A stretch of 64,000 bases of DNA, from assembly GCF_964355755.1 (NCBI RefSeq), contig NC_092680.1, positions 15,353,001 through 15,417,000 on the forward strand, read 5' to 3'. Every line of letters starts with the position of its first letter. Position 1 is the stretch's first letter. A program made the position numbers and the translations under genes. Below, one piece after another: positions 1 through 64,000 of this stretch. The notes under the pieces were generated by a model. The model ran no database searches. It was not told the DNA's origin and saw only the letters and a program-made list of their open reading frames with translations. This stretch comes from Antedon mediterranea (Eukaryota; Echinodermata; Crinoidea; Comatulida; Antedonidae).

Positions 1-89
1 AATTATATTATGGTACCTGTTTTTAATCTACAAAAATCTCACCGGTAGTGAGAATGGTATTAAAAATTGAATTTATATGTTCAAAATAG

Positions 90-1598
90 GCTCCACCATT
101 TCTGACTGTCAAAACTGACGGAGAAAAAGATGCCACGAATGGTCGATTTGAAGGTTTTATAATGGAGCTTCTGGAGGAAATCAAAAACTCCATCAAACGC
201 ATTGAGTTCAACTATGAAGTAGAATTGGTACCAGACGGTAAATATGGACGTCCAGGAAAATACAATCAAATCTGGAGTGGAATGGTTGGGGAAGTTTACC
301 GAGGGGTGAGTTTAAAGCTATATTTACGACGACTAAATCATTTATTGTGGTTTTAATGGGCAGGTGTTTGGTGGTAATATACGTTACGTATACTAACATA
401 AATATTCAATAACTTACTTTTAAGATGTTTTTATGTCTTACAGAAAGCTGACATTGCTGCTGGCCCGTTAACTATTCGACCAGATCGTGAGGCCGCGGTG
501 TCTTTCACATATCCCTTTATGGATGCTGGAATTAAGGTAATGGTGCAGCATCCAAACCACGTGAAAGACGATGTTTTCAAAGTCTTCTACCCGTTCGCAC
601 TAGAGGTCTGGATTTTGAACGGTTTTCTTTTCTGCTTGGTCGGCTTAATTATGTATCTTTGTAACTACTTCAGTCCATACGAATGGAGAGCTGCTGCTGA
701 AAGAGGAGATGTGTTTGAAGAGAATCGCGATAATTTCAATGCTAAGAACTCAATGTGGTTTTTGGCGTCGACGCTATTCCTTCAGAGTTTTGACGCATCT
801 CCAAGATCAAATTCAGGCCGCGTCATCACAGTCTTCTGGTGGGCTTTTGTTATTATTATGGTGTTCCTACTTCTCAGCAATGCACCATGGCACTTGAACT
901 TTTCAAAACGTCTTACACGAATTCGAACTATGCATGAGTTGGTGGACCAAATAGATGTTCAACCAGGGATGATAGATTCAGAATCAACGTTTTACTACTT
1001 CAAAAAATCAAGAGATAACACAGACAATCAGTTTTATAAGACGATACAGAATGCAAATCCAACTGGCAAGGTAAAAACAATGGACGAGGCCGTGAAGAGA
1101 ATTCGAGATTCTGGTGGATCGTACGCGTTCTTAGGAGAATCACCAATTTTAGAATATGAGGCATCCAAAGAACCATGTGATCTTTTTGTAGGCAGTGGAA
1201 CTCTTGTGCAGCAAAGTTATGGGTTGGCAGTACGCAAAGGTTCACCATTAGAAGAACCGCTTTCTCATGCCATTCAAAATCTTCGAGACAGTGGGGTCAT
1301 TCACCGTCTGGAGCTTAACTACTGGGATAGACACAGTCGATGTGGTAACTTGACTACTTGGGAAAAACAGGGTATATACTCTTATACTTCATACGATTTA
1401 AGGGGTGTATATTGCCTGTTTGTTATTGGATGTGTAATAAGTTTAATTGCGTTTGCTGTCGAGTTCATGTGTTGCAATCCAAGACGCAAGCGAAAACCAA
1501 CCAGACAATCTCAGCCTCAGCGAGAGACTTCAGCGGGCAACGGAACCAGTGTTGACTATGAACTAACCGGTCCAACCAAAGAGAAACAGTGGTTGTGA
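90..1598 (+). CDS. Ionotropic glutamate receptor 1, 3' part (partial at left edge)
   Basis: Two exons are visible, 90-305 and 444-1598, joined in phase 0, giving the last 456 residues. Exon 1 follows a TAG acceptor at 88-89 and encodes ligand-binding half S1 (RFEGF... to GMVGEVYRG). Exon 2 continues with KADIAAGPLT and the agonist-binding Arg in IRPDREAAVSF, then M1, pore loop, M3, S2, M4 and a basic cytoplasmic tail ending QWL. S2 keeps the acidic residue (GES) and both disulfide cysteines (EPCD and HSRCG). The pore loop reads LFLQSFDASPRS, with Gln at the Q/R-like position. The M3 gating motif is almost lost: LLLSNAPWH stands where SYTANLAAF is expected, with a Pro inside. The amino-terminal domain must lie left of the window. 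It is a paralogue of the two receptors on the opposite strand. The family call is firm; channel function is uncertain. Confidence 0.92.
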
Positions 1599-1657
1599 TC
1601 AAACGTGTATATAATATGTTTGTTTTGGTTTAGTTATGTTATGTCTCTTTGTATTGA

Positions 1658-1668
1658 AATAAAATAAA
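1658..1668 (+). promoter_or_regulatory. Polyadenylation signals of receptor 1
   Basis: Two overlapping AATAAA hexamers (1658-1663 and 1663-1668) lie 60-70 bases after the receptor 1 stop codon on the same strand. The spacing fits a short 3' UTR. Confidence 0.7.
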
Positions 1669-1792
1669 TAGTTTGAACTACATCACAGTAAAAGTAACTT
1701 AATTTAAAGTTTAAAAGAAACTCATTTTGTAATATAATACTAATCCAATATGTTATTAGAAGATCATTTTTATTTTTCAATTAATTGAAAAT

Positions 1793-1908
1793 AGCGAGCT
1801 TTCATTTCGAATCGAAAGGAGACGTAGGCCTAATTTCTAATAAAGAGTAATATGCGCATGCGTATAAGCCAAATATAAACGGTTCCTGTCATGAAATGAA
1901 AGCTCGCT
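1793..1908. mobile_element. Short TIR element (MITE-like)
   Basis: AGCGAGCTTTCATTTC at the left end is mirrored by GAAATGAAAGCTCGCT at the right end, about 116 bp overall. There is no coding capacity. The flanks show no clear target duplication, so the superfamily is not assigned. Confidence 0.55.
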
Positions 1909-3230
1909 TGTATTGTATGGTTTGAGTACGGTTTTGTAGAAAGTCTGTACTGATAAGCATGCAAACATTGCATTGTCTCACTGGATTAAATAAATTGATC
2001 AGTGCTACACTTCGTTTTGTGAGGTCTTTACTCAGAAAATACAAAACAATAATTAGACTTATTGATAGATTAAATAGACAGTCAGTATCGTGTTTCTTTT
2101 TATATAAATTTGTAACAAAAATGTAACACTTTTTTTAGTTTATGTATGGTGTTAACCAATACATTTTATTGAGGATTTTTTTATGATGTGAATAATGTTT
2201 ATCAGTAGTTACAAAAAAAAAAATGTGGCTTTCGAAAAAAAAAGAAGAAGAGAGGATCAAGGTTTGAAGAGGAGGAGACAGTCAGAAAGTGATGACCAGT
2301 TTCATTTGTCAGTCAAAAAGCATATAAAAATGTATAGAATTGTCTACTTTCCACTCCCTTTTCTCTCAGCTACTCCTATAATTAGTAATATTTATTTATG
2401 GATTTTTACATTTCATTATAAATCTAGTATAATATGTATATACATGCTTTCAGATAAGCTACAACAAAATTGATAATACCTTGAAAAGTGTTGTTACCCT
2501 CTAAGTACTTTTCTCGCTTAGGGCTTTCACGATTTAAAAAAAATATATTTTTAAAACTTTTCAGTGCATTGTAAATCGATAGATTGGAATAAAAAAAAGA
2601 AATATATTTGTTCGTTGTTGTTTTTTTTAATTTTAAATTTTTGTTATTATATACGGTAGTTTGCTTTGATTTGAAGATTAAAACGTACGATAAATCACGA
2701 AATAATAATGTTAATGAATTTCAAAATAATTGAGATATCAAAAAATATACATAGATATATTTATTTGATTTCTAATTTGTTCAAAAAAACTACTGTATAC
2801 CTACATTTTACCGGTCAAAGTACATTAATTGAAAAATGATTGAAAATGTGTGTTTACTTGTAGGTCTAAACCAGGTACCTGATTATTCTATGGCGGAAAA
2901 CATATTAATTTATCCCAAAATGCATACGAAAATTCGAAGTTGTCACCTTTTGACCCGATGTTGCAGCTTCCGGTGACTTGCGGAGGAATGTATAGTACGT
3001 GGTGCCTCTGTGGTCACTCTCAGACCTATTTAACGTATTACATAAGAACTGAAGGCCTTTTGCGGGGAGCAATATAATATAATTATTTATTAGAGTTTGT
3101 TTATGGTATATTTGTTTTTCAATCATAGAGTACAAACTTAGCCTTGGCCAGATTTTAACCGTGCATCAACCAAACTAATTAATATCAATATAAGTTAATA
3201 GTGCTGGAATTATTTATTTATTTTTTTCTA

Positions 3231-3317
3231 AATAATTCCTCAAACTACGAATGAATGTAGGTAGGCCTATACACTCAGAGTGTAGGCCTACATTCATTCG
3301 TAGTTTGAGGAATTATT
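3231..3317. repeat. Long hairpin (inverted repeat)
   Basis: The 30 bases 3231-3260 are the exact reverse complement of 3288-3317. The 27-base spacer itself carries two TAGGCCTA words, so the inner part pairs again apart from a 4-base insertion. Perfect arms suggest a recent insertion or fold-back. Confidence 0.85.
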
Positions 3318-4222
3318 GACTCACCATAGCATGCAACCTTTAGCGAAACAATTCTGCCGCTGTCATGCTTCTTTTGAATCGTTGGAAAATAATTCTACTG
3401 GTATCAACTCTTTCATCATTTCTAATTTTAAGACCAGGAATTACCATAACAATTAATCCTCGACGGTTTGATGAATATATATGTGTTGACTAAAGTAATG
3501 CACCAAAGAATTCTAAACCACAAAGAACGAATATTATAAAGTGGCATTCATTGTTAGGCCTACAGTACCGCTTTTTTACTATTGACAAACCAAACACTTT
3601 GTTGCATTAATAATTTTAAGCCAAAGAAGAAATATTCTTGTAGCCTGAGCTTTAAAGTTTAAATAATCTTCTCACGTACGAAAAACAGCAAGATCAGAAC
3701 AATAGACCGCCAGCTCAGAGACATTTGGTTAGATGAACTAGGTACCATTATCTGACTATTTTTATTTGGGCTGTCTGTCTACAATGGTAATAGCAATGAG
3801 AATAATCTGCTTAGATGTTATACAGTATAAAACAATTATTAATCAATGTGTTTATATTGGTACAAATAATTTCTTGTTGTGAAATATGAAATTCTAATTT
3901 CACTCTGGCTTCAGTTTCAGTAGGCTACTAATGACCAATAGCCGTCAGCATTTACATTGTCTGATATTCTGTATAGTTAAATTTATACGTATCCGTATTT
4001 TGTACTGTATAAGTTCACATTCCACCAGAGGTCACGGTAGTTTTATTGGTATGATACAGGAAGTAGTTTGTTCAAATAACAATACCCAAATGAGGTATAC
4101 GAAATCAATACTTGACCTTGTTGGTTTCCGCTCACAAAGCACCGATAAAAGGTTGTGTTTTGCTATAATATTTACCATTACATTACAGTATTTATAGTGA
4201 TGTGGTTTAGACTTTTATTTTA

Positions 4223-5124
4223 GGGCCTGTTTCTGCTGAGCAGAAATAATCGATTATTAACCGTTTATTTTTTTAATCGATTATTTTTGGGCAGCAGAAA
4301 CGGCGCAAAATAAAATAACCGATTAAAAATAACCGATTAAAAACACTCAATCCATTGCGTGTTTTAATCGATTATTTCTTGTTTTAACCGATTATTGCGG
4401 AGCAGTTTTGAGCTGCAACACAAATAGCGATTATTGACCTCACTTTGACCTCTAGAGTATGACAAACTTATTCACGTAACAAAGCATGCTGTTTTGCGCG
4501 ATATCGACGACGATCAGCAAAACCACGATCGCGATGTATACCGAATAACAATCAAATGTTAAACATTTGATTTGTATTATTTAGTGGGGGAGAATTATAC
4601 CGAGAGACTCCAGGATTCTGTGTTACAAGTACACCCGTTACATACCACCAGTCCAGGCTAACGATGTTTTACATGTCATTTTTTAGGCCTGTTGTCTGTT
4701 GACTTGTTTCGGTAGAAATATATAGCCTATAGGCCTAGCAGGCCGAAGGTAGAACCAACGAACGGCGAAACGAACTTTGTTCGCCGACGTGTCCTTATTA
4801 ATATAACATCATTATTCTGTTGTATGTGGTACGGTAGTAGGCCTAGATGTTTATTTTACAAATAATATAGCTTTACGTAAGAGTAATTTTTAATCCTACA
4901 TGTGAGAGTTTTAGGCAGCGATACGATGTTAAAACAAACCAACTCTCATCGGCCTTTCATAACTTGAACTCCGCTGTGGGGGAATGATGACGTGATTTTA
5001 AAAACCGATTACCTGAATAACCGATTAAAGTCGTAGCAATTTTCAATTGCAACGCGATTATTTTTGTGGTTTGCGGTGACTGGAAAAAATCGATTATTTT
5101 GATTTTTTCAGCAGAAACAGACCC
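4223..5124. mobile_element. Non-autonomous PIF/Harbinger-like element, 902 bp
   Basis: The ends GGGCCTGTTTCTGCTG and CAGCAGAAACAGACCC are inverted repeats with one mismatch. They are flanked by TTA at 4220-4222 and 5125-5127, the 3-bp TWA target duplication known for PIF/Harbinger. No transposase frame is present. Near both ends and inside, short variants of AACCGATTA / AATCGATTATT recur about a dozen times, as subterminal transposase-binding repeats often do. The superfamily assignment is inference from TIR and duplication. Confidence 0.75.
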
Positions 5125-5127
5125 TTA

Positions 5128-6556
5128 GACAAATACGATGAGATGAAATGTTTTTCGCCATTAGTTTAGTTGATATATGTATTTTTCTAATTTCTAGATA
5201 AACACACATGGCTTGCATAAATACTGTACTTCTACCGGTGTTTTATTTATAAAAATTACGTCATTCCAAATTAATTGTACTGTATATTAATTAGTCTATG
5301 GCGATTTGAATAGTGCATACACGATGATATATTATCATCCTCTGGTCGTGGAGGTGTTTTATACCTCCATGCTCTGGTTAATCAACGGTTTTACTGTAAA
5401 CTATTTATTGTTTCAAAATCGTATTGGCAGCCGCATGTGGTACTGTATTACCATTTCACTTTATATCGTCATTAATTATTGATTATCTTCCAGATGATAA
5501 TTATATCTTCACTTTCATAATTAACTACTACTATCGTCAGTCTGGGCGTAATAAGTAGGCCACTGTATGTTATAATAATCAACAGTACTACACATTTATT
5601 TTTGCGTGCACACGCGTTACATGTAATTTTATTATTTATTCTTATTTACTCCAGTACAGTTTTAATGGTCACAATTAATAACAAATAACATAGACAGTAT
5701 CAATACCAACTTTTATCAAACGAAATATTTATTTGTAAAAAAAAACCGTATGGGATGCCAAAGTCACAGAAAAATGTACAGTTTACATCTAAAAAATGTC
5801 CAAGGTGAACTAAACTATCGATTATTCATTTAGTGAATCAAAATCAACTTTACTACCGTTTACAGTATATCTAATAAAAATAAATCGTTACTGTACCTTA
5901 TCTGTGTAATAAAATAATAATTTTACAATAAAGTAAAATTAATAAAAGTAGGACATAGATGTTATTATTAGCCTACACATGACTGCAATAACTGCCTTAT
6001 ACCAAAAAAGAAAGTAGGCCTACAATAAATACGATTATATTTCTTACTCAACACACTAAAATAATAAACAGTTGTTTGATTATTATATTTTTGTTTCACT
6101 TTTCTATATAAAATTGGAATGCTTATTAAATATTAGCAATGATTACAAATATTGTACATCTCATAAATACAAGTTGAATTTTAACCGTATAGGCCTAACC
6201 ATGGTATAACTAAACCAATAATTCAAAATATTGAGTCTATTGTTTGGGATAAATGAAGGGATGTTTGGAACGGTCCAGGAAGAACCGTTTTCTAGGTTGA
6301 ACGACACCGTCAAAGTTGTTTGGGTACTTGACTAGTTACAGTATTTTAGGCCTTGTTAGTCTTACCCAAATACCAGTCACTATCACATTTAAATATTTAC
6401 ATTTAAAACAACCATCTGGAATAACATCCCGTATGTCTGATGTTATTATTCAAATATTACCTTATGGGTGTGTATTCTTAATTATACAAATTCATCTTTT
6501 CTAAATACCGAATTTTTTTCGTTTTGTACTTAAAACTATAATCTATCATGACGTTA
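5128..6556. other. Intergenic DNA downstream of receptor 2
   Basis: AT-rich; nothing recognisable beyond scattered TAGGCCTA words. It probably contains the 3' UTR of receptor 2 near its right end, but I see no convincing polyadenylation signal close to the stop codon. Confidence 0.5.
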
Positions 6557-7720
6557 TTACAAATATTCCGAAGCTCCGTGACTAGTAGGTTGTCCTGAGT
6601 TCCTGTAGGGGTCGTATTGTGGAGCACCTTGAGGATCGTCATTTCGTTCTCTTAACGTCGTCTGAAACATAGTTGGGCATAGCAGATATGCTACAAGATC
6701 GATAAAAAGCATTGTCAATGTACAACCAATACCAATCAGAAGAAGATAATAAGCTCCCTGTAAGTCTACCAAAGTAAGCGACCAAAGTCCTTCTCTTTCC
6801 CAGAAAGACACACCACTGCATTTACCCTCTCTGTATAACCACTTACTTTCCAGATCGTCAATGGTACCGTTTGATTTTAACATATTGATAGCATACGAGA
6901 GTTGGTCCCTTACGGGTGAGCCACTTTTTGTAGCCATAGCAAAGGCGAACTTATCCAAGGTATGTTCACCAATATGAACATCACATGGCTTATTTCTTGT
7001 GAAAAATTTCAGTACATTGTGGTCTTCGACAAGGCTGTAATCACCATCTAACTGACGAACACGTTCAATACCATCTTGGATGTTTCGAACGATGGGACTA
7101 GGTTGAGTGGTTGCTACCATGTTGAAGAGTGCTCTGTTCGAAGATGCACCTGATGCCTTCAAGTAAGAATATACAGGCGCGTCTTGCACAAGACCTACAT
7201 CAATCTCCACTTTCTGGTTAAGTTCATGAACGCTTCGGATGTGTGAAAACTGTTTGTTGAATACTAAAAACGATGAAAGATGCATGCCGTAGAGAAAAAC
7301 TGTTATCAATGCTAACATCCACCAGAATGCTGCCAAAACGCGTCCGGCATGTGATCTTGGCGAGGCGTCATAACTCTGCAGGAATACTGTGCTGACTGCG
7401 AACCAGATTGAGTTACGAATGTTGAAGTTATCTGCGTTGATTTCATATGATTTACCATCTTGCTCAATAACCGTTCTCCATTCATTCGGATTGTAATGGT
7501 TGTAGAGGAAAAGTAGACCAGCAACAAAGAACATAGAAAAGAGAGTGATGAACCAAACTTCAACGCCAAGCGGGTACATAACATTGAAGGAGTAGTCATG
7601 AATATTATTAGGATGTTTTACTAGAAGGTGAATCTTTCCTTTCAAATAAACATTTGTGAAGTCAATATCAGCTTCTCTTTCGTTAGTCTTAACTAGTGGT
7701 CCGGCAGCCGCATCTGCTTC
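6557..7720 (-). CDS. Receptor 2 terminal exon: late S1, pore, S2, M4
   Basis: A single 388-codon exon starts after TTAG at 7722-7721 with EADAAAGPLV and holds the whole channel module. The equivalent exon occurs in receptors 1 (444-1598) and 3 (18920-17724), each preceded by a Gly codon and a phase-0 intron, so this boundary is ancestral to the cluster. Confidence 0.93.
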   Translation of the reverse strand, partial: EADAAAGPLVKTNEREADIDFTNVYLKGKIHLLVKHPNNIHDYSFNVMYPLGVEVWFITLFSMFFVAGLLFLYNHYNPNEWRTVIEQDGKSYEINADNFNIRNSIWFAVSTVFLQSYDASPRSHAGRVLAAFWWMLALITVFLYGMHLSSFLVFNKQFSHIRSVHELNQKVEIDVGLVQDAPVYSYLKASGASSNRALFNMVATTQPSPIVRNIQDGIERVRQLDGDYSLVEDHNVLKFFTRNKPCDVHIGEHTLDKFAFAMATKSGSPVRDQLSYAINMLKSNGTIDDLESKWLYREGKCSGVSFWEREGLWSLTLVDLQGAYYLLLIGIGCTLTMLFIDLVAYLLCPTMFQTTLRERNDDPQGAPQYDPYRNSGQPTSHGASEYL

Positions 7721-10700
7721 CTAACATGAAGAAAGAAAAAAATATATATAATTATATAAAAACAAAGCATTTTGAATTAATAATACATGGTCAAGTGAAG
7801 GATACTATCAGGACAATTGATAGCGAACTTACCCCTTCCAAAACCTCTTTCATCATTCCATTCCATTCCCCAGTTACAATGTCTTTTGTTCCGTAGTTTC
7901 GTTCAGCGTCGCCAAACACCTGTAGACGGTAGTCTATGTCAATGTTCAGAGAACGCTGCAGTACATCTTGGATGTATAACATGAGATCAGGGAGGAAGCC
8001 CTCATATCGATCGTTCCCGGTGTACTGTGAAACAAACGATTGCTGCTCGAAATTTTTCCTCTCTTCGTCAGTCATGTATTCTTCCTTGTTTTTAGTCATT
8101 ACGTACGGAGCAACCTACATAAATCAAGGAAGATACATGTCAGCAACTAGTGTATTTGACTATCATATTAGTGATTATTATTATATAGATACATTTATGT
8201 ATAATTATTGAGTGTTTATGTCCATAATCGAATAACAACGCATACAAAGTATACTATTGACATTTTAACAGCATCGTTAAAGTTCTGTTTATTTTATCAA
8301 ACTTTTTGTGACAGAAAATGTGATGTGCCCAATAATGGACATGATGATGTCATATCACTACAACATTCACTACCATATTTGAACACATCACACTTTTTTG
8401 GTCAATTAGACAAAGCTCAGTTTACAAAGTACTGTTACCCAGTTACCCTACTCTGTATTTCAATGAAATGGAAAGAAAATTATTACTGAACGTTTCCTCA
8501 CCTCAACCATTGAAATAACAAGGTGATCGTCTTCAGCTTGGAAATAGGGATTCATCCTAAGTCGCTGATTAGAAAACCTGTCCGTTGCCCGTTTGAAGCG
8601 ATTGTATGGATCGTAGTCGGGATTTTGAAGCCACTCACCTCGCTAGAATAAAAACAAAATGTAATTGCATGAAGAATATCCACAATTGCTATTATCTTGA
8701 TAAAATCCTATGTTAAAAAATCAAACTACATAAATGCATAATTACCCAAAAATGGAGAGTATCTCCTACGCCACTGGTGATGGATATCCTATAGTTTTTT
8801 CTACTTCCTTGCTCGTCGAATGCTACACGACCAGACATTCCTTTAAAATCAACCTGAAAATAATGTAATCGCTTAAGTTTTGTACTTTGTGTCCAGTACG
8901 GTGATAATATCTAATCGGACGATTTTGAAAACCACCATGAATTAAAAATCTCAAACATATAATTTAAAACCAAACCAGATAGAGCACAATGGAATCAGAT
9001 GCTGATTTTAGGCGATTGTTGCCGACGCAAAGTCTTCTCCTAAACAAATTGGGAGACCTGTCTCCTCCATCACTCAAATTAACCGCGCAGTAGGTAGTTT
9101 ACAAACCATCGTACATACCTTGCTAAAGTAATCCATCAGAACTGAACTTTCCTCTTCTGAATCACACCGTTTCATGTTCACACGTACGTTATTGCTCTCG
9201 TCTACAAATGGACTGCCATTATCGAATCCTCCATTGTCTTGTCTGCATAAGAAATCACGATATTAAAATGTATAGGACAATTACTGAAGACAATATAGAT
9301 AAGCAAAACGTTCAAGAAATTAGCCAGAGAATTTAAATATTGATAACCGACTTAAATTAATGATTTGTATAACAGTTTGAATAGGGTGTATGAACGTACC
9401 CGAACATCTTCAAAGCATGACCCGTGGCAAGAGCGGAGTCAAAAGCCAATCGCTGTCGGAATTCGTATTTTGTACGCTGTTTGGTAGTGGTTGTTGAAAG
9501 ACTACCGTCCGTCTCATTCATATTGAACCTTGTGATAAATGCATCTGTGTACCGTAGTTCTTCAATAAATCCACGCTCCAAAAACAAGTCCTATTTGAAA
9601 AAAAAATGTTTAATCACTTATCCGATTCTATTTTCAGTACTAAGCATGATAGTCCTTCATCTTTAAAATTGGCATTTCATACATAACTGGAAACATCAAG
9701 GTATAAGCTATTGTAGGTAAATACAGTAACATGCCAATGTATAACAATCTAATTAACATCATTCTCCCTTGATTAATATGAATACATGTAAAGTGTTGAT
9801 ATAAAGTTAAACGTACGTCGTATGTTTTAAATGAAGGAGCTGTTGAGTTTTCATAACTAAAATATACGTGGTGTAGACCTACCGCAAATTCTATATCAAC
9901 ATACTGATTTCGCCATGTAAACCTTCAAACAATATAATACATGGAATATACTCGTACGGTATTCTACAGCAGTACTACATATGTGTGTTTTGTCATTTAC
10001 ATTTTATTATGAAATATATACTATATACGGTACTTACAATATTTGCAAGAATCCAATGAAATCCTTTAGTGACAATTCCATATTCGATGCCCTGTGAAAT
10101 TACAATAGAACTGTTAATATAATATATTAACCGTAAAGAATGGGATGTCAGCAGTGGTGGAATAGAGATAGAAAACTACTGCCGGGATGAGTGTTAAATA
10201 AAAACAAAATCTGTTATATAAATATTAGCACTTGTTTTAAAATTGTTAAGTAAAACATATGATTTGGAATAAAGTAAAAGAAATTCTAATTTAAAAAAAA
10301 ATTCCATTTTCTTCGACATTAAAACATATTTTTGTATTGTGCATTGTATATTTTTATTTTATGTCTGGTTCCGACAAATACTAACACTACTTTACTATAT
10401 AATATTGTCCGCGGCGCGTGGTGTCAAGGATCGTGGAGCTAATCTTGTCGCAGCCACAGATAAATCATTTTTTCTCCGAAGCCCACCATCCTGTTGTTAA
10501 CTGTTGATGGTGGGTTGAATTAAGATAAGGACGTAAAAATAGAACGTAGATTGCCTTGATTGTATTATGAAGGTTTATACCTCTATGATTGTATCAAGTT
10601 ATTTATTAGATGACATATTATTTACCTTTTCGATGACTTTCAAAGCGACTTCTTCTGTAAATGTGTATAGAATGATATTGTTTACGTCTTGTAAGCTATC

Positions 10701-13700
10701 AAGCTTGATGGCATCCGCAGTCTCCTGGAAGTCTTCTGAAAGTGGCAATAGACGAATGTTCCAGCCGTAGTCTCTTGCTCCAGCTAGCAATGGCGACAAA
10801 TTTTCGACAACTAAAAGAAAATAATAATGTGTTACTCTATGATTTAATTATTTTCGACAAATAAATAACATAAGTGATGTGTTACTCCATGATAACATCA
10901 TAGAGACAAATTTTCTCTATGGTCACACTGACACATCCCACTTTAGTTATTTTCTACAGATTAAAACCACATAGAACATAAAATAATGTTATACCTTTAT
11001 GAGATAGAATTCATGAATTGTAAACCAGTAAAATAAATTACTGTACCTGGCAAAAACAGTTATTTTACTGGTGTACAATTTATGAACTCTGTCTCATTAC
11101 TAAATCGAAACCAGATGAAAATGTTTTTAAATGTTATACCTTATAGGCCTAATGTTATATGGATTTTAAAATTTCTTCTTGAATATAATTCAAGAAATTT
11201 AAGTAAAATTATATCAGATATACTACTGTATAGGCCTACTTACTTTTACCGTTGTCGTAGAGTATTATAAAATCTACCCATTTAAAATATTGCAGCATGT
11301 CTACAAGCAAAGAATTGACATCTTCTGGTGATGGGTACATCTTTATAGCTTCCGATCCCAAACTACCTGGATCAAGGTTAATAATGGGCCCAGTTGCGTA
11401 AGTGATGGTGTTTGACAAGTCATCGCAATCTTCGCAGACATCTTCCGGAAGGACCAGAGAAGTTATTCCCCGGCCTACGACTGATCCAGAACAAACTGAA
11501 AAGGCAACAAATGAAACGGCATATTACAATTTGAAATTTGTGGTATACTAGTACACATATCATTGTATATTTACCCACATCCAACCTTAGTCCAGATTTA
11601 GGATTAATGCATGACGGTGATGTTTAGGCTAAAGTTTGACTAACGTAGGTTAGGTTAATTGTGGGTGAAAGGAGAATACAGATCACTAGTTACAGTATTA
11701 TATTTTATTTAGGTTTACTCGAGACATTGTACATTCAAATATTACTGTAGGCCTACTGATTAGTACTGTTCTTTTATTGTCTGACAGTGATTTATTTTAA
11801 ATATAACAATCTCAATCGGTCATCCTATAACGAGGATTTAAGAGATATCTTACCGTAAACAAGAGACTGCCAATAAGAGCCGTATGTTTGTCTTTGCAGA
11901 TCTAATCTGATAGTATCACGCCCCAGAAAATCTTCATCGTCTTCAACATGCTCCAGAGCATCACGCAGAATTTGATCGTACTCGCCATCTGCGCTACCTG
12001 TTCGTTCTCCAAGAATAGCAGCTACAAAAACACGAAATTATAAAATGTTATAAGAATATCACACATGGCCTATATGTTATAATTGAAATGTTTAATTAAC
12101 CAGTTTTTATTTGATTAAATTTATGATATCAATACTTATTGAGAAGCAAACAAATATTTCTCTAGACCGGCTCGATCATCCAACTTACCCCCGTTGGATA
12201 TAATACACTAATGTCGAAGATTCCGTTTAAAACGTGTAATATTGTACGGTAGATAAAACTCATACCAGAATATTTTCATTTCATTTTTATGTTAAAAATA
12301 TTCTCTATAATATTCAATATTCGTTATCAATAATTATATAATATTTTGTTTTAAATTACTATTATCATTATTAATTCTAGGCCTAATTTTGTTTTATTAA
12401 TATTCAAATACAACGGTACCGGTATTTAACCTATTATTTTTATTATAATCTGTATAGGCGTATATGGGTTGAATATGGGTTTACCTAAATTAAATATGTA
12501 TTACGAAATTAGACATGAAAAGTAGAACAATATCTGGAGTAAAATGTTACTCTTCCCTGCCCGCGATACGCTGTGTAATTAGTGGACCTGTTGGACCATT
12601 TAATCATTTGATTGCTGCTATTAAAATATTCTACACAAAACAATGGAACAATGGTATTGTGTTTTCGCGTAAACGCCCTTATTAATCATCATGTCTTCAA
12701 ATTAACATATTTTTTTTTAATGGCAGTGTACAACAATAATGCAAATGAGCTGCATATAAGACGAAATCACTTACAATACAGTAGCCTACTGAACACATCC
12801 TTTGTTAAAACACAATAAAAACCTAACATGCGTTTACAATAGGAAATTTCAGTAACAGGTATTTGAATAGTTAGTCGTTGTTTGAAAATCGATATTTCTT
12901 ATAGCTGAATATAACAGTAGAAGTTCTATGTAGCATATTTAAATATTCATGTACAGTACACTTAAATGTTCATAGCCTGAATTGGATGTAGTGTTTGGAA
13001 TATTTGTAATGATAGGCCTGCATAGGCCTAAAAAACATGGTTATTGTGCTCAAATTGCAGAATACCGACAGTATTCTCTCTACTCTACGAAATATTCCAC
13101 TTTTTTATACGGGACAAGAATTCTAAAACGAAGGAGACAAAGCTTCATTTAACCGTTGAATCATCTGCCTGACTGACTAAGTGAAAATAATATTTACAGT
13201 AAAGAAACCGAGGCTTACTGAGTAAATGGAGGGATACTGATAGGCATTGATCGCTGTTTCATTACAATCATTTACCAGAGAGTTGTTACAACCCTGCATT
13301 TACACGTTAACTTCCTCCTGCAGACTGTATTTTGAGAATAAGGTCATTGTCATTCACTCCCCAACGTCCAATCACCATAATTACCATTTGATTAATTACA
13401 ATCATCGTGTAATTCAAGTACTTTTCACTTGTAAATATGGGACGCAAACCCACAAATTATTCCGAAATAATGTATATGTTTAACTTTAACCAGGTTTAAC
13501 ATGATATCTAAAATGACAGCTTGACGTTCCATTATGCGAGATGGTCGCAAAAACATGAACATTAAACTTTAGAATTTAAATTTCAAGTGGGCTGTTGGTT
13601 ACTAAACATCGTACGATCGATGAAAGAATTTGTTTTTTCACATTTTTAAATCTCTGGGGCTATTTGATATATAACGCTAGTGCACCTGTGAATGATTTTA

Positions 13701-15922
13701 TTTGAAAAGGTATTGTTCGAAGGCTGGGCCTCTGTTCCGACCCTTTGAATTCAAATCGGTTGATTTACGATCCTCAATGGTGGTGGAGCTTTTTCTTTGC
13801 AATATTATTAAGAGCCACAGAGGTACCTTTTTGTTTTCGAAACATGCCTGAGGATTACGAAATAATTGCTTTTATTTATTTTGAGCTAGAATTTCGAGAG
13901 ACGACGGAGCTTGTATATTGTTAACGAGGTTTTTTATTTGCTGCAGTTATATATGTCTCATCATTGTAATCCAGGTACACAGTTTACTTATTGTACAGGT
14001 ACACTGGCATGGCAATTTCAGTCAAAGTGTTGAAACTGAGAATTAATTAATTTAATTTAATTAATTAATTTATAAAGAGTAATAAAGCAATACTATGTGA
14101 GAAAGTCTATAGGAATTTGTTTGCAAACAAAAAATGAAAACAAAATGTAGATGAAAGGCACCAGTCCGTCTGAAAGCGTTTGATTTATTACCTCAGAACT
14201 TGACCCATGACCCACGATGTGTGTCTCAAGTAAATTAGGACATACGGGTATAAACTCCAAAATAACAAATGATATTTTCAGATTCACAACGGAACAAACA
14301 GAAATAATATTCATTAACAAGATCTGATCACCAGGGTTTTTGAAATTTTAATAGGTGTTCTGAAATTCTCACCGGGTGGAAGGAATTGACTTCCTTTGTG
14401 GATCAGGCAAACATTTCCTAATTGGCGTCAAAATGTCTATATTTAAAATAATATAAGTGACTTCAGAAAGCAGAAACGAGTTTGTACAATTGGTGATGAA
14501 TCTCATTTTACACGGGGTTAATCACAATATTGTCAATGAATAATTCTATAGGTGGATTAGCCTCATCAACGGCCAACAAAAGACATTATTGTGTTGTGAA
14601 AGTATTAGGAATTTATGACTCATAAACCCGATACATTTCCAATCACCTACTGTGATAGTTTGGAGGGCGCCCTTATTTGTGATAATAACACATTATTAAT
14701 TTAGATCTGAATTGATTAAAATATTAAAGTTTTAAAAATAAAACAATGTTTTTAGTTTTAGAGTTGGATAGTTAGATTTATTGAAATATCTGTCAAACTC
14801 AGCTCAATGCACGCACAAATGATTCAAAGCCCCTTCTTGTACCATATTTTTAAATACAGTGACATGCTGTTTTGAGGATCTATTCTCGTTTTTAATAAAT
14901 TCTCATAATACCATTTAACTTCTTTTTCAGGAAATTATATCGTGAACCGCCAACCTTACTTGTGTTTCTTGACATGTTTAAATATGATTAATGTTGATCT
15001 ATGAGGGTTAACTATACTGGTTGGTATTACTGTAGTTCAAAAATGTAATTTTATCTTTTGTGTAAATGGGCACTAAGGCCACTCGATTAGTTTCATTAGC
15101 ATAATTAAACTTAAAGGTAGTGTAGTTAGTACCCATAGACGTGTCCCTGCATATATTAACGAATGATGCATGAGTTTGTTTCGATCTTTTGTTTTCGTTC
15201 TGAATATGTAGCGTTAATTGATTTGTTTTTAATTGTGGTAGATAATGAATAGTTGTGAGAAGTCCATTACGCCATCGACAAAGAATGTGTTTCCTTATAT
15301 ACAATACAGTATACTCTTTCAGCACGCCTTCTACACCTCAATGAGACTTCCATTAAAATGTATATACGTAGTGAATTACAGGCTAATAAATTAGAAATAT
15401 GAGTACGGCGCCTAACGAAATGTGACGCTTTCCAGCCACAAAAAATGGAAAGTAAAAGTCGCGCGTTCTCCGGAAACTCCATGCCCGGGATCGGAGACAT
15501 TTAATGTATAACGTACGGTATGATTACATTTGTTTTGTAAACATTTCAAATATACGCAAACATAATTAGTAATTATATTACTTATTTTATGAGCAAAAAA
15601 AGATTAATTGTTACAGAACAAGCTAACACACGCATAACATTGGATACACAACATTAACCTTAGTTAATTATATTTTAGTATCGACATATTATTCTGTAAG
15701 CGACTGGTATATCAAATGTATGTTACCATCCACCAACCATCAATACTTACTTGTAATGACAATGATAAAACCAATGAATTACATTTCATTAAAAAAAATT
15801 AATAATCTATTGGTACGTAAAAAAAATAGAAAATGAAACTTACCCATTTTCAACTCGAGAGCTAAAGCCACTTGTTGGACTCCGATGGAGAGAAGCAACA
15901 CAAGCGCCACTTTCATCGCCAT
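6557..15922 (-). CDS. Ionotropic glutamate receptor 2, complete
   Basis: Eleven exons, all on the minus strand: 15922-15844, 12021-11854, 11495-11244, 10810-10626, 10091-10038, 9590-9400, 9242-9119, 8853-8746, 8642-8502, 8114-7833, 7720-6557. They total 2748 nt (915 aa) in one frame. Exon 1 encodes a signal peptide (MAMKVALVLLLSIG...). Residues about 27-425 form the amino-terminal ANF-receptor-like domain, followed by S1 (RYEGFLPDLM), M1 (about 581-601), pore loop (FLQSYDASPRS, Gln near 643), M3 (about 658-680), S2, M4 (about 848-874) and a short tail ending EYL. The S1 Arg (NEREADIDF) and the LBD disulfide cysteines (KPCD, GKCSG) are kept. The gating motif is degenerate (LYGMHLSSF), and the S2 Ser-Thr pair is replaced (QDAPV). 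The end of exon 3 has two possible donors; GTAAGT at 11243 was chosen. Membrane receptor identity is secure; ligand and gating are not. Confidence 0.93.
8279..8420. mobile_element. Degenerate MITE in receptor 2 intron (TCTGTCTAC family)
   Basis: The core (ATGTGATGTGCCCAATAATG, then ATATCACT and ACACATCACACTTTTT) matches elements at 48250-48390 and 63194-63353. Its ends AAGTTCTGTTTAT and ATTAGACAAAGCTC are decayed versions of the family TIR. It lies between exons 8642-8502 and 8114-7833. Confidence 0.5.
10370..10530 (+). repeat. Dispersed intronic repeat, copy 1
   Basis: The segment with CGGCGCGTGGTGTC, then CTTGTCGCAGCCACAGATAA and CCGAAGCCCACCATCCTG, recurs in similar form at 17523-17690 and 19660-19860. 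All three copies lie in or beside the receptor 2 and 3 genes. Termini are not resolved; it is probably a transposon relic. Confidence 0.55.
11001..11095. repeat. Imperfect hairpin in receptor 2 intron
   Basis: About 36 bases at 11001-11036 pair with 11060-11095 with about five mismatches around a loop of about 23 bases. A direct repeat, AATGTTATACCTTA-like, lies on each side (about 10986 and 11132). It is in the intron between exons 11495-11244 and 10810-10626. Confidence 0.65.
12022..15843. other. Receptor 2 first intron (3.8 kb)
   Basis: Separates the signal-peptide exon from the first amino-terminal-domain exon. I see no further exon, RNA gene or clear transposon. An AT palindrome made of TTAATTAA-type words is at about 14040-14075. 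Confidence 0.6.
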
Positions 15923-17723
15923 GATATTTCAGTTATATTGTAGCTATAAATTTCGATATATTTATTAGTTGCACCGCGGAAATATGGAGAATACAAGATG
16001 GCGTTCGACGCCAAACTGTTTTCTGTACTATATTGAAAGTAGAAATCGCTTGAATAGAGATGATTGTTATTCTGTTCTTGTGATCCGGGTCTACGACTAA
16101 GCCATCAATTCTACCTCGGAGGTCACAAAGAAAAGGAACAATAGCGAATTGGCTTTTGAAATGGAAAAGAATGATCGGCCTATGTCCTTCAATATGTAGA
16201 ATTGTTGTTCAACCTTATAAGGGTCTATTGATTGTTTGAAAATGGTATTAATGATGAATTCCTGTGATGACGCTTAATCTGACAAAAACAGGTCAGAGCT
16301 TACCAGCTAAGGCTCCACCCACTAATGAGGTGATGCTTTTTTCTCGATATGCGCAGACGACAATTATTGAGTTGTTGATAGGTTTTTAACATAAATATAC
16401 AGATATTATATGCCTAAAATAAACAATAATATCTATAATATATATATGGTAAGCCTTATATAGATAATTTAGCAGTAATTAACATATTTATTCTACTACG
16501 TTAAAAAATATATTTAAAAATGTAGTTACAGAAAAGCTATCAAAATACACTTTTAAAAAGGGGGCGCTACACACATTATTTCTTATGGTCTAATTATGGA
16601 ACGTGTAATATACGAACCGGTATTAATGTCAAATCACATCGATTTAAGAATACAAATGTTTACATACAAAAATGAAATAGGAAATAATAATTGAATTCCA
16701 GACTTTCGAAATTAAACCTTACTAGGTACATGCATCAATCTGTTAGGTCTAGTATAATTATTTTCTTTAGTTAACAACGTTTATATCGAATCAAAGATCG
16801 AGTCAGACTATAATGTATATAGGCCTAATAAAATTATCACTATAAATACAATTGTATTATTTTGTTTACATTGTTTGACGTTAATATTAGTGCTAAAAAC
16901 GCTATGAAGGATGTGATCTAGTATCTTGTACGTGTTGTTATTAACAGGCCAGGCTATTTATTGACTGAAAAGGTGTTCTTTTTCTTTTAGTTTTTTTTAA
17001 ATTTAGTTTTAAGATAAATAATCCACATGCTATGAATAAGCATAGATTCGTTAAATAAATAATGTTTATCATCTTAGGGCCAGGCAGAGTTAAAAACTAA
17101 TATATTTTATATAAATATCTTAATATATAATATCGACAGAATTGTCAAAAACAATAATTAAAATCGATTCTTCTGAAAATAAAATAGTCACAATTAAATT
17201 TAAGCTACAACGACTAAACAACACATAACTTGAAAACCGTCGATAGAAAATACCGTATTCGTCATTTCACTGTCCAACAGTTTAAGGCTGTTATTAATCA
17301 TCAGACAACGTCTGTTTTACTAAGTCTAACGATACTTTTAGTTAGTTTACTAGCAGTAAAAACATAGAGGGCCTACTTTAAACATTCTTACTTAACTTGT
17401 TTTCATTGGTACAAAGCATTGTATATTATAAAAGCACATACTAAACATTTAAATTGCATTCTATATAAACACGCCTTCTTTATAAATAAGAGTGTTTATC
17501 AAGACATACATCATTTGTTGATACTAAGGTAATCTAACAACAGAACGTTGAGCTCGCCTTGCCTAGGAACTCGTAACAGTCCTAAATACTAACTGAATTG
17601 AAAATAAGTTTTCGTAGTGGAACTGATCGTGTCGCAGCCACAGATAAACTATTTGATTTCCGAAGCTCAGCATCCTGATGTTAGATTGTCATGTGGATAC
17701 TAATACTGATCATGTAAAATTTA
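15923..17723. other. Intergenic DNA between receptors 2 and 3
   Basis: Holds the receptor 2 promoter region and the receptor 3 3' flank. The dispersed repeat copy 2 is at 17523-17690. No exon and no strong TATA box was seen close to the receptor 2 start codon. Confidence 0.5.
17523..17690 (+). repeat. Dispersed repeat, copy 2
   Basis: Contains AAGGTAATCTAACAACAG, GAGCTCGCCTTGCC, GTGTCGCAGCCACAGATAA and CCGAAGCTCAGCATCCTG, parallel to 19660-19860 and 10370-10530. It lies just downstream of the receptor 3 stop codon. Confidence 0.55.
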
Positions 17724-20700
17724 CTATAACCATTCTTTTAGTTTTGTTGTTGTTGCTTCTGTTTGCTCGTACACATTTGTTTCGTTACTACGCCCATTTC
17801 CTACGGAGTGACCTCTGCCATTAAATGGCTGCCTTTCTCTTGATGGAATTATTGAAAAATGGCGTGGATAATGAAGCAACATATAACACATTAGTTCCAA
17901 GAAGAAAAACAGAAGAGAAAAAGCTATGCCAATAAACAAAATATAATAAACACCCTTCAGATCTACAATAGTTAATGAGTACAATCCCTGATTGTTCCAG
18001 ATAATAAATTTGTCATCACACTCACTTTTGGGTTGAAGCCACTTCGCCTTTAATTCTTCTAATACATTCCTTTCTCTTAATAATCTTATTGCGTATGATA
18101 GCTGATCTCGAAGTGGCGATCCTGACTGTACAGCTAATCCATATCTTGATGTACCGATAGCCTGTGGTATAAGATAGACATTGCATGGTTCGTCTGTAAT
18201 TGCGTTCAACATTAAAGCCGTGTCAGCTATAAATGCATACTTTCCATTGCTTTCACGAACCCTTTCGACACCACTTCCAACGTCACTGACGTAGGGATGC
18301 TCTATACTTGTGAACATGTACTCAAACATAGAATGGAGATCTCCAGTTTGAGAATTTTCTAGCATTGCATACGTAGATCCGTCCTCTACACAGCCATAAA
18401 CAATATCTGTCTGTCTGAGAAGGTCTCGCGCTGTCTGATAAAACGCTTGCTGTTTATTAACGCGCATGTAGTCTGAAAGATTTGCAAAATACGATGTTAA
18501 CATTATGAGCGAAAACAACCACCACACTGCTGCTCCAATGCGACCGGCATGCGAACGGGGAGATACGTCATAGCTTTGAAGAAATGCACTTGATGTTAAA
18601 AACCATATACAGTTCTTAAAATTAAAATTTTCCTCGTTTATTGGATGAACTTGCTCTTTTCTGGCTGCGTTACTCCACTCTAATGGGCTATTTCGGTTGA
18701 TGATCCACAGTAAAGAAGCTACAAGAAATAATGCTACTAGGTTGGCACACCATACTTCAGTGCCAAGTGGGAAGGCAAAACTAAAGTCTCGAGTATTGTA
18801 TACGTAACTGGGATGCTTTACTAGTATTTGAACTGGACTTTCGCCAAAAGGTATTGTAAAATCAATTACTTCTTCGCGTTTATCAGTAATAATTAACGGG
18901 CCAGCAGCAACGTCAATTTCCTGCACAAAAATATAAAATAGTAATATTACCTATGAAAACAATACATACCGGTAACAATAATGATAACAGAAATTTATAT
19001 AACGCTGACCATATATTTTGTTTTTTTTTGCTCAAGAGATGGAACTTTCAATTAAGGTTGAAAAAAGCGGGCGTAGAGCGGCATAGTGTGCTATGAGATT
19101 ACATAGATATATTGTATTGTGAAAATAAACTGACTAAATAGTCAGCAAAAGCCATTAATTGATATACACAGCGTTGTTTATTGTGAGCCAATGAAGATTC
19201 TTAAGGATAGGAGTGGTGCCGGTAATTATGATGACAACGTGTGAAGGAATATGAAAACAGTAATACTACTAGTATATGCTTAAAGAGAAATACTGTAATA
19301 CTAACCCCGTTGACTACTACGCTAGCCCACTCATTACTGTCCTCGTCACCATAACCGCCATTGTATACATTAAGTTCATAGTCAAAGTCAATGCCCTCAG
19401 TTTGTAATACATTACGCATTTCTGCCATGAGATCTGGAATATATCCTTCATACCGTGCATTACCTTCCAGAAATTCGTTGTTTTCGTCATGTTCAATTTC
19501 CATCATAAATGGTGAAATCTAAGAAAAATCAAGAAACTAGAATTCTAGCAATTTCATAAAATATAGACAAGGAATATAACGCAAACCTTCATCCACATAA
19601 AACGCCAAAGAAAAAACCCGTTTTGACGAACTTGCAAGCACCCTACATACAGGCCCAATGTTACCAAGGTAATCTAATAACAGGACAGTAAGCTCGTCTT
19701 GCCAAGATAGAAACTCGTAACAGTTCTTTGATCTTATGTCTGGCTGCGAAAAATACCAACAGTACTGTACCATGTACATATTCTACGCGGTGCGCGGTGT
19801 CTGGAAAACTGATCGCGTCGCAGCCACATATAAACAGTTGCTGTTAGATTGCTTTGCTTTGACGAACTTGCAAACATCCTACATAAGGCTCAAATAAGTT
19901 ACCAGCTAGTCCAGATGTTTAGTCAGAATGGGAAGACCGATAATTAGTGCAATTTTACAATAATGACTTACCATGACGCTACCGATGGAGACTTGGTCTC
20001 CAGCTGTCCACATAGAGTTAATGTTTAGGTGGACAACTTCAGCATCCAATTCATCGTTATACAATTTCTCCCATTGATGACGATTTTGAATCCATTCTCC
20101 ACGCTATAAATTTAATGATTAACAATAACACATGAATGTAAATTTTCATATCACCATGTCATTATTTACTAACGAATGTCAAAAATAAGATATAGACCCC
20201 CAGATTACATCCCTAACGCAAGTGTTTGTTTCTTTGTTTTGATTGATTTTTTGATTTGAACAAACAAAATATCTTCTACTGACGATAAAATCGCAAGACA
20301 GTTTTATCCTTAAAATAGACTGAAAAAAGCATAGGCGCCCTCATACTTCTGCAAAATAATGCTACGGTTAAAGGTTAAGTTGAGCACTTTTTAATCTTAA
20401 GCCTGTCCGGTTCTCTAGCTCTGAATCCGCCACTGTTTAGGATAAACATTCAGGTTTTTGTATCAGACTAAACCAGAAAATAACAATCAATCTTACCTGA
20501 AAATCCATGCTACCTCCTTTGCCGCTGAAGATTGATATCGAATAATTTATACGTTTTCCCATCTCGTTGAAAGCAACGTTTCCCGTAAGGCCTTGCAGTT
20601 GCAACTATATAATAAAAGCATCATCCAAGTTAAGTCATGAATTTATTCAAATATTTACACTATATTTATTGTATTTACATAATGTCTTATGTAACGAAGT

Positions 20701-23700
20701 TAACCTCACCACTTTCAAATACGACATGAGAATAGAAAAACTATCAATAATTTGAAATTCAGTTGGTAAAATGAATGTTATCTAAAATCATATGTTATGG
20801 TTGTATACAAGTTGCAAAATAGGAAATGAATGTTTTTTTTAAAAATATAATAGTATGAATAATTATTTATGTTTATGCTTACGTCTTTCATAAGATGATC
20901 TGCGAGTGGATTTCTAGGCATTTTCCAGCCTTCTTCTTCTTCAGCACATTTTGGCATTATGGTATTTCCAGTTAGGCCTATTGACGAATGAGGAGAGCCT
21001 TTCATTTCATTACTGGAAAATAGTAAACCAACAAATATAAATGAAAGGGAGTGAAATTATTGGCATCATTACTGGAAAATAGTAAACCAATATAAATGAA
21101 ACTGTACCGCATGCAATTATTTGCTTCAATAAGAAAATGCAATATAAAGAGCTTCGATATGCAACGAGCACCGACCTAACTATGTCAGGTCAATTGTCGG
21201 TCGTCGCCTGGACCTAGAAATCGGTGGAGGAGCGAGGATTCACGTGCCAATATCCCCGCATACGCAGAAATGAATGACGTAAATTGAAAATGGTGTTCAT
21301 TATGTTCCAACATGTATGTTGTAGGCCTTTAATATACACATAATAAAGTAGGCCTACCGGTTTAAAGTTAGAAACAAGAAAAATACACTTTAAACTACTC
21401 TTTTGGTTTGAAAGCCGTACCACGCTACATACAAAGAACAAACCGGTGGTGAGTTTTTTATTTGGTCACGTTTTGGTGATCAATCTCGAGTCACCAAGTG
21501 AACTGACAACGAATTCGTTAAATATTTATGTTACAATGTTTTTTCTACATTACCTGTAACTCTCTACAGCTTTCGAAAGAGCAAACATTGTATCAAATAC
21601 AAGCTTTTGTCGGAACTTCCATTCTCCATGAGACTCTAAATTGTACGTTGAATAAGCCACACTCGTATCAGCAGTCATTTTGAAACTAGTTACGTAGGCG
21701 TCGATTTCCAGAAGACTGTCAATATGTGTGCTATTGTAATAAACGTCTGGATTTCCAATGATCCAATGATAATCAGTTTCCATCAGTCCATAGTCAATTG
21801 ACTAAGAAATAAAGATAAAAATTAGAATAGCCTTGAAATAAGAAAAACATAATAGTATATCTATAAATAAATAAAATAACAGCAGAAAACTTGGTTACTT
21901 CATTGTTTTAATCACTACACATTTGTTTCGTACGACCAGCATGTAGCTGGCCGCACTCTTCAGGTGAAATGTAAAACATAAGTATATCTATAGTATGTCT
22001 AAGTTTCCTAGTTATGAGGGGTTAGAGTGTGAGCAATGCGCACTCCGCGGCAATGGTTACACTCATCGGGAATTTGCGTGATGAGTACCCCGGTATAAAT
22101 AATAATTTGATATGGAGAATTGAAATGTTCAAACATTTTATAATCAGCCGTTCATCAACGAATAATGTTGAGATTCTTAATTGAAATTTAGAGTAACACG
22201 TACGCTCATCAATGTGTTTATCAGTACTTCTTCTGTTCCGCAGTAAATCAGAATATTTCTAAAGTTTCCTTCAAGAACTATCTCCTCCCACGATTCCGTA
22301 TCGACATCAACAAATTGTAAGTTCCAGTTATGTTCAGATGCCTTATTTTGAAACGGTTGCAGATTCCTATATACTAAATAAAGAGATAATAAAGATAATT
22401 ATGTATAGTCTGGCATGGCATGATTAGATACTACAGCAATATTTCTTCTTACGGTGGTTCAACAAACACGGAATAGCCGCATTTTAAAACTTAAAGATAT
22501 ATTGTCCCCCTAAAAAAATTTTTTTTTAGAATTTTTTTGTTGAATATGTTATTTTAATGTCACATAATAGTTATTCACTCTCACAAAAAATTGGGTCTGA
22601 AAAAAATTTATTTACCTGAGAAAAATGTGATTTAAAGCAAAAAATTGTCAAATTGTCTGGAAGACAATGAGTTTTTTCGGTAATTTAACAGTTTATTTTG
22701 TCTTTTTATAGGTGAAATGATTTTTTTCCCCCGTTTTTTTTCTTATGGAAGTGAACAACTTCATTAATACTGCAAAATGGCCTATTCAAAGTCCGATTTT
22801 AAAAATCTTTATTTTTCATGATTTTGGGGGACAATACATCTTTAAGTTTTGTGCAATCATGTGTGTGATAATTCTATATATTAATTTTTGTTTATGTCTT
22901 ATATTTATCTGGGTTTTTTTTTCGAGTAATATTTGCCAATCTTTAAGAAGAATTTATATTCTTATTTATTATGATATATGGACAAACAAGGCATATTTCA
23001 GTATAATTCATTAAATGCTATTAGTACACAATAGCATGCGATATACTGGACAGATAATGACATACCGGTAACGTCATTAACGAGAATTGTTGGTGTACGT
23101 ATTGGTCGTGGGCCTTTACTCAAGATGTTACTGCTCTCTTGTGGACAGCCACGTCTGTGACCAGGCTACAACTTACCCATATGGGTGTCAAAAAGTACCA
23201 AAAGCTCTTTCCATTTGTAGTGAGAGATAACATCAAAGAACAGCTCATTCATGTCTTCAGGAGAAGGATGCATGTTGAATACGTGTGATCCAAGACTACC
23301 ATGGTCCATACTGAAGATTGGAGTTGATCCCTCAACCAATGTAGCTGCTATGTCTAAACAATGTGTACATATGTCTTCACTTACAAGAAGCGCTGATGGT
23401 CTATTGTTTTTAATCCATTGACAAACTATAACAAAATAATATAGAATAAAACTGACTCATACATTGATGTTACAAACTGAAGGATCTTATAATGTCCGCA
23501 GTATTTTCATAAAAGAATGCATGTTTCCAGTTAACTTTAACTTTTACAAGTAGTAATTAAGTAGCATGTATCATATAATTTTGAATACATAACAAAAATT
23601 GTAAATTTACCAGAACTGGTTGCTTTCCAGTAATGTTCAAATTGAGCGATTTTGTAGTCTAATGTAAGTTTGTTTCCGTTAGCAGCAAGATCACGATCAC

Positions 23701-26700
23701 TATGAGAGAGGGCGTTTGTCATGATAAAATAGTATTCGTCTTTGGTCGCCTCATCACCGAATATTTCACCTGTATATTAGAAATTAGTAATGTAAAAAAA
23801 TATTTCATTACTTGTATTATGATACGTACACATGAAGTAATGTTAAGTAAGAAGCATTGGTCTGTAGATGTTTGTAGATATCTGCAATTTCCAAATTATG
23901 TAACGTAAACAATCACGACCAAACCACATTTTCCTGTGCAGTTTTGGTGGTCTATTCAAGCATCTGTGGTTATTAAGTGCTCGCTTTATAATTGCAATAT
24001 TCAACCATTGCACCTCCGTGATTAAGTTGTTGAAAGACTGAGTTCAATCTTTTACATAAATAATGCTCATTTTATTGTATGTAACAACACTGGCCAAACC
24101 ACAAGAACAGTGAATGAACGTTGTAAGTCAACGTGAACGTGGGATTGAATGTAGGAAAAATAAAGTCAGTACAAATAGGACTAAAACGAACAAATTATCA
24201 ACAAAGAGAGGATTGAATGTGATTTTTTTTATTTAGGCCTATTCTTGCTTTGTTTCTGATTGACATAATCAGTCACATAAGTATAATGTACGTACATTTA
24301 AATTTCTAGGCCTACAGTCTGATTATATAGAATTAGGTCGGTCTACTAATTCACCCTTAATTAGTAGCATAGACTTGGAGTTGTTTCGAAAAGTAAAGAT
24401 TTCATGCGGAATTACTTTTATCATCATCATCATTCATAACGATAATAACATAGCCATGATACTCTTCAATGGTTAGATAGGCCTACAAGACACCAGGACG
24501 AATTCCCTTGAGTACTACGACAGGATTATGTCCCTTGTGTCGAACATTAATTCTGCTCATAGTCGGCTATTCTGTTCACATTAAGATTAATACTTGGTTC
24601 AGTAGATGTAGGTCGTGCACATATAAATTTCACCTAGACCACAATGTTATCATTGCGCATGCGTAGATTTGGTTAAACTTCGCGTGCCTAAATGCAGTAA
24701 AGCTATAAACATTTTTTTTTGTGCAATTACAGCCTTGCGTGTATAGGTTCATAGTTAACAATAACATAGAAAAAGAGGACAATTAAAGATGGTGAATGAT
24801 ACATATACTGTTGTCCTTGTCTTTATCAAAAAAGAAGAAAATACATTTATTGGCCGATACTACCCGGGGTTTATGAAACCGTGGTACGCTAATGACCTGG
24901 GTAGAGGGTGCAAGGCAAGGCATATGCCGTCATTGGTTTATATAAACTACAATAGGCCTTAGTCCATCCGTTCCCATCGCAGACGTCTTGCAAATGAAAT
25001 TTTGTTTGTTTTGTTTTCCTCTGTAGTTTCAGTATATTTTTAATTGTTAATAGGGAGGTTTCGCAACCTTACGAATACGATAACGAAAACGGATACGTCA
25101 TACATTTGTAAAACTTTTGAGCTGATCCCCATTTCATATTCGTAAAGCGTATTCGTGTTGACGAATATCACCAGTCGTATTCGTAACTATAAACGAGTAT
25201 AGTTTTTGATCTATTTTGCACATTTTGCATTTGAATTAGGAATGATTCATGATTATAATATAATTATAGATTTATTGAAAGTAATTTACTAAAGTAATTT
25301 ACTAAAATGCCAGGTCAATTTAGATAAATAGCAGTTTTTAAAGTCCTCACTCGCTTTGATGTTACGCTAGGCCTAGGCAGCCAAGCATCAAGCAACACGT
25401 ACCTGCGCTTCGCTCAAATTTACCGCAGTCATATTTTGGACGCGCCTCGATATTTCGTTGCCATGCGAAACAGATTTTTTATGGCTTACGAAAACGAATA
25501 CGTGTGCGTGACGTATCCGTTCGTTATCGTATTCGTAAGATTGCGAAACCTCCCTAATAACCATGAGCCACAATGTATTTTACTATAGTGTAAATGTGAC
25601 GTGTCGCAGGAGTAGTCTCTCCTCATCAATCGGCAATGATCCTTATTATCACAATAAGTAATGTACGGTGCTGTGCCATACTACAATTTTAACTGATTTA
25701 ACCTTCGTGTATAATGATACTTTACAGTATTCTATTCCCGACACACAGCCTTATCATAGCATTTATCACAGAAAACATGACACACAATATTATTTATTTC
25801 ACTTCTTTGTATTATTGAAATTCAATAATATATACGTTAAGTTTAGGATGCTCAGCGTAAGACTGAAATGTTCGAGGGCGATTTGTCAAATTACAATAAT
25901 ATATGCGTTAAGCGTACTTATACTTATTTCTAATGTTTGCAATCTACGACATATGCATAAAAACCGAGTCAAAGCATAGTAAATGCATAAATCCCAGGCC
26001 GCATGAGGTTCAAATATGGGCACCATCGATCTTGAATACTACTATTACTACCGGGCAATCGTCAAGTTCAACAAGTACTGCTATTTAATGTGCCAACAAG
26101 CCTTAAAACAAGTACGCAGCATCCTTATTTTGTTCTTAATTTTAGCGCAGGCCAACGAGTTGATATAACTCAATGTTGTAATTACGGGACCCATCTGAGA
26201 AGAAGTGGTGGACACCTGTTTAAAGGCTAGACGGAAGGAATTTCAAGAAAACCCAGTCCAACTTAACATCTACATAGTAATGTAATCTAGTTCAACAATT
26301 ACAGTGTGATACAACCATAGGGAGCGGTCTCTGATACGAATTATCAAAGGAAATAATTTTATCATTAAGACATTTATATGATAACGTTTATGATCGTGGA
26401 ATGCATGTAGAAATATAGCCGGATGCAAACCTGTTCATATCAAAAGTAGTTTCTCTACTGGGAAGGTTAAAGTTTACACTGTCCCAGTTACAATGACGTC
26501 ACGTTGTGTCGTGCGTCCCCCATTAAGCTGGAACATGTGGGTGGGGACTGACCTGGAAAATTACTGTTCATGCGTGTTACCTTTCAAATGTCTCCCGTAG
26601 ATAAAACCACCAGTTAAACGTTAATACTTACAATAATTATATTTTAGAATTTAGTTTCTGCGTTTTATTTTAAGAATTTATTTTTTCCGTTGTTCTTCTA

Positions 26701-29700
26701 AATTCACATATTCTTTTAAGTTTTGAACTTTGTTGGATACCTGTTTTATTCATTACCTTATATACCTAAACAATAGCAACTTTTTTTTAATGTGTTCCAC
26801 TTTTAATTGTCCACTGTCTGTGTCTGAAGTTCAGAATTTCGTTTAAATTGTACGTATTTTTTCTCAAATAGTAACGATAGGAAATAGGCCTAGATGATTA
26901 TTTTTTAAATTATAACATTGCATTCGTGACCTATATTCTTTCATTAGCAAAATACACGTCATGTCCGAAAACAGTCAGTCCATGATACAGTAAAAAGTGG
27001 TGTTTGCTTCATAAGTTCGTCCTAGTGTCCAGCACATGGGCATAATAATTAAGTCATTCTCAAACATGGATTTCGTTTTACAAATATACCGTAAAAGTTT
27101 TTTTTTAATCCCATGGGCTTCTTGTTAAGGATTTTCGGATGGGCTTTTCAAGATAGTCTTCTTTACGTGGTTTACTATTACTATCTCTTATTACTTATTA
27201 AGTAATTACTGCATGGCAAAATATACGAATATTAGTTAAAATATATAATACGCTAAATATACTAATTACTATTAACTAATATAATTTATAGGCTAAATAT
27301 TCAAATGTTATTAGATTTATTAAAATTTATGATATGCTAAATTACTATTTTATTATTTAGGCCTACTAGTTAACTAATTAGTTTGGAATGGTTTACTTAC
27401 CAATCATCACGTTGATTCCTCTAGTAGGCCTAATTAGTTTGCATAGGCTAGTAATACAAAAGACAAACAAGACATATCGAAACATGCTTGAAATTACACT
27501 TTAATGAATGAATTCTAGACGAAATATTTGAAGGTAACTCTCTAAAAGCCATCTTAATTGAGACGACGAAAAGTATTAGCCAATGAAAACGTCCATTATG
27601 GTGACGTTTTCTCTAAACATTGAATAATAATTGCGTACAAGTTGAACTTCAGTTTCCTAGTACTTCAAAACAATTGAACTGTATCAATATCGTACATGAT
27701 AATCGGACTCATCAGGGAAGAGGCAGATTACACTCTTCACTGAATTCACCAACTTTTACATGTATTCTTCTAGTGATGAATATCGTCGTTTTACTTTAGG
27801 CAATTCTCTAAAACGCTCTCAAAGGAGATTAAATAAATGCACAAAATACCTTTTAAACCCTTTTGGAATGTAGCAATTTGTTCGGTCGGCCTAAAGCAGA
27901 AGATTATATATATATTTCACAGACCACCCGTATACATCTAATTAGGTATCTTTATTTTAAGAATCTAATATATCCATTAGAAAACTCCCATGGATGCAAT
28001 TATTAAGACAACATCTATAGCCTAAATCAAACAACAATTAGTTTGTAAAATTAGGGTACAGCCTTTATATTATGGTGAAATTAGCTACAGTGGCTATACG
28101 TATTATATTGCTTATAGACATATATAGGGCCTAGGCTATATCCCCCCCCCCCCCACTGTTTTTTAAAGTCAGAAATTAGTGATAAGATAAACACAATTAC
28201 TAAAACATTTTGTTGTTGGTCATTAGTAGATGGAATTTTACTTTAAATGTAAATTTACAACACTATCGTACTTTAAAGATATATTTAGTTATGACATTTC
28301 TATAAAATGTGCAAAAGTGAATACAGCATCTGCTGCATGTATGTATGTTATTATTATTACGGGAATTGCTTTACATCTTCCTCATGTTTGATAAAAAATC
28401 TATGAATGATTACTCTAAAATGTGCAAGTATATTATTGTTGGCATATTGGTGTAAAAAAGTCAGAGGTCAACGTGAACTCATCAGTTATGTCGTTGAAAC
28501 TGATCATTAATTATCCACCAGTGACGTTGTCATCACTCTCGTTAATCTATACACAGAACACAAATCATAGCTCGTTTACACTTAGTAATATAAACAATAC
28601 AACGAACTGATACAAGATGTAGATAAAAGTTTCAAATGAATGGAAATGAAACAAGAATTATTTTTCAATACTGGTTTAAAAAAATAGGCATTCTGGTCAA
28701 CATTGCAAATTATAATTAAAGGTAGGTCATCGGTACATTGTCTCATTAATTGTGTATGCAGGATTCTTGTACGGTATCATGTCAAGCGATAACATACGGT
28801 GCAGTTTCGTGTCTGCATACGACAACGGACGAAACCATAGCATCTACCTCCAGATATACGGTAGTAGAAATCACCCGCCGCGTATGACCAACTACATTCT
28901 ATTTAACAATTAGAATAAATGGTTGCTATCGCACAATATTACTACATCTTTTATGAAGAAAAGTAGGCCTAGTCTAATTATCAGTAATACGATTATAGCC
29001 CAGACTTTTCACCTTTTCTACCGAATCAAATAACCACGTGGGTATGGATAATAATGTGAAAGTTCCCACATTATCTGTTTTTTAAACTATGTGGGAATCG
29101 TCTATGAGGTTAATAAAATAGAGTTTTGTTAAAAAGGAAGTTTTTTTTTATTTGTAAAAAAAATAAAACCCCTTTAGAATTTTGGAATTTGAACCCTGGA
29201 CTCACAGCATGTGTACCCTGACAGGTATTTACAGTCATACACCAATTCGAAGACGGATTGAGAAAAGGTAGAAACCACTAGAGCTTTGGTAAGCAGACGC
29301 GGATATAAAAATCTTCAAAAAGGCGATAAGGAAGAAAAAATACTAATATTACAATATATAACTTAGAGCTCTATCCGAATCTATGGGAAAAGTCAAGAGA
29401 CCAAAAAGACGACGACCCAAAACCACCTGGATAAAAATTATAAAAAATTATACGAAAAGAAAAATCCACAATTTTACCAATAATCGCTCTGATTGGAGAA
29501 GTCTTGGCGCGCTATGTCGCAAGACGTTTAACGTTCGTGATGATGATGAGTTATATAACTTCAGATTTTATTTAATTATTTAAACGTATTAAGGTTTATT
29601 ACAAAATAACTGAACTGAAGAACTTTAATATTAAATATAATCACCTACAATCATTTACAATCTAAATTTTCCTTTTGATTTTGGATAATTCAATAAAGCA

Positions 29701-30086
29701 CACAGTTTAGTTCATCATTGATAGCAGCCGGATAATTAAAATTTCATCTAGCTAGTGAATATATCCAATTTTCAGCTTTGGAATAATATTATTCCTTTGT
29801 GTCGGACACCACTTTCTAAGAAGCATTACGTTTCATCTTCCACCGACCACGTCTTCATCTTCTCCATATTTCAAGACAGTTTCCTTCCCCCTTCCATATG
29901 CTCCTTTTCCGGACATATTTCGGCCTCATCACTCAACGAAATAATTAATATTTAGACAGATTTTTACAAACATAAACCATCCATTGATATACATATTGTG
30001 TACTTACCAATAGTGAAATGTCTTCCACCAGTAACAGAAATTAAATTCCAAATAGTGAATAAAACAATAATCCCAGAGTACTGCAT
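17724..30086 (-). CDS. Ionotropic glutamate receptor 3, complete
   Basis: Ten minus-strand exons: 30086-30008, 23769-23611, 23425-23177, 22373-22204, 21801-21554, 21012-20883, 20604-20497, 20103-19972, 19518-19306, 18920-17724. They total 2685 nt (894 aa) in one frame. The first exon is a signal peptide (MQYSGIIVLFTIWNLIS...), 79 nt like that of receptor 2. Then come the amino-terminal domain (about 27-415), S1 (RYEGYIPDLM; Arg 511 in DKREEVIDF), M1 (about 550-570), pore loop (FLQSYDVSPRS), M3 with SYFANLSDY at 639-647 (5 of 9 matches to SYTANLAAF), S2 with DGST and an acidic Asp (IADT), M4 and a tail ending EWL. Disulfide cysteines are present (EPCN, SECDD). This is the most canonical of the three copies and the best candidate for a working ligand-gated channel. 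Intron positions match receptor 2 except for one extra intron there. Confidence 0.93.
19660..19860 (+). repeat. Dispersed repeat, copy 3
   Basis: Contains AAGGTAATCTAATAACAG, AAGCTCGTCTTGCC, CGGTGCGCGGTGTC and GATCGCGTCGCAGCCACA in the same order as the other two copies. It lies in the receptor 3 intron between exons 20103-19972 and 19518-19306. Confidence 0.55.
22494..22842. mobile_element. TIR element with TA duplication, about 350 bp
   Basis: The left end AAGATATATTGTCCCCC and right end GGGGGACAATACATCTT are inverted repeats, flanked by TA on both sides as in Tc1/mariner-type MITEs. The interior is AT-rich and non-coding. A related left end (AAAGATGTATTGTCCCCC) occurs at 37393. It sits in a receptor 3 intron, 120 bp upstream of exon 22373-22204. 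Confidence 0.7.
25053..25554. mobile_element. TIR DNA-transposon relic, 502 bp
   Basis: The left end GGGAGGTTTCGCAACCTTAC and right end, the complement of GGGAGGTTTCGCAATCTTAC, continue as inverted repeats through CGAATACGATAACGAA. Both sides are flanked by TAATA (25048-25052 and 25555-25559), a possible 5-bp target duplication. Sub-terminal CG-rich words (ACGAATACG variants) recur inside. No transposase remains. Confidence 0.75.
29383..29583 (+). pseudogene. LINE ORF2 C-terminal relic
   Basis: The 66-codon open frame has a basic RPKRRRPKTTW segment and ends its conserved part with DWRSLGALC. This arrangement is typical of the last 60-70 residues of non-LTR retrotransposon ORF2. No upstream reverse-transcriptase motif is readable next to it. 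It is a dead fragment in the receptor 3 first intron. Confidence 0.55.
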
Positions 30087-30198
30087 TTTAAGATTATCTT
30101 TGTAAGTCTATAAAATTGATTGCATCTTCCTGTGTTTCTTCTGTGTTAGGTTCAATGAATTGATTTGGTTGTTACCATGCAGTGGATAGGGATCACAC

Positions 30199-30206
30199 TA
30201 TTTATA
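30199..30206 (-). promoter_or_regulatory. Candidate TATA box of receptor 3
   Basis: TATAAATA reads on the minus strand about 115 bases upstream of the receptor 3 start codon at 30086, a reasonable distance for a short 5' UTR. No initiator could be fixed. Confidence 0.55.
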
Positions 30207-30219
30207 CGAATAAACTGAC

Positions 30220-30915
30220 ATTGGAAACGAACGTGAAGGAGGGACTGGCAAATTGCGTTTTGTATGGAAGACTGACTTAAGATTGTTTATCTGATTACAA
30301 AATGATTTATTAGTTACCTTAAAGAATTGCGCATGCGCCATTTAAATTACCGAGAATAAAATTAAACAAAACCACTGTACCACACATAGTCCTTTAGGCG
30401 CAAGATTTATTTGTGAATTTATTTTGATTACTGAGATTTATTTGATAGATAGTTAGAGAATGAACAAGTTCAGAACAACTGAAATTATTACGTGATAAAC
30501 CAAGTGTGAGCCCCAATAATATGCCATATCAAGATTTAGTTTTAAAAGTATTCTGATTGCACCTCTCCGTACGGTTTGTTATTTATAATACTTCCGTGCC
30601 CGGAAGATTTGGTGCTGGATTCTATCGTAAACGAGACGGAGGAACTGCCGGCCAATTTCTTTTTATCTGATTTACAACATGATTTATTAATATAAACTTG
30701 ACGCATTGCACATTTTAAGTCACTGCGCATACACCGTTGATATTAAAGATATTTAACTATACCCCGTACAAAGTCGTTTTGGCATAAGATTTATTTGTAA
30801 ATTTATTTTGATTACTGAGATTTATTTGATAGATAAGTAGAATGAACAAGCAAATGGAATATAACAAAATGTTGGAATATAGTAAGCGGTAGTAATACGT
30901 GCTGTATGCCCAGGG
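30220..30915. repeat. Imperfect tandem duplication upstream of receptor 3
   Basis: Copy 1 (about 30220-30520) and copy 2 (about 30627-30915) share AAACGA...GGAGG...ACTG, TTTATCTGATT, and then a long match around GATTTATTTGT...AATTTATTTTGATTACTGAG and TTTATTTGATAGATA. The unit is roughly 400 bp and starts just upstream of the TATA candidate, so it doubles part of the promoter-proximal DNA. Confidence 0.65.
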
Positions 30916-31581
30916 CGATCCCAGTTTTACAGAATACAACTACATTGATTAATGCACATCCACATGTGTGTTTGCGCGTCTGCGTATGGGACGCTTACGT
31001 CGTTTGTAAATAAGAATCGTAATTTTAAGTGGAATTCTACATTTTAACACTAATTCTATGGAACTTTATTCCCGTGGTTTGAACCTACTTTAACCACTAG
31101 CTGTAGCAAGAACCATGGATAAGCTCCATCATCTTTTTTGGTATATAGGCTATAATAAGAACATTGCAAGATTCGAAATTCGATGAGATGATTCAATATT
31201 CTTGTTTTTATATACTAAACAGTGATAATAATTTAAGTAGGCCTACATACGATGTTGTGGTTTGAGGCAGGAAATACACAGAGATACCCGTACTACTGTA
31301 TTCAGTTATAGTTCAATAGCTAGTGTGAAAAAAAAACCGTTTTTAATGCTAGCAAATGTACAGTTGTAAATATTAGAAAATTAAACCTTTTTTTAGAACT
31401 AAACAATTTTGCAAAAGTGTTTGCTTACAAGTTTATTTCTCAATAATTTTGCTAATGGGAATTTATCACAACAAGTGAAGTTTCCTAGTGGATATCAAAG
31501 TAAATTGCTATTTCTGGATAAACATATCACAAGTTGCAAAGTTATGTTATGACGTGAGGACTAAACCATCAAAATGTATAA

Positions 31582-31743
31582 AGCGTGGTTCCCACTAGCG
31601 ACGCAACACAAGGACGTAACGCAACGCAAGTGAATTGACCAATCACAATGGCTTATTCAACTGTCTATAACTTCGCTTGTCATTGGTTAAAACGCTTGCG
31701 TTGCGTTTACGTTCTTGCGTTACGTTCTAGTGGGAACCAAGCT
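31582..31743. mobile_element. 162-bp MITE with TAA duplication
   Basis: AGCGTGGTTCCCACTAG at the left is the near-complement of CTAGTGGGAACCAAGCT at the right. TAA flanks both ends (31579-31581 and 31744-31746), as expected for PIF/Harbinger-type insertion. The inner half repeats GCAACGCAAG / CTTGCGTTGC as a second palindrome. Confidence 0.75.
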
Positions 31744-32535
31744 TAAGGCACAATATCAATTAGTTCAACAACAATACATATAGGCTAATACAGATTAAAA
31801 GTGAATTAAAACACCCGATTCTGCTACTGTCAATAGGTATGTATCTGTATACACCAAACAGCTATTAATATGTTGCATCTTGTTAGAATGCCTTAAACTT
31901 TTAAATAGATATACTTTGTATATAATGTATCAAGATTGACATTTTTATCTATTATATACTGTCTTTCGTTTATAGAACCATCTCAGAAGCAACATAATTG
32001 ACGTTTATTGTATATCCTGAACTTAATAATACATGTATTGTATGTAAACATTCACTTTACCATGTGATATAAATTTCTTAGATACGTATCAATAAATCAA
32101 TCTTTTCATTCCACTTTCAACTGCAACACGCTTCATTGTTAATCACCCGACCTAGTACCAGCGAATCAATGTATCTTTTTATATAAACTAACTCTATTAC
32201 ATTAGAACACCTCCTATTCAGGGGACACTTTTTTTGTGAAACGAGGGGAAATATTTTAACCAAGACACCCCTGGGTTTCTATTGTAGGGTATGTTATAGT
32301 ACAATCTTTGTGATGTTGTATAATGTAATCTTGACAATAACATTATTGTGCATCACGAAAAATACTGTTTAATAGGCCTATTACACGTGTTCGTTGAAAC
32401 AATACACAATTTATGGTTTCAATCTGTAAGTAAAATAATAAATTCGTTTTACTATAATTTGAGAAGGAAAACGACTACAGAACCCAAATTATTATACTAA
32501 TTACAACAGTTGCTTGTGATTGGCAAAACTATCAT

Positions 32536-32669
32536 TTGCGTTGCGAGTCGCGCAAGGACGTAAGCGGACTGAAAGTAGACAGTTGACCAAATCTATCGCT
32601 TGTGATTGGCCAACACATTATCGTTGCCCCGTCGTTGTGTTGCGTTCCAAGTGAGAATCAAACTTTAAT
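32536..32669. mobile_element. Decayed relative of the 162-bp MITE
   Basis: Shares GCAAGGACGTAA, the CTTGTGATTGGCCAA-like middle and GTTGCGTTC with 31582-31743, and ends in AAGTGAGAATCAAACTTTAA, a mutated version of that element's terminus. The left terminus is not identifiable. Confidence 0.5.
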
Positions 32670-34981
32670 TTACGTCATAGTGGGAAGCAGCGAAGCATTT
32701 TTATTTTTTTTATTCGTACATTTTTATTCACTTTCTGTATTTAAGTTTCTAAAATACTGTTGTTAAATATTTTCTACTCCATCATCATTTAGGCCTATCA
32801 TCATCTTAATCACGTTATTGACAGATAAGAAATTACCATTATCATTGTAGGCCTATAGTTTAGGTTAACACACAAGACATTTTCGAGTATTTCCTTATTA
32901 TGGCTCATTGGTATGGCACGGATGAGTAGCAAATTTCGTCTGAATGAACCTAGAATAGTCCAATTACCTTCTCTGGAGGTTTAGTTTTACGAGATTGATA
33001 AATTAGCGTATTGCACGCTTGAAACACTCAGCAAAAGTACACTTAGTGTATAGAATGCAGTGTAAACATTTGAATACTTGTAGTTTGTGATTGAAAAAAG
33101 TTAGATGTACTTTTACCTTAATAATTTGTAACCCTTTTAGGCTTGATGGATACTTAATATTTCGCCCACGTGTTGGCTGGTGTACACTTATTTACTACCC
33201 TTGAACCCCTTTTTACTAACATCATAAAATTAATATATAACATAGAAAAAGAATTGGAAATTGGTAGAATTTGAATATATAAAAACAGGTTTAGGTAAAG
33301 TACATTAATTCCTGATCATACGTGCATAGCTTGAAATGAGCCTTTTCGACTTAATTCTGTGCGAGTGCACTCTTTCCCTGCCAATCATTTCATTATGTGT
33401 AATCTAAATCTGTAATTATTAGTTTTAAAATAAAGAATGATGCATTCCTATTCGCTCTCCCAGGTTCGTTTATAAAGTGGTTTGCCCCACCTTACTCGCT
33501 CTGGGGCATCAGCAAAATTATATAACAACACACGGGGTACCAAATATATTCTTATTTAGGTTGGATTAAAATTTGAAAATGTCTTTTGGCAATGGGTCAC
33601 TCTTGTGAAGTTCTCTTAAACAAAGTTGCATTGTGTGTGCCATATTGATATATAATTGATAGACTGTATATTAGAATTGAAACAGAATAATATGTAGCAT
33701 GTAGGCCTATTTAAAAAAGGTTAATATACTAATACCGTTTAAAACGATGTCAATTGAAGGATACAGCATGTAAAAGCATATTGTGGTATACGATATAATA
33801 ATAACATGTTATACAGACTTTTTTGCTGATTAGATTTATTGAAGTTAAAATTGCGAATTTATTATTATAGTTCGATTAAGATAGACGTATTTGCATTATG
33901 AAATCTCTCTTATAACCATAGATGAAAGATAATATTCTGAAGATTGAAATTGAAATAATAATAATAGGCCTACTGAATAATACAGGTTTTTTAAAGAAAC
34001 TAAAACATCATTATTGATTATTCATAACTGTTTTATTTAATAACTGTTAATATAGACTAATCTGCAAAATTTAGCAAAGTAAATCACCAACCATAAAAGA
34101 GAATTATTTTCTGAAAAATTATACAATAAACCTAAATTTTTGACCTAAATTAAGCTACACACATTTATTATGTGTCAATCGAAATAATATAAATATAAAA
34201 TTGTAAGTTATGTTATCACGACCCTGCTGTTAAGTGGACATCAAGGTTCATGAACTTGTGTTTCGAAAATGCCCTTAAGTTTCCACAAATTAAAGGGTGG
34301 TCGGGTCACAGAAATAAATCGCGGTAAAATACATAAACATGTTGTAGTGGTGTGTAAAATAATAATAATCAATTTGTAACACTCATTTGGTCGTCTGTTG
34401 GGGCCTGGTAATTTTAGACGATTGTTGACCTTTCACCTCCTGTCTAAATGAACCGAAGCAAGGTGGGATTGGGAGGGGGTTCACGTGAATAACGTGTTGT
34501 TAATTATTAAGCAATCTAAATAGATACTTTGTTATCGTTATTCACCTAGATACTTTTTCACAGTTGTATGAACTCACTCTTTCTCTAGGCATGCTTGGAC
34601 GCTTGTGATTTAATACCCGTCTTTCAACTTAGTTACATGCTTGAAAACTTTATTGTAAACGTGATAAATAAATATTTATTAAAAAAAAACACCCTGCAAA
34701 CGTGTTGAGGCAACTAGTAAACATTCAAGGCTGGATCTATGATATTGTTTCAGGGTGAAGGCAAAACTATTGTGGGTGCAAATCTGGTATTTTTACTGAG
34801 GATTGAGGTCAACAATTGTGTACGATGTATTTTGGCAATTTCACAAAAGTATATGTAATTAAATCCATTAGGCCGTTTTATCGTCACTTTTTCCATGCCA
34901 ATAATAATGCAATTCTAACAATATAGTATTATTAAATAAAAAATCCTTTAAATTTACATTAATAACGATTAAAATTTAGGC

Positions 34982-35559
34982 CTATATAGATATGTTTTCT
35001 GGTACTTTTAAGCCTGTGATTACCTTCATTTGCCAATGCGGGCTATAGACAGCAAAACCTGGAATAAGATGCACGTTTTTGTTCAGAGGAGACTTTAAAA
35101 GTGGAACCATGCTTTTATGATCGAAAAACATTAAACTTCCTTTCTGATAATTGACCATTATTCCAACATGTGAACTAGTGTGGCTAAGTTGTGTATGAGT
35201 TGCACGTGTAACGAACCATCGGAAAAGACCATCGTCTGTAGCTTCTAGAGCCCACGAAGTGTTATCCATTCCGAGCGCCGTCGATCGCGTGGATGATGAC
35301 GCAACTACTCCAATAGACGCCACGATAGCGGGGGCGTTCGATGACAATCGTTCATTGACTTTACAGTTAGTACCCTGTCGTATTCGATTTATACTAGCCT
35401 CCCAATATTGAACACCATTCTCCAAAAAGATCTTCCCTACGGCGTAAGTTGCCCCGTGAGCTGTAGGTGATACTCTCTCAATTGTACTTAAAACTTTTCC
35501 GTCAGGGGAAATTCTCATGACACTAGGCAATAAGTTCACATCGATGTTGAACTTTAGTG
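34982..35559 (-). CDS. TRIM terminal exon: SPRY domain
   Basis: The exon begins after TTTCAG and encodes 192 residues including YAVGKIFLENGVQYWEASI, LEATDDGLFRWF, HVGIMVNYQKGSLMFFDH and IPGFAVYSP, the usual succession of PRY/SPRY strands. The protein ends LKVPENISI. The domain is the likely substrate- or partner-binding end. Confidence 0.9.
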
Positions 35560-38500
35560 CTGAAAATAAAAATGTAATGTGTGTATAAAGTTCATTTTAG
35601 AATAAAAAGGGTCGTTTAAAGAGCATTTTTTATTGGCATTTTACAGTTCATGGGCCTGCCTTCAATTATAGGCACTGTAGCATAACCACAATTATCATGT
35701 AATATATCAAAATTGATTCAGTTAATGGTAAAACAATTATATCTATAAAACGCATCGTTGCAAACCGGGTTTTGTTCGACGGTACCCTGCACCCTGCACC
35801 CAAAATAATAGTGTTGGGATTTTAGTCGAAGTCCATGATGCACAGCGCCAAGTATCCCTGCGAATATAGTGTGCTTACTTTAGTGGACTAGTATTATTTA
35901 TATCTAAAATATTGTAAACCTATAAAAATCGTCGTTCCATAAAACATTTTCTTGAAAACCGACTCTTTATTACATTTTTAATGTATATTTACCGGTATTT
36001 CTTGTATTATTTAAAAAAAATCAATACAAAACTGTGAAGAAAGTATCGGTCTACATTGTCTCCTGGATTAATTTATCGTCTTATTTTCTTGTTACCCATA
36101 GTCATGAAAGATGGATATAAATGTCATGGTAAAATAAGGCGAATTGGACACAACTCTTTTAAAATTATCTACCCTTTTTTTAAAATCATAATATGAATGA
36201 CTGAATTTTGCATAGTAAATGGACATTTGTAATAGGCCTAACCCCAAAAGTTAACGTACCGTATATAGTAGAACGATAGACAGGTATGGTAGATTAAAAT
36301 TACAGACTGGCCATAGTGGCAATGCGAGTTTATTGCCAAATGGACCTGCACATATGATTTCAAATACACAATATAAATTAATAATAAACGGTACACGAAC
36401 GAGGTTTAAAACGTTGTAGAAAAATGTGTAGGGCCTACACTGCATACCTTCGCTCTTCGTCTGCAAAGAAAAGATTGCAGTCTTCGATGATTGGCCAGCC
36501 TTGTTTCGCGCGGCCCCTACAAACTGGTAAACCGTAGAAGGCGCTAGTTTGGCAAATTCCACATCTACTTTGCCTTCGACGTACCCATGCTCCCATGACT
36601 GGCTCTCATTTGCGGGACGATACCAAATGTCGAACCCATCAATGAAATCGTCTGAAGGTTTAAATCGCAACACAACTTTGTCGGTGCTTGTAACGCATCG
36701 TACACCATCAAATTCTGGCGCTTTTGGCACTATTTATAGAAAAAAAGAAAAGACAGTTAAAGCGCTAAGGATATATATTACCTTATTATTTCGCCATTCA
36801 TTAATCCTTCAGTGACGCGTCTTATTGACTCAAAAGTATTGAAATTAGTGGACAGTACCTGCTGCCACCTCTGATTTTATACCCGATTTTCCGGCATGTG
36901 CAAAATAAATTCACATGACATTGCGGATTAAGGATTGTTTAAACAGGGGAGCGCAAAGACTAACGTATAACAATAATAGTCTGTCAAAAATAAGATATCA
37001 AATGTAGTTTATAATTACATAATAATGTCATGCTAAATGTTATGTAATTACAAGTCTATACTTCATCTTACCTTTAATTTCCCTCACTATCATTGAGGAA
37101 ATAACCTTTTTCTGATGTTGCACATTTATTTCAAGATTATTAAAATGATCCGTGACACCAGCTTGCATGGTTGGCCACGCCTCACGACAGCTTTTAACCC
37201 TGCATATTAATATGATTGGAGAAAACTGAGGTAACGTAGAAGATATTTTGAAAAAGAAACAGGCCTAAATTTGATTCAGCACTTATACATATTATTAAGG
37301 TTATTTACTTGAACCTTCTTAACTAACGAAACTACATTTTAAACAAAAATGATTTGTTTTCATAAAAAAAACCTTTTCGAGTGTTGATGCTGAAAGATGT
37401 ATTGTCCCCCAAAAAACATGAAAAATTAAGATTAATATAAAAAAAACTTGCAAAGGCCATTTCACAGTTTAAAAAATTAATAGCTTACGTGGAAAAAAAT
37501 GTTTTCAAATCAAACGGTTTAGTTTAACCAAACCCCATTGACTTTCAGTCAATTTGACTGTATTTTGCTTCAAATTATTTTTGTTTTCATCAGGTAAATA
37601 TATTTTTTAGATCGAATATTTGGTCAAGTGAAAAACTATTCTGTGACATTAAAATGGCATATTCAATAACACAATTGAAATAATTTATATATTTTAAAAT
37701 GTTGGACAAGAATATATTTGAGCCTTTATAATATTTATTTGATTTTTAAAGTTTTCAAATACTGTTATTATTTTTATACTTCCTCGTTTTCTGAAACGGA
37801 ATGCAAATAGTGAATGCAAATTGTGTTTACAGTACCTGGTTTGCATATGCTCGGCAGTCTGCAAATAAAGAAAACAACATCAAAAGGCTTATTACATTAT
37901 TATTGTAATAATTTACCATTCCTAACATGTTCAGTAACATAGTACAGTATCATGAATATTCTAGAATAAGAGTATGTTTAGATTTAAGAAACCATGTATA
38001 ATTAATAAGAACAATCAGGAACATTCCAGAAGTACTATTAATAGAAACTATAAACCAATAGAATAAGAAGTATAAGGAATGATCTAGAAGGTTATGAACA
38101 TATTGTATATAAGGGGAAGTATGACAATTGTAAGAAGGGAAAAGGATTTTTTGATTGAAGCAGGTTGGATATTAGTTGTTGGATATTAGAGGTTGGATAT
38201 TAGATTGTAAAAGTTATTGTGAAGCTGTTGTTTAAAGTGCTTACTGGATTGTTGAAAGTTGAAGTTGATTGAAATTAAAGCTTTGTTTTGAGTTATTTTA
38301 CAACTTTGTGGATTTTGTGTGTATATTTTTATGTCACAAGGGAGTTCCTAAAGTATTTTCAACCGCTCGGAAACATACGTAAGAGGAGTTCGTGACAATT
38401 ATCGTAAAAATACATTGACTGTGACGTTTTCATTATATTGTTGAAATACACACAGGATTATTCTATACGTATATTTTTATTTTTCTACTCCTGTTAGTTC

Positions 38501-41500
38501 GAGGTGTAGTATGGAGGATCGATTCGACCTAGTGCATAGCACTTATGGCAACCCCCATTGTACTTCACCGTTGTCTTTTGTTGTTTATTGTTTAACTGAA
38601 AATGGAATAAAATGAATGTAATACCAATAAAAAGGAAGCAGGCTCTTCCTCCTTCAATGCCTCTGTGACGTAATCGGCTAGGCCAGTCGCTGATTCCAAT
38701 TTATCCTGGCAAGTTCTTATTTGATGTTGTAGAACTTCTAATTTTGACGTCATTGAAGATGTCACGTGCTCAGCCATCAAATGTTGGCGCTCTAAAATTA
38801 GAGCTTCGAGTTGGGCACATTCATTTGCAATTTGGCGTTTTAGATCAGCAGCGTTGCTCTAAACAAAAGCATAAATTTATGAGGGAAAGTAATAATATAA
38901 TTTTTTTTTAAACCATGTGGTTTAGTTATTAATTTACTTAAACATTAGGCCTAATTATAAAAACTGAGGAATTTGATTTGCATTTAATAATGACAGTTAA
39001 CGAATTGGATTTAAAGTTGATATAAAGTAATGTATCTATTTAACCCATCAATATTATTTATTTCAAAAAGAATAGTAAATGCAACAAACCAAGATTATAT
39101 AACAAAAAAATGTATTTAGGTCAAACTGTACTCATTTTGTGACTTTATTTTCGTAATTCTTTTTCTTTGTTTTGTGAACAGTTTGGTTGTCTTATTTTGT
39201 ATACTTATTTCTACTTGGCCATCATAAATCTTAACGACTTTTGTGACGTGAATATGTATACTTACTTCAACGTTTGAGCATTTTCTTTTTAATGCTGAAA
39301 TAAATAACTGTATTTCTTCGTTCTTTTTCTTGAGGCTGTCAAGTTCGTCGGAAAGAACGTCCTTATAGAAAAAAAAAGGAATTATGACTATTACAAAAAA
39401 AAAAGTATATTCTGTATAATGTTGTGCATGCATATGACAATCTATTCACAATACAAACACAGGAGGCGCTATTATAGTTTTACCAGAAAGTCGGAGGTGT
39501 GATATATGTTCTAAATCGTGATATATGACCGGATTTGAACAAAGGACTCGATGATCATGATTATGCTATAACTCCACTTAAAAAGTCAAACTGGACGCAC
39601 ATTTTGAAGGGCGTTTTTTCATCAACATCATACAAGATTTTTATATTGAACATGTGCATTTTACGACATATTGACTTTCGCTTCCCTTTGCCACGTGTAT
39701 CATCGGAAAAATCGATATAAATCAATTAATTCACTTAGATAAATAAAGCAATATCCTATCGTATTTGTATGGTTACGGTGGTTTAACTATAACAATTTGA
39801 CTACATGATTTGTTCGTTATATTGAATACTGTATAATTAATAATGATACCGATATTTGAATCAACTGTTCACCCATACTCGTGATACTCGTGATAATTCT
39901 GCCTATACTATCAAACTAGTTTTTGAAAAAAGTATCATAACGATTTATGTTTCTATCTATATTTTTTTTTCTGTCTATGTTTTCACTATGTTTCTATCAA
40001 TGTTTTCACTATGTTTCTATCAATGTTTTCACATTGTTTCTATCTATGTTTTCATTATGTTTCTATCTATGTTTTCATTATGTTTCTATCTATGTTTTAA
40101 CTATGTTTCTATCTATGTTTTAACTATGTTTCTATCAATGTTTTCACTATGTTTCTATCTATGTTTTAGTATGTTTCTATCTATGTTTTAACTATGTTTC
40201 TATCTATGTTTTCACTATGTTTCTATCTATGTTTTCATTATGTTTCTATCAATGTTTTCACTATGTTTCTATCTATGTTTTCACTATGTTTCTATCAATG
40301 TTTTCATTATGTTTCTATCTATGTTTTAACTATGTTTCTATCTATGTTTCACTATGTTTCTATCTATGTTTTCACTATGTTTCTATCTATGTTTTAGTAT
40401 GTTTCTATCTATGTTTTCACTATGTTTCTATCTATGTTTTAGTATGTTTCTATCTATGTTTTCACTTTGTTTCTATCTATGTTTTCACTATGTTTCTATC
40501 TATGTTTTCACTATGTTTCTATCTATGTTTTCACTATGTTTCTATCTATGTTTTCACTATGTTTCTATCTATGTTTTCACTATGTTTCTATCTATGTTTT
40601 CACTATGTTTCTATCTATGTTTTCAATAGGTTTCTATCTATGTATTCGAGTTGTAAGATAAGAAAGAGCTTGAGTTTTAGGAATAGTTAAAGTTACAATA
40701 TTTGTTACCCAAAAACAATAGGGTAAAATCCCCATTGCCCAGAAAATAAATTCACCAGCAGATATGCAAAACCAACTACTGAACAACTTGTGTTTTTGCA
40801 GATTTTGCCGAATGTTTTATTTTAATATTTTCAGTGAATTTATGATTTTGTTGTTGTGATTCTGTTACATATTGTACATTTTATATCTAACATTTTTGCC
40901 TGTACTTGACTTTAAAGTATCAAACATTATAACTTGTTAGATATTGTAATATAGGCCTATTTACATGTTATATTTTATCTTACCCTTTCTCGTCCAAACG
41001 TAGTTTTCAGTTCAGCAACCTGATGTCCTTTATGTGTTCCTATTCGGTCACATAAAAAGCAGATAGGAATCTTGCAATTCTCACAGTAAATTTTAATTTT
41101 TTCATCTTCATGATCAGGACATATAAGAGTGCGTTGTTGAGGCGAATACTTGGCTTCGACAAGACAGTGCTTAGCCAGAACACCACGAAGTGGGTGGCAT
41201 AATGGTAGGCATGTATCGCAGTATGATACTCGGCATTCCATGCATGTTTTCGTGGCTGTGCTAGGCTCCCCATCGCATCCCTGACAAGGTACATTTTTTT
41301 CGTGTTCACCGCCTAACTGTCGTGATTCCCTGTACCTCTCAACAATATTCTCAAGTAGAAAGTTCTTCTGTAAGCCATTGAGACGTCGATAGTCAAGTGG
41401 TACTTCACTGCGACAAGTAGGGCATTGCAAATTCTTTGCCTTTCGTGGTTTAGCGATCGGAGCCACCAAACGGTCTTCATCTTCACCTCTGGATCGATTT

Positions 41501-41619
41501 TGAATTTCATCTAACTTTGAATCTTTTAGACACTTTCTACAAAAGCTATGGGCACATGGTAGTAACACGGGGTCGTCATACAAGTCCATGCAGACACCGC
41601 AAGACAATTCTCGTTCCAT
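34982..41619 (-). CDS. Class I TRIM E3 ubiquitin ligase, complete
   Basis: Seven exons: 41619-40984, 39361-39266, 38858-38625, 37858-37836, 37199-37072, 36729-36448, 35559-34982; 1977 nt, 658 aa, one frame. Domains in order: RING with Cys/His at 7, 10, 22, 24, 27, 30, 66, 69 and an extended loop; B-box 1 (CQGC...CMEC...CDTC, about 112-151); B-box 2 (CPDH...CENC...CFLC...H..H, 167-199); coiled coil and COS-like segment (about 213-330, with ATGLADYVTEALKEEEP); FN3 (about 373-466); SPRY (about 467-658). This order is that of the MID/TRIM9/36/46/67 class, whose members bind microtubules through the COS box and ubiquitinate substrates. The exact orthologue is not resolved. The 23-nt fourth exon is needed to keep the frame between COS and FN3. 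Confidence 0.9.
37393..37675. mobile_element. Decayed relative of the 22494-22842 TIR element
   Basis: The left end AAAGATGTATTGTCCCCC matches the intact copy. Later AATATATTTTTTAGATCG and TCTGTGACATTAAAATGGCATATTC resemble its interior. The right TIR is not readable. It lies in the TRIM intron between exons 37858-37836 and 37199-37072. Confidence 0.45.
37836..37858 (-). CDS. TRIM 23-nt microexon
   Basis: Bounded by TTTGCAG on the acceptor side and GTACTG on the donor side. It adds TAEHMQ-T and two bases of an Arg codon. Skipping it would shift the frame from the phase-0 donor at 38625 into the phase-2 acceptor at 37199, so inclusion is required for the FN3 and SPRY domains. The position corresponds to the end of the COS region in class I TRIMs. 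Confidence 0.75.
37904..38397 (+). mobile_element. Probable solo LTR, 494 bp
   Basis: Starts TGT, ends ACA, and is flanked by ATTAT on both sides (37899-37903 and 38398-38402), a 5-bp duplication as made by retroviral-type integrases. Inside are TATATAA at 38106-38112, an ATTAAA polyadenylation-like signal near 38274 and three TTGGATATTAG words near 38165-38215. No internal retroelement genes adjoin it. It lies in the TRIM intron, antisense to the gene. The flanking duplication is AT-only, so chance cannot be excluded. Confidence 0.6.
39948..40643. repeat. 23-bp minisatellite
   Basis: About 30 head-to-tail copies of TTTCTATCTATGTTTTCACTATG, with variants (TCAATG for TCTATG, TAACTATG, TTAGTATG, one-base deletions). 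The right half (40440-40620) is the most homogeneous. It lies in the first TRIM intron. Because 23 is not a multiple of three and the unit has no stop in the plus frames, long repetitive plus-strand reading frames arise; these are not genes. Confidence 0.95.
40984..41619 (-). CDS. TRIM first exon: RING and two B-boxes
   Basis: A single 212-codon exon carries the start codon, RING, B-box 1 and B-box 2, ending at AGG before GTAAGA. The RING keeps the C3HC4 pattern with CPTCR as its last pair. The start MERELSCGVC is the only Met placed before the first RING cysteine. Confidence 0.9.
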
Positions 41620-43077
41620 TGTTCAAGAGTGGTAAATTACTTATACGTATAGGCCTACGGTAAGGTTAAAAGAAGTGAGATTATCAAGCTATAGACAATT
41701 AAATTACTTGTAAAGACAAAACTCCACGTTTGCAGGATGGTAAAATATTGTTTGCAACAATTGAGAATTAGTTCAAATCACTGTGTTCATTAAATACAGT
41801 TATATGTACAGATGTTGTGGATTTTATTGATTGCGCATCGAATGGTTTTGTCCACGGTAGAGAGTTTCGTGGGAGCATGTCCATCTGCGATTCTGCTAAT
41901 CATATTATGCATATTATACAGAGGCATATTTAGCTTTCTTTCGGAATTTGCGACAGGGCACAATTTGTTTTTCAAAATACGTTGCCGTCTATTTTTATAG
42001 CAAATATTTGTAGTCAATCTTATATTATTTATGCATTTTCTATATTATTGTTCTATAAAAAGGCTACGTAGTGTAGACTATATCCGTATAAATATTGGGA
42101 CGTGATAGTGATAAAATTCGCTATTGAAAATCCTTGCACCGAAATACAATAAAAACATAAACACCTCTTTCATATACAATAAATGAAGATTATTATTATT
42201 ATTATTATAAGGGAAAGATAATACATTTTGTTTAATGTTGTATAGAACTATAACCAAAATCGCGTACATTATTGATTGATAATTCAATTCGTCCTTTGTA
42301 ACCAACTGATCACTGATTTTAACTTTAGTGGTTTGCCTTGAAAACTAGTTGATGACAAAAGTACATAAAAAATATGAACAACATACTATTGAGGTCTAGT
42401 CTGATGAAATGTATAATCTCATAATATAGTGAATTACATCTGCATTAACTGCTGTAGTTGTACAATAATATTGGATACGGCATCCGTATTTCTATTACAG
42501 TATTGATAAGTACATTCATTTCCAACAACATACAACAATTTCTTGAAGGATAATATAACCCGCAGGTTAATTTTAAAGTTTAAATGAGTACAATCTTACA
42601 ATAATACACAATTCCTAAACACATAATTTGTTTCTTAAAAAAAACAAATTATGTGTTTAGGCATTGTGTATTATTGTAAGATTGTACTCATTTAAACTTT
42701 AAAATGATAGTTTTTCAGATACTGACAGTAGCAGGATCGGGTGGCTGTTTGGAAGGGTTATTCGATCCGCGAAATACTTTTGACGCGACGTATTTTTAGT
42801 CGACAATACTGCTGTTGTATGAAGTAAAAGAACATCTTGGGGAAAACTTTCAATATGTATAATAAATGTAAAATATAAAATAATCTAAATTAATACAATA
42901 CTTATATATAATATACATGTTATTGTAAAAAAAAATGATAAAAACTGAATCAACATGTTAAATTATCTTTTCAAATCCTCGAAGTATAATGTAAAAATAT
43001 TAATATATTTGTTATTTTTTTTAGTATAGTAAATTTAATATGTAGCTAATGATTCCTTAAAATACCATTGGTAGCAT
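41620..43077. other. Intergenic DNA between TRIM and BRICHOS genes
   Basis: Contains the long hairpin at 42570-42705; otherwise no recognisable feature. The TRIM promoter should lie at its left end, but no TATA box is evident. Confidence 0.5.
42570..42705. repeat. Long near-perfect hairpin, 136 bp
   Basis: The left arm from ATTTTAAAGTTTAAATGAGT to CATAATTTGTTT is repeated as its reverse complement on the right with a single mismatch over about 63 bases. The A-rich loop is about 10 bases. There is no coding content and no clear flanking duplication. Confidence 0.85.
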
Positions 43078-45009
43078 TCAGATTGCCGTGCAACCAAATC
43101 CTTCCCAATCAAACGAACAAGATACGTCCGGTATCCATGTGACATGGTCATCAGACATTTTACGTCTGTTTCTTAAAGACCTAGTTTCAGGTGCTTGTTT
43201 ATTATGTTCCACCACTTTGGTTGACCAATACGTGGGTATATTGAAGCATTGATCAACGATTTCATCAACAACGACTGCTTTTAGGAACTCTGATGGAATC
43301 ATGCCCTTTCTTTCGACATAAAACGATGGGGAGTTACCGTTGAAAAACTAGAGGTAGAGAAAATACGATGCATTAGCGTAGTTATTATTCACATTTACAC
43401 TTCTTCAACCATCAATATGAAACTATATAAAATCGTCTATTATAATTTAGAACATTGATTATTTAAAGATGACGTTTATATGCATTGAATTCTTTAAAAT
43501 AATCGTTTTTCTTAGTTAAAAAAATACCGGAAAATACATACCTTATTATGGTCGTGCCAAACCAAGTCATCATCTGCCCACAAATAACAGGCGCTGTTAT
43601 TGACGCTGTAAGCTGCAACGAGTTTCTTTAAAAATAAAATAGAATCGGATTTATGAAACTAAAGTGATCAAATTTGGTAGAATAAAACTAGAAGTATTTA
43701 TTGCAACAAAGGACAATTTTCGTCAAATTTTAATTATCGGCTATAAAATTTAAGGTTCGTCGACTGCTTTAGAATTTTACCTGGCTAAAATCAAATATAA
43801 TTGTCCCTCCGTCAGTCACATTGGCAATTTGTTCAAATGTCAGAATTTCCACAAGATGGCTGGGGTACGTATATACACTAATTGAGTGTGCTATTCCATC
43901 ATCAACATAGTTTACTGTTCTGCACCGCGTCATCTAAGTAAAATGAAACTGTTAATGATAACTTACATCATCGATAGGCTACATACGGTAGCTTACGTAA
44001 TAAGATAAATAACTCACTAATACTATGTGATGCAATGTAGGCCTATCATGATGTGTACACTTCTAGCATGTATAATGAATACAATTCAACGTATAATAAA
44101 GAAAGCCCAGAATAACTTAGATTGGTTTGTAATACCGCATTTGCATTAAAGGTGAAACATTGTATACATTTAATAATAAGGTAGTAATAGTTGTATAGCG
44201 CCATTCCAACAATTATTACTCATATCGCTGTGGACGTAGATGTTACACTCTTCAACTTACATGCTTCTTCGCTAAGGGTCACGCCGTGACAGTTGTAGCG
44301 CTACCTTACCTGTTATTTGATAGTTGCCGTGTAAGCAAGTACACACCGGGGTAATCAATCCCCTACCGTCTCGAACGATGTACAGATTATTTACAGTGCA
44401 CACGAGCATTTTTTGTACACTGGACCTACGGTTTATTGTTCTTGTACGAGTCCTTATATCAAACACTTTTCGTTTTTTTTTATACAATCATAGGACTAAT
44501 TGTAGGCTTGAAAAGTAAACATTTACAGGGGCTGGGTAAATTATTGTATTGTTTTGATGTATATGTTAAATTGGATGCACCACTTCTGTTTGTGCCACCG
44601 ATGCAAAGGTGTCATTTCCTAATAAATTATTATTATTTTTTTTTTATTTGTAAAATAGGCAATACTTAGAGGTATACATTATGCCACCAATTATATACCG
44701 TCAGCCTACAACAATAACAAGGTTTTACTTACGAAGTGTCTTGACATAAGTACAATTGCTGCGACTACTCCAACAACCAGAAACAACACAAATAGGCCTA
44801 CAGTTATGACAATGTGTTGCCGTTTCAATGAAGCGTTTTTAGTTAAGATTGGTTCCTAAAATAATAATGAGTTCAAGTTATAGAGTACTGACGATATCGA
44901 TAGATTTCAGCTATTATACATTTAATTAAAAATATAAAAAAAACTCCTTGATTTTTACCTGAGAATCTTCATTTGCCTTCTTTTCTGTTGAAATAGATGT
45001 TGGATACAT
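43078..45009 (-). CDS. Type II membrane BRICHOS-domain protein
   Basis: Five exons: 45009-44959, 44855-44733, 43933-43781, 43625-43542, 43347-43078; 681 nt, 226 aa, all phase-0 junctions. A short N-terminal cytoplasmic tail is followed by one membrane segment (HIVITVGLFVLFLVVGVVAA, about 32-54) and a BRICHOS domain. The invariant Asp is in IFDFSQ (106), the first Cys in SACYLW (122) and the second in DEIVDQCF (171). A dibasic stretch RNRRK at 196-200 fits a furin-type site. The remaining C-terminal peptide holds two Cys (214 and 223) and ends GCTAI. Architecture matches the BRI/ITM2, chondromodulin and proSP-C group, in which BRICHOS chaperones a C-terminal segment that may be released. The family call rests on the Asp-Cys-Cys pattern and layout; the orthologue is unknown. 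Confidence 0.85.
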
Positions 45010-46049
45010 GTTGACAGCCGGATACAGACGATACGTATCAACTATGCGAAGCACGAACTTTATATGAAGATTACACACTTATATTAGTCCGGTTAATTCC
45101 ATTCAATATCCTCACAACAAATTTGAGAGTTTAGTTCACCGACCAAAAACCTGTCCGAAATCTTATTTTACTTAAGTGCCTAATTATCAGCAGATGTTTG
45201 CATAGACTCTCTTCACAGGCGTGCTTTGGGATGTGTGCGCATGCCAAATCCGACTTTAAAAATTCCCAACAAATCACCAACAATACAGTTATTGGCCATG
45301 TCACATGTCAAAGAAAGGAATGTGTGTGGGTGTAAAATAAGGGTAAAAGAAAACAAAAAGCAAAACAATTTTTAAAATCTTTTTAAACATAGTAGAAAAA
45401 TAAATATTAAGATTAATTATATTTTATCTAATTGTGGTTGTGAATATTTATACGAAATAAATAACTTATTTAACTTTGATAAACTGCCCAAAAGGTAGCC
45501 ATGAAATAAAGACCATCTCTCAACTTTTTCTACTGTTTGCAAACGGGTGTTATAAAAGCAAGAACACTTTTCAAAGCATCAATTTTTTTAATAAAAAGCA
45601 GGCTATGTATATTGTTGTTCGAATTTTCACATATCCAGGTCATTCACTTTGTTAACAACAAATGATAGATAGTCTAATATGACAGAATAAAATAATACAA
45701 TCGCAGACAGTGACGCAATATGCATGTTTGCATGACTAACACTTTATAAAGAAATAAAAAAATATCAGAACAATAAAGTATATTTACAGATCACTGTGAC
45801 CTGTCTTTAACTATTGGAATGTGTGTTCATAGAAACGAATGGTTGAAACACAAACGTTTTATCAGAAAAACAACTTCAAAAAATACCTATCTTTTAGAAA
45901 CAAAGTAAATTACAACAAGCAATACTGATACGTAACAAATATGTGGTAGCATATTATATAGATGTAGGTCATCAACTTAAACAGTGTTGTAGATAATACA
46001 GATCGTCACTTTGGAGTTCTGTACTACACCAAATGCTATTGTGGTACGT

Positions 46050-46420
46050 AAGGGTGTGTGGCGCAGTGTGTTGGACGTTGGACTACTGATCGTGATATCG
46101 CGGTTCGAATCAAACTCTGCCGCATTGCTTGTATCCTTAAGGGCCTTTCACACCTGTTCCGGCACGGTTCCGGTCCGGCGAATCGAACACAAATGTTTCG
46201 TTTTTACGACGCTCCACGCGGCCAAGCACCAATCGATATGCGCGTAGCCACGTGAAAACGAAACATTGACGTTCGATTGGATTTGCCGTCGCCGGACCGG
46301 AACCGTGCCGGAGCAGGTGTGAAAGGCCCTTTAGGCAAGATACTTTACTTACGTTTACCTCTCTCTATACCCAGGTGTATAAAATTGGGTAACCGGTTAG
46401 ATTAAGACACAACTTTGCGC
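46050..46420 (+). mobile_element. tRNA-derived SINE, interrupted
   Basis: The head has a tRNA-like A box (GTGTGGCGCAGTGTGTTGGA) and B box (CGGTTCGAATC, 46101-46111). The body, after removal of the inserted element 46140-46330, continues TTAGGCAAGATACTTTACTT, CCTCTCTCTATACCCAGGTG and TATAAAATTGGGTAACCGG, a body sequence typical of tRNA-type SINEs. The T-arm stem does not pair, so it is not a working tRNA gene. Confidence 0.7.
46140..46330. mobile_element. 191-bp MITE nested in the SINE
   Basis: AGGGCCTTTCACACCTGTTC at the left is mirrored at the right end; inverted repeats extend through GGCACGGTTCCGGTCCGGCG with few mismatches. TTA flanks both sides (46137-46139 and 46331-46333), consistent with PIF/Harbinger. 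Excising it with one TTA restores a continuous SINE, which confirms both boundaries. Confidence 0.85.
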
Positions 46421-48249
46421 TGATTACTAGCTGTAGGCCTATTATAGTAGTATTTTTCTATACGTGTTTGATACAAAAATGACGGGTAATAATGTTCACC
46501 GCTTAGAGGTTTCACAACATTAGGCGCTATATAACACTTTAAGCAATGAATAAATGTTATATATATATACGTTATGTTATTTACATTTTAACTTCGGGAC
46601 AAATCTTCGCCTTGGATACCTATCTTATCTATCTCAGATTTCTATCTATCTTTCTATCTTAGGAAGATATTATAAAGAGTTTTAGGCTATAACAAAATGT
46701 ATGATTTCATTGGTAGATTTTTAACTCTACGCGCGGTAGAAGTAATTTCCGGGTTCACGGTAAGGTGTATCAATCACCTTGCAACTAAGTTGGCCGTTGG
46801 TGGCTTTAGCTATTTTAGTTTTTTTTTTATTTTCGGACCGCGCGTTTGAAGATATATACATACACATCAAATTAAATATATTCATAAGACATATGAGTAT
46901 ATTGTGGGGAATAAGTATAAAAAATTACATCGAGAAAACTGATGATAAGAGCTTTTGTTTGAAATCGGAGGAAACCCCGATAGCCGAGTTTTTTAGTAAG
47001 CTGCCAGGACTTTATGTACTGTGCGCTATCTGTGTCCCGTTCGGCCCCTGGGATACTTCTGCCCATGATGCAAGCCGTCTAAAACGTCTTCCTTCTTAGG
47101 CCAAAACGGCTCACTGTATCGCAAAATAATGTATTAATTATACCAATTAGGATGGTATTTATTTGAATAAACGCCCGGAACATCATTTAATAATTACCCC
47201 CCCCCCCCGCCCCCTACCATCTAATAAACGTCCATCCACATTTATACACACACTATTGTACTATACTTATAACACAATTTATACTAATTTTAGTAGAACT
47301 GCTATCTACAATTTACCAATCATTTGTTATTCTTTTTTGCCACTTTTTATATCTACTAGAGGAATTTCTAAAACCTTTTTATCATTCCGAGAACCATCGT
47401 CTGCACTTCCTAGAGGAAGAACTTCGTCTACAAACTCTAGTAAATACGATGAATACTAAAAACGTATAAACATCTTTTGAGCTACTAACATTTTGGATTT
47501 TTTTATAAAATAAAATAATGTTTGATTTGGCTGTAAACTAGATCGAATTTATTATCATGCAGTCAACTTACTAAGAGTATTACATTGAAATACGATTGAT
47601 AATAAGAAATAAAGCATAATAATTATTCGTTCTAGTCTGAGGTAGTTTATAAGTCTTTTATTTTGTAGTGAATTGTATCTGAATTGTTATTCAACAGTAA
47701 TTTAGTTGTACATACATCCATTACCAATGTATATTATTGTAAAAGCGGTAGAAGCAGGACAACTGTTAACTATGATGATTTAACGAACTTTTATACCTAC
47801 CTGATTAACAATGAATAACTCTAATTCAGGTCAAGTCATCACACAATATTATACAATGTTGACGTTTTAGTGAATTCAATAAAAGATCAATAGGATTTTC
47901 TCGACGTTATTGTGAAAATCGCAAACAGAATACTTTATTGCGCATATAAAAGGAAAATATTTTCTTAGAAAAGAATGGTTGCTAACCTAACGTGTGTGTT
48001 AAAAAGCAAAAACAAACTTTTCAAACAATATCAGCCATAATAATAAATTCTTCAAGGTTATTTTCTTGTTATATTATTGAAAGATACAACAGGTCATTTA
48101 CTCCATTAAAAGTATAGTAGGCCTAATATATCCATTACTTTTACCAGAATAATTAACAATAGTATTTATTTATGATGATGCTGATTTAAACGTTACAATT
48201 GGTATTATTATAATTTTGTGAAATCACAAGACTTGAATTCGGTGAACTA

Positions 48250-48390
48250 AGGCTCTGTCTACTCTATTAAAACTAGTTTTACAAAACAAAAAGTGTGATG
48301 AGCCCAATTATTGTATAGTGATAATATGGCCAAATAGTGATATAACATCACTTTTTTTTCACATAAAGTTTGATAGTGTGGACAGAGCTT
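48250..48390. mobile_element. TCTGTCTAC-family MITE
   Basis: Ends AGGCTCTGTCTAC and GTGGACAGAGCTT are inverted repeats flanked by TA. The core has AAGTGTGATGAGCCCAATTA and AACATCACTTTTTTTTCA, shared with 63194-63353 and 8279-8420. Confidence 0.7.
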
Positions 48391-48586
48391 TAGAATTATT
48401 GTCACCCGGGTTGGTAAAAAGTACGCTAAGTAGTCATGTGTGAACTAAAAATACCTTCCAATAATTTTTCTATTTGTATACGATTATTTAGAAACGTTTG
48501 ACTGTAATTTAAATTTCATCGCGTTAGTAAAGCAATACAATGACATGATACGTCGTGATTGAACTCTGCTACTCTTATCAATTTTT

Positions 48587-49334
48587 AGTCGCGTGGAAGC
48601 GACTCTATAGTTCACTATGTCGGTCGGTTGGTCGGTCTGTCTGTCTGTCTGTCGGTCTGTCTGTCGGTCCGGTATCACTATGCGTTTTATCGCTTTCTGA
48701 CCTTATCTTGATATCAGTTTAATCTAGCTAGGTCAATTTTTCACAGTATATTCCTTATGGCCAGGAATCAATGTGGTTATGTTTTCACGGTGCGCAATAA
48801 AAAATTACGCGGTCTACGCACGATTTAACGAAATCACGTTTGTAATCATATCTTCACAACCATGAATCACAATTAAATAAAATTTGGTACTCATAAATTT
48901 CAGGGCATAAATCATCATATGGCAATACAATTACGTGCGAAGCGCATGTAACGCATGTGTACGCGCGCTTAAAATTTTCAAAATTTATTTTCGATGAAAT
49001 AAGAGTACATTTCAGGCAATTTTAAGCGTTTACAAAATTGCCATGCGTGCGCATACTTTTGCGCGCGCACTGCGCGTTAAATGTTATTGCGCACTCTTTT
49101 TGCCCGATTTCTGTTTTCTTGACTTACTTTTCAACTCGAAATTACGTTATACGAGCACGTCGAAAGTGACACGAAAAAAATATAAATGTTTTTAAACATT
49201 TCAACATTTTTAAACATGTTCAGTAATTTCGGTCAGTATAGTTCACTATGTCGGTCGGTCGGTCTGTCTGTCTGTCGGTCTGTCTGTCGGTCTGTCTGTC
49301 GGTCCGGTATCACTATGCATTGTAGCACGCGACT
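48587..49334. mobile_element. (GGTC)n element with AGTCGCGTG ends, long copy
   Basis: Begins AGTCGCGTG and ends CACGCGACT, a perfect 9-bp inverted pair. Inside are two CTATAGTTCACTATGTCGGT / (GGTC,TGTC)n / CCGGTATCACTATGC blocks, near 48607-48685 and 49236-49320, and a CG-rich middle. Shorter members are at 58981-59087 and 61290-61391. No coding frame. Confidence 0.6.
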
Positions 49335-49603
49335 TAATGGCTGTTGGCCTTGTTATTTTACACTGCCCTGTTGTGTCTATTCGTTTTCATACTACTCATA
49401 TTTCCCGTTTTAAAAGAGTCGAAGATCGTTTTGTCAGTGTCCATTTGTCTTCCTTCTCTTGTTTTTGCTGTTCCGTTTTTTTTCGCGTGTGTGTTTATTT
49501 GTCTTTCTGTTTGTTTGTTAGAGGATTACTCAAGTTATTGTCAGGTCTTTACCAAACCACAGATAGATATGTGGTCAAGGACATACATTTTTTTAGGTAA
49601 TCC

Positions 49604-49928
49604 AGAGCAGGATCCCAATTCTGGATCACTTTTTAGGCCTATTATTATTTTCAGACCTGCTAATGTTAAAAGATAGGAGAACATTTTTGGCCATCTGGTA
49701 CTGAGCAATCTTTTTTTTTATCTTTTGTGGTTCACCACCACCTTTATTCATTCATTGTTTCAGTTACACATAATTTCTAAACATTTTCTACTTTTTTTTT
49801 CATTTTTTTCCTGCTTTTTCCCGTCAATAATATCAAGTATAATTTTAGAGCAGAGCAGGATTCCAATTCTGGACCACTTTTTATTATTATTTTCAGACCT
49901 GCTAATGTTAAAATATAGGATTACATTT
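49604..49928. repeat. Direct duplication of about 85 bp
   Basis: The segment 49604-49688 (AGAGCAGGATCCCAATTCTG ... TTTTCAGACCTGCTAATGTT) recurs at 49846-49928 with scattered changes. Neither copy resembles a gene. Confidence 0.7.
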
Positions 49929-50517
49929 TCAAAAGCCCTGTAGTATCATACCATTATTGAACAATACTTTTTTGTTAAATCTGTATAATTACTAAACATT
50001 ACAAAGTGTTTATTATTATTATTCAATTTTTGTTAAATAATCTAAATATAGAATCAATTGTATATTATTCAAAATTACAAACTTGTTTACCCATTAACTG
50101 TGCCTTTACAGTCTACCTAACTACATACATTAAATACTTAGTATGATTTACACTGATATGATGATACTACTAGTATTGAAGTCCGTTTACAATTTGACAA
50201 AACTACCATTGTAATCATGACCACGGTTTTTGGAGAATGAATTATTGCAAAGCACTAGAACAAAATATAGCCTTTCTCAAATAAAAGAAATCAATACAAA
50301 ACAACTGCTGCTGCTGCTACTACTGCCACTGCATCCATATAAGATCTGCTAATTTTACTATAAATTATCCATCAAAAGTCTTAAAGGTTCATTTTAGTTT
50401 TTTCGTTCTGCTTATAGTTCAATACTTCTGTACGGCAATTTATTTATTTTTCTTAATGTGAAACAAACGCGAATGAAAGTTTTTGCTTTAACGTCCATTT
50501 AAACAGGAAATAAACTT

Positions 50518-51345
50518 CTTCTTCTTCTTTCTTGGAAATCCAAGAAACATTTATTATATATGGCCTTTGGCCCAAATAATATACAATGTAATAGTTAAAT
50601 AAATATCATTTGAGTGCGTTTAAAAATTCTGTTCTACGTTTAATTGAAAAAAAAACCCAATATTTTCCAAGTTTATCAATAAGATCAGTATTTGTGGTAG
50701 ACATAAGATAAGTATAATTATTTTAACTTAGTTGGGTTGTTTGTATAAAAGGAAAGCATATATTTAGAATTGCTGTCGTTCAAAGCCTTTGTTTAAAATT
50801 TGAAATAAAAGTATATATATTATTGACCTGTTGTGAGTACCATATGTTACCAAATCCATTTATGAATAGTATTTGTTTTACGTCATTGGCCCAACATTGC
50901 TCATTTCTTTGAGCTTTTCGATATTGAAAATCACAACATTGTTTAATAAATTTGTCTAATAAATTTGTCTAATAAATTTGTTTAATACATTTGTCATTAT
51001 CCATTTGGATTACTCTTATCCAGTAACGAATTATATTAATAATAATTTGAATTTGAACCTTCTCTAATACTGATATATCATTTAAACCCTATATTTCGCT
51101 ACCATAAAGTAAGATTGGCATAATCTTAACATCAAATATATGGTTCCATATATTAACTTTGAGGTTACCAGAACGCCTATGGGTCAATCCCTTTAATGTA
51201 AACAAAGCCTTATTAGCTTATTGACAACTGTGTTCTTTGCCTTTATTCCAATTACCATTTGAGTTAAAAACAACTCCTAAATATTTAATTTTGGTATTAT
51301 AATTGCAACCATAATAACGTGTATTTACAGTGATTTTGACAAAAA
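50518..51345 (-). pseudogene. Degenerate LINE ORF2 3' end
   Basis: Reading on the minus strand from 51345, the frame gives KIKYLGVVFNSNGNW, then ANKALFTLKGL and IMPILLYGSEI, the motifs that follow the catalytic core of CR1/L2-like non-LTR reverse transcriptases. Further on come CWANDVKQILFINGFGNIW and FISNFKQRL. Several stop codons interrupt it. The element ends in an (AAG)n tail near 50518-50530. It is a dead, 5'-truncated copy. Confidence 0.75.
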
Positions 51346-51800
51346 AAACAATGTAATAATATTAATTATAAAATATATACAGTGATTATTTACAGTAATG
51401 ATAATAATAAAAATTAATTGTTTAAATTGACTATTATTGGAAACAGAAGTTGAATAATAAAATACTGAATAAATACAAAGTTTCATTAGAGGTTTACAAT
51501 CAATGGAAAAGATGAATACATATAATATTTTAAGTATGACAAAGCAAACCCTTAACCCTAATTAGGCCTAACGTATTCAATTTATGGAAATAAGTTGTAA
51601 CTTTTATTTTGAACATTCACATATATGATGTTGGATGCAACAATACCTTCTTAGCATAAATACATCATGGAGAAATGTATATGTGAATGCTTTCCCATGC
51701 TAAACTATGATGATACTAGTATTTAACCTATATTTAAAAAAGTCCGTGTATAATATATGACAAGACTATCAAAAGCCATAACCATGTTTATGAAAAACAA

Positions 51801-51838
51801 TTATGGCAAAGCACAGGAGCAATATGCAACCACAGTCT
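51801..51838 (-). CDS. Proposed terminal exon of the Tie-like gene
   Basis: Acceptor TTTTTTTTTTCAG at 51839-51851 lies only 90 bases after the donor of the last EGF exon. The phase-2 continuation gives 12 residues, ETVVAYCSCALP, and a TAA stop. An AATAAA lies about 195 bases further on (51607-51602). If another exon is used instead, the protein would continue beyond the region examined. Confidence 0.5.
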
Positions 51839-54800
51839 CTGAAAAAAAAAAGATACAATTTTGTAAATACAAACCAAATTGAACAGTCTTATTGTGATAC
51901 GCCTATATACTACTACTTTCAAATTACCTGTCTCACAGGTTGGACCCGAAAACCCTGGAGGGCATTTACAGATGTGTTTACTATCCTCAGCAGTACAAGT
52001 GCCACCATTCAAGCATCCAGTACCACATTCATCAATTTCTGAAGACGTTTAATAAAGAAAATGTTATACATTTGACACTAAAAATTTCTATACTAGTGTA
52101 TTCGAATTCAATACACACTAAACACTTGGGAATGGATGATATTTTAAGTAAATCATTGGTAGCTAATAGCCCAGTCAACATTGAAATATTGATTTTTTTT
52201 TTCTATATTCCAAGACAAAACATTTGTTTTATAGATATTTGTTAATGTTTCGGGTGATATAAGATAAACTCACTGATGGACGGGGGATGTTTAATTTCAG
52301 AAAAGGTGGAAAAGTGGAAATTTGATGTCGTCTTGCACAAATTGCAACCGTTATGTGAGTTAACGCAAGAAGTTTCGTTGATTACATTGACTAAAGTAAT
52401 ATCCTGATATGTTAATTTTAATAAATATTACTCTTTGAAGAAAGGCTCGTTGAATGTCCAAATACAATACAGTGATAAATATTAGTTTCTGTTGATTGAG
52501 GGAATATTGGTTAAGTCGAGGTTATGCTATGATAAAACGTCAATTACTTCACTTATTCCATTTCATTAAAAAAAAGAAGAAAGAAATGCACTGTGAACCT
52601 CACATCCACTTCCTGCCTCTATACATGTTGTGCAATTTTTTAATATATAATTTATTTCGTGTATTTCAAAATTGACAAATATCATTTTGTCTTCGTTTGT
52701 TCAATTTTAAAACAACATTTTTCATAGGCACGATGACAGATTATTTATATTGCGGAGGGCAGTGTTCGGTCGTACCAATTAAAGTCTTTCAGAAATTTGA
52801 CATGGTTAATAACTTACTTGGTGTATCATACAATAATTAAAGAAGTCATTTGTGTTTTTGTGTTGAAAGGATCTACTTATCGATATTAATATATATATAC
52901 TAATAACTTGATTTGGTTAGCTTTAATTGTTTAAAAACATTATTGATAATGTTGTACTTACCGTCATCACAATTAAGCCCAAAGCATGTGCCTTCTATGC
53001 ACTTGCCAGTCACTCGGTGACATTCACATTCCTTATTACATTCGATTTCACAGTTTTCCCTATAAAAGTTTTGTTGACATTCTACAATAAATGAAATCAA
53101 TCATAGTATACACAAATAATACATTTTTATTTAGTTGGATGATGAGAATATTTCTTGAAATATAAAGCAGTCAATTTTTCATCGAATGAAATATTCTCTC
53201 CATCCATTCAAATACAAAGCATGCATTATGTTTTATAAAGCACTAGCTTTTATTCCATTTATCAATCGAAAATATTGAAAATGCTAGGAAGGGAAGCTAG
53301 GGACTACCATTAAAAAAACAGTGCCCCAACTTTAGACGCGGAGTAAAACAGTTATAGACAGCGCGCACAAATTGATGTCCAAATCATTCAACAACGTCGC
53401 GTGGCAAACATTTTCAAAACGTTGACAGAAAGCTGAACGTACATTAGATTCCGTTAATTATCACCATTATATATCACTTTTTCGTTAGATAGGGCTAATT
53501 AAAAATGAAACATGATGGTTGATGTAGTTCTAATCAATAAGCGCATATAAAGTTGCACATGTATCAATTGTAGATTTATAGCCGTATCAATTAATTTTCT
53601 AAAGATACATTTTTATGTTACTTTGACAATTGGTTCCTGTCCATGGGGGCGCACATGACGAGTCTTGGGTGTCAGTGCATCTTCCTTTATATCGATCACA
53701 ACCACCTTGTTTACAATGACATGTTTGAGCACAGTCTGCACCAAATGTACCCGACGAACACTCTGTGTAAAATGAACGATTAGAAAAAACTATTAATAGG
53801 CTAAATAAAGACTACATACATCACACATTTGAATTTATGTTAAAATGGTACAGTTTGAATTAAGTAAAACTAACAACGAACTATTGATTATTAACAGATA
53901 ATTATATTGTACACCTAAAAAAAACATCTTTTTTAAAATTAATTTTTGTCACATATTATTTTTTCACATTTACCAATATTTACCTAAAAATAACTGTAAT
54001 TTAGAGGGGAAAAACGTTCTAAAAGAAAATATTTTTTATTGTGTTAAATTTAACTTAAATGTTGTCTTTTTAAAAACTAAATCATTTTTGCTTGTTTTTT
54101 TTTCTACGGAAGTTTATTACAATTTACCTGTATCGCATTTTAAACCTTTGTAGCCGGTAACACAGCTACATCCATATGGATCAGGTAAGCAGAACTGAAA
54201 GTTTCTACATGAAGTAAGTCTACTTTGGCTGCTACATCGATTTTCACAATTCCAACCATGTCTATTGCCGCCGCATTCTAAATAACGAACGAATTATGCA
54301 AATTAATTGATGAATATTAATTAACTTAGTGTATTATTATTGTTATAATAAGTTAAATTTAACTAAATTAATAATATAATATTTCCTAAACAACTGAATA
54401 CTGCTATCATGCCTTCTTCTTTCAACAAGTGAAGGTTTTGCCACCGGATATGAAAAACTAATGGTGAACAACGATACGAAACTAAGATGAATATAAATTC
54501 GTTGAATTAATGTTTGAATACTTTTTAGAATCTAAATTCCTGATATATCTGTTTACACAATCAAGTATTATTAATTTTATTGTTTTTTAGATTTTAATTT
54601 GTATTATATTGTTGTTTATTAATAACAATGATGATGTTAGGTATGCTGCAGTTCTCACCAGTTTCACATGTAGATCCCAGAAATCCAGGTGCGCAGATAC
54701 ATAATCCTGTTTTATCATCACATACGCCTCCATTATAGCAGTATTCACAGTCACCAGTGCAGTTAGGTGGACCCCATCTGTGACGTGGGCACTCTGAATA

Positions 54801-57800
54801 AATTCAATACAAATTACTAATCGATACAAAAGAAAACAACAAAAGATGAAAGTTAAACAGTAACGCTTTGTTTACTTCCTATTTTCAAAAGATTTCACAA
54901 TGCTGTTTGTCGTCGTTTAAAATGACAATCATAGCTTTATGTTACATCTTTTCCTTCCAAGGTTACATAATTTACCTCGTACAATTAACTTGATAAACGA
55001 GTGCCTACGATCTTCCCGGTTACCATCCTCATACATCTCGTAAACCCCAGCATCACTGGTCGCCACAGAGCCAAAGGTAACGCTTTTTTCTGCTCCAATC
55101 TTAAATACAGAAGAACCATCTTTCCTCCACGCTAGAGAACTGCTTAATAAAGTATTGAACGTAATTGTAACATTATCTCCTTCATTTACAGTTACTGTGT
55201 TTTTAGAATTTCCAGGCGTTATTAAGGCTGTTTATGCAAAAAAAGAGTTAAAGCAAATTTATATTTCATTTAAATTAATTAAAGTCAAATAGAATACAAG
55301 AACCAACAAGTATATGTAATAATGTACAAATAATGAATGTTTATGAGTGTAATGGTACAAATAATGGCACGAGGTGAATGATAAAAGGTTATATTTCAAC
55401 GAGGCGATGAACCGAGTTGAAATATAACCTTTCATCATTCACCAAGTGCCATTAATTGTACCATTACACGAATACAAAACATTCATTATTTTTTTTATAT
55501 AACATCTAAATAAATTCTTGTAATTTGAATCAAAGGTTATACATACTGTATATATAATGATCATCAATTTATTATTATTATTGTGTTTCTGTGAATTAAA
55601 AATTTGATTATAGAAGTCATCTTATTGTATATAATCGAGTAAACTTTGTTAGTGTAACATATGATGATGATACATGAAACCTCATTGTAAAATGTTGAGA
55701 GATTAATAATAATTCACAACAAAAACCCACAAAAAGGGGAAAAACACAGAAATGTGATAGGCCTTACCATCTTCTCTTATTTTTGTAGTTTGTACAGCAG
55801 TGGTGACGCCATTGTTCACTATCTTGCAATAGTATACTCCCATGCCAAAGACCTCTGTAACATACCACCTACGATCTGCTCCCGACACGTCCCATGCTAT
55901 TTCACTAACAGCCTCACCATTTGCTACTGCAAATGATCTACCATAACTCAAAGTATAACCAGTAAATGCGGTAGGTATGTAGCATTGATAATTCGTATTA
56001 GAGTTACTTTGTGGTCCTAAATTCAATACTGTTATATAATCACCATTTCCTAGAAGAAAACATAATAACAACATACTGGGTAAAAAATCCAAATATACAA
56101 AAAATGTATTATTTAGTAAAAACTATTTCTGTAAGTAGTAACGTTGTTGGGTTTGGTTCATTTATTTTTTAGTAGAGGGTTATGTATCGATGAAATCATA
56201 AATCGTTGGCTATAGTATACACATTTGATTATATCCTTGCTACTTGAGTTGTTCCGTACATAACTCCAACATGATAGTAATGTCATGTTGAGATTTTTAT
56301 TTAATAAAGTTCACCTTAAGTTCGTATGCTACTGTGTCTTGTAAAGCATTTAATTTATTTTTTGCATTCATTAAATAAAAATAATACTTTTATTTGTCGA
56401 GAAGAGATTTTGTTGTTTAAATAAACTTCGTCTTGTTGAATATCAATATTCAACTTAAACTCTCAGCATTATTGTAACTCATAAACATACACTGTTATCT
56501 GCTTATCTTTTGTTAAGTTCCCTCAACTTTATTTCATTTCAAAAGATAATCATTAATTGATTAATAAATAATCTTATTATATGTATGTATTATATATTTA
56601 AATTCATACATTTACATTACATGCAAATTGAAAGAACATTAATTCTAACTCGCCCGGTGATATACTGAAAATATATTATTTTGAAACGATAAGATGAGCA
56701 AATCTGTGAGAATGAGAAAAAGTATGATTTATATACAATTTACACAGTTTGCAACACAATTGCGACTATTGATTCGAACCCGGAACCTTCTGCTTAATAT
56801 GCAGATGTCCTAACCATTAGACCACTGAGCCTTTCATGGTTTAGTTCAAACCCTGAATTGATCAGCACTATAGTCCCTCACCATCGCACACAAGAGATCA
56901 AATTGATACGCCCTCATATAGTTTTAATCATTTTATGATAAAAGCTTTTAATCTGTATTTTGCCAGTTTCAAATGTATTTCCATTTTATATTACTATGGA
57001 CAATAAAATAATATCAGTATCAGTATTTTCAGTATTTTATTCACGAAGCGGAATCTCTGAAGAGATACGTTTATATATAAACATTAGGTCTACAGGCACA
57101 GAATAAATTCTAAACCACTCGGTGAAATATTGAAATTTAATTCATTAATTTGAAACGATATCAAAAATAAATAAAATAGAATAATAAAAAACTCAATAAC
57201 TATTTGTTTGTAGAGTATAGCAATATCAATGCGTTCCGTTAACTCTTCTTTTTAGTGTTTTCCCCTTTTTTTTATTTCTGTTTATTTGCACTATTTGCAT
57301 ACATTGTTTGTATACTTTTAAAAAATAGTTCATAATACATCCTACGCTATTACATGGTACATGGACTAGTGTCAAAAGGAGAAGTTATATATAATTCTCT
57401 CGACTACAGACCTCTCAATTTGGAAAAATGAAATATCGTAAAGATTTTTAAAGCGTATCCAAACTCATGAGGGCGCTAATACACTTTTGAATATTACATC
57501 AGCCCATAGAGGGCGGTATTAAAATTAGAATTAGTGTCTATAATGTGGTGCCTTAGGGTCAGGATCGTGACATGGATGACAACGTTTTCAAATTGTGGAC
57601 ATTGTTTACTAGGGCATAAAGACTCGAAAAATCACTGTAGCAAAAACAAAATAAATATTTTCAAAATGGCGGCAAAAAAGGGTATATATCTTGGTAAACG
57701 GTAACCAGTTCATGTTAGTGTCAAAATGCTTGGAACATAGACTTTTCTATTCACTCTAATACACAATTTGGTTAGGATTATCTTTGTCTGTTAGAAGAGA

Positions 57801-59573
57801 TAAATTTCTTATTATATTATATAGGTTCGGGTAGGGTTTCTGGACTGCAGCACAGTTCATAACTGTATTTTAATAAATACTCGTCACAATGATCGCTTGT
57901 GCTTCAGACATCAAGGACACAAGGTTTTTTTCCATTCTATAGCAATCAGGTTACCCCGTGTCTGGGACCAGCTTCCCAGACCGTTGACAGATGCTGCAGT
58001 CCTAGAAAGCCCATCAGCCTTCATTAGAAAAGTTCATATTCATTTTGATTCGCTGTAACGGTATTTTGTCTTTACGTCTTTTATGTGTAAACTGACTTTG
58101 GGGTTGGGTCAACCGGCTCAGCTACAGTGATTAAGTTCACCTTGGTCTCCCCAATTTCATTTTTTTTTTATATACTTAAATAGACCAAATAAATAATGAA
58201 ATGAAATGAAATGAAACTATTTTATTAGACCAAATAGTAACATATATGTCGTTAGCAATCGCATTTCTCTACTACAAGTAGTTAAGATAATGAGCATATT
58301 AGGGTAAAAGATCACAATTCCGGAAATGGTGATTTCGGCTATTTTCTGACAAAATTGTATTAGAGTGAATAGAAACATATTATATATTCTGAGCATCTTG
58401 ACATTAAAATGAACTTTCTACCTATACCAATTACCAAGATATAGACTTTATAGATTTTGAAAATGTACAAATGGTTATAGTATACAATTTTAAAATACAT
58501 ACATAGCACCCTTATGTTGTTATTCGCCCTCTATAGATGCGACGAAAAGCCTACCTTCTAGTAATATTATTATTAGTGTAGGATTATTGATGGAAATTCT
58601 TCTGTTCAATTACAAGGCCTATGCCTAAGTGAATATTGTATTGCCAAGGAATAAATTAATTAATAATTATCTGTACATTATTCTTCGCAATGTAAGCTGA
58701 ACGCAACGCCTACCTAGGCATGCTTATTATCTACCGGATATTCTACTGGTTGTTGGCTATAATATAACATATATCGTTTTTTATATTGGTAAAATAGGCC
58801 TCTCGGGAATGATATTTTGCTCTCGTGAATATATATTTCCCTCAGCTTGCGCTCCGAGAAATATATATTCCCTCAAGAAAAATGTCATTCACTCGGGATG
58901 TCAAATCTTATATTTCCCCTCTAAGCAGGCAATATCTGTATAGTAAAACTCTTCTATTTGTATGTTTCTAAAATCGTATTAGTCGCTTGCAAACGTCCGA
59001 CCAAAATGTCGGTCGTTTGGTCGGTTGGTTGGTCAGTCAGTCGGTTTGTCGGTCGTTAAACACTAACTTAAATTTGCGCACGCGATTGCAGTCATGTATA
59101 TGGCCTTGTTTATATAGAGCCTAGAGGTAGTAGAAATTATAAAGTGTTGTATAATTTTTTTGTCTATCCAATTGGGAAAACATTTGTTTTAGTGGGAGAA
59201 CCGGAGATGACACAACGTATTGGGAGACTCCCGCCATTATCGGGAGAGTGTTGGGAAATACAACTACTGTACAACATTATTTTACTTTTTAATTTCACTT
59301 TATGAAGTATCTTGTGTTAGAATAGATTGTTGTATTTTTTGAGAAAACTTTAATAAAATAACTAATGTTGTAATATCAATCAGATGCTATTCCACTAAGT
59401 TTTATAGTTCATTATATGACAGTAACAAGAGAATATAAGATACCATTCTGCAGGGGTCGGATTCTTCTTCTTCTCATAACATAAAAATGGATGTTTGCAT
59501 CTTCCTCAAAAGAATGTTTAGACTTACCAAGACAAATAATGGCTTGAAGGAGGATTGCAACTGCAACAATCAT
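51801..59573 (-). CDS. Tie/TEK-like Ig-EGF protein, apparently secreted
   Basis: Nine exons: 59573-59528, 56049-55768, 55227-54976, 54793-54659, 54277-54128, 53762-53622, 53081-52962, 52038-51928, 51838-51801; 1275 nt, 424 aa, all internal junctions phase 1. Exon 1 is a signal peptide (MIVAVAILLQAIICL). Next are an Ig domain with its Cys pair (YQC...YYC), a Cys-less Ig-like domain (EGDNVTITF...DAGVYEMYE...IKLIVR), an EGF (WGPPNC...C.CAPGF), an EGF with FCLPDPYGCSCVTGYKGL, and three more EGF-like modules, the last EIDECGTGC type. The Cys-less Ig followed by the WGP and CLPDPYGCSC modules is the signature of Tie receptors, which bind angiopoietins. The proposed last exon (TVVAYCSCALP, stop) follows a long pyrimidine tract. 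No FN3, membrane or kinase exon was found. The 53622 donor (GTAACA) is weak. Family is firm; the terminus is tentative. Confidence 0.82.
56764..56832 (-). mobile_element. tRNA-like SINE head or tRNA pseudogene
   Basis: On the minus strand, TGGTCTAATGGTTAGGA (A box) and GGGTTCGAATC (B box) are spaced as in tRNA genes, with a TCTGC/GCAGA stem between. The loop would give an unlikely ATT anticodon, and the T-arm and acceptor stems do not pair. It is therefore scored as a tRNA-derived relic in the first intron of the Tie-like gene. Confidence 0.6.
57515..58540. repeat. Imperfect inverted repeat flanking a LINE end
   Basis: The left arm (about 57515-57775) and right arm (about 58340-58540) match as reverse complements through ATAGAGGGCG, TTTTCAAAAT, TATATCTTGGTAA, GTTCAT...TAATGTCAA-ATGCT and TTCTATTCACTCTAATAC. 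Arms are about 70-80 percent alike by eye. The spacer carries the LINE relic 57880-58060. It may be an old foldback transposon or two opposed copies of one repeat. Confidence 0.55.
57880..58060 (+). pseudogene. LINE C-terminal relic
   Basis: The plus-strand frame starting near 57885 reads HNDRLCFRHQGHKVFFHSIA, then IRLPRVWDQLPRPLTDAAVL and AFIRKVHIHFDSL with a stop. This is the form of the extreme C-terminus of CR1/L2-like LINE ORF2 (xRxxxxWNxLP motif). A GAAAT pentamer run at about 58195-58215 may be its tail. Confidence 0.6.
58981..59087. mobile_element. (GGTC)n element, short copy
   Basis: Begins AGTCGCTTG and ends CACGCGATT, with a GGTCGGTTGGTTGGTC tract and TTAAACACTAACTTAAATTT inside. 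The flank GCAGTCATGTATATGGCCTTG is shared with the copy at 61290. Confidence 0.6.
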
Positions 59574-62022
59574 ACTTTCTGAAATAAATAAAAACAAAAT
59601 ATTAAAGACAGATTATTTATTTGTGTTTCTATGTGTTATTCTCATTCATATATTTCATTTTAACACAATAATTATCATAAGTATATACGTTTTAATCTAT
59701 GATTACTTATTCTCATTTGCCATAAATAACCCTAGATCCCAGAAAGCACTTCTCATTTATAATTACCTAGTCACAGGTAGACATAAACGTACATTTACGA
59801 CAACGAATGACACGGTGTAATGTCTTTAAAGTAGTATATGAAGGCATTGTCAAAAAGTGCCTTTAAGTTTCCTTATGCTTAAATTTAAACTTCCAAGTCA
59901 GTGGTATACTATTGAATACTTACGCTGTTTACCTTAAAAAAGCAAATCAAACAAGCCTGTGATCGTATATCAATTAACGAAAATGGAATAAGGAAGTACT
60001 TACAAATAATATTATTTTCAAAGTTGTTCTGACAACGAATAGGCCTACTACAGTGTTTTTGATATGTTTTTTGGAGTATAACAATGAAGGCAGCGAGCGG
60101 AAAAAGAAGATAAAGAAGACTTAATATAATATATATGACACGTTTAAACAGACAAAAGCACTAACACAAACAATAATAATATTTGTTAACGGCCCTACCT
60201 CAACCTATGTAGCAATTTTATTTTGCTTTACCAACCGATCATTCCCAATTTTACTTCAACTGTGCAAAACTAAAGTACTTTCTTTCCGATCTTGTTACTG
60301 TTTTGCAAAGAAATAATATATTTTTACAATTAAAAAAAAAGTATTAAAAGAGACAATATAAACAGAGAAGATGAAATCATTTAGGAGGCAAGCTTGTGGA
60401 AAAAGCCATATACATTATGTGCAATCAATACTTATAACAATTATAAACAAGATTTAAATAAATTGAAAATAAATTTGCAAATTTGTATATGGGTAAAGTT
60501 TGAATTTCAATATTATTATTCCAATAATAAAGCTTATTGAAGTGAATATAAAGAACTAAACTTTATAAATCTGAATGATTAAAAATTGGATCGATGAACA
60601 ACTTGAGAAAGGAAGTTATGTATGGACAATATAAACGATTTAGATGAAAATCATAAGATAGTGAAAATAAGAACAAAGAAGAAGGGGAGAGGGGGTATAG
60701 ACACCCACCCGATAGTTGTCTTTGACAGATCTTGTCTCTCCTCAGTTATCCCTTTTTACGTAACACTGAAAGGAATAAATAAAAATAAACAATTTTAGTC
60801 ATTTTTCCTTCTTTATTTCATTTCACGAATTGTACACAATTGAAAGTATTCCTCAAACTAAGGAAACATCTTAACTAATTCAAGCATTTGCTCATAAAAT
60901 AAATTCCGAAATTAAAAAATGCTGTATGTTGCAACAACTAAAAGAAAATTACCAATATATTAACTGTTATATATAACAACTGAGTTTAATGATTTTCCGG
61001 AACTTTTGTTATACCATAAAGTAAACAAATGAAATATGCTGATATTCATGCTATATTTTACATCTTTAAGAAAATGGGGATTTAATAGGTTTACATAATT
61101 ATATACACTTTTAAATTTCCGTTTCTAAACATTCAACTCAGAATAAAGCTGGACTACACAATTTCATCATTTTTGTACCTAAATGTTAATGAAAAATCTA
61201 CATCAACGAACTAACTAAAGTAGGCTATATTATAAATAAATATATTATACAATTCCTCGACAACCTGTCTCAGAAGCAATATAATTATTAGTCGCGTGTA
61301 AACGCGACTCTACAGCTCAGTATGTCTGTTGGTTAGTCGGTCGGTCGGTCGGTTGGTCGGTAAACACTAACTCAAATTTAAGCACGCGACTGCAGCCATG
61401 TACGTGGCCTTGTTTTGACATTATAAGAAAGAAACCACAATTTTACATCACAGTGAAAATTATTCTTTCAATTGTATTTGTCATACAGTGCTAATTTCTA
61501 AAAGAAAAGCTTCGTATTATAAAACTATATATTTAAATACTATCAATATACCAACAATAATGACCATCTGGTGGTAAAATATATGGTTATATGTTTCTCT
61601 ACACTTGTTGATAAAACTGTTTACGACACATTCAATTTCAAATTGTTATACATTTTGTTTATAATAACATAACGGGTTATATAAATAAGTCACGGTGTCT
61701 AAATGCCATCTTGTTTTAAAGATTTAAATTTGTTATCTAAAGTAGTTTTTATGAAGATTTTCACCAGACTGTTAGTGGTGATGATTCGCTGTTGGTCTGG
61801 AATGAAATAAGGAAAGAAAGAATAAAGAACAGTGCATCCGCTTGTACTTACAACGGCTCTCTATACAATTTATTAATATTCGTACAAATAGCCCTGTGCC
61901 TACATAGGTCAAAAAGTTTACTTCCATCACCAAACAGATGTGTAGATTGAATTCCTCTCCTTTTCTTACCTCTAAAGTGCACGTTAGATTATATATTATG
62001 AGAGTAAACAACAACATATCTG
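59574..62022. other. Intergenic DNA between Tie-like and PAN genes
   Basis: AT-rich. Contains the (GGTC)n short copy at 61290-61391; otherwise no conserved exon was found. Confidence 0.5.
61290..61391. mobile_element. (GGTC)n element, short copy 2
   Basis: Perfect 9-bp ends AGTCGCGTG / CACGCGACT, the ACGCGACTCTACAGCTCAGT block and a GGTC tract. This is the best-preserved short member of the family. Confidence 0.65.
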
Positions 62023-63099
62023 TTAATTTGAATAATATTCAAAGTGTTTGTAATCGTCATCCCGGTTGATGTTGTTTTTAGAAATCTCTTTCGCTGATCG
62101 TTTATTTAGTGTACATGAAACCAAACCGCTGCCGTAGTTGCTAGGACTGATACTTAAAGATCGGCATTGTTCAGTCTGCTCACATAAGGTAAGACACGTG
62201 AGCAAAGACCTAACAGGCAATGCTGAATGGATATACTCAGACACGAAGCTTATGTTGTCAAAGAAATGCATCACTCCCTTTAAGCCTGCAAAAGAAGAAA
62301 TTATTAGAAGATTATTGTAGTCGTCAACAGGTGTGTTAAAGGTGCCATGGTAGATGTATCAGCAGTGATCTCAACTTGTATTATAATAGTCAGTAATAGC
62401 CATGTATGGCAGTAATTACAATTGTTGAAGAGAAACACTAATACATGTTAATGGTCTTATTAATATGCTTATACAACAACCATAAAGTATCCTATGTAAC
62501 CATTATACTAATAAACTTACCTGTACACTGTAGTGGTCCTATTGTACTGGTACCATTTTCCGAAAAATGGCCTGTGTCACCATGTCGTAACTGAATCACC
62601 GGTAGGGTAGACATATCTTCAATATATCCATCGTCATATCTCAAAACCTTATCATTTCTGTTACATTCACACATTTCACTTAAATCGCTACAGTCACCTT
62701 TTATAAGAATTAGTAAATAAAATAGTATCACAAAATTGTTATTGGCGTTTGGGCAAAATGCTTTATGTATTGCTTTAGACGTTCATCGGTAAATGCTGAT
62801 CTGTGATAATCTTTTGTATAGTAGAATTACTTTGAATAATTTTCAATTTATGTGATTTTTAGGTAGCGGCTTATACATAGACAGGTGTAACATCAAACTA
62901 ACTACAGGCCATCTGATAAGAACGGAAAATACAGACGAGTAAAATATTATGATGATAATTAATGTCAAACTATAGGTTTACCTCTATATCCACATGCGCA
63001 ACCATAAAAGCCGATTGGACTTCCCCAGTTATACATTTTCGAACCATCACGTGAAATCCAAAAACTGACAGGTACACCGATTGAATTAAAGCACTCATA
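62023..63099 (-). CDS. Caspr-type fibrinogen-like plus PAN-like protein, 3' part
   Basis: Three exons: 63099-62982, 62697-62521, 62285-62023, joined in phase 1 and ending at a stop (YYSN); 185 residues visible. The first two encode a cysteine-rich stretch: CFNSIG...SFWISRDG, YGCACGYRGDCSD, CECN, then YDDGYIEDMSTLPV, RHGDTG and GPLQCTG. This follows the fibrinogen-like region of contactin-associated proteins and related echinoderm secreted proteins (CxCG...CxC...LPV...GDTG...GPLxCxG). The last exon has the LTCLTLCEQTEQCRSLSISP pattern of a PAN/apple domain, a protein- or sugar-binding fold. Upstream exons lie beyond 63100 or off the window. There is no membrane segment in the visible part, so it is probably extracellular. 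Function unknown. Confidence 0.72.
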
Positions 63100-63193
63100 C
63101 TGTTAGGAAAAAAATTTACGAATATTCTACATTCAAATAAAATAGCCCAATGATTATGATACAGTATAGCTGCTACTTAATTAATCGTGATGG

Positions 63194-63353
63194 AATTTCT
63201 GTCTACATTTATATCAAATTTGACGAGCCCATATGGACATGATAATGTCATAATTTGGCATATCACTGCCATATTTGAGTACATCACACTTATTTTGGTA
63301 CATCATACTGTCAAACTAGTTTGTCATGAATACAATGACTATAGACAGAAATT
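63194..63353. mobile_element. TCTGTCTAC-family MITE, 160 bp
   Basis: Ends AATTTCTGTCTAC and ATAGACAGAAATT are inverted repeats. The core GACGAGCCCATATGGACATGATAATGTCAT and GTACATCACACTTATTTTGG match the copies at 48250 and 8279. It lies upstream of the first visible PAN-gene exon. Confidence 0.7.
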
Positions 63354-63569
63354 GACAATACAGTTGTTAATCTATGTCTCTCTCTCTCTTGGTAGTTCCT
63401 CCATTTATCATCAGACGAATCCTAACCCAATTCATAAATACCCATACAAATAAAATAAATGTAATTGAGGTGGTGTTCATTCATGTTTTCCAATTTAGGA
63501 TTTTTGATACAAATTTCTAGACATATCCGTTGTAGTAACTTTCTCTACATGGTGTGCATAGTACCAGCA

Positions 63570-64000
63570 GCAGAGAAAAATACAGCACAAAATTGTCACT
63601 TATAAATTTAGTTAACCATCTTCTACAACAATTTGATGATGGAAATAATTCTATTGGCATATTTATAGACTTTATGAAAGCATTCGACACGATTAATCAT
63701 GAAATATTAATATCTAAACTACAACACTATGGAATAAGAGGTCAACCATTATATTGGTTAACCGACTATTTAAAAGGAGGATTTCAATACGTGGCTGCTG
63801 ACCAAATTAGTTCTGATAAACTCCCAATCTCATGTGGAGTCCCACAAGGATCAGTATTGGGTCCAACCCTGTTTCTGATCTACAAAAATGATATTTCTCA
63901 TTCTAAAAAATGTTTTTGAATTTAGGCTGTTTGCAGATGATACTAATTTATTTCATGATTTCTCTGGCAATAATATTGATCTCTCTATAATTAATTATAA
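63570..64000 (+). pseudogene. 5'-truncated LINE reverse transcriptase, frameshifted
   Basis: The frame to 63919 holds reverse-transcriptase blocks: IFIDFMKAFDTINHEIL, LYWLTDYLKG and ISCGVPQGSVLGP. At about 63905-63915 the frame is lost by a one-base change; the catalytic FADD block (63937-63951) is in the next frame, followed by NLFHDFSG. Upstream of about 63570 no LINE sequence is readable, so the copy is 5'-truncated. It runs off the right edge. Best fit is a CR1/Jockey-type non-LTR element. Confidence 0.85.

Follow-up and report, generated by a model that had tools for sequence, protein, structure and literature searches.

We consider it probable, at roughly 60%, that the three glutamate receptors in the window (the whole stretch of Antedon mediterranea DNA analysed, 64,000 nucleotides, C11:15353001-15417000) make up half of a tandem array of six genes, that this array is one divergent clade of the AKDF subfamily, most likely of the Phi class, and that its channel gates have been remodelled cluster-wide. 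The most economical reading is that of a striking natural gate variant, an expanded Phi-type array and not a new kind of receptor. What our analysis mainly adds is that the change of the gate is cluster-wide and ordered.

Organisation and integrity of the gene cluster

The original prediction described three linked receptors between positions 444 and 18920. The linkage stands, but the count does not: a Pfam Lig_chan search of the 354-Mb genome gave six matches on C11 (15.316-15.372 Mb), three of them inside the window, and the models of the six genes together extend over ~64 kb (15.3126-15.3768 Mb). Similarly, the interval runs from the start of the terminal exon of receptor 1 to that of receptor 3, but the genes reach further (Table 1). 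No further close copies appeared among the matches listed when the genome was searched with the proteins of receptors 1 and 3, and the cluster is thus of at least six genes.

Table 1. Positions of receptor features and other elements, in window coordinates
Feature	Position	Strand	Basis or detail
Receptor 1 (cluster gene 4)	about -2933 to 1598	+	spliced alignment
Receptor 1, amino-terminal exons, upstream of window	-2933 to -28 (C11:15350067 onward)	+	spliced alignment
Receptor 1, 3' part in window	1..1598	+	spliced alignment without stops; Pfam on joined model
Receptor 1, exon S1a	90-305	+	spliced alignment
Receptor 1, terminal exon (S1b, M1-M3, S2, M4, tail)	444-1595; stop TGA 1596-1598	+	spliced alignment
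Receptor 1, gate motif LLLSNAPWH	867..893	+	after WW in M3
Receptor 2 (cluster gene 5), ten exons	6557..12016	-	terminal exon 6560-7720, stop 6557-6559
Receptor 2, gate motif LYGMHLSSF	7268..7294	-	after WW in M3
Receptor 3 (cluster gene 6), nine exons	17724..23764	-	terminal exon 17727-18920, stop 17724-17726
Receptor 3, gate motif SYFANLSDY	18468..18494	-	after WW in M3
TRIM-like gene pieces	34982-41619	-	RING and B-box 40975-41619, SPRY 34982-35539
Open frame between RING/B-box and SPRY pieces	36251-36730
Tandem array	39946-40647		23-base unit, about 31 copies, 92% matches
Reverse transcriptase fragment	63554-63919	+	Pfam RVT_1

Spliced alignment, seeded by the reading frames of cluster genes and then applied to the remaining ones, gave six models of 861-885 residues in 8-10 exons, free of stops and with GT-AG junctions throughout except for one GC donor. 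No signal-peptide exons were found in these models, every one of which begins just past the expected first exon. The Pfam domain scan covered the three window receptors, and all have ANF_receptor, Lig_chan-Glu_bd and Lig_chan domains in that order and above cut-off; genes 1-3 were judged by the homology of their upstream exons, 27-50% identical across the cluster, and also have amino-terminal domains. A full amino-terminal domain had been claimed for receptors 2 and 3, as Pfam bears out, but it is not peculiar to them: the possibility that receptor 1 lacks this domain was rejected, its exons having been found upstream of the window.

The terminal exon is unbroken from S1b to the tail in the cluster genes, whereas kainate-like and AMPA-like genes have introns there, and its sequence is 31-53% identical among the six paralogues. 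Pairwise comparison of the cluster genes shows differences at 0.63-0.71 of third and at 0.26-0.43 of second codon positions, a contrast that has the appearance of a constrained protein; because synonymous change is saturated, these differences are given instead of dN/dS. The C-termini of the six receptors are alike (AKWL, QQWI, KQWL, KQWL, SEYL and KEWL), those in the window lying at 1584-1595, 6560-6571 (-) and 17727-17738 (-) at the ends of reading frames L006, L003 and L005, and the shared tetrapeptide is possibly a binding motif for a PDZ-type scaffold. The window also holds pieces of a TRIM-like gene, a tandem array and a reverse transcriptase fragment (Table 1).

Remodelling of the M3 gate

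The SYTANLAAF motif is regarded as near-obligatory for glutamate-receptor gating, single changes in it leading to leak or disease, and in AMPA structures T617 and A621 line the closed pore. This gate is intact in none of the six cluster members. The sequences reported for receptors 1, 2 and 3 were found exactly as quoted, with one, three and five matches to the nine positions, respectively, and the genes outside the window read LYGLNLSPY (gene 1), LYLTNLTFW (gene 2) and LYISNLPFF (gene 3). In genome order the matches of genes 1-6 are 3, 3, 4, 1, 3 and 5. With six genes scoring 1, 3, 3, 3, 4 and 5, the graded loss that had been proposed across three copies is rejected as a sampling effect of the window. 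The loss is instead ordered and local: Y616, N619 and L620 are each kept in five of the six, F623 in two and A618 in one, and T617, A621 and A622 in none. On what is only the simplest reading, absence from all six would make the losses at 617, 621 and 622 older than the duplications. These losses extend to receptor 3, where 617 is F, 621 is S and the lurcher position A622 is taken by an aspartate; it is therefore not the canonical partner that it had been taken to be.

The degradation of the motif was confirmed against other receptors. Among ten canonical receptors of AKDF type, the nine gate columns are 95% identical pairwise and the rest 41%, compared with 37% in the gate and 44% elsewhere in the cluster (316 shared columns). 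Only three of 308 nine-column windows reach an identity as high as that of the canonical gate, and the largest conservation losses in the analysed stretch fall in windows starting at 615-618. When nine columns were drawn from the 82 other highly conserved ones, an equal loss occurred in 0.023% of 100,000 random draws; together with the position of the worst windows, this shows that the degradation of the gate is not due to chance. A rank test of gate columns against other columns kept in at least nine of the ten canonical receptors gave p = 0.024. The rat GluA2, GluK2 and GluD2 sequences were taken from PDB search alignments. The GluD2 query matched 6lu9 along its entire length. In the GluA2 query, residues 1-71 served only for finding exons of the crinoid's own genome, and GluA2 in the tree and conservation analysis begins at the PDB-aligned stretch, plus two residues AD.

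Elsewhere in the genome there are two kainate-like (C7), two AMPA-like (C5) and one delta-like (C3) genes, and NMDA-like genes number at least two (C2, C6); the type of two further receptors on C3 is unsettled. SYTANLAAF or TYTANLAAF is present in all nine non-cluster receptors with a readable M3 (the fragment at C2:25096 kb being excluded), the delta-like gene having TYTANLAAF. The two unsettled receptors (L042 and L043; C3:33177-33178 kb and 32330-32331 kb) have a canonical gate and S653-Q654-P655 and form a supported pair of their own in the tree; they could belong to epsilon or to a different AKDF group.

Pseudogenes, assembly error or mis-splicing could in principle mimic a lost gate, but we regard such an origin as extremely improbable, and none of the six gene models checked gave any support for it. 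The altered features are common to six paralogues with terminal exons as diverged as stated above, and the genes have no stops, regular splice sites and constrained codon positions. A splice or assembly error, for which the original prediction had allowed, is unlikely also in that the motif lies within one uninterrupted exon of ~1.15 kb.

Changes in the cluster are not restricted to the gate. In all six, L or F at 586 stands in place of the Q/R-site glutamine and S588 in place of the next glycine, with Q587 and D590 present throughout, and the M3-S2 linker (624-635) has a net charge of +2 to +4, compared with -2 to +1 in other receptors. WW605-606 and the M3 packing residues are retained in all or nearly all six. 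At the ligand site, R485 and an acidic residue at 705 (E or D) are present in every member. G653-S654-T655 with Y732, published as the glutamate pattern, occurs in genes 1, 3 and 6; position 655 is V in gene 2, and receptor 1 has E653 in an otherwise nearly complete site. Receptor 2 is strongly changed (V480, A653, P654, V655, F732) and would be the cluster member least likely to bind glutamate. Judged by these residues, the amino-acid site is largely intact in five of the six, and decay of the gate does not appear to be coupled to decay of the ligand site, since receptor 1 combines the most altered gate with a nearly complete site.

The terminal exon of receptor 1 was modelled with AlphaFold2. 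With 16 sequences the model reached a pLDDT of 67.9 (about 63 near the gate), which is a moderate confidence. It predicts M1, M4, a pore helix and an M3 helix that runs without a break from 123 to 158, and the best PDB matches of the receptor 1 model in Foldseek are AMPA receptors. A proline-caused break in M3 was considered and rejected: the helix was interrupted immediately ahead of P148 in a model from six sequences (pLDDT 55.9) but not in the 16-sequence one, and as the two disagree this detail is unreliable and is not relied on here.

Class assignment

The six cluster receptors form one long-branched clade, supported at 100/100, next to AMPA plus kainate, and are joined to these classes rather than to NMDA with support of 93/92 to 94/92, values that carry no star. 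By its place in the tree the cluster thus belongs to the AKDF subfamily. In the best tree it lies outside each of the AMPA, kainate and delta classes, and AU tests uniting it with one class alone gave p values of 0.261 (AMPA), 0.107 (kainate) and 0.052 (delta), none of them below 0.05. Ramos-Vicente et al. (2018; PMC6307864) defined the Phi class in cephalochordates, hemichordates and echinoderms, and later work has reported it in some protostomes and placed it with AMPA and kainate (PMC12226733). No Phi member has Q586, in some SYTANLAAF is poorly conserved, and the authors called for functional study of the degenerate Phi gates (PMC6307864). The motif is indeed usual but not obligatory in iGluRs, being absent from Lambda and some Phi members. 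The Phi traits, absence of glutamine at 586 and an acidic residue at 590, are present in all six cluster receptors. From tree position, elimination and the published descriptions, the cluster is most likely of the Phi class.

Functional readings and comparison with known receptors

The proteins would still assemble as tetramers of glutamate-receptor type, probably mixing cluster members, and most of them may bind an amino acid. M3 would then still be pulled when the binding domain closes on its ligand, but the bundle crossing would differ, its seal being larger or more polar, and the outer ring would be positive. Rather than a dead subunit, one would expect a channel that is gated but unusual in its opening, conductance or resting leak. 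More specifically, it is conceivable, and we put it forward tentatively, that the replacement of T617, A621, A622, the Q/R glutamine and the filter glycine, with the positive ring at the outer mouth, makes up a coherent alternative gate, controlled by ligand but sealing and conducting by a chemistry other than that of SYTANLAAF, possibly in obligate heteromers within the cluster. The original prediction that receptors 1 and 2 may be differently gated is a fair one as regards altered gating, the genes being intact, but it is not confined to them, all six gates being altered.

Alternatively, the gates may not seal, giving constitutively leaking channels that are inhibited by ligand, of the kind seen in lurcher-type delta receptors and in the AKDF1 receptor of placozoans. 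We find this rather doubtful, despite the loss of A622, the lurcher position, from all six. The aspartate of receptor 3 matches GluD2-A654D, which is constitutively open (740 nA versus 18 nA in the wild type; PMC10840383), T618 of gene 2 matches GluD1-A650T, also constitutively open (2220 versus 200 nA; PMC10840383), and constitutive activity occurs naturally in Trichoplax AKDF1 (PMC12226733). Yet the effects in delta receptors were measured in canonical backgrounds, and in the cluster the neighbouring 617, 621, 625 and 629 are also changed and may compensate; furthermore, large residues at 617 (GluD1-T649I, GluD2-T649M) gave no significant leak (PMC10840383).

The original prediction allowed for modulatory or non-conducting subunits that need a partner such as receptor 3, a reading that can be widened to signalling without ion flow and to any canonical partner. 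The gate, the Q/R site and the next glycine are indeed all changed, canonical AMPA- and kainate-like subunits in the genome are possible partners, and vertebrate delta receptors illustrate that channels without agonist-evoked current can be retained (PMC10861852). Nevertheless, this role seems unlikely for the cluster: receptor 3 is not canonical itself, and the retention of Q587, D590, WW605-606 and the M3 packing residues in all or nearly all members would be odd for a useless pore. Our order of preference is ligand-gated, then leaking, then modulatory channels, between which sequence alone cannot decide. The cluster would be a direct test of the 2018 remark that degenerate Phi gates need investigation. 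With the same positions changed together in six natural receptors under apparent constraint, it would also reveal which elements of the gate are indispensable (here Y616, N619, L620) and which are replaceable.

The divergence of the cluster had also been likened to that of IRs. The IRs of arthropods and other protostomes are a family derived from iGluRs by lineage-specific expansion and divergence, and it is in this that the cluster resembles them. The label is nonetheless a weak one, since, by comparison with descriptions of IRs, all six cluster receptors differ in having amino-terminal domains and R485 and in grouping beside AMPA and kainate, with amino-acid sites largely intact in five. Delta receptors (GluD1/GluD2 and invertebrate GluD) are likewise AKDF members, with gating unlike that of AMPA receptors, in which single M3 substitutions at positions altered in the cluster cause constitutive opening, but rat GluD2 retains SYTANLAAF and a grouping of the cluster with delta is nearly rejected (AU p 0.052). 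Trichoplax AKDF1 is similarly a natural AKDF receptor with unusual gating, a constitutive leak blocked by glycine (PMC12226733); its leak is ascribed to the loss of acidic 705, however, a residue kept in all six cluster receptors. The Phi class, compared by description, shares with the cluster a position in AKDF beside AMPA and kainate, D590 kept without Q586, a poor SYTANLAAF in some members and mixed types of ligand site (PMC6307864). To this description the cluster adds its array of six genes, a positive M3-S2 linker and the absence of T617, A621 and A622 from every member.
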